64,000 nucleotides of DNA, taken from Caldilinea sp. CFX5. GTDB taxonomy: Bacteria; Chloroflexota; Anaerolineae; Caldilineales; Caldilineaceae. The notes under the pieces are model-generated. The model had not been told where the DNA came from. It searched no databases and saw only the letters and a program-made list of their open reading frames with translations. The stretch covers positions 62,001-126,000 of the forward strand of contig QWII01000037.1 in the NCBI GenBank assembly GCA_021405325.1, in the 5' to 3' direction. This document shows, piece after piece, positions 1 through 64,000 of this stretch. Within the stretch, counting starts at the first letter, position 1, and each line of letters opens with the position of its first letter. Both the position numbers and the translations under genes were made by a program.

Positions 1-409
1 GATCAATCGCTTCGAGATAGTCTTGCAGCAATTGCCAGAGTTGATGCCGTTGCGCCGGGTAGGAGAGACCGGCGAGGGCAGCAGGGCGATGGGAGGCCTG
101 GCGATAGGCTGCCAGCGTGCGTTCGTAGGCCGCAAAAAAACGCGCATTTTCGAGCATCAATGCTTCATCGAGCGCATGAACCAACTCTTCGACCCATTTG
201 AACGGCAAGCGAAAACCGGCATAGCGCTGAAAGGCGCCGGGTAACGCTTTGATTTCATGCTCCCCATCACAAAAGGCCAGCACCGTGGCCAGCGGCTGAG
301 GAATGAGGAGCGTATGGTCAGTAATCTGTTGCGGGTCGCGCAAAAGCAGGTAGGGATGACCATCCTGCGTGTGATGACGAATCGAAAGGGAACGCAGTTT
401 GGGACGCAT
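1..409 (-). CDS. AmmeMemoRadiSam system protein B (MEMO family), N-terminal part, cut by window edge
   Basis: Reading the minus strand from ATG at 409 gives an open frame with no stop before the window edge, so only about 136 N-terminal residues are visible. The start (MRPKLRSLSIRHHTQDG) and the stretch RPAALAGLSYPAQRHQLWQL resemble the pre-domain and first strand of MEMO-like proteins, which usually open with R-P-x-(x)-A-G-x-x-YP. These proteins are found with an AMMECR1 protein and a radical SAM enzyme; the function of the trio is not settled. The Shine-Dalgarno is weak. Family assignment rests on remembered family sequence patterns and the partners lie outside the window. Confidence 0.7.
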   Translation of the reverse strand, partial: MRPKLRSLSIRHHTQDGHPYLLLRDPQQITDHTLLIPQPLATVLAFCDGEHEIKALPGAFQRYAGFRLPFKWVEELVHALDEALMLENARFFAAYERTLAAYRQASHRPAALAGLSYPAQRHQLWQLLQDYLEAID

Positions 410-444
410 AAGGGAGTGAAAGTCAATGGGTAATTCAGCGGTGG

Positions 445-522
445 CAGTTGGTTGGTTTGTTGGTTGAGGCTTCGGCGTGAGCTCAGCCGAACGCTTGTCG
501 AAACCAACGAACCAACCAACTG
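445..522. repeat. Palindromic intergenic element, CTTGTCGAA word
   Basis: Arms 445-466 and 501-522 are 22 bp inverted repeats with one mismatch. The interior carries smaller inverted words (TTCGGC/GCCGAA) and CTTGTCGAAACC, which also occur in the elements at 15907, 18314, 39352 and 48364. It lies upstream of the MEMO-like gene and downstream of the minus-strand gene at 596. Confidence 0.75.
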
Positions 523-595
523 CCTGAATCCTAGAAAAACTGATCGGTCAGTGGTAAAAGGCCGCTCGATTTTGATGAATCGGCAGCGTTCTCAG

Positions 596-1804
596 TTATT
601 GCAAGGCGTCGGGCGAAATGATTTGCGCACCTTCCGGCGCCGTGATCTCAGGAGCGTTATTATGGTCGGAGGTATCGGTGGCGACCTCGAAATTGATCAC
701 CGGCGCCACATCACCCATTATGGCGCTGAGGCCCATTTCCCCACTACTGTCCACCATACGGGCGACGGCAACCAGGGAGGAGAGATCCCAATTGAAGACA
801 ACGTCACTGTGGTAGGTGTAGAAATCTTCCAACCCGACGGCCTGGGTGGTGTGGAAGTCCAGCCCCGTGAACAACATGGGGCCGACAAAGGTGAGCATGG
901 TCAACATTTCGGTGACTTCCTGCTCCGTCAGATTGGTGTCAGCCGCCTCATTGATCACATCAAGCTGGCTGATGACCAGATCGCGGAAGAGCGGGCTGCC
1001 GACGAACTTGCCCACATCGATTTTGTTGGTAAAGACGGCGACATCCTGATCACCTACGGTGTCCGCGCGTTCGCGGGTAACGATGAGATACGGCTCGATC
1101 ATGGCGCGGCCTTCTTCCGAATTGAGGAAGTTACCAACGCCAAACCCGGCCATCGAGCTATCCATGGCGCCTTCTTGCATTCCTTCCTGCAAGCCCGCCT
1201 TCATCAGCGTAAGCAGGTCGAGGCCGGCCCACCCCTGAAACTGTTCGGCTTGATCCGGGGGCGCAAAGGGCGCCAGATCTTCCAGATTCAGATAGCCATA
1301 ACCATCAACCACACGAACTTGCAGGCGAATCTCTTCAGGAATGGGGGTCCCTGCTTGTGCCGACATGAGGGCGGCGATGTCTGCCGGCAGGGTCAGATTC
1401 ATCTCCCCGTCGTAAGCGAGCGTGGCATAGAGATTGAGCATGAGATCAACCATTGCTTCCATGTTCTCAGCCATCTCTTCAGCGCTCATCATCTGCATGG
1501 CGGCCAGTTCGGCCATCAACTCCGGATCGACAGCATAGCTGGCATCTTGGGTCAAGTTGAAGGAGACTTCTTCCACCGGCAAGCCAGGAATGCCGGCCAG
1601 TTGGAAGTTAATCTCAGAGTTGTAGACGCCGGAGCCAACGGTCAGCGCCGCTTCTTGGGCTGAGACGAGAATGTCGCAGTCATCCGCCGACAAGTTGCCG
1701 CAGAAGGGTTCGGGCAGATCCTGGGCAAAGGCCGGCACAGCCGAGCAGAGGAGGAGGAAAACCAGCACGACTACCATCGCACTTTTCTTCAAACTTCTTC
1801 GCAT
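596..1804 (-). CDS. Secreted protein of unknown function
   Basis: A protein of about 402 residues. I chose ATG 1804 because it is preceded by AAAGGA at good spacing and opens a textbook signal peptide (MRRSLKKSAM, a hydrophobic run, then AVPAFA-Q). Upstream in-frame ATGs would add a basic 37-residue extension and are less likely. The mature part is acidic, with few lysines and long amphipathic stretches (for example MMSAEEMAENMEAMVDLMLNLYATL), and has a VNFEVATDTSDHN-like end. This vaguely recalls LolA/LppX-type lipid-binding folds, but no family motif is certain. No lipobox cysteine is at the cleavage site, so it is probably released or surface-associated rather than a lipoprotein. Confidence 0.7.
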   Translation of the reverse strand: MRRSLKKSAMVVVLVFLLLCSAVPAFAQDLPEPFCGNLSADDCDILVSAQEAALTVGSGVYNSEINFQLAGIPGLPVEEVSFNLTQDASYAVDPELMAELAAMQMMSAEEMAENMEAMVDLMLNLYATLAYDGEMNLTLPADIAALMSAQAGTPIPEEIRLQVRVVDGYGYLNLEDLAPFAPPDQAEQFQGWAGLDLLTLMKAGLQEGMQEGAMDSSMAGFGVGNFLNSEEGRAMIEPYLIVTRERADTVGDQDVAVFTNKIDVGKFVGSPLFRDLVISQLDVINEAADTNLTEQEVTEMLTMLTFVGPMLFTGLDFHTTQAVGLEDFYTYHSDVVFNWDLSSLVAVARMVDSSGEMGLSAIMGDVAPVINFEVATDTSDHNNAPEITAPEGAQIISPDALQ

Positions 1805-2301
1805 AATCATTGATCCTTTCATCATTGGTCCTTTCCTTGATTTGCGCATGTTGAATGTGACAAGAAAGCGCAGACGCTGAACCTTGGATGTCCTAAACCT
1901 GACGCAATGCCACAACGATGATGGAGCGGGGAAGTAGGGTAGCGTTGCATTAGTCAGCTTAACAGGGATGCTTGCTTCTCGTCAAATTCAAGGATGCAAG
2001 CAGTGAGATAACCCCTCCATTCGCCCAGCACCAATGACGGACTGGCGCCAAGCGGTAGATGGTAGTACGGCAATGTTACCTTAGACCCAGACCGCCCGGT
2101 GGTCTGGCGGCGACCAATTCGCGAAGGTAACCTTGTCGTAGTCGTTACCCCTAGTCTGGCGAGAGAACAGGAGTATACCATAGGTAATTTATTTTGGCAA
2201 TAGGCGGATTGAAACTTACAAGATGGAAAGTTTTGTTTTGGGAATTTTCTAATCGATAAACCTGCACACGAGGCGCCCATTGGGCGCCTCGTGTGTGACC
2301 A
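1805..2301. other. Intergenic region, about 500 bp, no gene seen
   Basis: Lower GC than its flanks. It holds the upstream region of the secreted protein gene, a small inverted pair GTTACCTT/AAGGTAAC around 2073-2132 enclosing an inner hairpin (CCAGACC/GGTCTGG), and the terminator hairpin at 2265-2295. Short minus-strand reading frames here have no ribosome site or recognisable content. Confidence 0.6.
2265..2295 (-). terminator. Hairpin terminator of the sensor kinase gene
   Basis: A 15 bp perfect inverted repeat, CACACGAGGCGCCCA and its complement around one base, lies 6 bases beyond the kinase stop on the minus strand. It is GC-rich but has only a weak T-run (TTTATC) after it, so termination efficiency is uncertain. 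Confidence 0.6.
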
Positions 2302-4788
2302 CTAGTTGATTTCTCGATCAGACGCAAGCGGCAGCCAAACGCCAAAGGTCGAGCCTTGCCCAAGGGTGCTTTGCACCAGCACGCGTCCTTTGTGCAGTAG
2401 GATAATCTTTTCGGCAACACTCAGCCCCAGCCCAGAGCCGGGAATGGTCGACTGGCTCACATTCGTCCCGCGGTAGAAGCGCTCGAAGATATGCGGCAGA
2501 TCGTTTTCGGCAATCCCGATGCCGGTGTCCTTAATTTGTAAGCAGACGCCCATCTCCTCCTGTTTGAGTGTAACGGTAATTTCACCTGCGTTGGTAAAGT
2601 TGATGGCATTGCGCAGAAGATGGGTAATCGCCAACGCCAGGTGTTTCTGCTCACCTTGTAATATCAGTGGCGCCGGATCAGGAGTAAAGTGTAAAGCAAT
2701 AGGCTTTGTTGTTTCTTGTAGCTGTATGCTGCAAGCACGAACAACATCCGCAACCAGATGATTGAAATCGATGGATGTAAAGACAAATTGGTCTTGCGTA
2801 CCATCAATCCGGATCAATTCCAACATATCTGTGACCAGATTGCCCAGCATATTGATCTGGTTCGCCAACATGCCTAAATATTTTTCACGGCGGGGCGAGT
2901 CAATATGGTGGTGCAGCAGATCCAGTTGGAGCTTCAAGTTGCTAATGGGGTTACGCAACTCGTGTGAGATGCTATACAACAGATCGGACTTCATCTTATC
3001 CAAAACCAGCAGTTGTTGGTTGGCCTCTTCCAAACGGCGGGTGCGTTCTTCCACCTTCTGTTCCAGTTCGCTGTTCCAGCTTTGCAAACGTTGCACCAAC
3101 CGGGCATTGGCCAGGGCGACTGCGGCATAAGTGGTCAGCGCCTGCAAAGTATCGTTATCGGCCGCGCTAAAGGGTTGGTCAGCCGCTTTCTGCACCCAGA
3201 GTGTACCCAACCCATTGTCCTGTAAATAAATCGGCATCGCCGTATGATCTTTGCCGTTGAAAAGATGGGGCGCTTCTACTCGCATCTCGACAGTCGCTTT
3301 CTCTGGTTCAGACTCTACTGTAACGGGTGGCAAAGGATGTCGCCGCTCCTGATGCTTGGTCTTTGTCAACAAAGGCGCATTCCCAAGCGGTGGCGCTACC
3401 GCGATGACGGACGCCCGGTCATCGGTTAACCGTTGGCTTTGGATCACGCGAACGGCGGGTTGATTTGTTGCGGGCGCTACCTTAAATTGGGCCGCCGTGG
3501 CGCCGGTCAGGCGTTGTGCAGCCTGGACAACATCCTGTAAAATTTCATCGACCGGGCGCAAACTTAAAATGCCGCCGGCCACTTCATTCGCCGCTTTCAA
3601 TTGTTGCTGTTGATGGCGCAGCGTGTCCACCATCTCACGAAACGAGCGGGCCAGCAGGCCGATCTCATCCTGCCGTTGCAAGGTAGTATAGACCGGCGTC
3701 TGACCAGCCGCCACCGCCCGCGCATTGGCCACCAGATCCGCCAGCGGGCGGGTTAAGGTGCGCGCAATGAGGATCGAAACCAGCAGCGCAACCGCCAGCA
3801 CCCCCAGCGTAATGTAGGTGACATGGCGCACGAGATCGTGCAAAGGCGCAAAGATTTCACTGGTGTCCATCTTCAACACCAGTCCCCATTGCATCTCTTC
3901 GATATAGCGGTAGACAGTCAATACCTCCACCTGCAAATGATCGATGGTCAGGCGCATATCTTCATCGCCACGCGCCGCCCAGTAGGCGGGGCGCGCGTGG
4001 GCCGGATCCGCCGGCGGCGGTAAGACCCGTTCCAGGGGGCGCGCCGGATCCTTTAACACCTGGTTGAGAATGCGCGTCTTGTCCCCTTCGGCGCGACTGA
4101 GAACGGCTGTGCCTGAATCGCCTTTGCTCCACTCCTCCAAAATCCGGAAGACGGTTGTCTCCACATCCACGACAATCAAGACCACGCCAAGCGCCTCCGC
4201 TGGCGTGGCCTTGGCTGACGCCCTGTCGGCAGCCGGGGCCAGTAGGGGATAACCAAAGCACATAATATACTTACCCAGCCGTTCGTCATAGCTAATATCT
4301 TCGATATAGCCCTGCAGTGGTGTCGTCGTTGCCAGGGCAAGCGTTTGGCTGAACGCCGCCGCATTCTGCACCTTGCGACCAACCGCCGACGGATCGGCGG
4401 CAACGATAATTGTTCCGGTCGTGTCGGCCAGGAGGATGCGTTGATATTCGGGGCGGGCCTGTTGCATACTCACCAGGCTGGCCGTGAGACGAGAGCGATG
4501 CAATTGTTCCTGCGCCGGTGGTGTATTGGCGTCGAGCAGATGCGAAAAACTTGCGCGATTCGAGTCGTCGGCAGCCAGAAAATGGACATCTGACTGGCGT
4601 TCCCGCAACCAATCCCGCAGGCGTTGTTTTGTGTACTCGACGCTGGACGTCAGTTCATCACTTAGTTGATTTTCCAAAGCGGCGCGTTCACGCCAGAACG
4701 CGACCAACCCTAAACTGACAATGGAGAGGAGCGTCACGGACACCAACGCCACCATCATCCGACCTTGCAGACTTTTGTAGAACAACAT
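2302..4788 (-). CDS. Transmembrane sensor histidine kinase (Cache-HAMP-GAF-HisKA-HATPase)
   Basis: An 828-residue receptor kinase. A membrane segment (about 11-30) is followed by an extracytoplasmic Cache-like region to about 320, a second membrane segment (323-340, ITLGVLAVALLVSILIA), a HAMP linker (PLADLVANARAVAAG to about 395), a GAF-like domain (roughly 420-570), a coiled coil (EQKVEERTRRLEEANQQ), a HisKA domain with the phospho-acceptor in SISHELRNPIS near 607, and an HATPase_c domain with N box (HLLRNAINF), DTGIGI and GSGLGLS. All catalytic boxes look intact. No response regulator is adjacent, so it is an orphan kinase here. The ligand cannot be told from sequence. Confidence 0.93.
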   Translation of the reverse strand: MLFYKSLQGRMMVALVSVTLLSIVSLGLVAFWRERAALENQLSDELTSSVEYTKQRLRDWLRERQSDVHFLAADDSNRASFSHLLDANTPPAQEQLHRSRLTASLVSMQQARPEYQRILLADTTGTIIVAADPSAVGRKVQNAAAFSQTLALATTTPLQGYIEDISYDERLGKYIMCFGYPLLAPAADRASAKATPAEALGVVLIVVDVETTVFRILEEWSKGDSGTAVLSRAEGDKTRILNQVLKDPARPLERVLPPPADPAHARPAYWAARGDEDMRLTIDHLQVEVLTVYRYIEEMQWGLVLKMDTSEIFAPLHDLVRHVTYITLGVLAVALLVSILIARTLTRPLADLVANARAVAAGQTPVYTTLQRQDEIGLLARSFREMVDTLRHQQQQLKAANEVAGGILSLRPVDEILQDVVQAAQRLTGATAAQFKVAPATNQPAVRVIQSQRLTDDRASVIAVAPPLGNAPLLTKTKHQERRHPLPPVTVESEPEKATVEMRVEAPHLFNGKDHTAMPIYLQDNGLGTLWVQKAADQPFSAADNDTLQALTTYAAVALANARLVQRLQSWNSELEQKVEERTRRLEEANQQLLVLDKMKSDLLYSISHELRNPISNLKLQLDLLHHHIDSPRREKYLGMLANQINMLGNLVTDMLELIRIDGTQDQFVFTSIDFNHLVADVVRACSIQLQETTKPIALHFTPDPAPLILQGEQKHLALAITHLLRNAINFTNAGEITVTLKQEEMGVCLQIKDTGIGIAENDLPHIFERFYRGTNVSQSTIPGSGLGLSVAEKIILLHKGRVLVQSTLGQGSTFGVWLPLASDREIN

Positions 4789-5121
4789 GATTTTTACTCA
4801 TGATAGAACCAAACAGTGCGCTGCTATACTGAAATCAAATGGCGAAGCGGCCTATGGTAGGGGACGCCCCTACCATAAGCCGGCTTTCCTTCTGACTTGA
4901 GTATAATTCAGCGACTCTGTCTAACGCGATCATATGTGGCAAAAGAACAGCTATTCGTGTTGATGATATTCATGTTGACGAGGGATAACCTGCACGGAGA
5001 CGCAAAGTACGCAGAATTTCGTAGAAAGTGATTCAGGGAAAACAGATATGGCGGCAGGTATGCAGAGGTGGCAAGTCGAACGTTTGCCGGTAAACCCGCA
5101 CTACCTGCCACCTGCCACTTG
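4789..5121. other. Intergenic region with two inverted-repeat elements
   Basis: Between the start of the kinase gene and the end of the ThuA gene. A perfect 11 bp hairpin with a 3-base loop lies at 4853-4877 (TATGGTAGGGG and its complement). A looser inverted element at about 5065-5125 carries GGTGGCAAGTCG and CCACCTGCCACTTGC. The latter 15-mer recurs inside the MalT-like gene at 51880. No gene is seen. Confidence 0.6.
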
Positions 5122-5766
5122 CTACCGACTCGCCCACATCATGCCGCGGATCTGAATCTCTTTGGCTTCGGGGACGTTAAAGTCGCTGGCGTGATGACCA
5201 AGGGAGGAATAGAAGACGCGGCCCTGATTCCACATGCGTTTCCAAACCACCGGCATCACCGTGCCTTTCACCCAAGCGGCGTGTTCACCGGTAAAGGTAG
5301 TGGTGGCCAGCACCTGATTCGATGGATCGACGTGCATATAATATTGTTCCGAGTGCATCTTAAAGTCATTCAGGCCGGCAGTGATGGGGTCGCTGTGGTC
5401 GATGATATTTACTGTATAGTCAATAATGTTGCCGGGGTGCGCCACCCACTGGCCGCCCACCATCCATTGATAGGTAGTATTGTTGCGGAAGGCATCGGCC
5501 ATGCCGCCATGCCAGCCCGCCACGCCAACGCCACTGGCAATCGCGTCGAGCAAGCCTTTTTCCTGTTCGCGGGTAATCGTCCCCATTGTCCAGATTGGCA
5601 CAATCAGGTCAAGCGCCAGCATGAATTCCGTGTTGAGATAAATATCAAGCGTATCAGAAATCGTGACAGCATAGTTACGTTCCCGTAACATTGGCGCAAA
5701 AATATCGGTGCAAAGTTTGGGTTCATGGCCTTCCCAGCCGCCCCAAACAATCAGGGCCTTTTTCAT
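5122..5766 (-). CDS. ThuA domain protein (class I amidotransferase-like fold)
   Basis: A 214-residue single-domain ThuA-family protein. Typical marks are the opening [15 protein letters not shown], the acidic strand end ALDLIVPIW, the nucleophile-elbow-like [15 protein letters not shown], and the late [15 protein letters not shown] near the C-terminus. ThuA proteins lie in sugar utilisation loci, and the exact reaction is usually unknown. The start ATG has GAAAGGA upstream. No signal peptide, so cytoplasmic. It stands alone between a kinase and the divergent D-serine dehydratase-like gene. Confidence 0.88.
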
Positions 5767-5806
5767 AGATCAATCCTTTCAACTGCGTGGATGACAACTA
5801 CCAATC

Positions 5807-5839
5807 TTGCTCGTAGCCGGTCACGGACCGGCACGAGCA
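5807..5839. repeat. Short palindrome with CCGGTCACGGACCGG core
   Basis: Near-perfect inverted arms TTGCTCGTAGCCGGTC and GACCGGCACGAGCAA. The 15-base core CCGGTCACGGACCGG recurs exactly at the centre of the element at 28598-28660. It lies in the 5' region of the ThuA gene. Confidence 0.7.
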
Positions 5840-6062
5840 AATTTCAGTCGCTTAGAGATGAAATAGAGCAGATTCTTTAGCCATTCTACCATTAAATTAG
5901 ATTACGTCAACCCACGGTTCGCCTATTTCCCGTCACCGTTTTGAACCCTTGACAGGCTGTTACCATTTCCGCCATTCTATGGTAGAATGCCAGCCAGCAA
6001 TCGTTATCCAGGTTGGATCCGTGATCTGATCCTGTCAAAGCACCTACCAGGGAGGCAATGCA

Positions 6063-7127
6063 ATGTATATTGATGAACTGGATACTCCTGTCCTTACCCT
6101 CGATCTTGACGCCTTAGAAGAGAACCTCGACCGCTATCAACGCTACTACACCGAGCATGGCATCGGCCTGCGCCCCCATATCAAGACCCACAAAACGCTG
6201 GCCGTCGCCCACATGCAGATGGCACGGGGCGCGATTGGTCTCACCTGCCAGAAGATTGGCGAAGCCGAAGTGATGGTCAACGGCGGCCTGAACAAAGATA
6301 TTCTGATTCCCTACAATATTCTGGGCAAACAAAAACTCGACCGCCTGACGGCTTTGGCGCGCCGCACAGAGCAATTGACCGTCTCGGCCGACTCGCTTTA
6401 CACCATTGAAGGTCTGTCCGCCGCCGCGACCAATGCCGGTGTCACCTTAGGTGTTGTTGTAGAGATGGAGACCGGCGAAAATCGCACCGGCGCTACCACC
6501 CCCGCCGGCGCCGTAGAATTAGCGCAGGCCATTGACCGCGCCCCTGGGTTGGAACTCCGCGGCATTATGGGCTTCCCGACCAGCCCTGCCGCCCGCCCGC
6601 TTCTGCAAGAAACGCTGGGTCTCTTTGATCGCCACGGCTTGGCCCACCCCATTGTCAGCGGCGGCAGCACCCGCTATGCCCTCCAGGCCCACGAGACGCC
6701 GGAATTGACCGAATATCGCATTGGTGAATACCCCGTCGGCGGCTATGGGCATCTGTTGGCCGGTCGTCACACGGTGGCCCAGTGTGCGCTGCGGGTTATC
6801 GCCACCGTCGTCAGCCGCCCGACGGATGGTCGCGCCGTCCTCGATTGCGGCAGCAAGACCATGAGCGCCTCCCTGCTGGACACCCCCAAAGGCGCGAGCA
6901 TCGGCTACCTTGTCGAATACCCCGACGCCCACTTCTACAAATTCTCGGAAGAACATGGCCACGTCGATATTGCCGCCTGCGCCCAAAAGCCCGCTATCGG
7001 CGAACGGGTGCAAGTCCTCCCCGTTCATCCCTGCCCCTGTGTCAACGAACACGACGAAATCGTCGCCGTGCGCAAGGGTCGCGTCGAGGCAGTCTGGCCG
7101 ATCTATGCGCGCGGGAAGATCCGGTAG
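6063..7127 (+). CDS. D-serine dehydratase-like / D-threonine aldolase-family PLP enzyme (alanine racemase fold)
   Basis: 354 residues. The N-terminal alanine-racemase barrel carries the PLP lysine in HIKTHKT (about 40-46), and later strands have VVEMETGENRTG and SGGSTRY. The C-terminal D-serine dehydratase-like domain ends with VHPCPCVNEHDE. The His-x-Cys pattern there matches the zinc site of eukaryote-type D-serine dehydratases better than the His-x-Asp site of D-threonine aldolases (family knowledge, judged by eye). It probably breaks down a D-3-hydroxy amino acid in the cytoplasm. A good GGGAGG ribosome site precedes ATG 6063. No operon partner is evident. Confidence 0.88.
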   Translation: MYIDELDTPVLTLDLDALEENLDRYQRYYTEHGIGLRPHIKTHKTLAVAHMQMARGAIGLTCQKIGEAEVMVNGGLNKDILIPYNILGKQKLDRLTALARRTEQLTVSADSLYTIEGLSAAATNAGVTLGVVVEMETGENRTGATTPAGAVELAQAIDRAPGLELRGIMGFPTSPAARPLLQETLGLFDRHGLAHPIVSGGSTRYALQAHETPELTEYRIGEYPVGGYGHLLAGRHTVAQCALRVIATVVSRPTDGRAVLDCGSKTMSASLLDTPKGASIGYLVEYPDAHFYKFSEEHGHVDIAACAQKPAIGERVQVLPVHPCPCVNEHDEIVAVRKGRVEAVWPIYARGKIR

Positions 7128-7192
7128 ATAGGGAAACAGGTACACAGGGAAATAGGACGTATCTACCTGTCTACCTGTCTACCTATCCCGCG
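7123..7192. repeat. Imperfect palindrome at convergent gene ends
   Basis: GGTAGATAGG...AACAGGTA on the left pairs loosely with repeated CTACCTGT words and CTACCTATC on the right. The stop codon of the minus-strand Wzz-like gene (7179-7181) lies inside it. It is probably a bidirectional terminator. Confidence 0.5.
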
Positions 7193-7871
7193 GAATCTCC
7201 CCCAACACCGGCAGTCCCAACGCTTCTAGCTCCTGGCGGTGGTGGATGGCGGTGTCGAGGTAGGCGAGGAGGAAGACGAGAAGGACGCCGGCCAGGAAAG
7301 CCAGAAGAATACGCAGGGGGAATTCCAGCCGTTGACGCAGCGGCGGGCCAACGGGGTTGATGCGCGGCTCGTCGAGAATGCTGACAATGGCGGTTTCGGT
7401 GCCGAGTTGGCGGAAGTAAAAAGGGGTGTTTTCCTGAAGTTCGGTTACAACGGCAGCGGTGATCGCTGCCAGTTCGCTCTGGTTGGGCCAGCTCAGGCTC
7501 AGCGAGAGGATACGATGGAGTTTGCCGGTGGCCGAACTGCCCTGAATCAAGCCGGCAGGGATGGTCAGCCCTTGATCGGCCAGCCGTTGGCTTACCTGGC
7601 GGGCAAAGAGATCGCTGCGCACCACTTCAGTGAAGTCATCGACCAGATATTCACTGGTCTGCCATGCGTAGTAATAGGGGTCGTAAGCGGTTGTGTCCGC
7701 CGCAGCCGCCGGCTGGACGCCAACCAGCAGCCGCAACGACGCGCTATAGCTGGGCGGTGGGGTTTGCCAGGGACGTAATTGCAACAAACTAATCAGGGCG
7801 ACAGCCACCGTCAGTACCACCGGCAACCACCAGCGGCGGCGAAAGATCTGCCAATATTCGTAGAGTTCCAT
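7179..7871 (-). CDS. Wzz/YveK-type polysaccharide chain-length or capsular export co-polymerase
   Basis: 230 residues with the classic polysaccharide co-polymerase layout: a basic N-terminus (YWQIFRRRWWLPVVL), a membrane segment at about 15-30, a periplasmic/extracellular region with helical content, and a second membrane segment near 190-208 (ILLAFLAGVLLVFLLAYLD). The tail ELEALGLPVLGEIPRDR is typical of proteins that meet a BY-kinase partner. No kinase domain is fused and none lies in the window. A glycosyltransferase follows upstream on the same strand, consistent with envelope polysaccharide synthesis. Confidence 0.85.
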   Translation of the reverse strand: MELYEYWQIFRRRWWLPVVLTVAVALISLLQLRPWQTPPPSYSASLRLLVGVQPAAAADTTAYDPYYYAWQTSEYLVDDFTEVVRSDLFARQVSQRLADQGLTIPAGLIQGSSATGKLHRILSLSLSWPNQSELAAITAAVVTELQENTPFYFRQLGTETAIVSILDEPRINPVGPPLRQRLEFPLRILLAFLAGVLLVFLLAYLDTAIHHRQELEALGLPVLGEIPRDR

Positions 7872-7911
7872 AAGCGTTTCAGGTTCTATTTAGTATGGGC
7901 CACCCTGCCCT

Positions 7912-7992
7912 GAAAATAACAGAGATTTCGCAGATTGTATAGATTAATTTGCAATATGAATCTTTGAAATCTGCGGAATCCCTGTTGTTTTC
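7912..7992. repeat. Palindromic intergenic element, GCAGATT word
   Basis: Arms 7912-7936 and 7968-7992 are 25 bp inverted repeats. The three mismatches are all transitions that would still allow G-U pairs in RNA. The words CAGATT and TCTTTGAA recur in the outer arms of the element at 13234. Confidence 0.75.
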
Positions 7993-8051
7993 ATTGGCTG
8001 TGGCGCACAATGGTGCATGGCTACTTCCGGGAAGCGGCAGCTAGCGCTTGG

Positions 8052-9245
8052 TTATCCAGAACGGTTCCCGCCTCTTCCAGGAAGGGTGGCCGGCGCCGTT
8101 AACACATCTTGTAAAAAGGCCAACAACTTGTGGCGAAACTGGGCCACGCTAAATTGTTCCGCCTGGGCGCGACAAGCTGCCGGATTGTAGGCTGCCGGGG
8201 TAAAGTTGACTAGTGTCTTGTACAAGCTTTCCGCACTCTGCTCGGTAAAGAGTTCACCGGTGACGCCGGGTAGCACCGTATCCAGCGCGCCGCCGCCCTT
8301 GTAGGCAATGACCGGGCGCCCGACACTCATCGCCTCCACCGGGGCGATGCCAAAATCTTCCAAACCGGGGAAGAGAAAGGCTTTACAGCCGCGCAACAGT
8401 TCCAGCACCCGTTCGTCCGATTGGCGACCCAAGAACTGCACATTGGGCCGGGCTTGTGCTTCCAGCGACGCGCGATCCCGGCCATCGCCCACAATCAATA
8501 ACTTCTCGTTGGGCAAGCGGTTGAACGCTTTGATCGCCAGGTCGATCCGTTTGTAGGGAATCAACCGGCTGACAATCAAGTAGTAATCACCGACCGGCAC
8601 GGTCGGATCAGGCGCAAAATAGGTGGTGTCAACCGGTGGGTGAATGACCACGCTCTCCCGACCATAGATGGTCTCAATGCGCTTTTGTACTGTACTGCTG
8701 ATCGCCACGAAGTAATCAACCCGTTGGGCCGCCTGCCAGTCCCAGCGCCGCAACAAGCGTAACACCGGTTGCAGCACGGCATGGAGTGCGCCGCCGATCT
8801 GTTCTCGCTCCCGATAATGGTCATAAAGCCAGAGAAACCGGGTGGGGGTCAAGCAGTAGCAAACGTGGACGGTGCGATGCTGTTGAAGCTGGCTATGCTG
8901 GTTGCCATTCTGCGTCTGCACGCCATGACAAAAGCCGCTCTTGTTGCTCAAGACCAGATCGTAGCCACGCAAATCCATCCGCTCAAAGGCCAGCGGATAG
9001 AGCGGCAGATAGGCTTGATGATGGGTCGCTACCGCGGGCAACCACTGCATAAAGGTGGTTTGGATCGTCCAATGGCGGTAATCATCCGGCATCTGTTCCG
9101 GGGCATACATACTGGTATAGACCGGTGCGCGGGGAAACAACGCTACCAGTTCTTCTAAGACATTTTCCGCCCCGCCCATCTGGTTCAACCAATCATGCAC
9201 CAGGGCCACACGGGCTTGCGCTAACTCCACACTCACTCCACCCAT
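8052..9245 (-). CDS. Glycosyltransferase family 4 (GT-B fold)
   Basis: About 397 residues. The N-terminal acceptor domain begins VALVHDWLNQMGGAENVLEEL. The C-terminal nucleotide-sugar domain has LIVSRLIPYKRIDLAIKAF and the donor-binding stretch FPGLEDFGIAPVEAMSVGRP with its E-x7-E pair, then GGGALDTV. I start at ATG 9245 because the 12 in-frame codons upstream lie inside an intergenic palindrome. Close relatives transfer mannose or similar sugars in exopolysaccharide assembly; the donor and acceptor here are unknown. It is on the same strand as the Wzz-like gene, 180 bp upstream of it. Confidence 0.9.
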   Translation of the reverse strand: MGGVSVELAQARVALVHDWLNQMGGAENVLEELVALFPRAPVYTSMYAPEQMPDDYRHWTIQTTFMQWLPAVATHHQAYLPLYPLAFERMDLRGYDLVLSNKSGFCHGVQTQNGNQHSQLQQHRTVHVCYCLTPTRFLWLYDHYREREQIGGALHAVLQPVLRLLRRWDWQAAQRVDYFVAISSTVQKRIETIYGRESVVIHPPVDTTYFAPDPTVPVGDYYLIVSRLIPYKRIDLAIKAFNRLPNEKLLIVGDGRDRASLEAQARPNVQFLGRQSDERVLELLRGCKAFLFPGLEDFGIAPVEAMSVGRPVIAYKGGGALDTVLPGVTGELFTEQSAESLYKTLVNFTPAAYNPAACRAQAEQFSVAQFRHKLLAFLQDVLTAPATLPGRGGNRSG

Positions 9246-9261
9246 TCTCTTCTGGCCACAA

Positions 9262-9420
9262 AGAAGTTCGACTGTTGGCATATCTATTGTTCACAGAGAA
9301 GCACAGAGGCGGCGCAGCGTTTCACAGAGAGTTTTTTGAGCATTTTCTCTGTGAAGCTCTGCGAAAGCTTTGCGATCTCTGCGAACTGAATCGTTACCTT
9401 TTGCCAACAGTCGAACTTCT
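9262..9420. repeat. Large nested palindrome between glycosyltransferase and chorismate mutase genes
   Basis: Outer arms 9262-9280 and 9402-9420 are perfect 19 bp inverted repeats. Inside, TTCACAGAGA words recur in both orientations (9290-9345 against 9340-9390). The outer right arm touches the stop codon of the gene at 9419. Confidence 0.8.
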
Positions 9421-9724
9421 ACCCCTTTTGCGCGTCGTGGACTAACTTCATCTCTTCTTCGATAAAGTGACCAATCAACAGGCGATACATCTCTTCGACC
9501 ACGTCAGGATTCAGCCCCGCTTCTTCCGCCCAAAGCCGGCGCGACCGCAACACCGCCTGATAGCGCTCGGTCGCGCGCACCTCCTCCGCATTCTTTTTAA
9601 AGCGGGTCACCGCCTTGACATAATGAAAGCGCTGCCCCAGCGCCGTAATAATGGTGCGGTCCAACTCATCAATGCCCTGGCGCACTTCCTCAATTGTTGC
9701 ACAAGCTTCGGGTGGTATCATCAT
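9419..9724 (-). CDS. Chorismate mutase type II / isochorismate lyase-like protein
   Basis: About 101 residues, all helical. The sequence IPPEACATIEEVRQGIDELD, then ALGQRFHYVKAVTRFK and a late RLLIGHFIEEEM follow the AroQ/PchB pattern more like isochorismate-pyruvate lyases than bifunctional mutases. Arg and Lys residues expected in the active site are present (R41-like, K-AVTRFK). It may convert chorismate to prephenate, or lyse isochorismate. The start at 9724 gives MMIPPEAC; an extra 9 codons upstream are possible. No other aromatic pathway gene is near. Confidence 0.78.
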   Translation of the reverse strand: MMIPPEACATIEEVRQGIDELDRTIITALGQRFHYVKAVTRFKKNAEEVRATERYQAVLRSRRLWAEEAGLNPDVVEEMYRLLIGHFIEEEMKLVHDAQKG

Positions 9725-10067
9725 CCAGCATCTCACAGATTTATGACCCATTGTCAGTAGACTGCAACGCCGCCGCGATCGCAGTAACCTGACTCTGGAC
9801 TACGCGACTGGGTTCCCTCTGGGACCGACTGCGGACTACTGATTGTTTGATTTGAATGCCCCAATCCTACCGCAAGCGGGTCATCTCCGCAAACAGACAA
9901 TCAACTGCGCCGCAACTGCGGCACAACAAGCGTTGCATAGAGTAGGTCTATCAAGCGTTTATCCATCGTCGCTACCAAGCTAACGGGCGTAGCATAGCCA
10001 ATTTTTCACCTAACAAATCAGCGCCCGCTCGGCATTGTATTATGAAGTATTCTGAAATGGAGTTTCC
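9725..10067. other. Intergenic region, about 340 bp, divergent promoters
   Basis: Lies between two divergent genes and so must hold both promoters. It contains repeat words: GGACTACGCGACT and GCGGACTACTG flank GGGTTCCCTCTGGGAC (9810-9825). That last 16-mer recurs in the MalT-like gene at 51903. No gene is seen. Confidence 0.55.
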
Positions 10068-11159
10068 ATGTACTCATTTGACATGACACCAGAACAGAAG
10101 ATGCTGGTCGAAACCGTTCATCGCTTTGCCGAAAAGGAGGTGCGCCCCCGCTTTCGTGAAGCCGAAGAACAGCACGCCGTTCCGGCCAAACTAGTGCAGA
10201 CCGGCTGGGAGTTGGGCTTACTCCCCGGCAGCATCGAACCGGCTTATGGCGGCTTTGGCGAATATTCGGCTTTGACCAGCGCCCTCTACCTCGAAGAACT
10301 AGGCTGGGGCGATGTGGGCATTTCGCTCCATCTGCTCACCCCCAACCTCTTTGCGCTGCCGATTGCCCTCTGGGGGACGCCGCAACAGAAAGCCGACTAC
10401 TTGCCCCCATTCTGCAATGAACACTTTGCCCGCGCCACCGCCGCCTTGATCGAGCCGGTCTATCAATTTGACCCTGCCGATCTGGCAACAACTGCCGTCA
10501 AAGAAGGGGACAGCTATCTGATCAACGGGCAAAAAACCTATGTTCCCCTGGCAGCGGAAGCTGAACAATTTCTGGTCTACGCCAAAGAAAATGGCACCAC
10601 CCAAGCTTTCATTGTGCCGCCAGCCACGCCCGGCATCACCGTCGGTGAACGGGCCATGTTGATGGGCGTCAAAGCCTTTGGCGTCTACCCGGTCACCTTT
10701 AGCCAGGTGCGCGTGCCCGCCGCCAATCGCCTGGGGGGCGCCAAAGGGCTTCGGTTCAGCCGTTTCCTGACCGTGAGCCGCATCGCCCTGGCCGCCCTGG
10801 CCGTCGGTCAGGCGCGCGCAGCCTATGAGTATGCGCTGGCCTATGCCAAAGAACGCACCGCCTTTGGTGAACCGATTGCCTACCGCCAGAGCATCGCCTT
10901 TATGCTCGCCAACATGCGCATCGAAATCGAAGCCACCCGTCTGCTGGTCTGGGAAGCCGCCTACCGCTATGACAGCAAACAAGACGCCAGCAAAGCCGCC
11001 TCCCTCGCCAAACAGTACGCCGACAAGATGGTGCTGGAAGTGACCGACAACGCCGTCCAGGTGCTTGGCGGCCACGGCTATGTGCGCGACCACCCGGTCG
11101 AACTCTGGCTGCGCAATGGGCGCGGTTTTGCCATGTGGGATGGGATGTTGGTCGCGTAG
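10068..11159 (+). CDS. Acyl-CoA dehydrogenase family protein, shortened C-terminus
   Basis: 363 residues, somewhat short for the family (about 380). N-terminal helical domain (FDMTPEQKMLVETVHRFAEKEV), middle beta domain, and C-terminal helices with YALAYAKERTAFGEPIAYRQ and VQVLGGHGYVRDHPVELWLRN. Where most members have the catalytic glutamate in YEGT this one reads AMWDGMLVA and stops, with Asp in the likely equivalent place. The last two codons and the stop fall inside a palindrome. It sits directly before a second, complete acyl-CoA dehydrogenase. The two may form a heteromeric enzyme in which this is the non-standard subunit (inference). Confidence 0.87.
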   Translation: MYSFDMTPEQKMLVETVHRFAEKEVRPRFREAEEQHAVPAKLVQTGWELGLLPGSIEPAYGGFGEYSALTSALYLEELGWGDVGISLHLLTPNLFALPIALWGTPQQKADYLPPFCNEHFARATAALIEPVYQFDPADLATTAVKEGDSYLINGQKTYVPLAAEAEQFLVYAKENGTTQAFIVPPATPGITVGERAMLMGVKAFGVYPVTFSQVRVPAANRLGGAKGLRFSRFLTVSRIALAALAVGQARAAYEYALAYAKERTAFGEPIAYRQSIAFMLANMRIEIEATRLLVWEAAYRYDSKQDASKAASLAKQYADKMVLEVTDNAVQVLGGHGYVRDHPVELWLRNGRGFAMWDGMLVA

Positions 11160-11298
11160 TCGCGTAGTCGTTTGGTCGCGTGGTCGTGAAGTCGCGTAGT
11201 CGTTTGGTCGCGTAGTCTGGCGCGTCTCGTCAACTTCAGCTTACGCGACTTCACGACCACGCGACTACGCGACCAAACGACTTCACGACTACGCGACC
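11150..11298. repeat. Long palindrome built of GTCGCGTAGTCG words
   Basis: The left half (about 11150-11200) and right half (about 11244-11298) are inverted copies differing by small indels. Both are made of repeated GTCGCGTAGTCG, GTTTGGTCGCG and GTCGTGAAGTCGCG units. It carries the stop of the upstream dehydrogenase and separates it from the next gene. Confidence 0.8.
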
Positions 11299-11325
11299 TT
11301 GCTAACTTACTTAACGGAGTAAATT

Positions 11326-12627
<1,302 letters not shown>

Positions 12628-12633
12628 CCTGAC

Positions 12634-12755
12634 AAGGTGACAAGGTGACAGGGTGACAAGGTGACGTAGGGTAGCAAGGGTGGTTGGGACGCAGAGCGTC
12701 GTAATCAGCATTCACCTCTTCACCCCTTCACCTTGTCACCCTGTCACCAAAGGCA
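12634..12755. repeat. Palindrome of GTGACAAGGTGA words at convergent gene ends
   Basis: Tandem GTGACAAGG/GTGACAGGG units at 12634-12665 are answered by CACCTTGTCACCCTGTCACC at 12729-12748. The stop and the last residues (VTG) of the minus-strand GNAT gene are encoded by the right arm. The same words build the elements at 39352 and 48364. Confidence 0.75.
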
Positions 12756-13212
12756 GCACATAATGCACCTGCCGCGCCACTTCTTGGAAGCCGCAACTGG
12801 GGTAGAGATATTGACCGATAGGGTTGTGGGCCAGGGTTTCGATGCGCAGGTGTGCCATGCCTTGTTCTCTGGCATAGGCGATGGCGGTTTCGATCAATTG
12901 GCGACCAATGCCGGCGCCGCGATAGCCCGGTAGGACGCCGAGATTGGGAATGCCGCCGACTTTGGTCTCTGGATCAATGCGCGTGGTGATGTAGCCGATC
13001 ACCTGTTCATCGATTTCGGCAACAAAGATGCCGTCGGCATTGGCGGCGATGTCGTTATCGATGTGGCGGACTTTGCGAAAGCGCCAATCCTTGCCGTCGA
13101 TCAGGCCATAGCGTTCTTCCATGGCGTGGTCGATGGCGACGCCTTCAAAACAGATGGCGGTGATAGTTTTGATGATCTCGCGATCACCCTCGCGAAATTT
13201 GCGGATTAGCAT
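12736..13212 (-). CDS. GNAT-family N-acetyltransferase
   Basis: 158 residues from ATG 13212, which has AGGTGA seven bases upstream. The acetyl-CoA binding motif A is clear (LGVLPGYRGAGIGRQLIETA), with a preceding beta strand EVIGYITTRID-like segment and a terminal CGFQEVARQVHYVLPL. The substrate is unknown; the family acetylates amines of small molecules or protein N-termini. It is convergent with the acyl-CoA dehydrogenase, and the two gene ends share a palindrome that codes for the last three residues here. Confidence 0.9.
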   Translation of the reverse strand: MLIRKFREGDREIIKTITAICFEGVAIDHAMEERYGLIDGKDWRFRKVRHIDNDIAANADGIFVAEIDEQVIGYITTRIDPETKVGGIPNLGVLPGYRGAGIGRQLIETAIAYAREQGMAHLRIETLAHNPIGQYLYPSCGFQEVARQVHYVLPLVTG

Positions 13213-13233
13213 AGGCAATTCACCTGTTGCTTC

Positions 13234-13376
13234 TTCAAAGATTATGCAGATTAACTACAAAGGTAACTACTCAGCTCTTAGCCAGTCCGTGACTGGCGGC
13301 CCATCGCCAGTCACGGACTGGCTAAGAGCGGGCTGAGTAGTTACCTACAAAGAAAGTAATCTGCGCAATCTTTGAA
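13234..13376. repeat. Triple-nested palindrome with GTCCGTGAC core
   Basis: Three stems are nested: outer TTCAAAGATT/AATCTTTGAA plus GCAGATTA/TAATCTGC, middle AGGTAACTACTCAGC and its perfect complement, and inner CTCTTAGCCAGTCCGTGA with its complement. The inner stem is shared with the element at 14944, and the outer words with 7912. Confidence 0.85.
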
Positions 13377-13392
13377 CGACAAAAATAACTTG

Positions 13393-13487
13393 TTGGCTCA
13401 TCTACAGAAAGTGTGAGGTTTCGACCCGCCACACCTGTCAGGTTTCCAAAACCTGACAGGTGTTCACACTTTCCGTAGATGAGCCAA
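13393..13487. repeat. Nested palindrome, copy 1 of an exact 92 bp duplicate
   Basis: Outer arms of 24 bp (one G-T mismatch) enclose a second stem CACCTGTCAGGTTT and its complement. Bases 13396-13487 are identical to 57873-57964. The inner stem is shared with the element at 42799. Confidence 0.9.
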
Positions 13488-13493
13488 CTTGCT

Positions 13494-14912
13494 TTACGGA
13501 AACCACTGCGGTCGCTGGCCGGGGCTGGTGACTTGCCAGGTACGGCCACTCTCTACCGCCATAATCCAAACCGAAAGTGTAATATCCGGCCCTTTGAGCG
13601 GCAATTTGTGAAAAAGCAGATAGCGACCATCAGGCGACCAAAGGGGCTGACCAAAATCGAAGGCCGGGTCGGCGGTGAGCGCCCTGGCGTCGCGACCATC
13701 TTGCCGCATGAGCCAGAGTTGTTTGCCGGGGGTGGCGCCGGGGCCGGTAAATTCCTTGCGCCGGAAAGCCAGCCACTCGCCATCGGGCGACCAGGCCGGC
13801 GAACCATCTTCCACCAGTGCTTGGGCGCCGCTCAGGTTGGTTTCGCTTTGCGTCACCGGATCGACCAGGCGCAAGTGGGTCACATAGTTGCCATTGACTG
13901 TTTCGGCGACGCCGATCACGACTTCAGTGCGTAGCGGATGCCAGACCGCCGCCTCACCGCTGGTGGATGGATAAAATTGTTCGGCGTTGGTTTGTAGGTT
14001 ATAGACGCCCACGCCACCCAGATCCGGCGAAACGTAGCTCAACCATTGGCTGTCGGCCGACCAGCGCGGCTCAAAGGCCAGCTTCTGATCATCGGCAAAG
14101 GCCGGAAACGATTCACCACTCGCCACATCCAGCAGCCACAACCGGGGCGGACTGAGCGCCGGCGCCGAGAATTGAGTGGCATTGCGCCGACTAAAGGCCA
14201 GCACCTGTCCATCAGCCGACCAGGCGACGCTGCTACAAACCGCATTGGGGCAGGCCAGCAGGAGCGCAGGCATCTGCTCTCCAGGACTGATCCGCCAGAG
14301 GTCGCTCGTGCCATCTTCTTTTAGTGCCGAAAAGACGATCTGACTGCCATCCGGCGCCACGGCAAATTCCCAGAGACTGGTATTCAGTTGCGTTAGTTGC
14401 AAGGGGGGTGTCGTAACGATTTCGGTTGTCTCTAATTGCGCCGGCGCCAGAAAAAGCTGTTCTTTACCCGCCTCATCAAGCGTTGAATAGGCAACTTGGA
14501 CGCCGCCGGTGCGGAAGCGCCAGCGTTGGGCTGCCCGTAATTCGCCTCCCAAATGACCCAACAGCCCCGGATTGAGCGTTACCTGATAGTCGGTATCAGG
14601 TTGCAAAGGCGCCGTCGGCACAAAGGTCAAGGTATGATTATCAACCTGCACCGTGCCGGCCAGGGGTGGGATCAAGAAGATGACATCCTTGGTCGTCGGT
14701 GGGTCCAACGGCTGGTCGAAGCGAATCTGCACATGGGTGCGCGTCGAGACGTTTACGGCATCGGGAGCGGGCGTCATCGCCACGATTTGTAACTGAATCT
14801 GGTCGCCGCGCCAGATCACCAGCCCGATCAAGGCGATGATGACAAGCATCGTCAGACCGACGGTGCGGTCAAAATGGCTTAGGGATGTGAGTTTTAGTGA
14901 ATTGGTGGCCAT
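13494..14912 (-). CDS. Membrane-anchored protein with bacterial Ig-like domain and TolB-like beta-propeller
   Basis: 472 residues. A single membrane anchor near 18-35 (VGLTMLVIIALIGLVIW) is followed by an SbsA-type Ig-like (Big_5) domain, recognisable by ATP-free but typical phrases such as MTPAPDAVNVSTRTHVQIRFDQPLD, DNHTLTFVPTAPLQPDTDY and WRFRT. Then come WD40-like/PD40 blades, each with a W-S-x-D-G-x-x-L-x-F motif (for example PAWSPDGEWLAFRRK, PLWSPDGRYLLFHK). The family is extracytoplasmic, and many members scaffold or bind peptidoglycan or protein partners. No enzymatic domain is visible. Gene ends lie between two palindromes. Confidence 0.85.
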   Translation of the reverse strand: MATNSLKLTSLSHFDRTVGLTMLVIIALIGLVIWRGDQIQLQIVAMTPAPDAVNVSTRTHVQIRFDQPLDPPTTKDVIFLIPPLAGTVQVDNHTLTFVPTAPLQPDTDYQVTLNPGLLGHLGGELRAAQRWRFRTGGVQVAYSTLDEAGKEQLFLAPAQLETTEIVTTPPLQLTQLNTSLWEFAVAPDGSQIVFSALKEDGTSDLWRISPGEQMPALLLACPNAVCSSVAWSADGQVLAFSRRNATQFSAPALSPPRLWLLDVASGESFPAFADDQKLAFEPRWSADSQWLSYVSPDLGGVGVYNLQTNAEQFYPSTSGEAAVWHPLRTEVVIGVAETVNGNYVTHLRLVDPVTQSETNLSGAQALVEDGSPAWSPDGEWLAFRRKEFTGPGATPGKQLWLMRQDGRDARALTADPAFDFGQPLWSPDGRYLLFHKLPLKGPDITLSVWIMAVESGRTWQVTSPGQRPQWFP

Positions 14913-14943
14913 AGTGGTTGGCAGAATTTAGGGAATACGGAAT

Positions 14944-15004
14944 CCGCTCTTAGCCAGTCCGTGAGTGGTGGCCTAGTCGCCAGTCATGGACTGGCTAAGA
15001 GCGG
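14944..15004. repeat. Palindrome with CTCTTAGCCAGTCCGTGA word
   Basis: Inverted arms begin CCGCTCTTAGCCAGTCC at 14944 and end with its complement at 15004, with an imperfect centre. It matches the inner stem of 13234-13376, about 1.6 kb away. Confidence 0.8.
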
Positions 15005-15009
15005 AAGCT

Positions 15010-15885
15010 TTATGGATACAAATAGGGTTGACTCGGCACATCAATCTTGCTAACCTGTTGCGCCACGACAATCGGCAGCTTCCAACGCTCTTGCGTGCTG
15101 CTGACAAAGCTGCCCGTCACCTCAACCCAAGTGTCGTTGGTCAACTCTCGACTTTCCGGCGATTGGATCAGCAAGCCAACCACAGCGGCGTCAGCCACAC
15201 AGCAACTGACCGTAAAGCGAATGAGCATAAAGGTATCGGCGCCATATTTCTCATCTTTGAAGACAAAGCCGCTCACTTTGACCGGTTGACCGGCCAGCGC
15301 CGTGTTGGCATCGGGCAGGCGCCGGAATTCCCGCCACCAGTCGAGGATATTCTTGTCAGTAGGCGCCTTTTCCCGTTGTTTGACAATGGCGCTGGGCGCC
15401 GTCACACTGGGGCTGGTGTTGCTCAGTTGCAGATCCATATCACGATTGGCTAACGCGGCTGAACCGAGCGGTTGCGCCGGCGTCAATAGGCCCAGAATCA
15501 CGGGCAGCGCCACCAGAAACGCGCCGCCCCACGTTAACCCATGACTGTGGCCGTGACCGGCATGATCATGGTGGTGGTCATGGGGATGAACATGCTCATG
15601 TGTAGGGTCGTGATCATGATCGTGATCATGATCGTGATCATGGTCGCGATCATGATCACGATCATCATGGTGATGCTCATGCGTCGTCTGCGCTGGCTTG
15701 GGGTCGCTGTAGCGATAGCTTAAGCCCACTATCAGCAACCCCACCACGGCCAGCACCGTAAAGCCCATAAAGCGTTCGTTGATATAGTAGTAGAGCGTGC
15801 CGCTGACCAGATGGCTGTAGAAGAACAAGCCCAATGCAATCAGAAGCAACGCCTTTATTGTATTCTGTAAACGGACAGAACGCAT
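15010..15885 (-). CDS. TIGR03943-type permease partner protein with His/Asp-rich metal-binding loop
   Basis: About 291 residues from ATG 15885, chosen because GGAGGTGA lies just upstream and the longer frame is palindrome sequence. Two membrane segments, then a histidine/aspartate-rich tract (about residues 69-115, units of HDHD encoded by GATCATGATCGT repeats), a third hydrophobic segment, and a soluble C-terminal domain with VSCCVADAAVVGLLIQ. TIGR03943 proteins pair with YraQ-type permeases, as here with the gene immediately upstream, and are suspected zinc or cobalt handling systems (family context). The repeat tract is likely to bind divalent metal. Confidence 0.87.
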   Translation of the reverse strand: MRSVRLQNTIKALLLIALGLFFYSHLVSGTLYYYINERFMGFTVLAVVGLLIVGLSYRYSDPKPAQTTHEHHHDDRDHDRDHDHDHDHDHDHDPTHEHVHPHDHHHDHAGHGHSHGLTWGGAFLVALPVILGLLTPAQPLGSAALANRDMDLQLSNTSPSVTAPSAIVKQREKAPTDKNILDWWREFRRLPDANTALAGQPVKVSGFVFKDEKYGADTFMLIRFTVSCCVADAAVVGLLIQSPESRELTNDTWVEVTGSFVSSTQERWKLPIVVAQQVSKIDVPSQPYLYP

Positions 15886-15906
15886 TGGTTCACCTCCAGT
15901 GGTTGG

Positions 15907-15994
15907 GTAGTTGGTTCGCCTGCCCGGTGGTTTCGACAAGCTCAACCACCGTTGGTTGAGCCTGTCGAAACCACCGGGCGAACCAACCAACTAT
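15907..15994. repeat. Palindrome with TTTCGACAAGCTCAACCA core, between permease genes
   Basis: Arms 15907-15948 and 15952-15994 are inverted copies with small differences. The innermost sequence is GGTTTCGACAAGCTCAACC facing GGTTGAGCCTGTCGAAACC. The stop codon of the YraQ-like gene (15991-15993) is in the right arm. Confidence 0.85.
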
Positions 15995-17070
15995 CCGCCA
16001 ACATTCAAATTCCAAAAGATCCCGATCAGCAGCGTCAGCAGGAACGGTAGGACAATCAGATAGAGCACCACGCGCCGCTGGAAGATGCCCAGGAACATGA
16101 GTGAACTCTTGATGTCCACCATGGGGCCGAAGGTGAGGAAGCTGATGATGCTGCCGGTGCTAAAGACGCCGCTAAAGGCCAGGGCCAAAAAGGCATCGAC
16201 CGTGGAGCAGACGGAAAGCACAAAGGCCAGCGCCTGCATTGCCAACACCGAAAGCACCGGCCCTTGCCCAACCGCCAGCAAGGTGGTTTGCGGCACCAAC
16301 GTTTGCATTGACGCCGCCAAAATCGTGCCGATGATCAAATAGCGCGCCATGTCCAGAAAATCATCGCCTGCTGTCATGAGGGCGTTTTGAATGCGGGCGC
16401 CCAAGCGCTGGTTGGGTGCGACCGGGTGGTGATGGTGGTCATGATACTGCACCCCCGGCAGCAACACTTCGCGCGGCTGCGCCAGGTGAAAGAGCAGACC
16501 GACAATGGCCGCCACCAAAAAGCTAAAAGCGATGCGCCCCCATAGCACCGGTCCCCAGCCAAAGGCGGCGTAGGTGCTGATCATCACCACTGGGTTGACC
16601 ACCGGCGCCGCCAACAGAAAGGCAATGCCGATGGACATGGGCAGCCCCTTTTCATAAAGTCGGCGCGTCACCGGCACCACGCCACATTCACAGACGGGGA
16701 AGAGTAAGCCCAGCGCCGCTCCTGACACCGCTGCCGGTAAGGCCCGCCGCGGCAAAAAGCGCGCCAATAGATCGTGGTCAACAAAGACGGCAATAAAGCC
16801 GGAGACCAACGAGCCGACCAGCAGAAAGGGCGCCGCTTCAATAAAGATGCCCAGAAAGATGGTGACAAAGGTCTGGAAGCGTTGCGCCAGAAAGATGCGT
16901 CCCCCGCCGGTTGTCAGCACATCGCCAAAGATGGCGCCCAACACCAGCAGGAGCAACCCGCCCATTAAAAGCCAGCGCAGCCAACGATTGGTCGCCCCCA
17001 TCGCTTTCGTCGGCGACGAAAGGGTTGTCTGTTCGGGGAAGTAGGTTTCTGTGGATTTGTTTGTGATCAT
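15991..17070 (-). CDS. YraQ/DUF318-family permease
   Basis: 359 residues, about eight membrane segments. The family signature [22 protein letters not shown], with its paired cysteines, lies near residue 120, and a second hallmark [17 protein letters not shown] follows. A cytosolic histidine cluster ([10 protein letters not shown]) lies mid-protein. The second half repeats the fold ([23 protein letters not shown]). It is first in a two-gene operon with the TIGR03943 protein, a standard pairing. The transported substrate is not established; metal or organoarsenical export has been proposed for relatives. Confidence 0.9.
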
Positions 17071-17299
17071 GTTGTCTTAAAACCCAGAGCAAGCGATTGT
17101 GATGCTTGTATGTTTATGCCGAGAGTGTACACCGAATCAGGCAGATTGCCAAGAACGCGGCTCAAAAATGCGACTAGCGTGTATCTGCTTCTTGTATCTT
17201 GTCACAATGTGAAGCGATCAATTGTATGCCAAGATCTGACAGGCATCGCATTACCTAACTTCAACCTGCTTTGGGTCAAGATGAAGGAGAAAGCACTGC

Positions 17300-18307
17300 A
17301 TGAAGCGCCTCAAATCCAAAAGCGGAGGCTTTGTTGTCATTGGCGGTCTGGGGTTGTTCTTGCTCAGCGGCTGCGCCAACGCCCCTTCGATCCTTGACCC
17401 GCAAGGGCCGGCGGCGGCGCGCATTGCCGATCTCTGGTGGTTGCTCTTCTGGATGGCAATGGCGGTGTTAGTCTTTGTCTTCGCCTTCCTGGCCCTGGCG
17501 CTCTTCCGCCGGCGTCCGGCGGCGATCGATCCGCAACGGGCGCAGCGGACCGGCACACGAGTGATTATTCTGGCCGGCGTCGTCATGCCGGCGATCATTC
17601 TGGCCGTGGTCTATGCTGCCACCCTCTGGACCCTCCGGGCGCTGGCGACGCCGGCCATCCCCGAAGGCTTGACTGTCCATATCATCGGTCGGCTCTGGTG
17701 GTGGGAAGTGCAATACCCGGAGCAGCAATTTGTCACCGCCAACGAGATTCACATCCCCGTAGGTCAACCGGTGCGCATTGTCCTCAGTTCACCCAATGTG
17801 ATTCACAGCTTCTGGGTGCCGGAACTGCACGGTAAGATGGATCTGGTGCCGGGCGAGGTCAACAGCATGTGGATTCAGGCTGATCAGCCCGGCGTCTATT
17901 GGGGTGAGTGTGCCGAATTTTGCGGCACCCAACATGCCAAAATGAATTTCCTCATTGTTGCCCAACCCCAAGCCGAGTATCAAGCCTGGCTGGAACTCCA
18001 GCAGCAACCGGCGGCCACGCCGACCGACACCCTGGCCTACCAGGGGCAGCAGGTCTTCTTACGCGCCAACTGTCTCTACTGCCATGCCATTCGCGGCACT
18101 GACGCCACCGGCAACCTGGGGCCGGATCTCACCCACCTCGCCAGCCGGCGCACACTGGGCGCAGCGATTCAAGCGAACACTTTGGGTAACCTGGGCGGCT
18201 GGATCGTTGGCCCGCAACATATCAAACCCGGCAACCTCATGCCCCCCTCTGACCTGACCAGCACCGAGTTACAGGCGCTATTAGCCTACCTGGCGACATT
18301 AAAATAA
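17300..18307 (+). CDS. coxB: Cytochrome c oxidase subunit II with C-terminal heme c domain (caa3 type), lipoprotein
   Basis: 335 residues. Lipobox LLSGC near 25 gives a lipidated N-terminus. Two membrane helices follow, then a cupredoxin domain with the CuA ligands: a His in VIHSFWVPELHGKMD and the CAEFCGTQHAKM motif (Cys204, Glu206, Cys208, His212, Met215). A fused cytochrome c domain has CLYCH at 258-262 and a late Met (KPGNLMPPSDL). It accepts electrons outside the membrane and passes them via CuA to subunit I. ATG 17300 follows GAAGGAG. The next gene is the fused subunit I-III. Strong call. Confidence 0.97.
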   Translation: MKRLKSKSGGFVVIGGLGLFLLSGCANAPSILDPQGPAAARIADLWWLLFWMAMAVLVFVFAFLALALFRRRPAAIDPQRAQRTGTRVIILAGVVMPAIILAVVYAATLWTLRALATPAIPEGLTVHIIGRLWWWEVQYPEQQFVTANEIHIPVGQPVRIVLSSPNVIHSFWVPELHGKMDLVPGEVNSMWIQADQPGVYWGECAEFCGTQHAKMNFLIVAQPQAEYQAWLELQQQPAATPTDTLAYQGQQVFLRANCLYCHAIRGTDATGNLGPDLTHLASRRTLGAAIQANTLGNLGGWIVGPQHIKPGNLMPPSDLTSTELQALLAYLATLK

Positions 18308-18313
18308 GTAGTT

Positions 18314-18372
18314 GGTGCGTTGGGTGGTGCGTTGGTTTCGACAAGCTCAACCAACGCACCACCCAACGCACC
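18314..18372. repeat. Perfect 24 bp stem with TCGACAAGCTC loop
   Basis: Arms 18314-18337 and 18349-18372 match perfectly, made of GGTGCGTTGG words. The 11-base loop TCGACAAGCTC is the exact complement of the loop in the element at 48364. It separates coxB from the subunit I-III gene and may set their expression ratio. Confidence 0.88.
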
Positions 18373-18395
18373 AATCACCAACACGGAGGAACAGA

Positions 18396-20978
18396 ATGGA
18401 ATCAAGGCTTTCGGCAGCGAGCGACGTGGCGGTTCCCCGGCAGCGCGCACGGTCGCGCGGGCAGCAACCCGTGCTTTCCCCGACGGAACCGGTGCAGGAG
18501 CGGCTGGAGAAGCTGTGGGCGGATCCGCCGGGCTTCTTTGGCTGGTTCCGGGCGCTGCAAAACGATGCGCTGGGCGGGCGCATTATGATCGTCGGCTTTA
18601 GCTTTTTCGTCCTGGCGGGCATTCTGGCGCTCATCATGCGGGTGCAGCTCTATCGTGCCGAAAACACCTTTCTTAGCCCTGATACTTATAACGAACTCTT
18701 TACCATGCACGGCTCGACCATGATGTTTCTCTTTGTCGTGCCGGTGCTGGAGGGCTTTGCCATCTTCCTGTTGCCCTTTATGTTGGGGAATCGTGAAATG
18801 CCCTTTCCCCGTCTGGGGCAATTTAGCTTTTTCACCTTCTTGCTGGGCGGCATTCTCTTTTATGCCAGCTTTCTCTTTAATGCTGTACCGGATGCCGGCT
18901 GGTTTGCCTATGTGCCGCTAAGCGGGCCGGAGTATTCACCAGGGCTGCCGCTCGACTTCTGGCTGCTGGGGTTGGGGGTGGCGGAAGTGGCAGCGATTGC
19001 CGCCGGGGTGGAGATTATCATTGCCATTTTGCGCATGCGGGCGCCGGGTATGGCGTTGGGCAAGATGCCGATTCTAGCCTGGGCCTATCTGGTGACGGCG
19101 GTATCGATCATCTTTGCTTTCACTACGCTCCTTGTCGCCAGCCTTATGTTAGAGTTGGATCGGAAGCTCGGCACCCAGTTTTTTAACCCGGATGTGGGTG
19201 GCAACCCGATTCTTTGGCAACATCTCTTCTGGATTTTCGGTCACCCCGAAGTCTATATCCAGTTTCTGCCGGCGACGGGCTTTGTTTCGACCATTATCCC
19301 CGTCTTTGTCCGTCGGCCACTGATTGGTTACAACTATATTGTGATGGCCCTCATTGCGACCGCCTTCATGAGCTTTGCCCTTTGGGCGCACCACATGTTC
19401 ACCACCGGTTTGCCGCAGATCGTCATGTCCTTTTTTGCGGTCGCCAGCATTCTCATCGCCATTCCGGCCGGCATTCAGATTTTTGCCTGGTTGAGCACCA
19501 TCTGGTATGGTCGGCCCATCTGGCGCACCCCCTTTCTCTTTATTGTCGGCTTCTTCATCACCTTTGTCATGGGCGGATTGACCGGCGTCATGGTCGGCGT
19601 GGTGCCCTTTGACTGGCAGGTGCATGACTCCTACTTTGTCGTCGCCCACTTTCACTATGTGTTGATCGGCGGCGTCACCTTTCCCATCCTGGCGGCGCTC
19701 TACTACTGGACGCCCCTCTTTACAGCCAAGATGCTCAGTGAGCGCATTGGCAAGTGGAACTTCTGGCTCTTTTTTATCGGCTTTCACATCACCTTTTTCC
19801 CTATGCACATTGTCGGCATGTTGGGGATGCCACGCCGGGTCTATACCTATCAAGCGGGCCTGGGGTGGGATATCTATAATGTGATTTCGACGGCTGGCTC
19901 CTTTTTACTGGGGGCTAGTGTGCTGCTCTTTATCATCAACGTCCTCTACAGCATCCGTTATGGTGAAGATGCCAACAACAACCCCTGGCGCGCCGATACA
20001 TTGGAGTGGGCGACCGCCTTGCCGGCCCCCAACTATGGCTTCGCTGAACTGCCGATGGTGCATACCCGTCACCCGCTTTGGGAACAGGAGAGCATCCGTC
20101 AGGGCGACCCCAGGATCAAAGCGTTGTTAGAGGGACTCTCAGGGTGGCCGCTCACCTGGCGAGCGGCGATGACCACTTCGATGCTGGAAGCCAGGCCGAC
20201 CGAAGTCTTCCGCGTCTCCGGGCCGTCGATCTGGCCCTTTGTGACGGCGGTTGGCGTCATCATCATGTTTGCTGCCGAAATTTTTACCCTGCGCAGCCTG
20301 GTCCTGGGCGGGCTGGTGACGACGCTGATCGGGTTACTCGGTTGGCACTGGCCGAACCGAATTGAAACGACGGAGCGGGAACTACAATTTGAGCGCGAAC
20401 ATAATATTCTGGTCTACCCCAATGGCAGCCCCACCATTAACCGCTGGGCCATGTGGCTTATGATCACCCTGATTGCCATTTGCGTGGCGCTCTTTGAATT
20501 TAGCTATTTCTACATTCGTCTGCAACATGCCGTCTGGCCCTTTGGCAATCTGCCGCTGCCGGGCTTGGTGTTGCCGGGGTTGGCGACCGTGGGCGTGATC
20601 GGCGCCGCCGCCGCCATGTACTGGGCCAATCGGCGTATTGAGCAGGAAGATGTCATGGGGCTGCGCATCAGCCTGGCCGTGGCCTTTGTCCTGGGTGCTG
20701 CCGCGGTGGGGTTGGTGGTTTATGATCTCCTGCATCTACCCTTTGACCACACCCTCAACGCCTACGGTTCGCTCTATTACACCCTGGCAATTTTCGCCGC
20801 CGCCATCCTATTGGGTGGTCTGGCACAAAACCTCTTCACGCAAGTTTGGGCCTGGGTTGGGCGTTACTCGGCTCGTGAACATGTCGCCGTCGATATCGGC
20901 GCCCTCTACTGGTATGCCGCCGTCGTCTTCTGGCTGGTGCTGGCGGGGACGGTGTATGTCGGGCCGTATGTTATATAA
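18396..20978 (+). CDS. ctaD: Cytochrome c oxidase subunit I fused to subunit III
   Basis: 860 residues from ATG 18396 (GGAGG upstream). Residues 1-560 are subunit I: heme a ligand in FTMHGSTMM, CuB and cross-linked Tyr in GHPEVY, WAHHMF with the CuB histidine pair, and HDSYFVVAHFHYVLIGG with the heme a3 and a histidines. The GHPEV glutamate marks an A1-type oxidase. The usual D-channel entry motif (ARDMAFPRLN) reads GNREMPFPRLG, with Glu for Asp and Gly for Asn. From about 610 the chain continues into a subunit III-like helical bundle. It reduces O2 and pumps protons with CoxB. Confidence 0.95.
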   Translation: MESRLSAASDVAVPRQRARSRGQQPVLSPTEPVQERLEKLWADPPGFFGWFRALQNDALGGRIMIVGFSFFVLAGILALIMRVQLYRAENTFLSPDTYNELFTMHGSTMMFLFVVPVLEGFAIFLLPFMLGNREMPFPRLGQFSFFTFLLGGILFYASFLFNAVPDAGWFAYVPLSGPEYSPGLPLDFWLLGLGVAEVAAIAAGVEIIIAILRMRAPGMALGKMPILAWAYLVTAVSIIFAFTTLLVASLMLELDRKLGTQFFNPDVGGNPILWQHLFWIFGHPEVYIQFLPATGFVSTIIPVFVRRPLIGYNYIVMALIATAFMSFALWAHHMFTTGLPQIVMSFFAVASILIAIPAGIQIFAWLSTIWYGRPIWRTPFLFIVGFFITFVMGGLTGVMVGVVPFDWQVHDSYFVVAHFHYVLIGGVTFPILAALYYWTPLFTAKMLSERIGKWNFWLFFIGFHITFFPMHIVGMLGMPRRVYTYQAGLGWDIYNVISTAGSFLLGASVLLFIINVLYSIRYGEDANNNPWRADTLEWATALPAPNYGFAELPMVHTRHPLWEQESIRQGDPRIKALLEGLSGWPLTWRAAMTTSMLEARPTEVFRVSGPSIWPFVTAVGVIIMFAAEIFTLRSLVLGGLVTTLIGLLGWHWPNRIETTERELQFEREHNILVYPNGSPTINRWAMWLMITLIAICVALFEFSYFYIRLQHAVWPFGNLPLPGLVLPGLATVGVIGAAAAMYWANRRIEQEDVMGLRISLAVAFVLGAAAVGLVVYDLLHLPFDHTLNAYGSLYYTLAIFAAAILLGGLAQNLFTQVWAWVGRYSAREHVAVDIGALYWYAAVVFWLVLAGTVYVGPYVI

Positions 20979-20979
20979 A

Positions 20980-21133
20980 GATTGAGAGATTCAGGACTTA
21001 CGCAAGATGGGAACGCCGGCATCCTGCCGGCCTGCCGCCAGAGATGGCGGCGTTCCCAGCGTCTTGCGTAAGTCCTGAGATTAAGAGATTAGCTACTTTG
21101 GCCGAAATCTCTTAATCTCTCAATCTCTCAATC
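20980..21133. repeat. Nested palindrome with GGGAACGCCGGCATCCTGCC core
   Basis: Outer GATTGAGAGATT (20980-20991) faces AATCTCTCAATC (21122-21133). The next stem is TCAGGACTTACGCAAGA with its perfect complement at 21062-21078. The centre holds GGGAACGCCGGCATCCTGCC, shared with the element at 24652. It lies between the oxidase gene and the small membrane protein gene. Confidence 0.85.
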
Positions 21134-21152
21134 GCCTAAAAAAGGAGATAGT

Positions 21153-21554
21153 ATGTTTGAAGCAGCAGCCTACAACAATCAACGGTGGTCGAATTGGGCG
21201 CTCTGGTTTGGGTTGTTGGGCGGGCCGGTTGTCTATAGTTTGCACTTTTTGGCGGTCTATTGGATCGCCGAGGCGGCTTGTCAGGCGAACCTGCTGCGTT
21301 ATCGGGTGCTGGGGTTGGAGGCGATTTCGTTCTGGGTGCTGCTGTTGACGGTGGTATCAGCGGCGCTCACGGCGTATGGAGCGGTACTGGCCTATCGCAA
21401 CTGGCGGCGGACACGCGACAATGAAGCCCAAAGCCTGCCCAGCTATCCACCCTTTATGGCTTTTATCGGGCTGTGGCTCAGTATCGGTTTTACAGTGGTC
21501 ATCCTGTTGACCGGTCTGCCGGCGTTCTTTTTAGTCCTTTGTGATTGGATTTGA
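21153..21554 (+). CDS. Small membrane protein in the oxidase operon
   Basis: 133 residues with about three membrane segments: LWFGLLGGPVVYSLHFLAVYWIA, ISFWVLLLTVVSAALTAYGAVLA and FIGLWLSIGFTVVILLTG. I do not recognise a named family. Its place between the subunit I-III gene and a cytochrome c lipoprotein gene, with a strong AAAAAAGGAGA ribosome site and a 2-base gap to the next gene, points to a role in oxidase assembly or as an accessory subunit (inference). Confidence 0.82.
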   Translation: MFEAAAYNNQRWSNWALWFGLLGGPVVYSLHFLAVYWIAEAACQANLLRYRVLGLEAISFWVLLLTVVSAALTAYGAVLAYRNWRRTRDNEAQSLPSYPPFMAFIGLWLSIGFTVVILLTGLPAFFLVLCDWI

Positions 21555-21556
21555 GT

Positions 21557-22126
21557 ATGCAGAAAGTGATGATGAACGCTCAATGGCGCACCATCGGTAT
21601 CCTCCTGGTTGGCAGTACGTTGATGTTCGCCTGTGTCGGCACTGCGCCGCCGGCCATCACGGAACGGGTGCAGCCTGCACCCAACCTTGTCCAACCGCTT
21701 GTGATTGAGGATCTCTACTGGACGCGAGCGAGTCGGCAAATTCACACCGCTGGTGGTGATGGCGAGGAACTGAGCGACGCTGAAGCTATCGAGCTAGGGG
21801 CGCAACTTTATGCCGTCAACTGTGCGCCCTGTCATCAAGCCAATGGGGAAGGGGTGCTCAACCGCTTTCCGGCGCTCAATCGCAAGGCGCTGGTGACGGC
21901 GCGCAACCCCCAAGCTTTGATCCAGACGGTGCTCTATGGTCGCGGGGTGATGCCCGGCTTTGCGCCTACCCTGAATAACCGCGAAATTGCTGCGGTGCTC
22001 TCCTATATTCGCAACGCCTGGAGCAACAGTGCGTCCGTCATCGCGCCAAGCCAGGTTAATGAGGTAAGCGGCGCACCGGTACAGGCCGCTAACGGTGGAG
22101 AGGAGATGGGGCGAACGTCCCCGTGA
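21557..22126 (+). CDS. Mono-heme cytochrome c lipoprotein
   Basis: 189 residues. MQKVMMNAQWRTIGILLVGSTLMFAC is a lipoprotein signal with the lipidated Cys in LMFAC. The class I cytochrome domain has CAPCH at about 89-93 and the distal Met in GRGVMPGFAPTLNNREI, followed by AVLSYIRNAWSNSA. This domain is closely similar to each of the three domains of the protein at 26353. It is probably the electron donor to, or carrier near, the caa3 oxidase. It starts 2 bases after the preceding stop, so the two are translationally coupled. The last codons overlap the next gene's possible GTG start. Confidence 0.92.
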   Translation: MQKVMMNAQWRTIGILLVGSTLMFACVGTAPPAITERVQPAPNLVQPLVIEDLYWTRASRQIHTAGGDGEELSDAEAIELGAQLYAVNCAPCHQANGEGVLNRFPALNRKALVTARNPQALIQTVLYGRGVMPGFAPTLNNREIAAVLSYIRNAWSNSASVIAPSQVNEVSGAPVQAANGGEEMGRTSP

Positions 22127-22128
22127 TC

Positions 22129-23020
22129 ATGAACTTTGATTTTTCACCCGCGCTTGATACTCTGGAAGCGATGCTCAACGGCCTGATTGCCGTGCTGCCC
22201 AATCTGGTGGTGGCGCTGCTGGTCTTTGCGCTCTTCTTTTTTATTGCTCGTCCTTATCGGCGTTCTGATTACAGCGGTGATTCTCTTTCCCAACTTCACG
22301 CCGGCGCGCATGATCGAGTTTCTGGGCATCGGCAGCGTCGCCATCGGCTTTGCCTTTCGCGATATTCTGCAAAATTTTCTGGCCGGCATTCTGATCCTGC
22401 TTACCCAGCCCTTCCGCATTGGCGACCAGATCATCGTCAATGAGTTTGAAGGCACCGTCGAAGAGATTCAAACCCGCGCCACCTTGATCAAAACCTACGA
22501 TGGTCGCCGCGTCGTCATTCCCAACGCCAATCTTTTTGTCGATTCGGTGATTGTCAACACCGCTTTTGAACATCGGCGCATTGAATATGATGTGGGCATC
22601 GGTTACGGCGACAAGATCGGTGACGCCAAACGGCTGATCTTTGCGGCGCTGGATGAGTGCGAGAGCGTCTTGAGTGACCCGGCGCCGGAGGTGCTGGTGG
22701 TCGATTTGGCGGCTTCCAGCCTCAATTTACGCGTGCGCTGGTGGATTCATCCCCCCCGTCGCCGCGATACCTTCGCTTCACAAGATGAGGTGTTGAGCGC
22801 CATCAAACAGAAGCTCAACGAAAACGGCATCGATCTCCCCTTCCCCACGCAGCAGATCCTCTTCCACGACCAGACCGAAGAAACCGACGGCGACCGCACC
22901 CGCCAGCGCGAAGGGTGGCCGGCCGGCAAGGGCGAGGCGCCCCAGCCGCGCAAGATTGCCGGCGCTATGGAACAGGTGGTCAAGGTCTTGCGCCAGAGTA
23001 ACGGTGAGCGGCAATCTTAA
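22129..23020 (+). pseudogene. MscS-family mechanosensitive channel, frame-shifted and internally deleted
   Basis: The first frame from ATG 22129 gives NFDFSPALDTLEAMLNGLIAVLPNLVVALLVFALFFFIARP, the first helix of a small MscS protein. At about 22245-22255 the coding moves to another frame, which gives LLVLIGVLITAVILFPNFTPARMIEFLGIGSVAIGFAFRDILQNFLAG and the full beta and C-terminal domains to 23020. Compared with intact MscS relatives, the linker and part of helix 2, perhaps 30 residues, are missing at the joint. So this is a deletion not divisible by three, or an assembly error. It follows the cytochrome gene directly. Confidence 0.8.
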
Positions 23021-23033
23021 GCAAGCATTGCAG

Positions 23034-23121
23034 AATGGAACGCGGATTGGACGGATGAAGCGAATTGCTGCGGATTTTTATCCGTGTCATTCCGCTTCAT
23101 CCGTCCAATCCGCGTTCCATT
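23034..23121. repeat. Perfect 29 bp inverted repeat at convergent ends
   Basis: Arms 23034-23062 and 23093-23121 are perfect inverted copies built from GCGGATTGGACGGATGAAGCG words. Inner GCGGAT/ATCCG pairs lie between. The stop codon and the last residues of the DUF2254 gene are encoded by the right arm. Confidence 0.9.
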
Positions 23122-24440
23122 GCCTCCGGTTCCAACGCACGCAAGGTCTGAAAATAGACGGCCACAGTTCGCCGCTTGTCCGCTTCGTTCGCAATGTTAT
23201 TGGCAACGTCACGCCCGATCTGGTGAACATGGGCGATCAGCACCCAGCGATCCTCCTCGCATTGCAGGTGGGGCGCCAGGCTGGCGATCATGCGTAACAA
23301 CTGTACGATTACCAGTGGATTTGTGCTGCCATAGATGCGGATCTGGTCAAAAATAGCCGCACTTAACTCGCCAAAGGTGACCGGGTGGGCAATCACTCGT
23401 AAGCAGCCGGTTTCGTTGTAACGCCAGGGTGAGGCGTGGTTGTGCAACAGAATGCCACGGAGCGCGGTACCCAGCCAATGAATGCAGGTGATGGCGGTGA
23501 ACGGCTCGTTCACGCCGGGCGAGAGCGCCAACGCCGCAATTTCTACCGCTTGTTGTAACGAATAACCCACATCCTGATACGGCGTGCGATTGGCGCCAAT
23601 GGTGAATGACGCTTGCAACTGTTTGCGCCACCGCTCCTCTGCTTTGGCAGGCGCTAACACCCGCAACAAGGGCGTATCCACGATCACAAAGTCGCCGGGA
23701 CGCTTCTCCAACTTAATGAGCAGATCATAGCCGTCGGCAATCCGCATCAACTTGCTGTCATCCACCCGTTGGACATAGCCGTTACGGGGGGCGGGAACGA
23801 GAATGGCCTCTTCCCACGCTTCCTCTGTCGGCGGCTGCACCTCGGCGTCACTGGCCGGCTGGCCGATCTCTTTGGGAAAGAGCCGGGGGAGCGCGGCGGC
23901 AAAGTCATGACCGATCTCGGCAATCACATTTTCCACCTGAATGCGCTGGGTGATGTGGTGGATGAAATAGATCAGAACGCCCAGCGTTGTAATAACGAGT
24001 GCAATCCCAATATTTACCGACAAATAGGGGACAAACTGATTCTCTTCGACGCTGCGCACGGTGCGCAAAACCAGCAGACAGTAGATAAAGGTCGCAATAA
24101 AGGCGCCCAGCACAAATTGATTGCCCCAGTCGCTGGTGAAGTTACGCAAAACGCGCGGCCCAAACTGGGACGATGTTTGCGCCAATGCGGCAATGGTGAT
24201 GGAAAAGACAATGCTCACCACCGTCATCACCGAACCGGCAATCGTCGAAAGCACGGCCCGCGCCCCATCCGGTCCGCCGGACCAAAACCAGCCGATCTCT
24301 TGCAACCAGTCAGTATCCCCGGCGCTATCGATGCGCAAGGTCCAAATTGCGCCGGCGCCGGCAACGATTGCCATGAGCGACGGCAAGAACCAATAGGAAT
24401 TGATCACTTTATCGTAGAGTTTGAGTAGGTGTAGCTTCAC
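23097..24440 (-). CDS. DUF2254 integral membrane protein
   Basis: 447 residues from a GTG start at 24440. Four membrane segments in the first 160 residues (SYWFLPSLMAIVAGAGAIW, VLSTIAGSVMTVVSIVFSITIAALA, FVLGAFIATFIYCLLVLRT, LVITTLGVLIYFIHHI), then a soluble C-terminal half. The phrases FSITIAALAQTSSQFGPRVLRNF and ALSPGVNEPFTAITC are hallmarks of DUF2254. Function unknown; relatives are often next to transport or stress genes. The final residues (AMERGLDG) are encoded by the palindrome at the gene end. Confidence 0.9.
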   Translation of the reverse strand: MKLHLLKLYDKVINSYWFLPSLMAIVAGAGAIWTLRIDSAGDTDWLQEIGWFWSGGPDGARAVLSTIAGSVMTVVSIVFSITIAALAQTSSQFGPRVLRNFTSDWGNQFVLGAFIATFIYCLLVLRTVRSVEENQFVPYLSVNIGIALVITTLGVLIYFIHHITQRIQVENVIAEIGHDFAAALPRLFPKEIGQPASDAEVQPPTEEAWEEAILVPAPRNGYVQRVDDSKLMRIADGYDLLIKLEKRPGDFVIVDTPLLRVLAPAKAEERWRKQLQASFTIGANRTPYQDVGYSLQQAVEIAALALSPGVNEPFTAITCIHWLGTALRGILLHNHASPWRYNETGCLRVIAHPVTFGELSAAIFDQIRIYGSTNPLVIVQLLRMIASLAPHLQCEEDRWVLIAHVHQIGRDVANNIANEADKRRTVAVYFQTLRALEPEAMERGLDG

Positions 24441-24651
24441 AGTCTGTTCTGATCTTCAGCGACCGGGTCGGTCAGGTTTGGTGAGAATGCCCAGGGGTGT
24501 TACTCATCATGGCGAAAACCATCCATGCTGGCAACCTATCACTACACAGGCCACAGATATATCTGAGCTATACCCTCGCCTATAACTTTATCCAGCGTAA
24601 TAGCCACCCTTTTGTTGCATAGTAAACGCAGCCGGCGGCATTGGTTTATTT

Positions 24652-24702
24652 CGCAAGACGCCGGGAACGCCGGCATCCTGCCGGCGTTCCCGGCGTCTTG
24701 CG
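24652..24702. repeat. Perfect 24 bp stem-loop, GGGAACGCCGGCATCCTGCC word
   Basis: Arms 24652-24675 and 24679-24702 match perfectly around a 3-base loop. They share GGGAACGCCGGCATCCTGCC and the flanking CGCAAGA/TCTTGCG with the element at 20980. It sits about 35 bp upstream of the amine oxidase start, so it would be in its leader. Confidence 0.88.
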
Positions 24703-24721
24703 TAAGCAACTGAATATGTGA

Positions 24722-26347
<1,626 letters not shown>

Positions 26348-26352
26348 GCGTT

Positions 26353-28584
26353 ATGAAACAATGGCAAACAGTGCGTTGGTTGTTGCCGACGCTCATCATC
26401 ATCCTGCTGGTGGTCGCCGCCTGCACCGGCATTGCCGACGACCGCTCAGCAAACACCCGGACGACGCCAGCGTTCATCTTCTCGCCCACCCCCGGCACTG
26501 ACGGGGACGCGGCCCAAGCGGGAACGCCGGACCTGCTGGTCGTTGTGGTCACGCCCACCCCGGCGGAGCAGGAAGAAGCCGCCGACGCGTCGGCAGATGA
26601 GGGCGTGACCGCTAGTGAAGAGGGCGCCAGCGAAGGCGCGGCGCATGGCGAAGGGACAGCCAACGAAGCCGGTGCCACCGCCGCCGCTCCCGATGCAGCA
26701 TCAGGTGAGGCGACCAACGAAGGCGACCAGGCAAATGCCGCTCCTGCCGCCCTTGCAATGAGTGAAACCGAACTTATCAGCACCGGCGAGCAGGTTTATA
26801 CGCAGGAGTGCGCCTCCTGTCACCAACTCAACGGCGCGGGCACGTCAAGCTACCCGGCGCTCAATAACAACGCTGTGGTGACGGACGAAGAGCCGACAGC
26901 GGTGATCAGCACCATTTTGCTGGGGCGCGGCGAGATGCCGGCCTTTGCCGATACCCTTTCCCCGGAACAGATTGCTGCCGTGGCCTCCTACATCCGCAAC
27001 GCCTGGGACAATAATGCCGCTGTGGTCATGCCTGCTCAGGTAAATCAGGTGGCCGATGGCGGTAGCGCTGCTGCAACAGCCGATGACACAACAACTGCCG
27101 ATGCGTCAGCGGAAGACGCCGCAGAAGAGCCGGCCGCGCAAGACGCTGCCACTGAGGGTGCTGGTGTAGAGGACGCCGGCGCGGAAAACGGTGTCACCGC
27201 AGCCGAGGAAGGCGCCGCCGCGCAAAATACGCCCGCCGCCACCGCCCCGCTGACAGAGACGGCGACCATGACCGCCACCACCGCTGCAACCCCGGTTCCG
27301 GCAACTGCGGCGCCGACCGGGACAGCCGCCATGACCACGACAGCAACAGCCACGGCGACCCTCCCCACCGCCGCCGGCGTCACCTGGACGCCCGCACCGA
27401 TCATGACGGTGACAATGGCCGCCCCCTCTGTTGTCACAGGAACGCCAACTGCGCCGACAGCCCCCGGCAATGCCACACCGCAAGCGCAAGCAACGCCGGC
27501 CGCGACCGGAGAAGCACCGCAAGCGTCATCGGCTGACGCTGAACAGTTAATCAGTATGGGTGAGGAGATCTATGCCCAGGAGTGTGCGTCCTGTCACCAA
27601 CTCAATGGGGAAGGCACGTCGAGCTACCCGGCGCTCAACAACAATGAGCTTGTGACGAGTGAAGACCCAAGCGCACCGCTGACGGTCATCTTACATGGCC
27701 GCGGGGAGATGCCGGCCTTTGCTGATACGCTCTCCGCCGAGGAGATTGCCGCCGTTCTCTCCTATGTGCGCAGCGCCTGGGACAATAGCGCAGCGTCTGT
27801 AACAGTCGAGCAGGTGACGCAAGAGGGCGCCCCTGCTGATGATACCGGCGACGACAGCACCGTCCCCCAAAATGAAAGCGCAGCGCAGGCTGCCGCCACA
27901 CCCGCGGCCACCGGTACGATGACAACGACGGCTACCCCGGAGGGGGATGCCGCCGGTGATGAAGCCGCCATTAGCGCCACGCCCGCGGCTACGGGTACGA
28001 TGACAACAACGGCGACTCCTGAAGCAGAGGCCGCCGGCAATGCGGCTGACACCACCAGTACGCCTGCCCCGGACGACCCTAACCAGGCGGAGGATGAAGC
28101 GGCCGGTGCAGAAGACAGCGTGCAGAGCAGTGAAGAGCAAGAAGCAACGGAAGCCGGCGTCCCCCGGCAGGCCGAGTCGGTGGTCGAGCCACCCGAAGAG
28201 GACAACATGACGGCAATGGATGAAGCCGCCGAAGAGGCAACCCCGGTCAGCCCTGAAGAACTTATCAGCATGGGGGAAAGCTTGTACACGCTAAACTGCG
28301 CCGCCTGCCATCAAGCCGAAGGGCGGGGTGTTGCGAACGCCTATCCCCCATTGGCCGGCAACGCCTTTGTCAACACGGAGGATCCAACCCCAGTTATCCA
28401 GGTGATCATCACCGGTCGGGCTGGGATGCCCCGCTTTAGCGCTGATCTCTCGGCCCGTGAAATTGCGGCCATTGTCTCCTATGTGCGCAACGCCTGGGGC
28501 AACGAAGCCGCCGCCGTCAGCCCCGATCAGGTGCGCAGCGTGCGCGAGAGCGTGAGCGACGGCGCTGAGTCTGGCGGTCATTGA
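26353..28584 (+). CDS. Tri-heme cytochrome c lipoprotein with long Ala/Thr/Pro-rich linkers
   Basis: 743 residues from ATG 26353. Lipobox VVAAC near 24, then three homologous class I cytochrome c domains with CASCH at 153, CASCH at 411 and CAACH at 649. Each ends in a GRGEMPAFAD or GRAGMPRFS methionine motif and SYVRNAWDN-like helix. Domains are joined by 150-190 residue linkers rich in Ala, Thr, Glu and Pro with repeats such as ATPAATGTMTTTATPE. It looks like a flexible surface electron shuttle made by tandem duplication of the domain in the gene at 21557. The amine oxidase precedes it in an operon. Confidence 0.93.
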   Translation: MKQWQTVRWLLPTLIIILLVVAACTGIADDRSANTRTTPAFIFSPTPGTDGDAAQAGTPDLLVVVVTPTPAEQEEAADASADEGVTASEEGASEGAAHGEGTANEAGATAAAPDAASGEATNEGDQANAAPAALAMSETELISTGEQVYTQECASCHQLNGAGTSSYPALNNNAVVTDEEPTAVISTILLGRGEMPAFADTLSPEQIAAVASYIRNAWDNNAAVVMPAQVNQVADGGSAAATADDTTTADASAEDAAEEPAAQDAATEGAGVEDAGAENGVTAAEEGAAAQNTPAATAPLTETATMTATTAATPVPATAAPTGTAAMTTTATATATLPTAAGVTWTPAPIMTVTMAAPSVVTGTPTAPTAPGNATPQAQATPAATGEAPQASSADAEQLISMGEEIYAQECASCHQLNGEGTSSYPALNNNELVTSEDPSAPLTVILHGRGEMPAFADTLSAEEIAAVLSYVRSAWDNSAASVTVEQVTQEGAPADDTGDDSTVPQNESAAQAAATPAATGTMTTTATPEGDAAGDEAAISATPAATGTMTTTATPEAEAAGNAADTTSTPAPDDPNQAEDEAAGAEDSVQSSEEQEATEAGVPRQAESVVEPPEEDNMTAMDEAAEEATPVSPEELISMGESLYTLNCAACHQAEGRGVANAYPPLAGNAFVNTEDPTPVIQVIITGRAGMPRFSADLSAREIAAIVSYVRNAWGNEAAAVSPDQVRSVRESVSDGAESGGH

Positions 28585-28597
28585 TAATAGGGGATGA

Positions 28598-28660
28598 GGG
28601 AACAGTACACCCCGCCCATACCCGGTCACGGACCGGGTATGGGCGGGGTGTACTGTTCCC
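28598..28660. repeat. Perfect 30 bp stem-loop at convergent ends
   Basis: Arms 28598-28627 and 28631-28660 match perfectly around ACG. The centre is CCGGTCACGGACCGG, also found at 5807-5839. It is probably a bidirectional terminator for the cytochrome and CoA transferase genes, but there is no T-run on either side. Confidence 0.9.
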
Positions 28661-28675
28661 TGATGAGCGCTCTAT

Positions 28676-29851
28676 TTAAATCACACCCAGCGCCTGCAGT
28701 TCGGTAATCGCTGACGCATGATACCCCAACTCGGCAAGGATGGCACTGGTATGTTGACCCACGGCAGGGATCGGGTTGCAGACCGGCGTCACGTCAGCCA
28801 TCGTCACCGGCGGCAGCAGCGCCGGGAGGGGGCCGGCGGGCGAATCAACGCTTTGCCAGCGTTGGCGCGCCTGTAACTGCGGATGGTCGAGAAATTGCTG
28901 AAGGGTTCGTGACTGCGCATTGGCAATCTGCGCTGCTTCCAGCCGCGCCATCACTTCGTCCACGGTAAAGCGACGAAAAGCGGTTTCAATAATTGCTTGC
29001 AATTCAGCCCGGTGGATGACCCGCTGGCTATTGGTGGCAAAGGGCGGTTCGTGCGCCAGATCCGGTTGCTCTAATACCTCCGCGCAGAAGCGCACCCATT
29101 CCCGCTCATTTTGGATGCTCAACATGACGGTGTTGCCGTCGCCGGTGGTAAAGAGGCCGTAGGGCGCGATGGTGGCATGGCTGGTACCGGTGCGCGCCGG
29201 GGCGCTGCCGCCGAGGGCATAATACATCGGGTAGCCCATCCACTCAGCCAGCGCTTCAAAGAGTGAAACTTCGAGAACGCGGCCTTGACCCGTTTGGGCG
29301 CGGGTAAGCAAAGCAGTCAAGATACCACTGTAGGCATACATGCCGGCGGCAATATCAGCGACGGCAATGCCCGCTTTGGCCGGTGTCGCTTCATTCCCGG
29401 TGATCGAGAAGAGACCGGCTTCGGCTTGAATCAACGCATCATACGCTTTTTTGTCACGATAGGGGCCGGTGGCGCCGTAGCCGGAGATGTTGCAGATGAT
29501 CAAGCGGGGGTAGCGAGTGCGCAAAGTGTCAACATCAAACCCCAGCCGATCCACTGCCCCCGGCGCCAGATTCTGGACAAAGACATCGGCCTTCGCCAGG
29601 AGTTGATGCAAAATTTCTTTGGCCGCCGGTTGCTTGACATCCAGCGTCAATGACTCTTTGGAACGGTTCACCCAGACGAAATGGCTGGAGAGGCCGTTGG
29701 CGGTTTTATCATAGTGGCGTGAAAAGTCACCGGCGCCGGGACGTTCAATTTTGATGACCCGCGCCCCCAGATCGGCCAGTTGCCGCGTGGCAAAGGGCGC
29801 CGCGACGGCTTGTTCCAGGGCGATCACGGTGAGATTGGCGAGTGGTTGCAT
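28676..29851 (-). CDS. CoA transferase, family III (CaiB/BaiF)
   Basis: 391 residues. Typical family III features: opening LANLTVIALEQAVAAPFATRQLADLGARVIKIERPGAGD, then VWVNRSKESLTLDVKQP, the catalytic Asp in KKAYDALIQAEAGL near 170, and GIAVADIAAGMYAYSGILTALL. It moves CoA between two carboxylic acids by way of an aspartyl-CoA anhydride. The substrate pair is not told by the sequence; the two closest guesses are mesaconyl/citramalyl-type or carnitine-type transfers. It stands alone on the minus strand. Confidence 0.92.
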   Translation of the reverse strand: MQPLANLTVIALEQAVAAPFATRQLADLGARVIKIERPGAGDFSRHYDKTANGLSSHFVWVNRSKESLTLDVKQPAAKEILHQLLAKADVFVQNLAPGAVDRLGFDVDTLRTRYPRLIICNISGYGATGPYRDKKAYDALIQAEAGLFSITGNEATPAKAGIAVADIAAGMYAYSGILTALLTRAQTGQGRVLEVSLFEALAEWMGYPMYYALGGSAPARTGTSHATIAPYGLFTTGDGNTVMLSIQNEREWVRFCAEVLEQPDLAHEPPFATNSQRVIHRAELQAIIETAFRRFTVDEVMARLEAAQIANAQSRTLQQFLDHPQLQARQRWQSVDSPAGPLPALLPPVTMADVTPVCNPIPAVGQHTSAILAELGYHASAITELQALGVI

Positions 29852-30033
29852 GGCAGTTCCATTGTGTACAAAGGTTAGGTTTTGTCAGCAGTATATCACA
29901 CCCCGCTCTTTTGAAGCTATTGTAACACCAATAGGCTACATACCCGTGGCATAGTCTTTGCGAAAGCATCTAATCTGCTCTACAATGAATTCTCTGATTC
30001 AGGTTGAATGATGAAGATGATAGGAGTAATTCA

Positions 30034-30780
30034 ATGGTTGCGCTGCTCCCTCCGCACAAGTCTATGCCTCTGTCACATCGATTTTGGTTGCTTGCCGTCT
30101 TATTGACTACCTGGCTGCTGCTCCTAAGCGGCTGTGAAGGCCCCCCCTTGCAGACACAAGCGGAGGCGTACCTAGAACGCGCCTTTGTTGCCCTGCGCGA
30201 GGAGAAACCGGAAGAAGCGCTGGCAGCCATCGAAAAGGCATTGGCGCTGGATGCCAACTTGCCGCGCGCCTATTATGCCCGCGCGATGGTTCATCGCCAA
30301 CAGGGGGATTTGTCGGCCACCCTCGCCGATCTGGAACAGGCGCGCACCCTCGATCCAAAGTATCTTGACACCTATATTGGTCTGGGGAGAACCTATCAAG
30401 AGATGGGCGACCTGGCAAAGACGGTGGCAAGCTACCAGAAAGCGCTCGAACTGGACCCGGACAACGCCGATTGGTACAACAATCTTTGTTGGGCCTATGG
30501 CGTTTTCAACGAGCCGGAAGAAGGGCTTGAATATTGTGAACGGGCCATCGAATTGCGCGCCGAACCCTACATTCATGATAGTCGTGGTCTGGTCTATGCG
30601 CTGTTGGGTGATTACGGCAACGCCATTATTGACTTCACGATCTTTGTCAACTTTTACGAGAAAAGCTATCCTAACCAGACCTTTCCAGAGGTAGAGCAGC
30701 GCAAAGGTTGGATCAAGGCGATGCGGGCCGGTGATAATCCCTTTACCCAAGAAGTGCTGGATGCATTACGAACTGAGTAA
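30034..30780 (+). CDS. TPR-repeat lipoprotein
   Basis: 248 residues from ATG 30034, which has AGGAG eight bases before it; upstream TTG would be in frame but lacks a site. A signal helix ends in LLLSGC (lipobox). About four tetratricopeptide repeats follow: EEKPEEALAAIEKALALDANLPRAYYARA, then DLSATLADLEQARTLDPKYLDTYIGLG, and DLAKTVASYQKALELDPDNADWYNNL. It probably serves as an extracytoplasmic scaffold. The dehydrogenase gene starts 6 bases after its stop, so they form an operon. Confidence 0.88.
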   Translation: MVALLPPHKSMPLSHRFWLLAVLLTTWLLLLSGCEGPPLQTQAEAYLERAFVALREEKPEEALAAIEKALALDANLPRAYYARAMVHRQQGDLSATLADLEQARTLDPKYLDTYIGLGRTYQEMGDLAKTVASYQKALELDPDNADWYNNLCWAYGVFNEPEEGLEYCERAIELRAEPYIHDSRGLVYALLGDYGNAIIDFTIFVNFYEKSYPNQTFPEVEQRKGWIKAMRAGDNPFTQEVLDALRTE

Positions 30781-30786
30781 ACCCTT

Positions 30787-31785
30787 ATGCGTATTCGCTA
30801 TGAAGAGCTGCAGCAGGAATTTGAACGCGTCCTGCGTAAATATGGCTTACGTGATGAACGGGCCATCCGTTGCGCTACGATCTTTGCCGAAAATAGTCTG
30901 GTGGGCGTCGCCTCGCATGGGCTGAACCGCTTTCCCGGCTTGATCGAGTTTATCCGGCAAGGCTATGTCAACCCGCAAGCCGTTGTGACAAAAGTGGCCG
31001 GCAGTGGCGCCTGGGAACAGTGGGACGGTCAACAGGGGGTCGGGCCGCTCAACGCCTATACCTGCACCGAACGAGCAATGGCCCTGGCGCGGGAACATGG
31101 TGTCGGCTGTGTGGGGCTACGCAATACCAACCACTGGATGCGCGGCGGCTACTATGGCTGGCTGGCCGCCGAAGCCGGTTTTGCCCTCATTAGTTGGACC
31201 AATACTAAACCGAATATGCCGGCGTGGGGCGCCACCGATCGGCATGTTGGCAACAACCCGCTGGTGCTGGCCGTGCCACGTCCGGGCGGGCCGGTTGTGC
31301 TGGACATGGCCATGAGCCAGTTTTCAATTGGCCGGATGGAAGGCGCGCAACGCGCCGGTCAACGGTTGCCGATGGCCGGCGGTTATGATGAACAAGGCGA
31401 ATTGACCTGTGACCCCGGCGCCATTCTCACCACCAATCGTGTTTTGCCGGCAGGCTATTGGAAAGGCTCCAGTCTGGCGCTTCTGCTGGATCTGGTGGCA
31501 GTATTGCTGGCCGGCGGGCTGGCGACTTATCAGATTGGGCAACAGGTGACAGAGTATGGCGTGTCGCAGGTTTTTATCGCCTTTGATGTGACCCGCACCG
31601 GCAGCGTTGATGTGGTCAACCAGGCGGTCGAAGGGGTGATCGCAGATCTCCATGCCAGTATGCCGGTTAAGGAGGGCGGGGCGGTATTGTACCCTGGGGA
31701 ACGGGCTTTACGAACGCGTCAAGAAAATTTGGCGCAGGGCATTCCTGTCGAGCCGGCGATTTGGGAACGGGTGCGGGCTTTGTGA
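30787..31785 (+). CDS. dlgD: YiaK/DlgD-type NAD(P)H-dependent 2,3-diketogulonate reductase, malate/lactate dehydrogenase family
   Basis: 332 residues. It tracks the E. coli YiaK pattern along its length: SHGLNRFPGLIEFI, a QWDGQQGVGPLNA stretch, GLRNTNHWMRGGYYGWLAAEAGF with the catalytic His, GNNPLVLAVPRPGGPVVLDMAMSQFS, and LPAGYWKGSSLALLLD. The family reduces 2,3-diketo-L-gulonate or related keto acids with an unusual NAD-binding fold. No other ascorbate or gulonate pathway genes are in the window, so the exact substrate may differ. Cytoplasmic. Downstream lies transposase debris. Confidence 0.88.
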   Translation: MRIRYEELQQEFERVLRKYGLRDERAIRCATIFAENSLVGVASHGLNRFPGLIEFIRQGYVNPQAVVTKVAGSGAWEQWDGQQGVGPLNAYTCTERAMALAREHGVGCVGLRNTNHWMRGGYYGWLAAEAGFALISWTNTKPNMPAWGATDRHVGNNPLVLAVPRPGGPVVLDMAMSQFSIGRMEGAQRAGQRLPMAGGYDEQGELTCDPGAILTTNRVLPAGYWKGSSLALLLDLVAVLLAGGLATYQIGQQVTEYGVSQVFIAFDVTRTGSVDVVNQAVEGVIADLHASMPVKEGGAVLYPGERALRTRQENLAQGIPVEPAIWERVRAL

Positions 31786-31839
31786 TCGGCGGTGGAGTTG
31801 CCATATTGCACGGTCTCAAATCCCCCGATGCGGTATGAA

Positions 31840-32215
31840 AACCTGTACGTATCAAAGGTTTTTGGGTAAACCGGAAGGGCGCTGCCGGCAGCAGGGCGTG
31901 CGCTTGATTACCACACTTCGACTGATGTTCACCAGGAGACACACGCCATTCTGGCCGCCTTCGTCAAACGCTGGTCGTTAGAGGTCACCTTTGAAGAAAG
32001 TCGTCAGCATTTGGGGAGCGAGACCCAACGTCAGTGGAGTGATAAGGCCATTGAACACACGACGCCCGCTCTCTTCGGCCTTTTTTAGTCTCGTCACTTT
32101 ATGTGCTCATGCCCTCTACCTCGATGGCCGCCTGCCTCGCCTCTAGGCGGCTTGGTATCACAAGACCGACGCCAGCTTTCATGATCTCTTGACGCTCGTT
32201 CGCCTGCTGACGCCA
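31840..32215 (+). pseudogene. C-terminal remnant of a DDE transposase (IS701-like)
   Basis: From 31906 the frame reads DYHTSTDVHQETHAILAAFVKRW, then SLEVTFEESRQHLGSETQRQ and WSDKAIEHTTPALFGLF, which is the C-terminal part of IS701-type transposases (the VTFEE glutamate is the DDE acid). It then stops at a T6 run (32091-32096). One base fewer would restore SLVTLCAHALYLDGRLPR, a TAG in place of a Gln codon, and AAWYHKTDASFHDLLTLVR. So a frameshift and a nonsense codon have accumulated and the N-terminal part is gone. Neither terminal inverted repeat is recognisable. Confidence 0.8.
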
Positions 32216-32239
32216 GCGCAATCGTGTCGCGAACGGTCG

Positions 32240-32320
32240 CGAACCACTCATTAGAGCAACCGGTTTGCTATCCAGTTTAACCCGTGGGGCGCCCAATAAA
32301 AATAATTTCAATTCGGCCAC
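32240..32320 (-). pseudogene. N-terminal remnant of a BTAD-family regulator
   Basis: On the minus strand GTG 32320, with GGAGCGGAT upstream, begins VAELKLFLLGAPRVKLDSKPVAL. This aligns directly with the first residues of the two intact BTAD regulators (MTRLNLYLLGAPHVEVAGKPVEL and MTHLNLYLLGSPRIELDGQAVVL). Homology ends after about 25 codons, where transposase debris begins. It is therefore the surviving start of a third regulator, cut off by the mobile element, and it is still divergent from an operon with the matching operator. Confidence 0.8.
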
Positions 32321-32438
32321 TGATCCGCTCCGTCGTTCCAGCATCACCAAGTTTCTGGCTAGATTCTACTAAAAGTTGCGACAAAGTTCAACCAAGGGGC
32401 AATGACCGGGTCTATTTCAAGTTAGGGGCGCGTTTTAT

Positions 32439-32492
32439 CCGAACGGCAAGCGTTAGCGACCCGCTGTCGGGTCGCTAACGCTTGCCGTTCGG
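32439..32492. repeat. Perfect 25 bp stem-loop upstream of operator P1
   Basis: Arms 32439-32463 and 32468-32492 match perfectly around CTGT. They contain GCGACCCG and AACGGCAAGCG. It lies between the regulator remnant and the GATCGC repeats, where the other two loci have none. Confidence 0.9.
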
Positions 32493-32524
32493 AAATTGCC
32501 CCAAAGTTGATATGCACCCGCAAT

Positions 32525-32579
32525 GATCGCACGCCGGATCGCGCCAAGGGACGGTGGCGGATCGCTGCTCGCCTATCCT
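32525..32579 (+). promoter_or_regulatory. GATCGC-repeat activator promoter P1
   Basis: GATCGC starts at 32525, 32537 and 32560 (steps of 12 and 23), and a -10 box TATCCT starts at 32574, 14 bp after the last repeat. The spacing is the same as at P2 and P3. No -35 consensus is present, as expected of an activator-dependent promoter. The repeat expected at 32513 is absent. It drives the membrane-protein/epimerase/carotenoid operon from 32643. Confidence 0.8.
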
Positions 32580-32642
32580 GTAGAGGAAGTCGGTACCCAA
32601 TTGAATCGATTGAATCGATGAAACACAAGAAAGGAAACCAGC

Positions 32643-33056
32643 ATGACGCAGTCAAAACTACGCTTTGTCAAAGTGGTCATGGCCTTAAACGCTATTGTGA
32701 ATGGAACGGCCGGCGTTGCGCTGCTGCTGGCGCCCACCTGGTTTTTTACCTATCTGGGGGACTTTCCGCCCTTTAATCAGCATTACATGGGCGATGCCGG
32801 CGCTTTTGTACTGCCGTTGAGCATCGGCTTGATCTACGCCATGCGCCAGCCGCAACGTCATCGCTTCTGGATCGGTATCGTGGCGTTCAGCGGCCTATTG
32901 CATACCGCCAATCATTTTTATGATGATGCCTTGCACAACTGGGACGCGCGCCATCTCTTTGGCTCCACGTTGCCCTTGTTGGTGCTGGCGCTCTTACTGC
33001 TCATCGCCTGGGTTCAGTTAACGCAGTTAGCGGACAGCAAAGATTATAGCGCATAA
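32643..33056 (+). CDS. Four-helix membrane protein of unknown function
   Basis: 137 residues, four hydrophobic segments (VVMALNAIVNGTAGVALLLAP, AFVLPLSIGLIYAM, FWIGIVAFSGLLHTANHFY, LFGSTLPLLVLALLLLIAWV). A HxxxHFYDD-like loop (HTANHFYDDALHNWDARH) between helices 3 and 4 has clustered His and Asp. It resembles small DUF-type membrane proteins, but I cannot name the family. First gene of the operon behind promoter P1; AAAGGAAACCAGC precedes ATG 32643, and the epimerase gene follows by 11 bases. Confidence 0.85.
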   Translation: MTQSKLRFVKVVMALNAIVNGTAGVALLLAPTWFFTYLGDFPPFNQHYMGDAGAFVLPLSIGLIYAMRQPQRHRFWIGIVAFSGLLHTANHFYDDALHNWDARHLFGSTLPLLVLALLLLIAWVQLTQLADSKDYSA

Positions 33057-33067
33057 GGAGGAACGAT

Positions 33068-34051
33068 ATGAAGATTTTTATTGCCGGCGCCACCGGCGCC
33101 CTCGGTCGCTGGGTGACGCCCAAATTGATTGCCGCGGGCCATCAAGTGGTTGGCTTGAGCCGTTCGCCGCAGAACCACGCCTGGTTAAGCGCACAACAGG
33201 CCATCCCCCGAACCGGCGATCTGTTCAACGCCGCCCAGATGCGCCAGCTCACCGCCGATTGTGACGCCATTCTACACCTGGCCACCGCTATCCCCACCAA
33301 GTCGCGCACCACCTTGCGCGACTGGCAGATGAATGACCGCATTCGCCGTGAAGGGACGCGCATTCTGGTGGATGCTGCTTGCCACCATCAGTGCCAACTC
33401 TATCTGCAACAGAGTCTCACCTTGCTCTATGGCGACCAGCAGGGCGCCTGGGTCGATGAAACAACGCCTATCCCAGCCCGTCAGGCACGCGTGACCCAAT
33501 CGGCGCAGGAGATGGAACGCATCGTGCAAGAGACCACGGCGAAGGCCGGCCTGCCCAGTGTCATCTTACGTTTTGGCACCTTTTATGCCCCGGATGCGGC
33601 GCATACGCAAGCGATGTTTGGCGCGCTCAAAAAGGGCTTTTTTCCAATCATCGGGCGGGGAGACAATTACTCCAACTTGACCCACCTAGCGGATGCTGCG
33701 ACAGCTATTGTCAAAACGGTGGCCGCGCACCAGGCTATCCACGGGCAAACCTTCAATGTCGTTGACGATGAACCAGTGACTTACCAAACATTGATGACAT
33801 TTATTGCCAGCCAGTTGGATGCGCGCACACCGATGCATCTTCCGGTTTGGGTCAGCAAGCTGGCCGTCGGCGCACATTTGGTCGAGAACTTGACGACCTC
33901 TGTCCGTTGTCGCAACCAGAAATTCAAAGCAGCCACGGAATGGCAACCCAAGTACGCCACCTATCGCCAAGGCATGATAGCCGCCATCGACGCCTGGCAA
34001 CGTCAGGTCGATCCGGCGCAACAACACACGCGCTTACAAGGAAATAGCTAG
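33068..34051 (+). CDS. NAD-dependent epimerase/dehydratase (extended SDR)
   Basis: 327 residues. Rossmann motif IFIAGATGALGRWVTPKLIAAGHQVVGLSR, then LHLATAIPT and a long C-terminal substrate part with ILRFGTFYAPDA and NVVDDEPVTYQTL. The usual YxxxK catalytic pair is not clear: the segment after QQSLTLLYGDQQG has no obvious K three residues after a Tyr, so this may be an atypical, NmrA-like or non-catalytic member. It lies second in the P1 operon, with the carotenoid gene 9 bases downstream, so a role in modifying a lipid or carotenoid is possible (inference). Confidence 0.87.
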   Translation: MKIFIAGATGALGRWVTPKLIAAGHQVVGLSRSPQNHAWLSAQQAIPRTGDLFNAAQMRQLTADCDAILHLATAIPTKSRTTLRDWQMNDRIRREGTRILVDAACHHQCQLYLQQSLTLLYGDQQGAWVDETTPIPARQARVTQSAQEMERIVQETTAKAGLPSVILRFGTFYAPDAAHTQAMFGALKKGFFPIIGRGDNYSNLTHLADAATAIVKTVAAHQAIHGQTFNVVDDEPVTYQTLMTFIASQLDARTPMHLPVWVSKLAVGAHLVENLTTSVRCRNQKFKAATEWQPKYATYRQGMIAAIDAWQRQVDPAQQHTRLQGNS

Positions 34052-34060
34052 GAGGAAATC

Positions 34061-35410
34061 ATGACAACACAACTCTATCAGGAAACAGAGTACAGAACAA
34101 CCACGGCGAACATAAAGCAGCAGGACAAGACGCCGACATCAACAAGCAATCGCCTGCCGCTCTATTTGGCCTTGATCCCATTGGGACTGCTGGTCTATCA
34201 AGACATACTGGTGACAGCCGGCAATCTCCCCACATTGCCGGTGAGCGAAGCCGGCGTGGCCATGTTTGTCGCCCTTTTCAGCCTGTTACACAGCTTCTAC
34301 CTGTTGGGCTGGCGCAATACGCTGGTGATGTTTGGCATCACAGCGGTTGTCTCCTGGGGCTTTGAGCAAGCCGGCGTGGCAACCGGTCTGATCTACGGCG
34401 CCTACCACTATGGCGAGGCGCTTGGTCCCAAGCTGGGCCATGTCCCCTATGCCATTCCTGTGGCCTGGTATAGTATGCTCTACCCCAGTTACGTCATGGC
34501 GCTCTTGCTGACCGATGGTTCCGTGGGTCATGCCCGTTTGGGACTAGGGAGCATTGTACGGCAGGCGTTGGTCGGCGGCATGGTGATGACGGCGTGGGAT
34601 GTACTGGTAGACCCGCTCGCTTCCGGCCCCAATGCGCTTTCGTGGGTGTGGGAACAGGGCGGGGAGTTTTATGGCGTGCCGACGCAGAACTTTGCCGGTT
34701 GGGTCTTGACTGCTTTTACGGTGATTCTGCTCTATCGCCTTTACGAACGCCGTTTCCCTGCCCACCCGCTGGGAGCGCAGACGCGGCTGGTATTGGCGCT
34801 GCCGCTGATCGTCTATGGGCTGGTGGCCGTGCAGATGATGTTGCGCCATGACACCCCCAGCGAGTGGGTGGTCTTGACCGCCTTTGTCATGGGTTTTCCG
34901 TGGCTGGCGGCATTCAGTCAACTCTTTCGCCCGCCATTGACAGACGATGCGTCAGCCAGCGCCGACGCACAACCTGCCTGGTGGCAGCATTTTCAGGCCC
35001 AGGGTTACTATGTTCGTTATGCCATGCTGCTTACCCTGTGCATGGGCATGGGGCTGCACATCACCCACCTGATCGTCGGGCGCGAACGGTTTCTGCAAGA
35101 GGTGCTAACGCCCAATGTGGATCGCCTGTTGGCGCTGTTGATTGCCTACAGCGCGCTGACGGGCTGGCTGGCCTGGCGACGGTTCAACCTACCGACCCGC
35201 TGGCAGCGCCTACTCTATGGACTGTTGGTGATCTATTTTACGAGCAGCCTTGTCGTTCATGGGCAAACCTTTATCACGGGTGACGTCGCGCCAGTGATTC
35301 GCCTCTTCCCGGAAAACTACAGTGGCTTTATCCTGGTGGTGATGGCAGCAATGGCGCTCTTTATCGGTCAGTTACGTTTCGTTGCCAAGGAGGGGGATCA
35401 TGTGGTTTAA
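34061..35410 (+). CDS. DUF422 carotenoid biosynthesis (CruF-like) membrane protein with C-terminal extension
   Basis: 449 residues. The first 250 follow the CruF/bisanhydrobacterioruberin hydratase pattern: SWGFEQAGVATGLIYGAYHYGEALGPKLGHVPYAIPVAWY, AWDVLVDPLA, WVWEQGGEFYGVPTQNFAGWVLTAF and LLYRLYERR. Relatives add water across terminal carotenoid double bonds. The last 190 residues add about five more membrane helices (ACLEQ-free, with HITHLIVGRERF and VHGQTFI), not usual for the family. It overlaps the next gene by 11 bases. The operon has no phytoene synthase or desaturase here. Confidence 0.87.
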   Translation: MTTQLYQETEYRTTTANIKQQDKTPTSTSNRLPLYLALIPLGLLVYQDILVTAGNLPTLPVSEAGVAMFVALFSLLHSFYLLGWRNTLVMFGITAVVSWGFEQAGVATGLIYGAYHYGEALGPKLGHVPYAIPVAWYSMLYPSYVMALLLTDGSVGHARLGLGSIVRQALVGGMVMTAWDVLVDPLASGPNALSWVWEQGGEFYGVPTQNFAGWVLTAFTVILLYRLYERRFPAHPLGAQTRLVLALPLIVYGLVAVQMMLRHDTPSEWVVLTAFVMGFPWLAAFSQLFRPPLTDDASASADAQPAWWQHFQAQGYYVRYAMLLTLCMGMGLHITHLIVGRERFLQEVLTPNVDRLLALLIAYSALTGWLAWRRFNLPTRWQRLLYGLLVIYFTSSLVVHGQTFITGDVAPVIRLFPENYSGFILVVMAAMALFIGQLRFVAKEGDHVV

Positions 35411-35801
35411 AGTTTTGGCGCTTACCATCGCGCTCATTTGTGTCGGCAAGGCTGTGATCGCCTTAGCCGCGCCCAGCCTCTTCTACGGGTTTCGCCGGCA
35501 ACAATATGATGCGATCCGCATTCCCATAAGCATTACCGTGATGCCGCTCTTGGTGACCACCCTGGCGGCGACAGCCTGGTATGCCACCCTCTTCCACTAT
35601 GTGGCGTGGGGGTGGGTGGTGACTGCCTTTCTCAGCGTTTTTGCCGTACTGGGTCTCAAGAATCTGTGGCGCTGGTCTGCCCACCGCACGGCGTTATCAC
35701 GGGCTATCGCCACAGCCAAGGCGGAGACGCGGGTGCGGGTCGATGGCGGCATTTTGGGCGTCGGGGTTGTTTTTTTGCTGTTGGGTCTGTTGGTTTATTG
35801 A
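35400..35801 (+). CDS. Small membrane protein of the carotenoid operon
   Basis: 133 residues from ATG 35400 (AAGGAGG upstream), overlapping the preceding stop (35408-35410), so translation is coupled. Three to four membrane segments: MWFKVLALTIALICVGKAVIALA, ISITVMPLLVTTLAATAWYAT, WGWVVTAFLSVFAVLGL and GVVFLLLGLLVY. A basic loop (RWSAHRTALSRAIATAKAETRVR) lies on the inner side by the positive-inside rule. No family recognised; the context makes it part of the P1 operon. Confidence 0.82.
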   Translation: MWFKVLALTIALICVGKAVIALAAPSLFYGFRRQQYDAIRIPISITVMPLLVTTLAATAWYATLFHYVAWGWVVTAFLSVFAVLGLKNLWRWSAHRTALSRAIATAKAETRVRVDGGILGVGVVFLLLGLLVY

Positions 35802-35816
35802 AGCAAGGAATAAGAT

Positions 35817-36230
35817 ATGGCAATCAGAGCACTTTCCCGCCAGCCGCCAATGGGCAAGCGGCTCTTTACCCTACACGGTCTTTTTCTACTGCTGGCCGGC
35901 AGCGTACAATTGCTCTTAGAAGGCATCGGCCATTTTGGGCAGATTGGCCCCTATGCCACGCTCTTTGGCAACTCGCCCTATACCATCGGCTTTGTCGAAG
36001 CGCATGGGTTGGCGCTCTTGATTGGCCTGGTACTCTGGCGGGCCGGTCACATGGGGCCAACTGTCCAAGATGCGTGGTTGGGAACTGCGGTTTCCCTGTT
36101 GTTAGGTGGCGCCAACCTGCTCTTCTGGCCGAGCTTTGTCGCCTTTGACATGGTTGCGCCTGGCGTGGTTGCGACGATGTTCCATCTGATTTTTCTGGTC
36201 GGTTATCTACGTTGGTTGCGCTATCATTAA
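35817..36230 (+). CDS. Membrane protein of unknown function
   Basis: 137 residues with four hydrophobic segments (LFTLHGLFLLLAGSVQLLLEGIG, VEAHGLALLIGLVLWRAGHM, AVSLLLGGANLLFW, GVVATMFHLIFLVGYLRWL). GCAAGGAATAAGAT precedes ATG 35817, and the previous stop is 16 bases away. Not recognised. The LLLEGIGHFG and FVEAHGLALL phrases recall DUF4383-like small membrane proteins, but only loosely. Fifth gene of the P1 operon. Confidence 0.78.
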   Translation: MAIRALSRQPPMGKRLFTLHGLFLLLAGSVQLLLEGIGHFGQIGPYATLFGNSPYTIGFVEAHGLALLIGLVLWRAGHMGPTVQDAWLGTAVSLLLGGANLLFWPSFVAFDMVAPGVVATMFHLIFLVGYLRWLRYH

Positions 36231-36251
36231 AAACCGAAAGAGGTGCTACTC

Positions 36252-36929
36252 ATGCCACTGCCCAAAAACCTGATGCCGGCTGACCTCGCTTTGTCGGACG
36301 CGATGACGGTCATTTTGCATGGCTCCTACGCTCGTGGCGATTTCACCGCCCATTCCGACATCGATCTGCATGGGATCACGCCGCTCTTAGCAGATTCCAC
36401 GCCCTCATTCAAGGTGGCGGCGATCAACGGCTATCGCGTCGAAGTACACATCAGCAGCGAGGCCGCCGTTCACCAAAAGCTGCGCCAACGCCCCGCTTGG
36501 GCGCATTCATGGCTGCGCGCAGAACATCTCAGTGGTGATCCACAGGTAACACAACGGCTGGTACACTCTGCGCAAGCAGTGCTGGCGGCGTATCATGTAC
36601 CGCCAGCAGAAATCCGGGAAACTGCGCATTGGCTAACCAGCGCCGTGCAAAAGATAGTGGACGCCCGCTCAACCGGCGACCTGCATTATGCCGGTTATCT
36701 GGTTGCCACCAACACCTGGGAGTTGTTATGCGGGCTATGGCAGGTGAATGGCTTACCCATCCCTGCCGCCAAGCTCACCTTTCTGTTGACCCCGAGCTTG
36801 CCACAGTTACCGCCCGACTTTCCGCAATACTTCAGGCAGCTTTGCGGCGGTGACCCAGAGGAACGTGTGGACGTATATCTGGCCCTCGGTGCATGGGTCC
36901 TTAAGCAATTTGACCGTTGCACTGGTTAG
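36252..36929 (+). CDS. Nucleotidyltransferase-fold protein
   Basis: 225 residues from ATG 36252, which has AAAGAGGTG six bases upstream. The N-terminal domain has HGSYARGDFTAHSDIDLHGI, the GS...D-x-D motif of DNA polymerase beta-type nucleotidyltransferases. A helical C-terminal part follows, like minimal nucleotidyltransferase (MNT)/KNTase proteins and adenylyl- or antibiotic-transferases. No HEPN partner gene is adjacent, so it need not be a toxin-antitoxin component. It ends 4 bases into the convergent BTAD gene, which overlaps its stop. Confidence 0.84.
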   Translation: MPLPKNLMPADLALSDAMTVILHGSYARGDFTAHSDIDLHGITPLLADSTPSFKVAAINGYRVEVHISSEAAVHQKLRQRPAWAHSWLRAEHLSGDPQVTQRLVHSAQAVLAAYHVPPAEIRETAHWLTSAVQKIVDARSTGDLHYAGYLVATNTWELLCGLWQVNGLPIPAAKLTFLLTPSLPQLPPDFPQYFRQLCGGDPEERVDVYLALGAWVLKQFDRCTG

Positions 36930-39900
36930 GGGTAGCATGTGTCTGCTAAAACTTGGGTAACAACAGTTTCTAGCAGATTCGTCAGCGCTTGTTGACTGGC
37001 CGACGCGCTGACAGACGCGGCAAGTGGCTCCAACCCGGCGAAAAGGTTCCTGGCACTTTGACGCGTGTGGTAATCACTGGCGGGATGGGTAATAATCAAC
37101 GGAAGCCAAGTTACGATGGAAGCTGGCGGATCGCTTGCTAGGGGGTGCGTCACGCTACGCAGGTGCGCCAGCCCGCAGAGCGCTTCGAGCATTAGCTTGG
37201 GGAATTGCAATGGTTGCGCGATGACCAATACCGTCCGCCAATGCGTTTGCGCCATCTGGGGCTGGGCGCACGCCGCCATCAGCCACCCCAGTTGGTTGTG
37301 AACAAGCGCCTGCCCCATACGGTCGCCGATGGTTTGACGCACGGTCAAGCTTTCGTGTAACAACGTTTGCGCTTCGGTGCGTTGCTCCTCGCTCTGGGCG
37401 GTCAAGGTGAGTAACGCACCCAACTGAAACAACGTTTGCGCCAGCGCCCAGGCGTCGCCAAGCGGGCGAATGACCACCAGTTCTGCCCGCAATTGCGCAA
37501 TGATTTCCGTAAGTTGGGGGGAACGGCGTTGATGCGCCAGCCGCCCGACATATCCCAGCGCCACGGCTCGATAGCGATTTTCGCCGCCAGCCACGAGAAT
37601 TTCCAAGCTGGCGCTTAGGTGATGGGCCGCTTGCGCATAATCGCCTTGATCATAGGCCAGGACGCCAAGAGAAACCTGTGTGCCGGCAGCAAACAATAGT
37701 TGGTTGGCGCTACGCAGCCAGTGCAGACTGGCAGTCAGCAGCGTGGCGGCTTCGGCATAGTCGCCACGCTGATTGGCAAGCAGACCGAGCAGTTGCCTTG
37801 CCATCCCCGCATCGCGTTCAAAACCAGCGGCAGGGACAGCTTCCTGTTCGAGCAACTGTAAACAGCGCTGGCAATTTGCTCTGGTCGCCATAAGATCGCT
37901 CAAATAATAGTGAAATAACCCCAACCCCAGGTAGACCCGCCCTAAGACCAACGGATGCTGTGGATCTGTCGGCGTCGACTGCGCCGCTTCAAGGCAGGTG
38001 GCCGCACGGCGAAAGAGGTCAATCCCCTCATGGGGCCAGCAACGCCAGGCATAATAGAGACAAAGTGACCAGGCATAGCGGCCAAGGGCGCTGACCGCCA
38101 AGGCGCCCCCGGCGGCAATCGCATAGAGCCAACCCGTGCGAATGTTGTCGGCTTCATCCTTCACGGCGAGGAGCGCGGCCAAGCCTTGGCCATTGGTGAA
38201 CTTGGCCTCTTGCAAGGTGACAAAGTCCGCATAATATTGACAGTGGGCCACATGCGCCTGTGTCTGCGCAGTTGGGGTTTGGGCCAGCTTTTCGGCCAGA
38301 AACTGGCGCAGCAACTCATGCAGTTGGTAGCGTCCCGTTTCCGTCAACCGCAGCAATGATTTCTCGACAAAGGCCGCCAGCGTCAGCAGGGACGCACCCG
38401 CCACCTGCTCGGCGGCGGTCTGGCGAAAACCACCCTGAAAGACGGCCAGCCGGGCCAGGATCGCCTGCTCGTGCGCTTCCAGACGTTGCCAACTCTGCTC
38501 CAACACCACCCGCATACTACGCTGTCGCCCTGGCGCGTTCTGATGCCGGGCGGTGAGAATATCCAGGTTGCGTTCGATCTCATCGGCCACTTGCCCCACC
38601 GTCAACACCTTGAGCCACGCCGCCGCCAGTTCGAGCGCTAACGGCATCCCCTCCACCAACTGACAGATGCGCAACACCTGATGTTGTTCCGTGGCCGACG
38701 CCAGTGAGAAGTTCTGGCTGGCGCGGCGAGCGCATTGATCAAAGAGGTAAACGGCGTCAGCGCGTTGGGTCAAATCCGCATTGGACAATTCGTCGGTCGG
38801 ATAGGCCAGCCCGCCGATCTGATGAAACCACTCCTCGCGTAGGTTGAGCGCTTCGCGTGAAGTCACCAGCATTTTGAGGTGGGGTGCGGTCGCCAACAGC
38901 GCAGCGATCAACTCCGTACTTTCCGTTTGCACAGGTGGGGTAAGCAATTGTTCAAAGTTGTCCAACACCAATAACCGTTGCTGGGGTCGCAAGTGATCCA
39001 ACAACTGCTGCTGCGGTGCGGTGTTGCTCACCAGGCGCACCCCCAGCGCATCGGCAATGGCCGTGATAATTCCGCCCGGCGTCTGCACAGCCTCCAGCGG
39101 CACGAAGAAAAGACCGTCGTCAAAACGTGGATAGTGGATAGTGGCTGGTGGCTGGTGTGCGCGGTCAGCCGTGCTGGACGCTTCTAAAATCGCCTGCGCG
39201 GCATGTAACGCCAATCGCGTCTTGCCCATACCACCTGGCCCGACCAGCGTCAACAGCCGACAGCCAGGGTCTTGTAAGCGGTCAAGGATTGCCGCGACTT
39301 CCTGTTCGCGCCCGATGAAGGGGGTGGTCTGCGGTGGCAGGTTGTGAGAGGGTGACAAGGTGACAGGGTGAGGCTTCGACGTGAGTTCAGCCGAACGGGG
39401 CAACAAGGTGGCTGATACTTCGGCGTGAGCGCCGGTTGCCTCCCAGGCGCGAACGCTTGTCGAAGTCACCTCGTCACCCTGCCACCTTGTCACCTTGTCA
39501 GCCTTTGACTTCTCCGGTTCGGGAAGACGTCGCGCCCGGATCGCCTCGAAGATGGCGGCGGTTTCCGGTTCCGGCTCGACGCCCAGTTCTTCATTGAGCA
39601 GGCGTACACACTCTTGATATTGCCGGAGGGCGGCGGCCTGTTGACCGGCCCAGGCATAGAGTTGCATCAGCAGGCGGTGAACTGGTTCGTGCAACGAATC
39701 GACGAGCAGCCAGCGGCGGGCATAGGTGATGGCGGTCTCATATTCACCCCGTTCACGGTGCAGGCGCACCAGTTTCTCCAAAGCGCCAGTCAATTCCCGG
39801 CGCAGGCTGTCGGTGTGAAAAAATTGCCAATCGTCAAATTCAGGACAGTCGGAGAGGGTGAAGCCGGCCAGGAAGTCGCCCTGGTAGAGATCAATCGCCG

Positions 39901-40285
39901 CCGTCAACGGTTCCAGACAAGCGTTACACACCTCATCCGGGGTGTGACCGTGGGTGCGCGGGGCAGCCAGGTGGTGGCGGAACTGCTCAACATCGACCAC
40001 AATCGTCGCCTGGTCTGCCAAGGCCACCTGTTCGCGGTCACTCTCGATCCAGCCTTCGCCCAACGCACTGGTCAGCGTATAAAGCTCGCGCCGTAGCGAT
40101 GCGCGCGCTGCCTCTTGACCGGAATCGGGCCAGAAGAGGGTAGCGAGTAGGTCACGGCGCTGGGGTTGGCGGGTCATCGCCAGGTAGATCAAAGGCGCCA
40201 GCACCTTGCGTCGGCTCAACTCTACAGGTTTACCCGCCACTTCCACATGGGGCGCCCCCAGCAGATAGAGGTTCAGACGCGTCAT
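36926..40285 (-). CDS. BTAD/SARP-type ATPase regulator 1 (STAND), palindrome in linker
   Basis: 1119 residues from ATG 40285, with AAGGAGGA upstream. An N-terminal winged helix (MTRLNLYLLGAPHVEVAGKPVELSRRKVLAPLIYLAM, with DLLATLFWPDSGQEAARASLRREL) is followed by a BTAD domain to about 260. The linker, residues about 262-311, is encoded by an in-frame palindrome (39352-39500). An NB-ARC/AAA NTPase follows with Walker A near 345 (LVGPGGMGKTRLAL), Walker B (LLVLDNFEQLL) and MLVTSREALNL. The rest is TPR-like helical repeats to the end. BTAD/SARP proteins bind direct repeats upstream of -10 boxes. It is divergent from P2. Confidence 0.93.
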   Translation of the reverse strand: MTRLNLYLLGAPHVEVAGKPVELSRRKVLAPLIYLAMTRQPQRRDLLATLFWPDSGQEAARASLRRELYTLTSALGEGWIESDREQVALADQATIVVDVEQFRHHLAAPRTHGHTPDEVCNACLEPLTAAIDLYQGDFLAGFTLSDCPEFDDWQFFHTDSLRRELTGALEKLVRLHRERGEYETAITYARRWLLVDSLHEPVHRLLMQLYAWAGQQAAALRQYQECVRLLNEELGVEPEPETAAIFEAIRARRLPEPEKSKADKVTRWQGDEVTSTSVRAWEATGAHAEVSATLLPRSAELTSKPHPVTLSPSHNLPPQTTPFIGREQEVAAILDRLQDPGCRLLTLVGPGGMGKTRLALHAAQAILEASSTADRAHQPPATIHYPRFDDGLFFVPLEAVQTPGGIITAIADALGVRLVSNTAPQQQLLDHLRPQQRLLVLDNFEQLLTPPVQTESTELIAALLATAPHLKMLVTSREALNLREEWFHQIGGLAYPTDELSNADLTQRADAVYLFDQCARRASQNFSLASATEQHQVLRICQLVEGMPLALELAAAWLKVLTVGQVADEIERNLDILTARHQNAPGRQRSMRVVLEQSWQRLEAHEQAILARLAVFQGGFRQTAAEQVAGASLLTLAAFVEKSLLRLTETGRYQLHELLRQFLAEKLAQTPTAQTQAHVAHCQYYADFVTLQEAKFTNGQGLAALLAVKDEADNIRTGWLYAIAAGGALAVSALGRYAWSLCLYYAWRCWPHEGIDLFRRAATCLEAAQSTPTDPQHPLVLGRVYLGLGLFHYYLSDLMATRANCQRCLQLLEQEAVPAAGFERDAGMARQLLGLLANQRGDYAEAATLLTASLHWLRSANQLLFAAGTQVSLGVLAYDQGDYAQAAHHLSASLEILVAGGENRYRAVALGYVGRLAHQRRSPQLTEIIAQLRAELVVIRPLGDAWALAQTLFQLGALLTLTAQSEEQRTEAQTLLHESLTVRQTIGDRMGQALVHNQLGWLMAACAQPQMAQTHWRTVLVIAQPLQFPKLMLEALCGLAHLRSVTHPLASDPPASIVTWLPLIITHPASDYHTRQSARNLFAGLEPLAASVSASASQQALTNLLETVVTQVLADTCYP
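39352..39500. repeat. In-frame intragenic palindromic element
   Basis: GTGACAAGGTGACAGGGTGA (39352-39371) faces CACCCTGCCACCTTGTCACC (39475-39494). Between them lie GGCTTCGACGTGAGTTCAGCC and CTTCGGCGTGAG...CTTGTCGAAG, the same words as at 445 and 48364. It encodes a low-complexity linker of about 50 residues in regulator 1; the domains on both sides stay in frame. Confidence 0.82.
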
Positions 40286-40369
40286 CGGCTTTCCTCCTTG
40301 CACTTGGATCTCGCCAGGTTATCGACCCATTGTACCCGATCCTATCAAGAAATTCAAACTCGTTTAGCG

Positions 40370-40436
40370 GATCGCAATTATGATCGCACCTGGGATCGCT
40401 CTATGGGACAAAGACGGATCGCTCGCCCGCTATACT
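40370..40436 (+). promoter_or_regulatory. GATCGC-repeat activator promoter P2
   Basis: GATCGC starts at 40370, 40382, 40394 and 40417 (steps 12, 12 and 23), and TATACT starts at 40431, 14 bp after the last repeat. The bases between (GGGACAAAGACGGATCGCT) match the pattern at P1 and P3. It lies between regulator 1 and the 56-residue protein gene, which start 85 bp and 71 bp away. Confidence 0.88.
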
Positions 40437-40506
40437 GAAAGCAGCCGTAGCCAATCCAAGGGTAAGTAGAGCAACCAATAAGGAACCAATAAGGAGAGGG
40501 ATAACC

Positions 40507-40677
40507 ATGATCAATCAGTTCGCGTTTGAACTTGCCTACACACTGCACAGCAGGCGCCTGCAACAGGCTGCAACCCGTCGCTTACAGCGCGAAGCGATGG
40601 CCGGTCGGCCCAAACGATCGCTGGTGGGAGGAATGGCAAGCTTTTTCAACCATGTTTTCAACTATATTTTCAAATAG
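40507..40677 (+). CDS. 56-residue basic protein of unknown function
   Basis: MINQFAFELAYTLHSRRLQQ starts at ATG 40507, with AAGGAGAGGG upstream and a stop at 40675-40677. It is basic and amphipathic, and ends in MASFFNHVFNYIFK, an aromatic-rich tail that might sit at a membrane. The leader has a tandem AACCAATAAGGA duplication just before the ribosome site (40467-40490). It is the first gene behind P2, and the FG-GAP gene follows 17 bases later. The tight spacing, strong ribosome site and operator support a real gene. No family recognised. Confidence 0.72.
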   Translation: MINQFAFELAYTLHSRRLQQAATRRLQREAMAGRPKRSLVGGMASFFNHVFNYIFK

Positions 40678-40694
40678 AGAGAAAGGAAACAATC

Positions 40695-42635
40695 ATGAAC
40701 AAATCAACAAAACTGCCAACAGTGGTGCGACTCGGCCTGAGTCTCATGCTGCTTACGGCGACCATCCAGCCCGTGTTGGCGCAAGATGAACCGGCAGCCG
40801 TGACTGTGGTCGAACAACCGATGGCGTCAGCCGATCTGGCCGATCAGCCGGTCTGGCTGCCATTTACGGCGCCGGCTGCGGAAACCGGCCCTGAGCCGGC
40901 AAGCGCAGAGTTTGCTGCACCACAGGGTGAAGAGGATGGCCTGGCCACGTTCACCACACTCGACGCCGTCGAACCGGGTACGATGAGTGAGTATGCCTTG
41001 ACCGATGAGGATCGTGTCGAGCAACCTACATCAGATGTCGAACAGTCAGTACCGTTGAACAAGCGACTCTTCCTGCCGCTCGTTCAGGGTGGTGAGGACA
41101 AGGACGTTGCTGCTGCCGATACCGCTGAGGTCGCCAGTCTGTCGGCCAATCCCCAGGCGCGTGGCGACTTCAATGGGGATGGCTACAGTGATCTGGCGGT
41201 GGGTGTACCCTTTGAAGACTTCGCCAATGTGGCGAACAGCGGGCTTATCCAGGTCATCTACGGTTCGGCGGCTGGTCTAACATCGACCAACAATGCCATG
41301 TTTGGCCAATCGACCTTGACCGACAAGGATGGGGTAGAACTGAACGACTGGTTCGGTCAGGTGTTAGCGGCGGCTGACTTTAATGCCGATGGCTATGACG
41401 ATCTGGCGATTGGGGTGCCGCAGGAAGATTGGGGCAGCAGCAGCTTTCTGGTGCAAAGAGATGCCGGCGTGGTTGAGATTCTCTACGGCACGGCCAACGG
41501 GTTGACCAGCGCCAACCGCCAGATCTGGCACCAGGATTCCCTCTTCATTGCCGACAAGGTGGAGAGTGGCGATCAATTTGGCGCAGCGCTGGCGACCGGC
41601 GATTTTAACCTGGATGGCTTTGCGGATCTGGCGATCGGCGTCCCGCGCGAGGATCTAGACAGCCTTACCGATGCCGGGGTTGTCCATGTGCTGCATGGCT
41701 CGGCGGCGGGCATCACGGCGACGGGTAGCCAGATGTGGCATCAAAATGTGACCGGCATTATCGAAGAGGCGGAAAGCGCTGAATTTTTTGGCAGCGCCCT
41801 GGCCGCCGGCAACTTTAACGGCAAGGATGGCGATGATCTGGCCATTGGCGTTCCCGCGGAAACAATCGGTAAGATTAAGGCAGGTGGCGTCAACATCATC
41901 TTTGCCCAGCCGGGGAAGGGGTTGGGGTATAACCGCAATGGCCTGATCAGCCAGGATACGGCCGGCATCATCGGCGTCTCTGAAACTGGTGATCGCTTGG
42001 GCGCAAGTCTGGCTGCCGGCAACTTCAACGGCGATGGCTACACGGATCTTGCCGTCGGCGCGCCGGGGGAGACCCTGGAAGGCACAACCGATATTCGTGG
42101 CGCCGGCGCCGTCAATGTGATCTATGGCGCCAGCACCGGTCTGGTTGCGGCTGGCAATCAGGTGTGGACGCAAGATAGCCCCGGCATCTATGACCGTGCC
42201 GAAGGCAGTGACAACTTTGGCAGCGTGCTGGCGACCGGTGACTTCACCAAAGATGGCCGTGATGATCTGGTGATTGGTGTGCCGGTAGAAAGCTTCCTGT
42301 CAACGGTTGACGGCATTGTCCACCTCATCAACGGTGGCCCCAACGGCCTGACCGCGGTGGGTAATCAGCTCTATCGCCCGGATATGCCCGGCACAGGCGC
42401 TACCCAAACAGGTCCGCAATTCTTCGGACAGCGGCTCTTTGTCGGTGATTTTGATGGCAATGGACAGGCTGATCTGGGCATCGGCATTCCGTTCAAAAAT
42501 GTGAATGGCGTCATGGCTGCCGGCGCTGTGCTGGTTATCTACCACAACGGGCTGGCCTTTAGCGCCCATCTATGGCATCAGGGAATGCCCGGCTTTTTGG
42601 AGCTTCCCGAAGAGCTTGATCAGTTTGGTTATTAA
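40695..42635 (+). CDS. Secreted FG-GAP (integrin alpha-like) repeat protein
   Basis: 646 residues. A Sec signal peptide (MNKSTKLPTVVRLGLSLMLL, cleavage near VLAQ) is followed by about 110 residues of acidic, low-complexity sequence and seven FG-GAP repeats from about 155 on. Each has D-x-N-x-DG-Y/x-DLA-x-G-x-P-x-E, for example RGDFNGDGYSDLAVGVPFED and AGNFNGDGYTDLAVGAPGE, with Ca-binding D-x-D/N-x-D loops. It should fold as a seven-blade beta-propeller outside the cell. Second gene of the P2 operon. An adhesion or binding role is inferred from the fold. Confidence 0.92.
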   Translation: MNKSTKLPTVVRLGLSLMLLTATIQPVLAQDEPAAVTVVEQPMASADLADQPVWLPFTAPAAETGPEPASAEFAAPQGEEDGLATFTTLDAVEPGTMSEYALTDEDRVEQPTSDVEQSVPLNKRLFLPLVQGGEDKDVAAADTAEVASLSANPQARGDFNGDGYSDLAVGVPFEDFANVANSGLIQVIYGSAAGLTSTNNAMFGQSTLTDKDGVELNDWFGQVLAAADFNADGYDDLAIGVPQEDWGSSSFLVQRDAGVVEILYGTANGLTSANRQIWHQDSLFIADKVESGDQFGAALATGDFNLDGFADLAIGVPREDLDSLTDAGVVHVLHGSAAGITATGSQMWHQNVTGIIEEAESAEFFGSALAAGNFNGKDGDDLAIGVPAETIGKIKAGGVNIIFAQPGKGLGYNRNGLISQDTAGIIGVSETGDRLGASLAAGNFNGDGYTDLAVGAPGETLEGTTDIRGAGAVNVIYGASTGLVAAGNQVWTQDSPGIYDRAEGSDNFGSVLATGDFTKDGRDDLVIGVPVESFLSTVDGIVHLINGGPNGLTAVGNQLYRPDMPGTGATQTGPQFFGQRLFVGDFDGNGQADLGIGIPFKNVNGVMAAGAVLVIYHNGLAFSAHLWHQGMPGFLELPEELDQFGY

Positions 42636-42660
42636 TTAGCTTATCTGTAACTACCAAGCC

Positions 42661-42719
42661 AGAAACCAGGTTTTTCACCTGCAAACCAGGCTGATTGGTT
42701 GAACAAAAACCTGGTTTCT
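42661..42719 (+). terminator. Stem-loop after the FG-GAP gene
   Basis: AGAAACCAGGTTTTT (42661-42675) pairs with AAAAACCTGGTTTCT (42705-42719), a perfect 15 bp inverted repeat with T-rich ends and a 29-base interior. It lies 25 bp after the stop of the P2 operon and looks like its terminator. Confidence 0.7.
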
Positions 42720-42798
42720 TCACCTGGGGTTAGTCGTTATGCTGATCTGACCTAGGTCGCTCGCCTACAAGAGGCGGAAAACTATAGCTGGGCCATGC

Positions 42799-42895
42799 CT
42801 AGGTTCTGTTGACATTTGTGACGCCTACACCTGTCAGGTTTTGGAAACCTGACAGGTGTACCACCGGCTGATTCTGAAATGTCAACAAAACCTAG
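42799..42895. repeat. Nested palindrome with ACCTGTCAGGT inner stem
   Basis: The outer stem is CTAGGTTCTGTTGACATTT (42799-42817) with its one-mismatch complement at 42877-42895. The inner stem TACACCTGTCAGGTTT and its complement lie at 42826-42860. The inner stem is the same as in the identical elements at 13393 and 57873, but the outer stem is different. The BTAD regulator 2 stop codon lies in the right arm. Confidence 0.88.
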
Positions 42896-45800
42896 TCAAT
42901 AGTGAACGGCAGTAAGGCCTGTGCCTGTTGTAAATCCGGTGTGTCGAACCCCTCAGTGAACCAGCCATAGATCTCGGCGAGCCGTCGGATGGCCTCCTCA
43001 CCTTTGCCTTGTTGTTGCCATAACTGGCTGAGACTCATGGCGATGCGCAGTTCTAGCGACTTGGCCCGTTGGCGGCAGGCGATGTCGAGCGCCTGTCGCA
43101 GGGCCACTTCCGCTTCGGCAATGCGCTGCTGTGCGCCGGGCAGCAAGAGTAACACACCCCGCATTCGATGGATCTCGGCTTCGTAAAAGAAGGCGCGACT
43201 GCTCTGCACGAGCGCCAGCGCCTCGTCTAGGGTCGCCAGCCCCTCCGTCACCTGGCCGACACGGCCATAGGCCTCGGCCAAGAGGGTAAGGAAGTAGGGT
43301 TGATCGATCTTAGCGCCGGTCGCCTGGCAAGCCGCGATGCCTTGACGCAAGAGGGTAATTCCTGCGGCTTGCTCTCCTTGCATGACCAAGGTCCAGCCCC
43401 AGATGATCGTCGCCGTGGCACAGCGATAGGGAAAGCCATGTTCGGTCGCAAGCTTGATCGTCAACTCGGCTTGTGTGCGCGCCAACGCCACCTCCCGCCG
43501 GTATTGACGGACGAAGGTCGCCTGCTCGTGGGCATGAACCAAACCAAAGGAATGGGTCAGGCGCTGCGCCAGGCGTACTGCATTCTGCGCTTTTTCCAGC
43601 GCCTGGGCAGGATAGCCCAAAAACCAGAGCGACTGGGCCGCCCAATAATAGCAGGCCACCCCTAGATCCTCCCCATAAAAGGCATCCAACGCCAAATGTT
43701 GCTCGGGGATATAAAGCGCCAGCCCTTGTTCAGCGTGCTCAACCGACTGGGCGAACGATCCCTGGTGGAACGTGGAGCAGGCCAACAGCATATGCGATTG
43801 TAAGAGGGGGCCTGTTTCCTGGACAGAGTGTGATAGGTGCAGACGTTCTTCCATCAACCGCTGCGATTTCTGATATTCGCCGCGAAACTCATAAAGTACG
43901 GCCAAACCGTATAGGATCGAGGAAAGCTGTTTGACATCGCCCAACTGCTGGCATAAGGCTTGGGCGCGCAGATATGCCTGCTCCACCGCCGGCGCCATCC
44001 ACCCGTTAGTCGCCAGCAAAGCCGGGGCCAGGGCGGCTTGCAGCGCCAGTTCACCCTGCTGCTGCTCGGTGGTGTTGGGCAAGTTACGTAGGAGTTCCAG
44101 CCCGCGGTTGATCTGTTCGATGGCTTCACACGGGGCGCTGCGCTGCAAGGCGTGTTGTGCGGCAAGCTGCAAATAATGGATGGCGCGGCCAAAATCGCGC
44201 CCTTGCACAAAATGCACAGCCAACTCCGCCGCCCGCTCTTGCTCCTGACCACTATAGCCCCGTTCGATCCGTAGCCCGATCTGTTGATGAAGGCGCACCC
44301 GACGACTGATCGGCACACGGTTGTATAATACCTCCTGATAGAGATGATGGATAAAGCTCAAACGTGCCGAGACCGTTCCATCCGGCCAATCGCTGATCCC
44401 TTCGGCGCGCAAAAAATGACCACGGCGCGCCAGGGTGAGACAGCGCTCCTCCACGTCTTCCTCGGCAAAGGTGACAGTGCTTGCAACCGCCGCCACCGCA
44501 AACTCCATTCCAACCACACTGGCTGCTTCCAGTATCCTCTGCTCTTCTGCGGGCAGTTGGTTGAGTTGCTGCTCAATCAACTCGCGCAGGTTTTCCGGCG
44601 CGCCGCTGTGCAAGGTTGCCAACTCGGCCTGTAACCGCCATTGCCCTTCTTGCTCCACCAACGCCCCTTGCCCAATCCACGCCTCCACTACATTCTGCAT
44701 AAAGAGCGGATTGCCATTAGTGCGTTGATGGAGCAAGAGGGCAAGTTCAGCGGGGAGCGTCGACTGGGGAAAGCGGGCGTCGATATACTCTTGCGCCATT
44801 GCGGCGGTCAGATAGGGCAAGGCCAATTCGACACAGTGTCCTCGCACCCGCAGTTCCTGCATCATCGTGTGCAACGAGTGGTCGCGCAATTGGGCATCGA
44901 CTGCACGATAGGTGCCGATCACCATCAGGCGTGCGGGTTCCTGCCGACGCGCCAGATAGCCCAGCAGATCGAGGGTCGAGTAATCGCTCCAGTGTAGATC
45001 TTCCAACACCAGAATCAGGGGATGGTGGGTGGTGAGGATTTCCAGCATCTCGACCATTTCGCGCAACATGCGCTCACGCGTGGCCCCTAACACCCGCTGT
45101 TGCAGGGCAGTCAACTCCTCGGCGCTGACCAACCAGGGCAATTGCACCAGCCAGGTGGGCGCGCGCTGCGCAAGGAGCGAAACCAACGTCGGCCCACTCG
45201 GTGCGCGACAGAGCCGGCCAATCGCCTCCAACACCGGCATATAGGCTTCGCCCGTCCCCCGCAATTCAAGACACTGGCCTTGCCCGATCCACACCGCGGT
45301 TTTGCTGCTGGCTTCGGCCAGAAAGCGATTGACCAGGGTGGTCTTGCCCAGCCCAGCCTCGCCGGTGATGCAAACCACACGACGCTTGCCGGCCAGGGCT
45401 TGAGCCAGCCAGGTGTGTAACGATTGCAGTTCTTGCGTCCGCCCAACGGTGGGTACACCTTCCAGCGTCGCCGATAGCATCGGGTTGGCGCGCAAATCCG
45501 AGAAAAAGGACGGGATGCGCTCAGGCGACTCTGCTGACGCCTGGGAAAGCGGCTGGCTTTTGGCTGGTGGCGGTGTGGCAACAACGGGCGCGGGCGCGGT
45601 TGTACGCCCCTGTGACAATGCCGTTGGCGCGCTTGGGTTGGGCGGCGGATGCCAGCGGCGGGTGCGGATCGCCTCGAAAAGATTGGTGGTCTCCGCCTCT
45701 GGCTTGACGCCTAGCTCCTCCTCAAGCAGACGGCTACATTCTTGATATTGCCGGAGCGCCGCCCCTTGATGACCGGTGAGAGCATACAATTTGATCAGTT

Positions 45801-46413
45801 CGCGATGGGCGGGTTCATGCAGCGAATCGAGCAGTAACCACCGGCGGGCCACAGCAATGGCCGCATCGTATTCATTGTGGCTGCTGTGCAGGCGCACCAA
45901 TCGTTCCAGCGCCCCGGCCAGGTCGCGGCGTAGACTTTCGACTTGGAAGAATTGCCAATTATCAAACTCAGGACAATCGGCGAGGGTGAAGCCGGCCAGA
46001 AAATCCCCCGTGTAGATCGCTACGGCAGCGGTAAGCGGTTCTCGACAGGCTGCACAAATCTCATCAATCGGGTGATTATGGCGCCGCGTGGCGGCCAGGT
46101 GGTGGCGAAATTGCTCCACATCGATCCAGAGTGCCGCCTCCGGGTTTAGCCTCACACTTTCGCGGTCGCTCTCGATCCAGCCGTCACCCAAGGCGCTGGT
46201 GAGCGTGAAGAGTTCGCGGCGCAACGAAGCCCGCGCCGCCTCTTGGCCTGATTCGGGCCAGAAGAGGGTGGCCAACGTGTCGCGCCGCTGCGGTTGACGG
46301 GTAACGGCCAGGTAGACCAAGGGGGCCAGCACCTTACGCCGGCTCAAGACCACTGCTTGGCCGTCTAGCTCGATACGTGGGGAACCCAGCAAATAGAGGT
46401 TGAGGTGTGTCAT
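42892..46413 (-). CDS. BTAD/SARP-type ATPase regulator 2 (STAND, AAA with long TPR tail)
   Basis: 1173 residues from ATG 46413 (GGAGCG upstream). The winged helix MTHLNLYLLGSPRIELDGQAVVLSRRKVLAPLVYLAV and BTAD domain (to about 260) closely match regulator 1. A Pro/Ala-rich linker (about 285-330) precedes an AAA/STAND ATPase of a different subtype: VGRTQELQSLHTWLAQAL, Walker A near 355 (CITGEAGLGKTTLVNRFL), and Walker B LILVLEDLHWSD. Then come helical repeats with AKSLELRIAMSLSQLW near the end. The frame extends upstream past the operator and is not expected to be used there. It is divergent from P3. Confidence 0.93.
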   Translation of the reverse strand: MTHLNLYLLGSPRIELDGQAVVLSRRKVLAPLVYLAVTRQPQRRDTLATLFWPESGQEAARASLRRELFTLTSALGDGWIESDRESVRLNPEAALWIDVEQFRHHLAATRRHNHPIDEICAACREPLTAAVAIYTGDFLAGFTLADCPEFDNWQFFQVESLRRDLAGALERLVRLHSSHNEYDAAIAVARRWLLLDSLHEPAHRELIKLYALTGHQGAALRQYQECSRLLEEELGVKPEAETTNLFEAIRTRRWHPPPNPSAPTALSQGRTTAPAPVVATPPPAKSQPLSQASAESPERIPSFFSDLRANPMLSATLEGVPTVGRTQELQSLHTWLAQALAGKRRVVCITGEAGLGKTTLVNRFLAEASSKTAVWIGQGQCLELRGTGEAYMPVLEAIGRLCRAPSGPTLVSLLAQRAPTWLVQLPWLVSAEELTALQQRVLGATRERMLREMVEMLEILTTHHPLILVLEDLHWSDYSTLDLLGYLARRQEPARLMVIGTYRAVDAQLRDHSLHTMMQELRVRGHCVELALPYLTAAMAQEYIDARFPQSTLPAELALLLHQRTNGNPLFMQNVVEAWIGQGALVEQEGQWRLQAELATLHSGAPENLRELIEQQLNQLPAEEQRILEAASVVGMEFAVAAVASTVTFAEEDVEERCLTLARRGHFLRAEGISDWPDGTVSARLSFIHHLYQEVLYNRVPISRRVRLHQQIGLRIERGYSGQEQERAAELAVHFVQGRDFGRAIHYLQLAAQHALQRSAPCEAIEQINRGLELLRNLPNTTEQQQGELALQAALAPALLATNGWMAPAVEQAYLRAQALCQQLGDVKQLSSILYGLAVLYEFRGEYQKSQRLMEERLHLSHSVQETGPLLQSHMLLACSTFHQGSFAQSVEHAEQGLALYIPEQHLALDAFYGEDLGVACYYWAAQSLWFLGYPAQALEKAQNAVRLAQRLTHSFGLVHAHEQATFVRQYRREVALARTQAELTIKLATEHGFPYRCATATIIWGWTLVMQGEQAAGITLLRQGIAACQATGAKIDQPYFLTLLAEAYGRVGQVTEGLATLDEALALVQSSRAFFYEAEIHRMRGVLLLLPGAQQRIAEAEVALRQALDIACRQRAKSLELRIAMSLSQLWQQQGKGEEAIRRLAEIYGWFTEGFDTPDLQQAQALLPFTID

Positions 46414-46490
46414 GATTTCGCTCCGGTCGGGTGCGCAACCACTGATCTTCTCAGCCGATTTTACTCGAAAGCGGGCAAAAGCCCAACTTA

Positions 46491-46557
46491 GATCGTAAAA
46501 ATGATCGCAGTTATGATCGCTACGAGCGACGGCGATGGATCGCTGGCCGGGTATAGT
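46491..46557 (+). promoter_or_regulatory. GATCGC-repeat activator promoter P3
   Basis: GATCGT at 46491 and GATCGC at 46503, 46515 and 46538 (steps 12, 12 and 23), with TATAGT at 46552, again 14 bp after the last repeat. It drives the small secreted protein and selenium-binding protein genes. The repeats lie 78 bp from the start of regulator 2 and 60 bp from the first target gene. Confidence 0.88.
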
Positions 46558-46600
46558 AGGGATGTGACAAACTGTTTTCACACAAAAAGGAGACACACCA

Positions 46601-46897
46601 ATGAAACACCATGTAACCGCTTTTGTCCTGGCCCTGGTTCTGGCATTGACCGCTCTGCCGGTGCTGGCCAACGGCGCAGATCAAGCCAATGCCTGCTGGG
46701 GGCAAGCGACTGCCGTCTTTGCCCAAACCGGCGAGATGGGCAAACACGCCAGCCAGGAGCCAACGCCCCGTCTGGGGCTGCGCAACCTGGCCCGTGCGCT
46801 CTACGAAGCCGGCGTCATTGCCGATGACAGCATGGCGACGCTGGGCCAATTTGTCGCCGCTGAGTTGGGCTTGAGCATTGATGCTTGTATGGACTAG
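46601..46897 (+). CDS. Small secreted protein of unknown function
   Basis: 98 residues with a clear signal peptide (MKHHVTAFVLALVLALTALP, cleavage at VLA-N) and a mature part of about 74 residues with two cysteines (NACWGQ and DACMD) that could form a disulfide. The remainder is amphipathic helices (LGLRNLARALYEAGV). AAAAAGGAGACAC precedes ATG 46601. First gene behind P3, followed after a short hairpin by the selenium-binding protein gene. I do not recognise the family. Confidence 0.82.
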   Translation: MKHHVTAFVLALVLALTALPVLANGADQANACWGQATAVFAQTGEMGKHASQEPTPRLGLRNLARALYEAGVIADDSMATLGQFVAAELGLSIDACMD

Positions 46898-46907
46898 GCA
46901 AGTCGTG

Positions 46908-46940
46908 TGACGGTCACCGCTGCCGCAGCAGTGACCGTCA
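46908..46940. repeat. Hairpin within the P3 operon
   Basis: TGACGGTCAC and GTGACCGTCA flank CGCTGCCGCAGCA, itself self-complementary (GCTGC/GCAGC). It lies between the first two genes of the operon and could be an mRNA stabilising or partial-termination element. Confidence 0.55.
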
Positions 46941-46971
46941 GCCGCCAATCATTTCTAAAGGAGCTTTACTC

Positions 46972-48366
46972 ATGGCAACTTGGCAACCCGATCCAACTTT
47001 TTACCCCTCCCCCCAGATGGCGATGGAAGCGCCTCGTGAACAACTGGCCTATGTCGCAGTTCTCAACCCCAACGGCAACAGCCAGCCCGATGCACTGGCA
47101 GTGATGGATGTCAATCCGCAGTCGAGCATGTATGGCAAGGTCGTGAACCGTGTAGATATGCTTTACCCTGGCGACGAATTGCACCACTTTGGCTGGAATG
47201 CGTGCAGTGCGGCGCTCTGTCCCTGGGCGCCCCACCCCCATATCGAACGCCGTTATTTGCTGGTGCCGGGGCTGCGTTCGTCGCGCATGTACATCATCGA
47301 CACCCAGCCTGATCCCCGAAAGCCACATATCGTTAAGGTCATTCAGCCCGAGGAGATTCACAAGAAGAGCGGCTACAGTCGCCCGCATACGATCCACTGC
47401 GGCCCGGACGACATCTATGTGAGCGCCCTCGGCGCCCCGGACGGCAACGGCCCCGGCGGCATCTTTGTGCTGGATCACAAGACCTTTGAAGTGAAAGGCG
47501 CCTGGGAAAAGGCGCGCGGTCCGCAACAACTGGCCTACGACTTCTGGTGGCACCTGACCCAGGATGTGATGATCACTAGTGAGTGGGGGACGCCCAATAT
47601 GGTGGAAGCTGGCCTGAACCCCGAACTGTTGCTCGGCAGCAAGTACGGCCACCACCTCCACATTTGGGATCTGCGCAAGCGGCGCCATCTCCAGGCGCTC
47701 GACTTGGGGGCGGAAAACCAGATGGTGCTGGAATTGCGCCCGGCCCACAACCCGAATGAAAGCTACGGCTTTGTCGGCGTCGTCACCAGCCTGAAAGATC
47801 TCTCGGCGTCGATCTGGCTCTGGCACAAGGAAAACGGTAAATTCGCTATCCGTAAGGTGATCGAAGTGCCGGCGGAACCAGCCGATCCGGCGCTGCTGCC
47901 GCCAATCCTCAAGGGCTTTGGCGCGGTGCCGCCGCTGATCACCGACATCAACCTCTCGCTGGATGACAAGCAGCTCTATGTCTCCTGCTGGGGTACCGGC
48001 GAGATGCGTCAATACGATGTCGCCGATCCCTTCCACCCGGAATTGACTGGCTCGGTTCACCTGGGTGGCATTGTCCGCCATGCCACCCATCCCAAGAGCG
48101 GCCCGCTTAACGGCGGCCCACAGATGGTGGAGATCAGCCGTGACGGCAAGCGCGTCTACTTCACCAACTCGCTCTATGCGTCCTGGGATGCCCAATTCTA
48201 CCCCGAAGGCATCCGCGGCTGGGCAACGATGATCGACGTGAAACCGGAAGGCGGCATGGCCCTCAACCCCACCTTCTTTGTCGAGTTCGGCGCCGAACGC
48301 CCACACCAGATCCGCCTGCAAGGGGGGGATGCGTCGTCGGATTCGTATTGTTACCCAAGTGCATGA
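46972..48366 (+). CDS. Selenium-binding protein / methanethiol oxidase (SBP56 family)
   Basis: 464 residues from ATG 46972 (AAAGGAG upstream). It follows SBP56/SELENBP1 across the length: DVNPQSSMYGKVVNRVDML, DELHHFGWNACSAALCPW with the conserved Cys, RSSRMYIIDTQPDPRKPHIVKVI, SRPHTIHCGPDDIYVSALG, EWGTPNMVEAGLNPELLLGSKYGHHLHIWDL and the metal His positions (HTIHC, GHHLH). The family oxidises methanethiol to formaldehyde, H2S and H2O2 using a copper site. Most bacterial MtoX proteins have a signal peptide; none is present here. The stop codon is the first triplet of the next palindrome. Confidence 0.93.
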   Translation: MATWQPDPTFYPSPQMAMEAPREQLAYVAVLNPNGNSQPDALAVMDVNPQSSMYGKVVNRVDMLYPGDELHHFGWNACSAALCPWAPHPHIERRYLLVPGLRSSRMYIIDTQPDPRKPHIVKVIQPEEIHKKSGYSRPHTIHCGPDDIYVSALGAPDGNGPGGIFVLDHKTFEVKGAWEKARGPQQLAYDFWWHLTQDVMITSEWGTPNMVEAGLNPELLLGSKYGHHLHIWDLRKRRHLQALDLGAENQMVLELRPAHNPNESYGFVGVVTSLKDLSASIWLWHKENGKFAIRKVIEVPAEPADPALLPPILKGFGAVPPLITDINLSLDDKQLYVSCWGTGEMRQYDVADPFHPELTGSVHLGGIVRHATHPKSGPLNGGPQMVEISRDGKRVYFTNSLYASWDAQFYPEGIRGWATMIDVKPEGGMALNPTFFVEFGAERPHQIRLQGGDASSDSYCYPSA

Positions 48367-48432
48367 CAAGGTGGCAAGGTGACAAGGTGACTGAGCTTGT
48401 CGAAGTCACCCTGTCACCTTGCCACCTTGTCA
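48364..48432. repeat. 29 bp stem with GAGCTTGTCGA loop
   Basis: Arms 48364-48392 and 48404-48432, one mismatch, made of GACAAGGTGGCAAGGTGAC words. The 11-base loop GAGCTTGTCGA is the exact complement of the loop at 18338-18348. The stop of the selenium-binding protein gene (48364-48366) is the first triplet of the left arm. Confidence 0.9.
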
Positions 48433-48450
48433 GAGTTGAAGGAGCTTCCA

Positions 48451-49110
48451 ATGAACACCTATCTACCCTGGCTGATGTTAGCGCTGTTGGGTGCGTATCA
48501 TGGGGTGAACCCGGCAATGGGGTGGTTGTTTGCCGTGGGGTTGGGGTTGCAGGAACAACGGCGAGCGGCGGTGCTGCGGGCCTTTGCGCCGATTGCCCTG
48601 GGGCATGCGCTTTCCGTTACAGTCGTGGTTGCTGCGGTGGGCCTTTTGCAGATGGTCATTCCGGCGGATGTGTTACAAAGGGTCGGGGCGGGAGCGCTCT
48701 TGGCCTTTGCCTTCTATCGGATCGCGACCAGCGCGGCCCATCCACGCTGGGTGGGAATGCGCGTCGGGTTTCGCGATCTGACGGCCTGGTCATTTCTCAT
48801 GTCTACAGCGCATGGCGCCGGGTTGATGCTCGTGCCGGTGTTGCTGCAACTCGCGCCGAGCAGTCACCATGGTGGCCATCACGCGCATACCCATCACATG
48901 GTAACGGCAAACATGGCGCTACCCAGCGCCGAAGTCGTGGCCGTGGGGGTTCATACGGCGGCGATGTTTGCGGTGATGGCCATTATCGCCGTGGTTGTTT
49001 ATGAAAAATTAGGGTTGCGGCTGCTGCGCCGGGCCTGGTTCAATCTCGATTTCTTGTGGACTGGTGCGCTACTGCTGGCCGGCGTGATGACGCTGGTTTT
49101 ACCCTTATAA
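48451..49110 (+). CDS. Six-helix membrane protein (UreH/NicO-like), third gene of P3 operon
   Basis: 219 residues from ATG 48451 (GAAGGAG upstream); the longer frame is palindrome-derived. About six membrane segments: WLMLALLGAYHGVNPAMGWLFAVGLGL, APIALGHALSVTVVVAAVGLL, VGAGALLAFAFYRIA, SFLMSTAHGAGLMLVPVLLQL and two more. A histidine-rich loop (SSHHGGHHAHTHHM) and His-containing helices (GAYHGVNP, STAHGAG) suggest metal handling. It resembles urease accessory UreH-type transmembrane proteins only loosely. Its place behind SBP56 hints at metal supply for that enzyme (inference). Confidence 0.8.
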   Translation: MNTYLPWLMLALLGAYHGVNPAMGWLFAVGLGLQEQRRAAVLRAFAPIALGHALSVTVVVAAVGLLQMVIPADVLQRVGAGALLAFAFYRIATSAAHPRWVGMRVGFRDLTAWSFLMSTAHGAGLMLVPVLLQLAPSSHHGGHHAHTHHMVTANMALPSAEVVAVGVHTAAMFAVMAIIAVVVYEKLGLRLLRRAWFNLDFLWTGALLLAGVMTLVLPL

Positions 49111-49290
49111 ATTCTAGTGGTATGACTGGATTGAGTCGTAAATCTAGACAGAGCCGCCCAATGTGACTTTGTCTGCATCTGGAAGTAGCATTCCAGAAAA
49201 GCGCTATCGGCTGTGCCACCATAACCGGATAAGCAAAATCAGCTTGGACAGCGGCCAAAGGGGAGACGCCAGGAAGGGGAAGCGTTCCAC

Positions 49291-52137
49291 ATGAGCCAAC
49301 AGCCACAGGTGATGCACCTGCTGCGGCCACTGGTGACGACAAAATTGTATATCCCGCAACGCAAGCACAGACTGGTGTTGCGCGCCCATCTCCTGACCAG
49401 GCTACAACAAAGTTTGCATTGCAAGTTGACGTTGGTTTGCGCCCCACCCGGCTTTGGCAAAACGACCCTGCTTGGCCAATGGCTGGCTAGTGACCATACG
49501 CAAACCGCGGACACGCTGCGCCAGCGCACGGCCTGGGTGACGCTGGATGCAGAGGATAACGACGTCACCCAATTTTGGCGCTACGTGCTGACTGCGTTGG
49601 CGCGAGTGCAGCCGGACCTTGGCGCACACTTGTTGGCAGCCTGGCAAGCGGCGGCGTTGCCACTTCATACCCTGGTGAAAGGCTTGATCAACGAACTGGC
49701 GACCCTGCCCGACGATGTACTGTTGGTCCTTGATGATTATCATGTGATCGAGCAGCAAACCATTCACGACTCCCTGCTCTTTCTGCTGGACTATCTGCCG
49801 CCCAATCTCCATCTCATCGTGGCGAGTCGCGCCGATCCACCCTGGCCGTTAGCCCGCTTTCGCTTGAACGGAGAACTGATCGAGTTGCGGGTGGCGGATC
49901 TCTGTTTTACCACAGAGGAGATTACAACGTTCTTCCACCAGGTGACGCCGGTCAACCTTTCCCCGTCCGAAGTGGCGATCCTAGCGGCGCGCACTGAGGG
50001 CTGGATAGCCGGATTACAGGCAGTCGCCCTCTCCTTACAGGATCGGTCGGATTCGCAGGAATTTATCCAGGCCCTGACCGGGAGCCACCGGTATATACTC
50101 GACTATCTGGTGGAACAAGTTCTCCAGCGCCAACCTGAAATTTTACAGACCTTTTTGCTGCGCACGGCGCTGCTCGACCGCTTGTGTGGCAGCCTCTGTG
50201 ATGCACTCATGGGCTGGGATATAGGCGAACCGCCGTTCGCGAACACAGCCGCCTTACTCCCCACACCCTATCCCAATAGCCAGGCCATCCTGGAACATCT
50301 GGAAGCGGCCAATCTCTTTACGCTGCCGTTGGATGACGAGCGCTGTTGGTATCGTTATCATCATCTCTTTGGCGATTTGTTACGCAAACGGTTGGAGACG
50401 ACCACACCGGCGGCTTGTGTGGCCGAACTGCACGGCCGCGCCGCCCGGTGGTATGAGCAGCATGGCTCCGCGCGCGAAGCGGTGACCCATGCCCTCGCGG
50501 CCCAAGATTTTCCCCTCGCCGCCGGCCTGATCGCCGCCGAGGCGCAAACGCTGATCCAGCGGGGCGAAGTGCGGCGCTTGGCCGGCTGGTTGGCGGCGTT
50601 GCCCACCGAGTGTGTGCGCACCCATGCCGGGCTATCCCTGGCGACGGCGTGGGTGCGTCTCTTCCTCAGCGAGTTCGCCCTGGTGGAACCGGCTTTGCAG
50701 GAAACAGAGCTGGCGCTGACCCAGATGGCCCCTTCACCGCCGCCGGCCAGACAAGTGCGCGCCGAAGTGGCGGCGATTCGCGCCGTCCTCACCACCCTAC
50801 GCGGCCAGTTGACCACGGCCGGCGAACTGGCCGCGCAGGCACACGCCGAACTGACGGGGCGACTGCCGGTGGCGCGCAGTATGTTGGCCTTTGTCCACGG
50901 CGTCATGGCCCGCACCCAAGGCGACCTGCCCGCTGCCCACCAAGCCTTTGCCGAAGCCCAGGCGCTGAGTGAAGCCGGCAACAGCTTGTTGACCGCGCTG
51001 CTGGCCGGCTATCATCTGGGGGCGTTGCAGATGGAGCAGGGTCAACTCCAGCAGGCCGCCGCCCGTTATCAACAGGCGTTGCACCTGGTGGAGCGCCTTG
51101 GCCACCCCGGCGATCAGGCGTTGCCGGCCGTGGGCGCGCCGCACGTGGGTCTGGGCCGCCTCTTATTAGAGTGGCATGATTTGGCGGCGGCGCATGAACA
51201 TCTGATGCAAGGCGTACAATTGACCGGGCAAAAAGGGGGCATGGGGCTGGCGCTGGATGGCTACATGGCGCTGGCCCAGCTTTATCATCTCCAGGGCGAT
51301 CACAGTGCGCTGCTCCAAGCCATGCAAGAGGTGGAAAGCCGTATGCATCGTTCACCCTATGCCGATGCGCGCGATCGCCTGGCCGATTTCCAGGCCCAGA
51401 TGGCGCTGCGCCAGGGCCAGCAACCGGCCGTGGCGCAATGGGTGCGCACTTGTGGTCTGACAGTCGAGGATGAACTGACCTATGCCAATCGGGGGCGCTA
51501 TCTCCTCTTCGCCCGCTGGCTGATCGACGAGCAGCGCTACCCCGAAGCGCAGCAACTCTTGACCCGTCTCCAACACTTTACTACGCAGGTGGGCTTACTG
51601 GGCCAGCGCATCGAAGTGCTGACGCTCCAGGCGCAACTGGCGCAGGCCCAGGGGCAAGAGGACGAAGCCATCACCCGCTTGCAAGCAGCGCTGACCCTGG
51701 CTGAACCGGAAGGGTATATTCAGCTTTTTGTGATACAAGGCGAAGCCCTCCACTGGTTACTGGTGAAAACACGCGCGACCCTGCATGAACCGCGCTTATG
51801 CGCCTATCTAGACCGCTTGCTGATAGCATCGGGCGCGGTACACCTTGCCGATAGTGATGCATCAACAACGGTCTTACCGCCACCTGCCACTTGCGGGGAG
51901 CGGGGTTCCCTCTGGGACGGGCCGCCACTTGCCACTTTGATTGAGCCGCTCAGCGCGCGCGAACTGCACGTCCTGCGCTTGCTGGCCGCCGGCGCCTCCA
52001 ACCAGGCCATTGCCGAGGAATTGGTGATTGCCCTGACCACCGCCAAGAAACATGTCAGCAACATCATCGGCAAACTAGGGGTGGAGAATCGCACCCAAGC
52101 GGTGGCAAGGGCGCGCGCCTTGGGGCTACTCCCCTAA
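49291..52137 (+). CDS. MalT-like LuxR-family ATP-dependent regulator (LAL/STAND)
   Basis: 948 residues. The N-terminal STAND NTPase has Walker A near 50-57 (CAPPGFGKTTLLGQW), LVLDDYHVI as Walker B, LIVASRADPPWPLARFRLNGEL as sensor, and the LAL markers TEGWIAGLQAVALSLQ. The central half is TPR-like. The C-terminus has a LuxR helix-turn-helix (LSARELHVLRLLAAGASNQAIAEELVIALTTAKKHVSNIIGKL). The linker just before it (about 864-880) is low complexity and contains repeat words found in intergenic elements. Such regulators bind a small ligand and ATP and then multimerise. A paralogous gene end with its promoter survives at 57655. Confidence 0.93.
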   Translation: MSQQPQVMHLLRPLVTTKLYIPQRKHRLVLRAHLLTRLQQSLHCKLTLVCAPPGFGKTTLLGQWLASDHTQTADTLRQRTAWVTLDAEDNDVTQFWRYVLTALARVQPDLGAHLLAAWQAAALPLHTLVKGLINELATLPDDVLLVLDDYHVIEQQTIHDSLLFLLDYLPPNLHLIVASRADPPWPLARFRLNGELIELRVADLCFTTEEITTFFHQVTPVNLSPSEVAILAARTEGWIAGLQAVALSLQDRSDSQEFIQALTGSHRYILDYLVEQVLQRQPEILQTFLLRTALLDRLCGSLCDALMGWDIGEPPFANTAALLPTPYPNSQAILEHLEAANLFTLPLDDERCWYRYHHLFGDLLRKRLETTTPAACVAELHGRAARWYEQHGSAREAVTHALAAQDFPLAAGLIAAEAQTLIQRGEVRRLAGWLAALPTECVRTHAGLSLATAWVRLFLSEFALVEPALQETELALTQMAPSPPPARQVRAEVAAIRAVLTTLRGQLTTAGELAAQAHAELTGRLPVARSMLAFVHGVMARTQGDLPAAHQAFAEAQALSEAGNSLLTALLAGYHLGALQMEQGQLQQAAARYQQALHLVERLGHPGDQALPAVGAPHVGLGRLLLEWHDLAAAHEHLMQGVQLTGQKGGMGLALDGYMALAQLYHLQGDHSALLQAMQEVESRMHRSPYADARDRLADFQAQMALRQGQQPAVAQWVRTCGLTVEDELTYANRGRYLLFARWLIDEQRYPEAQQLLTRLQHFTTQVGLLGQRIEVLTLQAQLAQAQGQEDEAITRLQAALTLAEPEGYIQLFVIQGEALHWLLVKTRATLHEPRLCAYLDRLLIASGAVHLADSDASTTVLPPPATCGERGSLWDGPPLATLIEPLSARELHVLRLLAAGASNQAIAEELVIALTTAKKHVSNIIGKLGVENRTQAVARARALGLLP

Positions 52138-52139
52138 TC

Positions 52140-52240
52140 CCAAAGTACACCACGTGCGGCGCGGCGCCGCAATTCCACAATACTCCTCTCTCTACTCCCT
52201 TCGACCCCTGACAGCCACGCCCCTAATCCGGGATAATGAC
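52140..52240 (+). promoter_or_regulatory. Promoter region shared with 57680-57780
   Basis: CTGACA (52208-52213) and GATAAT (52232-52237) are spaced 18 bp. From CCCAAAGTACACCACGTGCGG to past the -10, the region is nearly identical to 57678-57780, which has CTGACA and CATAAT also at 18 bp. It lies between the MalT-like gene and the reductase gene and probably drives the latter. Confidence 0.72.
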
Positions 52241-52331
52241 GGCAGCCGTTGACGGTCCCACCGTCGCAATCACGGCAACAAGAAACACAAGGGGTGAAAT
52301 CGGCTTCAATATAAGAATATAAGGAGGACAG

Positions 52332-52979
52332 ATGAGCAAAGTATTTTTTAGCGTGGGTGTGTCACTCGATGGGTTTTCAGCTCCCGAAGGAATGACTTTG
52401 GAACACGCCGATGATCCAACGTATAAGGATTGGCTGCGGCAGTGGGTGGCGCTACAGAACTGGATGCTTCAACAACAGTTCTTGCGCCGGCTTCTCAAGC
52501 TGGGTGAAGGGGGGGAAACGGGGCGTGATAACCAGATTCAGGAAGAAACCTTTGCCCGTACCGGTGTGAGTATCATGGGTAAGCGCATGTTTGATCTTGG
52601 CGAACGCTCTTGGCCGGAGGAAGCGCCTTTTCATACGCCGGTCTTTGTCCTGACCCACGAGGCGCGCACGCCGTGGGAACGCCCCGGTGGCACCACCTTT
52701 TATTTTGTTAATGATGGCATCGAAAGCGCCTTGCGCCAGGCCCGTGCCGTGGCTGGCGAGCGCGACATTCGGATCGCCGGCGGCGCCAACCTCATCCAGC
52801 AATACCTCAATGCCGGACTGGTCGATGAATTTACACTTCATCTTGCTCCCGTCTTTCTGGGCAGCGGCATCCGTTTGTTTGAGAACATCGACAAGCGGAA
52901 AGTGATGGTGGACGTGGTGGAAACCATCAGTTCTCCCCTGGTGACCCATTTGAGTTACCGATTGACAAAAAGGGAATGA
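52332..52979 (+). CDS. Dihydrofolate reductase-like / RibD C-terminal domain protein
   Basis: 215 residues. Begins SKVFFSVGVSLDGFSAPEGM, the opening of the RibD_C/YyaP type DHFR-like fold. Later SIMGKRMFDLGERSWPEE, FVLTHEARTPWERPGGTTFYFVNDG, RDIRIAGGANLIQQYLNAGLVDEFTLHLAPVFLGSGIRLFENI and a final HLSYRLTK are all standard. It should bind NADPH; the substrate is uncertain since such proteins are seldom true folate reductases. It has an unusual extra segment between residues 30 and 60 (DWLRQWVALQNWMLQQQFLR). Ribosome site AAGGAGGAC. Ends with a hairpin. Confidence 0.9.
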   Translation: MSKVFFSVGVSLDGFSAPEGMTLEHADDPTYKDWLRQWVALQNWMLQQQFLRRLLKLGEGGETGRDNQIQEETFARTGVSIMGKRMFDLGERSWPEEAPFHTPVFVLTHEARTPWERPGGTTFYFVNDGIESALRQARAVAGERDIRIAGGANLIQQYLNAGLVDEFTLHLAPVFLGSGIRLFENIDKRKVMVDVVETISSPLVTHLSYRLTKRE

Positions 52980-52998
52980 CAGGCAATGTCGTTTTTTG

Positions 52999-53044
52999 GC
53001 GCCAGGCTAGCGGATACCCACAAGGCAACTGCTAGCCTGGGCGC
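52999..53044 (+). terminator. Hairpin after the DHFR-like gene
   Basis: GCGCCAGGCTAGC (52999-53011) pairs with GCTAGCCTGGGCGC (53031-53044), with a one-base bulge. It follows the stop of the reductase gene by about 20 bp. No T-run follows on the right, but a T6 run precedes it. Confidence 0.5.
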
Positions 53045-53063
53045 ATCATCCGCAAAGGGAGTT

Positions 53064-53229
53064 ATGAAACCTCATCGTCATCTTCAACGTATCGTGTGGG
53101 GCGCGGTCATCCTGCTGGTTTGGTTTTTGGATCGGCTTTGTGCTACACCTGATCGTAGCAGAAGCCTGGATTTACTGGACACGCGTACAACGCAACCCGC
53201 TGCCAAGTGGCGTCAGTCGCCGCTTTTAG
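53064..53229 (+). pseudogene. Small single-span membrane protein gene with a one-base frameshift
   Basis: ATG 53064 (GCAAAGGGAG upstream) gives MKPHRHLQRIVWGAVILLVW in one frame and then meets a T5 run (53124-53128). With four Ts the sequence would continue as FWIGFVLHLIVAEAWIYWTRV ... PSGVSRRF and stop at 53227-53229, a tidy 50-odd residue membrane protein. As read, the frame runs on for 100 residues of unlikely composition. So either a fresh frameshift or a sequencing error. Family unknown. Confidence 0.5.
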
Positions 53230-53298
53230 TCTGTTGTCAACCGGCAGTGCAAAAACGCGAGCAGAATCGGCTGCCGGCCTGGTGAGGTGACACCGAGC

Positions 53299-55902
53299 AT
53301 GAGTTCTGACCCGACAACCAACGCCAATCCACCGCTTCCGGCCAAGGAGCGTCGCTTCGACCGCCGCAGTTGGGCGATGCTGGCGCTCGCCGGCTTTGTT
53401 TTGCTTTATGGCGTCGGGCTGGCCTTCTATGCGGCGCAGCGCCCCACTGACGGTTGGAGCTTCCAATATGATCTGACCCAGCCTAACCCCAGCTACCGCT
53501 TTGTGCAATATTATGGTGCGCTGCCAACAGCCTTGCAGCCGGGCGACGCACTCGTTGCCATCAACGGCCAACCGATTGAGCAACTGTTTGCGGCGCTATT
53601 TGCTTTGCAATGGTCGCGCCCTGCCGGCTGGCAGGCTGGCAACACGCTCGACTACACCATCGAACGCGATGGGCGCCAACTGACCGTCGCTGTACCGCTC
53701 ACCCGTCTGCCATCGTCAGCGATTGGGCGCTTTATGATGCAGGGCTTGTCCAGCATCTTGCTGCTTGGCATGAATCTGGTTATGCTGACCATCGGTCTGG
53801 CGGTCTTTCTGCAACGACCACGCTATCTGCCGGCCCAGTTGTTGCTCTTGTTCTGCTGGTCGTTGACCGGGTCACAGCTCGTGCTGGCGCCGCCCAGTGT
53901 ACAAGTTGTGCTTGACCCGATCGTCTTCTTCTTTCTCTACATCCCCATTTTTCTCCCGATCTGGCAACTGACGATCTTTCCGGTGCTTGTTCACCTGTTG
54001 TTGGTCTTTCCGGTAGTCAAGCGACCGCTGCAACGCCATCCCCGCCTGCTCTTGCCGGCGCTCTATACACCCGGCGTGCTGGGGACGTGGCTGGCCCTGC
54101 TGTTGAACCTGGGTCAACCGGGCGCGGTGGAGAGCGCTTGGGGTGTTGTGCAAGCGTTCCATCTGTTGACCGCATTGGCGCTGGTGATGGTATCGGTGGC
54201 GCATACCTTCCGCACCGTCCACGATGCCACGGTGCGGGCACAGATGCGCTGGGTCACTGTCGGGATCGTCTTTGGGTTCATGGGCTCGGCGCTCGGCTGG
54301 CTGTTCTTCACGCTGGTCGGCGTCGATGAATCCCTCTATGCGCTCCTGATCTATCCGCTGCTGCTACTGCCGCTCAGTCTAGCCATCGCCATTCTGCGCT
54401 ATCGGCTGTTTGACATTGATGTCATCATCCGCCGCACGTTGATCTATGGCGTCGTGTCAGCCCTGCTCACTGCGATTTATATTAGCTCGGTGGTCGCATT
54501 GCAAACGCTCTTTCGCCTTCTCACTGGCCAGAGCTCCGGCATCGCCATTGCGCTTTCCACCCTGGGCATTGCCGCATTGGCGTTGCCGCTGCGCAACCGT
54601 ATTCAAACGGCCATTGACCGCCGGTTCTACCGCCAGAAATATGATGCCCAGCAAACGCTGGCGCGGTTTGTGGCCGGTTTACAAAACCAGACCGATCTGG
54701 CCGGGTTGGCTGCCGGGGTGCGGGACGTGGTGCAAGAGACCTTGCAACCGACCGGCGTCGAGGTCTGGCTAGTGGCCGATCCCACGGACAGCACGGCGGG
54801 CGCCGAACCAACCGTACCGGCGGGGCTGATCCGCCTAACGCCTGCTGATCCACTTGTCACCCGCTTGCAGCACAACCGCGGCGTGGTGGAGGTCAAACGG
54901 CTGACCTTGCGCTCATCGGCTTTGCAAGCCATGAAAGCGGTGGGGGTCGTCCTGGTGGCGCCGCTGATTAACCAGAATGAGGTGATCGGCGTGATCACGC
55001 TCGGAGCGCGCCGGAGCGAACAGGGCTATACCACCGATGATCGGCAACTGCTCACCAACCTGGCTACTCAGGCTGCCCCGGCTTTCCGTGTCGCAAAACT
55101 GGTGCGCCAACAGCGCCAGGAAGCGCACCAGCGGGCCCAAATCGAGCAGGAATTACAGGTGGCACGTTCGATCCAACAGACGCTCCTGCCGCAGGCGCCG
55201 CCAGCCCTGCCCGGTTGGACCATCGAAACCCATTACCAGCCGGCGCGGGCCGTCGGCGGCGATTTTTATGACTTCATTCCCCTGCCCGATGGCCGCCTCA
55301 GCCTGATCATCGGCGATGTGACGGACAAGGGCGTGCCGGCGGCGCTGGTGATGGCAATGACGCGCACCTTGTTGCGTGAGATGACGAAGGTGCATGACGC
55401 CCCAGGTGCGATCCTGGCGGCCGTTAACGACCGTCTGGTCGGCGACATCCCGGAGAAGATGTTTGTCACTTGCTTTTATGCCATCCTCACGCCCATGACC
55501 GGCCGGCTCATCTATGCCAATGCCGGCCACAACCTGCCCTACTGGCGCACCCAGGATGCGGTCAAAGAACTTCACGCGGGCGGGATGCCGCTGGGTTTGC
55601 TGCCCGGTATGCGCTACGAAGAGAAGGCGATGGTGATAGACCGACAGGATACTGTGCTCTTCTACACCGACGGCTTGGTGGAGGCGCATGATCCCCAGCG
55701 CAACATGCTCGGTACAGCCAGGGTCAAGGAAACCATCGCTACCCATGTCCCTAATGCAGATCATGATCGTAGTGCAGATATTGTAGCCCACCTGTTGCGC
55801 CATCAGGCCGTGTTCACGGGGCCGGACTGGGAACAAGAGGACGACATTTCGCTGATCATTTTACAACGTGGGAATGAGTGCGCGATAAAGGAAGGAGCAT
55901 AA
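53299..55902 (+). CDS. Membrane-bound PP2C-type phosphatase (SpoIIE/RsbU-like) with PDZ-like and GAF domains
   Basis: About 867 residues from ATG 53299 (GAGGTGA upstream; GTG 53287 possible). One membrane segment near the start, a PDZ-like region (LQPGDALVAINGQPIEQL), then 7-8 membrane helices (to about 380, IAILRYRLFDIDVIIRRTLIYG), a GAF-like region (about 450-600), a coiled coil, and a C-terminal PPM/SpoIIE phosphatase: VGGDFYDFIPLPDGRLSLIIGDVTDKG, AGHNLPYWR and FYTDGLVEA with metal-binding Asp residues. It probably releases an anti-anti-sigma factor. No such partner is near. The M23-like gene follows by 4 bases. Confidence 0.92.
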   Translation: MSSDPTTNANPPLPAKERRFDRRSWAMLALAGFVLLYGVGLAFYAAQRPTDGWSFQYDLTQPNPSYRFVQYYGALPTALQPGDALVAINGQPIEQLFAALFALQWSRPAGWQAGNTLDYTIERDGRQLTVAVPLTRLPSSAIGRFMMQGLSSILLLGMNLVMLTIGLAVFLQRPRYLPAQLLLLFCWSLTGSQLVLAPPSVQVVLDPIVFFFLYIPIFLPIWQLTIFPVLVHLLLVFPVVKRPLQRHPRLLLPALYTPGVLGTWLALLLNLGQPGAVESAWGVVQAFHLLTALALVMVSVAHTFRTVHDATVRAQMRWVTVGIVFGFMGSALGWLFFTLVGVDESLYALLIYPLLLLPLSLAIAILRYRLFDIDVIIRRTLIYGVVSALLTAIYISSVVALQTLFRLLTGQSSGIAIALSTLGIAALALPLRNRIQTAIDRRFYRQKYDAQQTLARFVAGLQNQTDLAGLAAGVRDVVQETLQPTGVEVWLVADPTDSTAGAEPTVPAGLIRLTPADPLVTRLQHNRGVVEVKRLTLRSSALQAMKAVGVVLVAPLINQNEVIGVITLGARRSEQGYTTDDRQLLTNLATQAAPAFRVAKLVRQQRQEAHQRAQIEQELQVARSIQQTLLPQAPPALPGWTIETHYQPARAVGGDFYDFIPLPDGRLSLIIGDVTDKGVPAALVMAMTRTLLREMTKVHDAPGAILAAVNDRLVGDIPEKMFVTCFYAILTPMTGRLIYANAGHNLPYWRTQDAVKELHAGGMPLGLLPGMRYEEKAMVIDRQDTVLFYTDGLVEAHDPQRNMLGTARVKETIATHVPNADHDRSADIVAHLLRHQAVFTGPDWEQEDDISLIILQRGNECAIKEGA

Positions 55903-55906
55903 TAAA

Positions 55907-56545
55907 ATGGATCGCATACCACAAATCGCTCCCCCGCTCAGAGGGACGTGGAAGGCGCTCAAATCCCCAGGGCATCATCCGTTTGCCTATGACTTTGCTG
56001 CCAGCGAAGACGGGAAACTTTTTTCGGTCTCGCCTTGGCGGCTACTGATTGGAAGCGCAGCCGTGGAGAACACCTATGGCTGGGCGCAGCCGGTTTACTC
56101 CCCGGTTCAGGGAACGGTCGTTGCAGCCAGTGATGGTTGGCCCGATCGGCAGACCCTACATCTTGTCTGGGATGCGATCAACCTTTTCGCCAGGAGTGTG
56201 CTGCAAGCGCAGAAAGTGCGCGATGACCTACGGCTCTTTGCGGGCAATTATATCATCATTGCCTCGGAAGGTTGCTATGTGCTGCTTGCTCATTTACGCA
56301 AGGGGTCACTTCTGATCGCGGCAGGCCAAAATGTCTCCCAAGGTCAGCCCCTCGCCAGGGTGGGGAACAGCGGCAATAGCATGGCGCCCCATCTCCATCT
56401 CCAAGTCAATGATGGCCCTGACCTGCTCGCATCAGCGATTAAGCCGTTCGCATTTACACAGTACGACCGTTGGACGGGAACAGCTTGGGAGACGACCACG
56501 AAAACCCCGCCAAGAAAAGGCGATTTGATGCGGTTCTATGATTGA
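55907..56545 (+). CDS. M23/peptidase-like protein, no signal peptide
   Basis: 212 residues. The lysostaphin-type M23 metal motifs are present: SPGHHPFAYDFA (H-x3-D) and GNSMAPHLHLQVNDGPDLL (H-x-H), plus LLAHLRKGSL and VSQGQPLARVGNSGN. These would give a Zn-dependent endopeptidase or a binding fold. There is no signal peptide or membrane segment in the first 50 residues, which is odd for a peptidoglycan hydrolase; it may act inside or be exported another way. It lies 4 bases behind the phosphatase and 18 bases before the hydrolase, so they form one operon. Confidence 0.85.
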   Translation: MDRIPQIAPPLRGTWKALKSPGHHPFAYDFAASEDGKLFSVSPWRLLIGSAAVENTYGWAQPVYSPVQGTVVAASDGWPDRQTLHLVWDAINLFARSVLQAQKVRDDLRLFAGNYIIIASEGCYVLLAHLRKGSLLIAAGQNVSQGQPLARVGNSGNSMAPHLHLQVNDGPDLLASAIKPFAFTQYDRWTGTAWETTTKTPPRKGDLMRFYD

Positions 56546-56563
56546 CCAGAAGGAGTAAGTAGC

Positions 56564-57514
56564 ATGAAAACATTGGTAGAACCATCACACGCCCCTTCGC
56601 CATTTGCGCGGACACGCGTCGCCTTTGTCGCAGGCGGCGTCAACTGTGCCGGCTACCTCTATCGCCCTGCCGTTGCCGGCGGTAGCACCCCCTGTGTGGT
56701 GATGGCGAACGGGTTCAGCAACACGATGGACTGGATCCTACCAGCCTACGCCGAGCGGTTTGCGGCCGCCGGTTTTGCGGTTTTGCTCTTTGATTATCGC
56801 CACTTTGGTGAGAGTGAAGGCAAACCGCGGCAGTTGGTAAGTGTGAAACGCCAGCGTGAGGACATTGGCGCGGCCATCCGTTTTGCCCGCGCGCAAGCCG
56901 ATCTGGATCCGAACCGGATCGCGTTGTGGGGCACATCGCTCGGCGGTGGTCATGTCATTGCCGTCGCCGCCGCCGATCCACGTATCGCCGCCGTGATCGC
57001 CCAGGCGCCGGGTATCGACATGGTGAGCAAAGAAGCCCGCGCCACCATCAAAGTGCCGCCTGTGGTCATCCGCAAGCTGCTGACCGCAGCCGTTAGAGAT
57101 GCCATCCAGGGGCTGTTCGGCCTGCCGCCCTACTATGCCAAAGTCTTTGGCGAGCCGGGGGAGGCGGCCGTGTTCACTGCGCCCGAACTCAAACCGCGCT
57201 TTGCGGCGCTCATGCAAGGCAGTGCGACCTGGCGCAATCAATTTACCCCACGGTTTTACCTGGCCTTGCCCCGCTATCAGCCCGGTACGGCGGAGAGGCT
57301 CGTTATGCCGCTCTTGGTCTGCGTAGCGGATCAAGAGGTCTATGCCAACCCGGCCTTTCAGGTCAAGATTGGGCAGCAAGCGCCCCGTGGCGAAGTACGC
57401 CACTATCCGGGGGAGCATTTCGACCTCTATCATGGCCTATTTGCGCAAGTGATCGCCGATGAGATCGATTTCCTGCAAAGACACCTGTTCACCACTGCAT
57501 CGTCGCCACGCTGA
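56564..57514 (+). CDS. Alpha/beta hydrolase
   Basis: 316 residues. Standard alpha/beta-hydrolase topology: VVMANGFSNTMDWILPAYAERFAAAGFAVLLFDYRHFGESEG, nucleophile elbow GTSLGGGH near 127, later acid in VCVADQEVYANP and catalytic His in HYPGEHFDLYHG. The ANGF oxyanion region is like esterase/dienelactone relatives. The substrate is not clear. Third gene of the phosphatase operon, with AGAAGGAG upstream of ATG 56564. The C-terminal stretch is followed directly by a decayed intergenic region. Confidence 0.9.
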   Translation: MKTLVEPSHAPSPFARTRVAFVAGGVNCAGYLYRPAVAGGSTPCVVMANGFSNTMDWILPAYAERFAAAGFAVLLFDYRHFGESEGKPRQLVSVKRQREDIGAAIRFARAQADLDPNRIALWGTSLGGGHVIAVAAADPRIAAVIAQAPGIDMVSKEARATIKVPPVVIRKLLTAAVRDAIQGLFGLPPYYAKVFGEPGEAAVFTAPELKPRFAALMQGSATWRNQFTPRFYLALPRYQPGTAERLVMPLLVCVADQEVYANPAFQVKIGQQAPRGEVRHYPGEHFDLYHGLFAQVIADEIDFLQRHLFTTASSPR

Positions 57515-57524
57515 TGGCGATTGA

Positions 57525-57641
57525 CTAGTACAGAGCGGCCTAAGTAAGCCAGTAGGTCAGGAGGTCAGGAGGTCAGTAGGACAGTAAGTCAGTCACTGTC
57601 TCACTGGCAACTATGGGTTTATTTACGCCGCCGTGTACTAG
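57525..57641. repeat. Palindrome with GTCAGGAGGTCAG internal words
   Basis: CTAGTACAGAGCGGC (57525-57539) faces GCCGCCGTGTACTAG (57627-57641), two mismatches. The inside has direct GTCAGGAGGTCAG and GTCAGTAGGACAG units and a CCAGTA/CACTGG pair. It abuts the fossil gene end. Confidence 0.68.
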
Positions 57642-57872
57642 GCACAAACTAGCGCATGCGCTTAGGTCTACTCCTCTAATCCCAAAGTACACCACGTGCG
57701 GCACGATGCCACGATTCCACAATACTCCTCTGGCTACTCCCTTCGACCCCTGACAGCCGCACCCCTGATCCAGCATAATGGCGGTAGCCGTTGACGCAAC
57801 CACCGTAGCACTTACGTCAACGGCTACCGCACCGCCCAAAGGATGGAACACACTTCAATCAAAAAAGGAGAC
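57642..57872 (+). pseudogene. Fossil of a MalT-like gene end with a promoter duplicate
   Basis: CGCTTAGGTCTACTCCTCTAATCCC at 57660 on matches the last codons, stop and downstream of the MalT-like gene (52117-52150). From there the two regions share the promoter (CTGACA at 57750, CATAAT at 57774). In this copy the bases around the start-side carry a perfect 16 bp stem at 57781-57796 and 57815-57830 (GCGGTAGCCGTTGACG), absent at the first locus. It ends in AAAAAAGGAG, a ribosome site with no gene after it. Confidence 0.72.
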
Positions 57873-57964
57873 GCTCATCTACAGAAAGTGTGAGGTTTCG
57901 ACCCGCCACACCTGTCAGGTTTCCAAAACCTGACAGGTGTTCACACTTTCCGTAGATGAGCCAA
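57873..57964. repeat. Nested palindrome, copy 2 of the exact 92 bp duplicate
   Basis: Identical in all 92 bases to 13396-13487, 44 kb away. It begins two bases after AAAAAAGGAG, so it lies where a start codon would be, and the displaced reading frame is not recognisable. Confidence 0.92.
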
Positions 57965-58110
57965 AAAATGGCGTTGACCTATGCGCGTGTCTGAGGCTGC
58001 CAAATGGCGCATCGCCGCCTTTCAAAACACCCGGTTGCGCCCGCTGGGCCAGAGTGGGCGCGCATTTCTGGCTTTAACGCTTTCGGACTGGGTCTGGAAG
58101 GTTCTCGGCC

Positions 58111-58242
58111 CGAAACGGTAAGGGTCCGAAAAATATAAGTGGCTGCTCTCTGCGCGTCCGTGACTAGCACCAACATAAGGCGAGTCACGGACGCCCAGAG
58201 AGCGCTGTCCCAGGTTATATTTTTACGGACCCTCCCGTTTCG
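58111..58242. repeat. Nested palindrome with GTCCGTGAC core
   Basis: The outer arms 58111-58138 and 58215-58242 (CGAAACGGTAAGGGTCCG and complement, with one indel). The inner arms contain GCGTCCGTGACT and AGTCACGGACGC. The GTCCGTGAC word is shared with 13234 and 14944. Confidence 0.75.
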
Positions 58243-58269
58243 CACGATCGAGCCGTGGCGAACTGGCGC

Positions 58270-58480
58270 ACTTGCCCGCTTATGTCAAAATGATATTTCT
58301 AATGAATAGCTCGTACTCTGGGGTAGGATGTTGTATATCCAATTCATATCTTCTTTCTATATCGCTATCTATAACCGATTGCCATGAGTGTGAAATGATA
58401 GAGACAATAGTTGATGTTACTCCTGAGAGTTGCCCTTGAGGATGTCCCTTGAGGATGTCAGGGTAAAGCAAAGCCCCCTC
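58270..58480. other. AT-rich stretch with a possible gene fragment
   Basis: Composition drops well below its surroundings. On the minus strand a short frame reads SHSWQSVIDSDIERRYELDI and IQHPTPEYELFIRNII, which has protein-like character, but the start is unclear and there is no partner. CCTTGAGGATGTC occurs twice in tandem at 58434-58459. It may be a remnant of foreign DNA. No function claimed. Confidence 0.35.
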
Positions 58481-58658
58481 AAGCTTGGATTACCGTTGAC
58501 GCTCATGACAATTCCCGAAGACAACCAACAAACGCCAGACGCACTGCGCCTGACAAGAGCGGTGAAGGCTTTTTTATGTCGTTTTGCGGTGGCAAGGACA
58601 GGGCAAGACAGGCGATCAGTAGCAAGGTAGAAAAAACTAGAAGGGATATCAGGAAATC

Positions 58659-60413
58659 ATGGCGAAGACAGCAGCAGACGTATTGGTCGAAACCCTGCTC
58701 GATTGGGAGGTTGAGGTAATCTTTGGGTTGCCCGGCGACGGCATCAATGGCATCATGGAAGCGTTGCGCACCCACCAGGAGCAGATGCGCTTTATCCATG
58801 TGCGCCACGAAGAGAGCGCGGCCTTTATGGCCTGCGCCTATGCCAAATATACCGGCAAGTTGGGTGTCTGTCTGGCAACCTCCGGCCCCGGCGGCATTCA
58901 CCTCCTCAATGGGCTGTATGACGCCAAGCTCGATAGCCAGCCGGTCTTGGCGATTACGGGCATGGCTTATCATGATCTGATCCACACCCATACGCAGCAG
59001 GATGTCGAGCTGGACAAGCTTTTTGAGAATGTCACCGTTTACAACAACCGCATTATGGGGCCGGCCCATGTGGAGAATGTCACCGATCTGGCTTGTCGCA
59101 CGGCCATGATGTACCGCGGCGTCGCCCACATTACCATTCCCACCGACATCCAAGAGATGACGTTGGGCAAGGATGAGCGTTCCAAACGCAATGTCCGCCA
59201 TCACACCTCGGATGCTTTCGCTCGCAGCGCCGGCTTGCCCGATGAACAGGCGCTCCACCGGGCCGCACAGCTTCTCAACGGCGGCGAAAAGGTCGCCATG
59301 CTGGTCGGCGCCGGCGCGCTCGGCGCCACCGATGAGCTGGAGCAGGTGGCCGATAAGCTGGGCGCACCAATCATCAAGGCGTTGCTGGGCAAAGCTGCCG
59401 TTCCTGATGACAGTCCTTTCACCACCGGCGGCATCGGCTTGCTGGGAACGGCCCCCTCGGAGGAAGCGCTGCAAAATTGCGATACGCTCCTCCTGGTTGG
59501 CACCTCCTTCCCCTACATTGAGTTTTATCCCAAACCGGAGCAGGCGCGTGCGGTTCAAATTGACCTTGATCCCATGCGCATTGGCCTGCGTTACCCAGTG
59601 GAAGTGGGACTGGTGGGTGATAGTCGCCAAACGCTGCTCCACCTCCTGCCGCTGCTCCAACGGCAGGAAAAGCGCAGCTTCCTGGAGCAGGCGCAAAAGG
59701 GGATGAAGGCGTGGTGGCAGACGATGGCAGAGCGGGGCACACGGGAAGACAAACCGATGAAACCCCAGGTTGTGGCCCACGAACTGGGCAAACGGCTGCG
59801 CAACGACGCGATTGTCTCTTGTGACAGCGGCACCATTACCACCTGGTGGGCGCGTCATGTTCCCGTCAAGCGCGGGCAGATGCACTCGTTGTCGGGCAAT
59901 CTAGCCTCCATGGCGAATGGCCTGCCCTATGCCCTGGCCGCCCAGATTGCCTACCCTAACCGCCAGTGTGTCGCCTTTATCGGCGACGGCGGCTTTTCGA
60001 TGTTGATGGCCGATTTTTCGACGGCGGTCAAGTACAAGTTGCCGATCAAGGTGGTCATTATCAAAAACAACACGCTGGGGCAGATCAAGTGGGAGCAGAT
60101 GGTCTTTTTGGGCAACCCGGAATATGGCGTCACGTTGGAGCCGATCGATTTTGCCGCCTTTGCCCACGCCTGTGGCGGCGTCGGTTTCACCATTGAAGAT
60201 CCGGCCCAATGCGGCGCCATTCTCGACCAGGCACTCAACACTCCTGGCCCGGTCATTATTGAAGCGGTGGTCGATCCCTACGAGCCGCCCATGCCGGCCA
60301 AGATCAAGCCCAACCAGGCGCTCAAATTTGCCGAATCGCTGGCCAAAGGTCAACCCAACCGCCTCAAGATCGCCGGCACCGTCTTTGAAGATAAAGTGCG
60401 TGAGTTGGTCTAA
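58659..60413 (+). CDS. Thiamine diphosphate enzyme, pyruvate dehydrogenase (quinone)/pyruvate oxidase-like
   Basis: 584 residues. Three-domain TPP enzyme: N-terminal PYR domain with IFGLPGDGINGIMEAL, the TPP-activating Glu in HVRHEESAAFMACAYAKYTG, then GIHLLNGLYDAKLDSQPVLAITG; a central FAD/nucleotide-like domain; and a C-terminal PP domain with GDGGFSMLMADFSTAVKYKLP, NNTLGQIKWEQMVFLGNPEYG. The last phrase is typical of PoxB-type pyruvate oxidases rather than acetolactate synthase. PoxB carries a C-terminal membrane-binding helix; the tail here (KFAESLAKGQPNRLKIAGTVFED) is less obvious. It may feed electrons to the quinone pool. Confidence 0.88.
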   Translation: MAKTAADVLVETLLDWEVEVIFGLPGDGINGIMEALRTHQEQMRFIHVRHEESAAFMACAYAKYTGKLGVCLATSGPGGIHLLNGLYDAKLDSQPVLAITGMAYHDLIHTHTQQDVELDKLFENVTVYNNRIMGPAHVENVTDLACRTAMMYRGVAHITIPTDIQEMTLGKDERSKRNVRHHTSDAFARSAGLPDEQALHRAAQLLNGGEKVAMLVGAGALGATDELEQVADKLGAPIIKALLGKAAVPDDSPFTTGGIGLLGTAPSEEALQNCDTLLLVGTSFPYIEFYPKPEQARAVQIDLDPMRIGLRYPVEVGLVGDSRQTLLHLLPLLQRQEKRSFLEQAQKGMKAWWQTMAERGTREDKPMKPQVVAHELGKRLRNDAIVSCDSGTITTWWARHVPVKRGQMHSLSGNLASMANGLPYALAAQIAYPNRQCVAFIGDGGFSMLMADFSTAVKYKLPIKVVIIKNNTLGQIKWEQMVFLGNPEYGVTLEPIDFAAFAHACGGVGFTIEDPAQCGAILDQALNTPGPVIIEAVVDPYEPPMPAKIKPNQALKFAESLAKGQPNRLKIAGTVFEDKVRELV

Positions 60414-60441
60414 CCGCCCAGCCAGGCAACGCTGCTAGGCT

Positions 60442-61536
60442 ATGCAAATTCAGAAGGTTGATGTCTCCGTTTACCGCATCCCCACCGACCGCCCCGAAGC
60501 CGATGGCACAATTGATTGGAATGCTACGACCCTGGTTTTGGCCGAAGTGACGACAACGTCCGGCCAGCGTGGGCTGGGCTTTGCCTATGCCGACGCCGCA
60601 GCCGCAGCCATTATCCACCAGACCCTGGCGCCCTTGCTGATCGGGTTGCCGGCCTGGGAAACGGGCCGCGCCTGGGAATTGATGGTCAACAGCGTCCGCA
60701 ACCTGGGGCGACCCGGCGTCGCGGCCGGCGCCATTTCAGCGGTTGATGTCGCGCTCTGGGATCTCAAAGCGCGGCTCCTGGAACAGCCGCTCTTTCAACT
60801 TTTGGGCACGCACCGCGACCGCGTTCCCATCTATGGCAGCGGCGGCTTTACCACCTACAGCCCGGCAGAACTGGCCGCCCAACTGGGTGGCTGGGCGGCG
60901 CAGGGCATTCCCCGGGTCAAGATGAAGATTGGCAAAGGTTGGGGGACGGCGCCGGACGAGGATCTGGAACGGGTGCGCATTGCCCGCACCGCCATTGGCC
61001 CCGACGCCGAACTCTTTGTCGATGCCAACGGCGGCTATACGGCCAAACAGGCCATCCGCCAGGCGGCGCGCTTTGCCGAGTATGGCGTCACCTATTTTGA
61101 AGAACCGGTCTCCTCGGATCAACTGGCGCAGTTGGCCTTGGTGCGCCAACAGATCGCAATGGATGTCGCCGCCGGCGAGTATGGCTATGACCCCTGGTAT
61201 TTTCGGCGCATGTTACGGGCGGAAGCGGTCGATATTTTGCAGGCCGATGTCACTCGCTGTCTCGGCTGCACGGGCTGGTTGATGGCTGCCGATCTGGCCT
61301 ACAGCTTTGATATTCCCTTTTCGGCCCATACCGCGCCTTCCTTGCACGCCCATGTTGGCTGTGCTGCGCCGCAGCTTGCCCATGTGGAATATTTTTACGA
61401 CCATGTGCGCATTGAGCAGATGCTCTTTGATGGCGTGTTGCAACCAGTGGCCGGTCATTTACAGCCCGACCCGGCGCGGCCAGGGCTGGGGTTGACGCTC
61501 AAACGGCAGGATGCCGAACAGTGGCGCATTGGCTAA
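60442..61536 (+). CDS. Enolase-superfamily sugar acid dehydratase/racemase (mandelate racemase/MLE type)
   Basis: 364 residues. N-terminal capping domain then a barrel with the base pair KMKIGKG (K-x-K), metal ligands Asp in FVDANGGY, Glu in YFEEPVS and a third in VAAGEYGYD, an Asp in ILQADVTRCLG and a His in SAHTAPSLHAHV as the opposite base. That set suits the mandelate racemase subgroup, and many members dehydrate sugar acids. The NSVRNLGRPGVAAGAISAVDVALWDLKARL phrase is generic. It starts 28 bases after the TPP gene with a poor ribosome site. Confidence 0.9.
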   Translation: MQIQKVDVSVYRIPTDRPEADGTIDWNATTLVLAEVTTTSGQRGLGFAYADAAAAAIIHQTLAPLLIGLPAWETGRAWELMVNSVRNLGRPGVAAGAISAVDVALWDLKARLLEQPLFQLLGTHRDRVPIYGSGGFTTYSPAELAAQLGGWAAQGIPRVKMKIGKGWGTAPDEDLERVRIARTAIGPDAELFVDANGGYTAKQAIRQAARFAEYGVTYFEEPVSSDQLAQLALVRQQIAMDVAAGEYGYDPWYFRRMLRAEAVDILQADVTRCLGCTGWLMAADLAYSFDIPFSAHTAPSLHAHVGCAAPQLAHVEYFYDHVRIEQMLFDGVLQPVAGHLQPDPARPGLGLTLKRQDAEQWRIG

Positions 61537-61549
61537 TGGAAACACTTCT

Positions 61550-62953
61550 ATGAAACGTATACGCAATTTTACCTTGACCGTTGGCCTCACCAGTGCCGCG
61601 TACTATCTCTTCCGACAGCTTACCCGCCGTCGACCGGCCCAAGCGCCGCCAGCAAGGGGGTCACATATTGTCATTCTGGGCGCCGGCTTTGCCGGCCTTA
61701 CCTTGGCGCGCGATCTAGCCAAAACCCGACGGGAGGGGGTGCGCATCACCTTGATCGACCGCCACAACTATCATCTCTTCACCCCGTTGCTCTATCAGGT
61801 GGCGGCGTGGGGGCTTGACCCCTATGATGTGGCTCATCCTGTGCGCGAGGCGACCGGCCCCTATGGCATTCACTTCCAGCGCGCCCTTATCACCGGGATT
61901 GATCTGGACGCGCAACAAGTGCAACTGGATGAAGGCGGGCCGGTGGACTATGACTATTTGGCTATTGCCCTGGGCAGCACCACCAACTTCTTCGGCAATC
62001 AAGGGGCGCAGGAACACGCGCTGGCGATGAAGTGGCTGGAAGAGGGGGTCGCCATCCGCGATAAGCTGATCGACTGTCTGGAACAGGCGTCGATCACCCC
62101 GCGCGGCCCCGACCGGGACGCCCTGTTGACCTTTGTTGTGGTCGGCGGCGGCGCAACGGGGGTGGAGACGGCGGCGGCGCTGGTCGATCTGCTCAACCGC
62201 GTGCTGGCGGTGGAATACCCCGGCATCGACCGGGCCGATGTCCATGTCCAGTTGATCGAGGCGGAAAAGAAACTGCTGGGGCAGATGGATCATAAGCTGG
62301 CGCAGATTGCGCTGAAACGGCTGCACGAGTTAGGGGTAGAGGTGTGGCTGGCGACCCGCGCCCAGCAAATTGATGACAAACATCTGGTCACAGACGATGG
62401 GCGCACTGTTCCCACCCGCACCATCATCTGGGCCACCGGCGTGCGCGCCCCTGATGTTATTGCCAATCTGGACGCACCGCATGGCAAGGGGGGCAGTCTG
62501 CTGGTGGATGAGTATCTTCAAGTGCAAGGGCGCCCCGGCGTCTATGCCTTGGGGGACAATGCCCATGTGGTTGATGCCAAAACCGGTGAAGCCGTACCCT
62601 TGTTGGCGCAAGCCGCGGTCGATGAGGCCCATACCGTAGCCAGGAATATCCTCTGCGCTTTGGCCGGTCAGCCGCAGCAACCCTACCATTACCATTCGCT
62701 GGGCAATGCTCTGGCCTTGGGTCGGGCCGAGGGGATCATTGAGACCAACGGGATTGTGATCAGCGGTCTGTTGGGCTGGGTGGCCTGGCGGCTGGTCCAC
62801 CTGGCGCGTACCACCGGCTTGCGCAACAAACTGGCGACCCTGCTCGACTGGACCACCGGCTATCTCTTTGAGATGAACACCACCCGGCTGGAACTCGAAC
62901 CGGCGCTGCGCAACCAAGAAGAGACCGAACATGTGCCTTTGTCAACCAAGTAA
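61550..62953 (+). CDS. Type II NADH dehydrogenase-like FAD oxidoreductase
   Basis: 467 residues from ATG 61550. A membrane-interacting N-terminal helix (LTVGLTSAAYYLFRQLTRRR) precedes the FAD fold HIVILGAGFAGLTLARDLAKT, with RHNYHLFTPLLYQVAAWGL, a second NADH fold LTFVVVGGGATGVETAAALVDLL, and GVYALGDNAHVVDAKTGEAVPLLAQAAVDEAHTVARNIL. The C-terminal amphipathic part (SGLLGWVAWRLVHL) is typical of NDH-2, which oxidises NADH with quinone and pumps no protons. Unlike many homologues it has an N-terminal hydrophobic segment. Starts 13 bases after the previous stop; operon likely. Confidence 0.9.
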   Translation: MKRIRNFTLTVGLTSAAYYLFRQLTRRRPAQAPPARGSHIVILGAGFAGLTLARDLAKTRREGVRITLIDRHNYHLFTPLLYQVAAWGLDPYDVAHPVREATGPYGIHFQRALITGIDLDAQQVQLDEGGPVDYDYLAIALGSTTNFFGNQGAQEHALAMKWLEEGVAIRDKLIDCLEQASITPRGPDRDALLTFVVVGGGATGVETAAALVDLLNRVLAVEYPGIDRADVHVQLIEAEKKLLGQMDHKLAQIALKRLHELGVEVWLATRAQQIDDKHLVTDDGRTVPTRTIIWATGVRAPDVIANLDAPHGKGGSLLVDEYLQVQGRPGVYALGDNAHVVDAKTGEAVPLLAQAAVDEAHTVARNILCALAGQPQQPYHYHSLGNALALGRAEGIIETNGIVISGLLGWVAWRLVHLARTTGLRNKLATLLDWTTGYLFEMNTTRLELEPALRNQEETEHVPLSTK

Positions 62954-62960
62954 CCCGATA

Positions 62961-63210
62961 CCGTAGTAGGGGCATGAGGGGGGCGGCGCGACCGAGCGTA
63001 GGGCGACCTCGAAGCTCTTTTCGCCGCCACCCTCGTGCCCGACTGTCAGGGTATCGAAGAATGGAAATGACAGAGTATCAAGTACACGACGGAGAACAAT
63101 GTTTGGGTAGGCCAACAGACGGGCACGAGGTGCGGCGAATGGGATTTCCACACCGAATAGAGATGGTCCCGCCGCACCTTGTGCCCCTACGAGGATACTG
63201 GCGGCAAGAA
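62961..63210. repeat. Complex palindrome built of GGGGCACGAGG words
   Basis: The word GGGGCA(C/T)(G/A)AGG(G)TGCGGCG occurs four times, twice in each orientation (62970, 63021-63040 reversed, 63121-63138, and 63170-63190 reversed). ACTGTCAGGGTATC and ATGACAGAGTATC lie in the centre. It fills the gap between the NDH-2 and SDR genes. Confidence 0.68.
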
Positions 63211-63224
63211 GCGAGGGATGAGCG

Positions 63225-63992
63225 ATGAACTTAACCGGCAAAGTAGCTCTGGTGACAGGGGCGACGAGTGGCATCGGCAAGGTGACGGCGCTGGAACTGG
63301 CGCGTCAGGGTGCGCAGGTTGCGGTCAACTACCACGGCGAAGCCAGCGACGGTGAGGCGGTGGTGCGGGAGATTGCCCAACAGGGTGGCAAGGCCATTGC
63401 CGTGGGCGGTGATGTTTCGGTGGCCGACGATGTGCGGCGCATGGTGCAACAGGTGGTGGAACGGCTTGGTTCGCTCACCGTGCTGGTCAACAACGCCGGG
63501 ATTGAAAAGGCGACCCCCTTTCTGGAAAAGAGCGAGGAAGAGTGGGACAAAACCATTGCCGTCGATCTCAAAGGCGTCTTTCTCTGCACCCAAGCGGCGG
63601 CGCGGGAGATGGCGCGCGCCGGCAAGGGCGGCACCGTGATCAACATCTCATCGGTGCATGAAGATCTGCCTTTCCCCGGCTATGCCGCCTATTGCGCCGC
63701 CAAGGGTGGGGTGCGGATGCTCTGTCGCAACCTGGCGTTAGAACTGGCCCCCTACCAGATCAATGTCGTCAACGTGGCGCCGGGCGCAATTGCCACCCCG
63801 ATCAACACCGCCACTTTACAAGACCCGGCGAAGAAACAGAAGCTGGAAGCGTCGATCCCCCTAGGCCGCATTGGGCAGCCGGAGGAGGTCGCCCAGTTGG
63901 TGGCCTATCTGGCCTCAGACGCCGCCCGTTATATTACCGGCACGACTGTCTTTATTGACGGCGGTCTCATGCGCCAGACGGGATCGTTGTAG
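63225..63992 (+). CDS. SDR-family glucose 1-dehydrogenase-like enzyme
   Basis: 255 residues. Classical SDR: cofactor motif LVTGATSGIGKVTA, NNAG as NNAGIEKATPF, catalytic Ser in INISSVHEDLPF, YxxxK in YCAAKGG, and GAIATPINTATLQDPAKKQKLEASIPLGRIGQPEEVA. The HEDLPFPGYAAYCAAKGG and TPIN phrases match bacterial glucose 1-dehydrogenases closely. The likely reaction is glucose to gluconolactone with NAD(P). GAGGGATGAGCG precedes ATG 63225. The gene stops 8 bases before the window ends. Confidence 0.92.
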   Translation: MNLTGKVALVTGATSGIGKVTALELARQGAQVAVNYHGEASDGEAVVREIAQQGGKAIAVGGDVSVADDVRRMVQQVVERLGSLTVLVNNAGIEKATPFLEKSEEEWDKTIAVDLKGVFLCTQAAAREMARAGKGGTVINISSVHEDLPFPGYAAYCAAKGGVRMLCRNLALELAPYQINVVNVAPGAIATPINTATLQDPAKKQKLEASIPLGRIGQPEEVAQLVAYLASDAARYITGTTVFIDGGLMRQTGSL

Positions 63993-64000
63993 GGTGAAAT

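What the first reader, a model, noticed from the sequence alone, without database searches (positions are those of the whole stretch)
32525..46557. Three promoters share one GATCGC repeat ruler beside paralogous BTAD regulators
P1 (32525, 32537, 32560), P2 (40370, 40382, 40394, 40417) and P3 (46491, 46503, 46515, 46538) carry GATCGC repeats at steps of 12, 12 and 23 bp. In all three the -10 box (TATCCT, TATACT, TATAGT) starts exactly 14 bp after the last repeat. P1 lacks only the outermost repeat. The interval before the last repeat also has a shared pattern (G-G/C-GAC...GGATCGCT). There is no -35 consensus. SARP/BTAD proteins are known to bind direct repeats spaced by about one helical turn just upstream of a -10 box. 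So these look like operators of the adjacent regulators, and possibly a cross-talking set. The three controlled operons (carotenoid-like membrane genes, 56-residue protein plus FG-GAP, and a small secreted protein plus SBP56) would form a regulon of envelope and redox functions.
Basis: partly seen in the sequence, partly recalled or inferred. Interest (0 to 1): 0.88.

Follow-up and report, generated by a model that had tools for sequence, protein, structure and literature searches.

The report
Shared activator operators for paired regulators
Three promoters in one stretch of bacterial DNA carry the same precisely spaced GATCGC repeats just before their start signals, which looks like a landing strip for two neighbouring regulators of a family known mainly from antibiotic-making Streptomyces.

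Summary
The repeat ruler is real. GATCGC-N6-GATCGC-N17-GATCGC-N8-TATNNT occurs at P1, P2 and P3 and nowhere else in the window. A scan that knew only the published SARP promoter rule, loosened to allow 12/23/24 steps, found these three alone. Flanks are unrelated. One correction: the outermost P3 repeat is GATCGT.

Best explanation: operators of SARP-type activators, read by BTAD1 and BTAD2. BTAD1's modelled N-terminal half folds like AfsR and EmbR; BTAD2 is 73% identical there. The 3' repeat lies 8 bp from the -10 box, as in SARP promoters. AfsR's two base-reading residues are changed alike in both proteins, and the half-site differs at the matching positions. The sensor halves show no BLAST similarity.

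Against or unresolved: spacing is 12/12/23, not 11/22. P1 is not divergent from a BTAD gene. The window's genome is not held and no close relative's promoter DNA was reachable. Thirty-four loci around more distant BTAD genes showed no such ruler. Regulon, cross-talk and function are inferred.

The parts
32525..32565 (+). P1 operator: GATCGC at 32525, 32537, 32560 (steps 12, 23)
32548..32553 (+). P1 degenerate -35-overlapping element GGGACG, ends 20 nt before the -10
   Evidence: sequence
32574..32579 (+). P1 -10-like box TATCCT
32643..36929 (+). Presumed operon downstream of P1: small hydrophobic protein (32643-33056, no Pfam family), NAD epimerase (33068-34051), Caroten_synth protein (34061-35410), two small hydrophobic ORFs (35382-35801, 35817-36230, no Pfam family), nucleotidyltransferase-like ORF (36243-36929)
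   Evidence: Pfam; ORFs; hydropathy
36926..40285 (-). BTAD1, large SARP-type regulator: winged helix plus BTAD, AAA ATPase, TPR. ORF extends to 40303; ATG at 40285 preferred
40329..40357 (-). Candidate BTAD1 promoter TTGAAT-N17-TACAAT, between the BTAD1 start and the P2 operator
   Evidence: consensus match only
40370..40422 (+). P2 operator: GATCGC at 40370, 40382, 40394, 40417 (steps 12, 12, 23)
40405..40410 (+). P2 degenerate -35-overlapping element GGGACA
   Evidence: sequence
40431..40436 (+). P2 -10-like box TATACT
40507..40677 (+). 56-residue protein, first gene after P2; one other relative found, 63 aa, 93% identical
40695..42635 (+). FG-GAP repeat protein with a signal-peptide-like start (by eye)
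42892..46413 (-). BTAD2, paralogue of BTAD1 in its first ~255 residues; its C-terminal part (AAA_16) shows no BLAST match to that of BTAD1 at 1e-5
46458..46486 (-). Candidate BTAD2 promoter TTGGGC-N17-TAAAAT
   Evidence: consensus match only
46491..46543 (+). P3 operator: GATCGT at 46491, GATCGC at 46503, 46515, 46538 (steps 12, 12, 23)
46526..46531 (+). P3 degenerate -35-overlapping element GCGACG
   Evidence: sequence
46552..46557 (+). P3 -10-like box TATAGT
46601..48366 (+). Genes after P3: 98-aa protein with a signal-peptide-like start (46601-46897), then SBP56 (within ORF 46885-48366)

Best explanation
The three rulers are operators for SARP-type activators, most likely BTAD1 and BTAD2. 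One winged-helix protomer sits on each half-site, whose core is GATCG(C). The 3' protomer lies between the -35 and -10 positions, close to the register used by Streptomyces AfsR, and can hold sigma region 4 and RNA polymerase at a promoter that has a fair -10 but no usable -35. The -35-overlapping position carries a degenerate half-site (G-N-GAC). The further two or three full half-sites upstream help cooperative loading. The C-terminal ATPase/sensor part gates each protein. BTAD1 and BTAD2 have nearly the same reading helix but strongly diverged sensor parts, so two inputs could converge on one operator code. Shown: the ruler, its rarity in the window, the fold of BTAD1 (as a predicted model), the residue/base correspondence and the sensor divergence. 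Inferred: binding, activation, cross-talk, control of P1, and identity of the signals.
For: (1) Exact ruler at three promoters with unrelated flanks, none elsewhere in the window. (2) Spacing of the 3' repeat to the -10 is 8 bp, the published SARP rule. A motif-agnostic scan with that rule returns only these sites. (3) P2 and P3 are divergent from the two BTAD genes, 84 and 77 bp from their likely start codons. (4) BTAD1 residues 1-257: AF2 pLDDT 92; the only 6 Foldseek PDB matches at E<=0.001 are chains of AfsR (8k60, 8hvr) and EmbR (2ff4, 2fez). AfsR and EmbR also match by sequence, beside a designed TPR protein. (5) AfsR repeats are CGTT(T/C)ATCGNN. Ours share ATCG, and base 5 is G in 11 of 11 while base 3 is variable. 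In AfsR, T88 contacts base 5 and R92 contacts base 3. Both BTADs have Arg at the T88 position and Thr at the R92 position: an Arg-for-G gain and loss of the T contact. (6) BTAD1 and BTAD2 agree at 9 of the 10 AfsR DNA-contact positions compared (Y/F at one backbone position).
Against: Steps are 12/12/23, not 11/22, although a review words the spacers more loosely as 4-15 nt, which admits the 12 step but not quite the 23. AfsR contact residues P79, T88, R94 and K95, said to be conserved in Streptomyces SARPs, are Q, R, T and S here. No ruler was found in 126,415 bases around 34 BTAD-gene loci, 30-54% identical. P1 is not next to a BTAD start. No promoter DNA from the same clade was reachable, so conservation is untested. 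The residue/base argument was made after seeing both sides, and the register differs from AfsR by about 1 bp if afsS uses a -12 start for its -10 (assumed). No binding or transcript data exist.
Confidence: 0.78

Rival explanations
1. Each BTAD binds only its own divergent promoter, or only one of the two proteins is active. The shared code reflects common ancestry rather than cross-talk, and P1 is a target of just one of them.
For: BTAD1 and BTAD2 are paralogues through the DNA-binding half, so common descent explains a common code. P2 and P3 have unrelated flanks, as expected after long separate evolution.
Against: Identical residues at both base-contact positions and identical GATCG cores give no visible basis for discrimination. 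P1 has the ruler without an adjacent BTAD start.
Confidence: 0.3
2. An OmpR/PhoB-type response regulator elsewhere in the genome, with a similar winged helix and 7+4 direct repeats, is the real reader.
For: Mycobacterial PhoP binds direct repeats of 7-bp motifs with a 4-bp spacer (abstract start of PMC4832192), and in Streptomyces PhoP competes with AfsR on the same repeats (passage). A sensor histidine kinase gene lies at 2302-4788.
Against: No receiver or response-regulator domain was listed for the 39 window ORFs scanned (smaller ORFs outside the finding were not scanned). Two of the three operators sit at BTAD starts. A half-site 8 bp from the -10 is the SARP register.
Confidence: 0.1
3. 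The MalT-like LuxR regulator at 49291-52137 reads the repeats.
For: It lies in the same neighbourhood (Pfam TPR_MalT and GerE). MalT boxes are recalled, not tested here, as G-rich direct repeats at promoters without a -35.
Against: No ruler lies upstream of it. Two operators track the BTAD starts. A LuxR-type site centred near -23 would be unusual (recalled).
Confidence: 0.04
4. The repeats are not operators: a mobile or methylation-related GATC repeat, or coincidence.
For: GATCGC contains GATC. The region has other short tandem repeats.
Against: Exact promoter register at all three sites, unrelated flanks, 0 of 180 simulations reaching the recurrence, and no other copies in the window. In the species-genome collection the ladder without a -10 was found at 92 sites in 89 stretches, and 0 of 92 had TANNNT in register; about one or two would be expected by chance (my estimate), so this is background rather than proof.
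Confidence: 0.03

Closest known systems
AfsR / afs box at the afsS promoter, Streptomyces coelicolor (PMC10936776: passages and section 7 read; PMC10972967: passages read)
   Same: Large SARP with ATPase and sensor parts; same fold for the BTAD1 model (Foldseek E 2e-10, TM 0.66); tandem direct repeats with an ATCG core; repeat between the -35 and -10; poor -35
   Different: Two repeats at 11 bp there, three or four exact repeats plus a degenerate one at 12/12/23 here; base 5 is G instead of Y and base 3 is free, with T88 and R92 replaced by Arg and Thr; probably Chloroflexota; the genes after the promoters are not evident antibiotic genes (no cluster search was run)
PimR (SARP-LAL) operator upstream of pimM, Streptomyces natalensis (PMC5930380: passages read)
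   Same: Three repeats cooperatively bound by a large SARP; lies in the space between regulator and target gene in the relatives named
   Different: CGGCAAG heptamers, 4-bp spacers; that operator does not overlap the -35
EmbR, Mycobacterium tuberculosis (PDB 2fez/2ff4)
   Same: Same winged-helix plus BTAD fold
   Different: FHA domain instead of ATPase/TPR; operator not compared here

Membership tests
SARP/BTAD regulators (proteins) | OmpR-type winged helix followed by an all-helical BTAD domain | tested here: met
   Pfam BTAD above cut-off in both; AF2 model of BTAD1 matches AfsR and EmbR. The winged helix gave no Pfam hit; it rests on the model. BTAD2 was not modelled.
Large SARP (AfsR-like, STAND) | C-terminal nucleotide-binding domain and TPR/sensor | tested here: met
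   BTAD1: AAA_16, AAA_22, NACHT and TPR_12 over cut-off, NB-ARC below it. BTAD2: AAA_16 over cut-off, no TPR family listed at E<=0.001, so for BTAD2 the sensor part is not shown.
SARP (Streptomyces sub-family) | DNA-contact residues Q48, W74, P79, T88, R94, K95 as in AfsR | tested here: not met
   W74 (and R87) kept; P79, T88, R94, K95 are Q, R, T, S; Q48 not compared. A divergent branch, not the Streptomyces sub-family.
SARP operator | Direct repeats, the 3' one 8 bp from the -10 element | tested here: met
   GATCGC-N8-TATNNT at all three
SARP operator | Repeats separated by 11 or 22 bp | tested here: not met
   Steps are 12, 12 and 23; a 10-bp step is published too, and a review gives spacers of 4-15 nt
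SARP operator | Operator overlaps a poor -35 region | tested here: met
   G-N-GAC, in a hexamer ending 20 nt before the -10, inside the ladder; assumes the -10 boxes are used
SARP operator | Bound by the SARP domain; activates transcription | not testable with these tools
   needs gel shift or in vitro transcription
OmpR/PhoB response regulators | Receiver domain | tested here: not met
   No receiver domain listed for BTAD1 or BTAD2

The most novel reading that the evidence does not exclude
In this probably Chloroflexota lineage one SARP reading head has been kept while its sensor part was swapped, so that several ATPase-gated regulators with different sensors converge on one multi-half-site operator code with a 12-bp pitch, forming an integrated regulon of non-antibiotic genes.
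Probability: 0.35. Interest if true: 0.7.

Novelty: new variant of a known kind. Interest (0 to 1): 0.55.

Why it matters
BTAD regulators are numerous: 3479 of 7998 scored candidates matched BTAD1's reading half at E<=0.001, and many of the 120 listed carry ATPase and TPR domains. None of the titles or abstract starts listed in my paper searches concerns a SARP operator outside Actinobacteria (open-licence papers only, lists capped). A predicted half-site, spacing and residue-to-base correspondence for a distant branch gives a rule that can be tested at once with two purified domains and three short DNAs, and a search pattern for assigning targets to these regulators.

Tried and rejected
Whole-genome test: the window's genome is not held.

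A scan of the species-genome collection for the ladder without the -10 (each repeat preceded by A, G or T) gave 89 stretches; none is titled Chloroflexota (two are only 'uncultured bacterium'). They hold 92 sites, of which 0 have TANNNT at +8. No second scan of that collection was allowed. Viral contigs: 28 stretches, not analysed further; two protein scans there found no relative.

L079's genome was searched too, with the Pfam BTAD family and then as the centre (2 weak matches, then none at E<=1e-30); the remaining 43 were not examined. With that actinobacterial genome (L079, by its title) as centre, 31 of 296 genomes had a BTAD relative at E<=1e-30, and 30 loci were fetched. In these and 4 further BTAD loci (34 in all) there is no GATCG ladder, and one GATCGC pair at step 12 or 23, not followed up. 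The upstream scan covered only those loci where a recognition-helix pattern was found (24 printed with a slightly different pattern; one search printed no count); the ladders it printed (L133, L136, and runs of N in L135) I judged by eye to be coding or GC-rich repeats.

Rejected: GATCAT ladders at 15608-15674 are a coding tandem array. Recent duplication of the promoters: 44 to 255 of 300 shuffles reach the flank scores. Rfam and tRNA scans of the window: nothing.

Full report
OBSERVATION. All repeat positions and the 14-bp distance from the last repeat to the -10-like box are right. One of 11 repeats is misquoted: 46491 is GATCGT. In the 64-kb window the ladder GATCG-N7-GATCG-N18-GATCG occurs three times on + and never on -, and GATCGCT-N7-TANNNT occurs only at the same three places. 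When the ladder plus -10 is scored over 21 positions, with the last repeat allowed one mismatch, the three sites have no mismatch and the next best site has six. The best of 60 simulated windows had three. In 180 simulated windows no 6-mer/step combination recurred three times. Six combinations in the real window do: this ladder, its reverse complement, and four from a coding tandem array at 15608-15674.

A MOTIF-FREE TEST. I wrote a scan that knows only the published SARP promoter rule: at least three exact copies of any hexamer at steps of 11, 12, 22, 23 or 24, the last one 8 bp before TANNNT. I chose the 12/23/24 steps after seeing the window, so this is not fully blind. In the window it returns the three claimed sites and nothing else on either strand. 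It returns nothing in 126,415 bases of 34 other loci that hold BTAD genes, 30-54% identical. The second result also counts against generality: whatever those more distant regulators bind, it is not an exact ladder of this kind within the DNA held (about 1.5 kb either side of the matched domain for most).

NOT SIMPLY RECENT COPIES. About 80 bp upstream and 60 bp downstream of the ladders align no better than shuffles in all pairs (44 to 255 of 300 shuffles reach the observed score). The ladders and the -10 are therefore what has been kept, together with G-N-GAC in the gap (6 of 17 gap columns invariant; probability about 6e-4 under independence, post hoc).

SURROUNDINGS. P2 and P3 lie in the divergent spaces upstream of two BTAD genes, 84 and 77 bp from the likely ATG codons (40285, 46413). 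Both BTAD genes have plausible promoters of their own on the other strand (TTGAAT-N17-TACAAT; TTGGGC-N17-TAAAAT; consensus matches only). P1 heads a different presumed operon, which ends convergently with BTAD1: a small hydrophobic protein, an epimerase, a Caroten_synth protein, two small hydrophobic ORFs and a nucleotidyltransferase-like ORF. P2 is followed by a 56-residue protein with one 93%-identical relative found and an FG-GAP protein. P3 is followed by a 98-residue protein with a signal-peptide-like start (judged by eye) and SBP56. The closest BTAD1 homologue with an organism name is from a Caldilineaceae bacterium (P0010, 70%), so the source is probably Chloroflexota; this was not tested further.

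THE READERS. The first 257 residues of BTAD1 were modelled at pLDDT 92 from a 29-sequence alignment. The only six PDB matches at E<=0.001 are chains of AfsR and EmbR, solved members of the SARP type. BTAD2 was not modelled. BTAD1 and BTAD2 are 73% identical over this half, while their C-terminal parts show no BLAST match to one another at 1e-5. Both proteins do contain an AAA_16-type ATPase by Pfam. A direct comparison extends the N-terminal match weakly to the P-loop region and otherwise gives at best a 28-bit stretch in the C-terminal parts, so these are best called strongly diverged or swapped. Relatives show a similar pattern: P0004 matches BTAD1 in both halves (91% and 82%), but P0006 matches at 84% in the first half and 31% in the second. 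I read this as shuffling of reading head and sensor; faster divergence of the sensor is not excluded.

RESIDUE AND BASE. The AfsR repeat is CGTT(T/C)ATCGNN (PMC10972967, passage). In the AfsR complex, R92 contacts the T at base 3 and T88 contacts the base pair at base 5 of the upstream repeat (PMC10936776, section 7). With the ATCG cores aligned, the 11 half-sites here are G at base 5 in 11 of 11 and mixed at base 3 (A4, C4, T2, G1). The ungapped alignment puts Arg at the T88 position and Thr at the R92 position of BTAD1, and one search shows the same letters in BTAD2. Loss of the Arg that reads base 3 goes with loss of preference there, and gain of an Arg at the residue that reads base 5 goes with an invariant G. 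This is a consistency argument made after the fact, on one aligned register; it is not a test. If the -10 of afsS starts at -12 (assumed), the two registers differ by 1 bp.

MECHANISM. By analogy with AfsR, whose domain dimer sits on a 22-bp box centred at -29.5 and holds sigma region 4 in place of a -35 contact, the 3' GATCGC protomer and a weaker one on G-N-GAC would form the polymerase-contacting pair, and the two or three upstream sites would add cooperative binding. PimR needs at least two repeats and its authors give three as the optimum. ATP-linked release from autoinhibition is shown for AfsR and only presumed here.

NOVELTY. Six searches of the open-licence library listed no paper on SARP operators in Chloroflexota and none using GATCGC as a SARP repeat. 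Some lists were capped (20 of 34, 20 of 23 and 10 of 104 papers shown), and only listings and abstract starts were seen apart from the three papers cited. Subscription papers were not searched. I rate it a new variant of a known kind: the operator logic is SARP, while the half-site, the 12-bp pitch and the probable phylum differ.

Noticed in passing
32438-32493: Perfect 26-bp inverted repeat with a 4-nt loop, just upstream of the P1 ladder; no run of T follows, no Rfam match, arms seen once each in the window. Possibly a terminator or a mobile short repeat.
   Followed up: partly
36926-40285 and 42892-46413: The two BTAD proteins share the DNA-reading half (73%) but their sensor parts show no BLAST match at 1e-5; a homologue (P0006) shows a similar contrast.
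   Followed up: yes
12634-12740, 39351, 39465-39505, 48376: A dispersed octamer repeat (AAGGTGAC family) recurs at several places, two of them inside the linker-coding part of BTAD1.
   Followed up: partly
11149-11297: Two arrays of 8-bp repeats (GTCGCGTA / TACGCGAC) facing each other between two acyl-CoA dehydrogenase genes, able to form a long hairpin.
   Followed up: no
15608-15674: 12-bp tandem array inside the DUF1980 ORF at 15010-15990, coding for a His-Asp run, next to an ArsP_1-type permease.
   Followed up: partly
49291-52137: A third large ATPase regulator, MalT-like with a LuxR helix-turn-helix, follows the SBP56 region but has no GATCGC ladder.
   Followed up: partly
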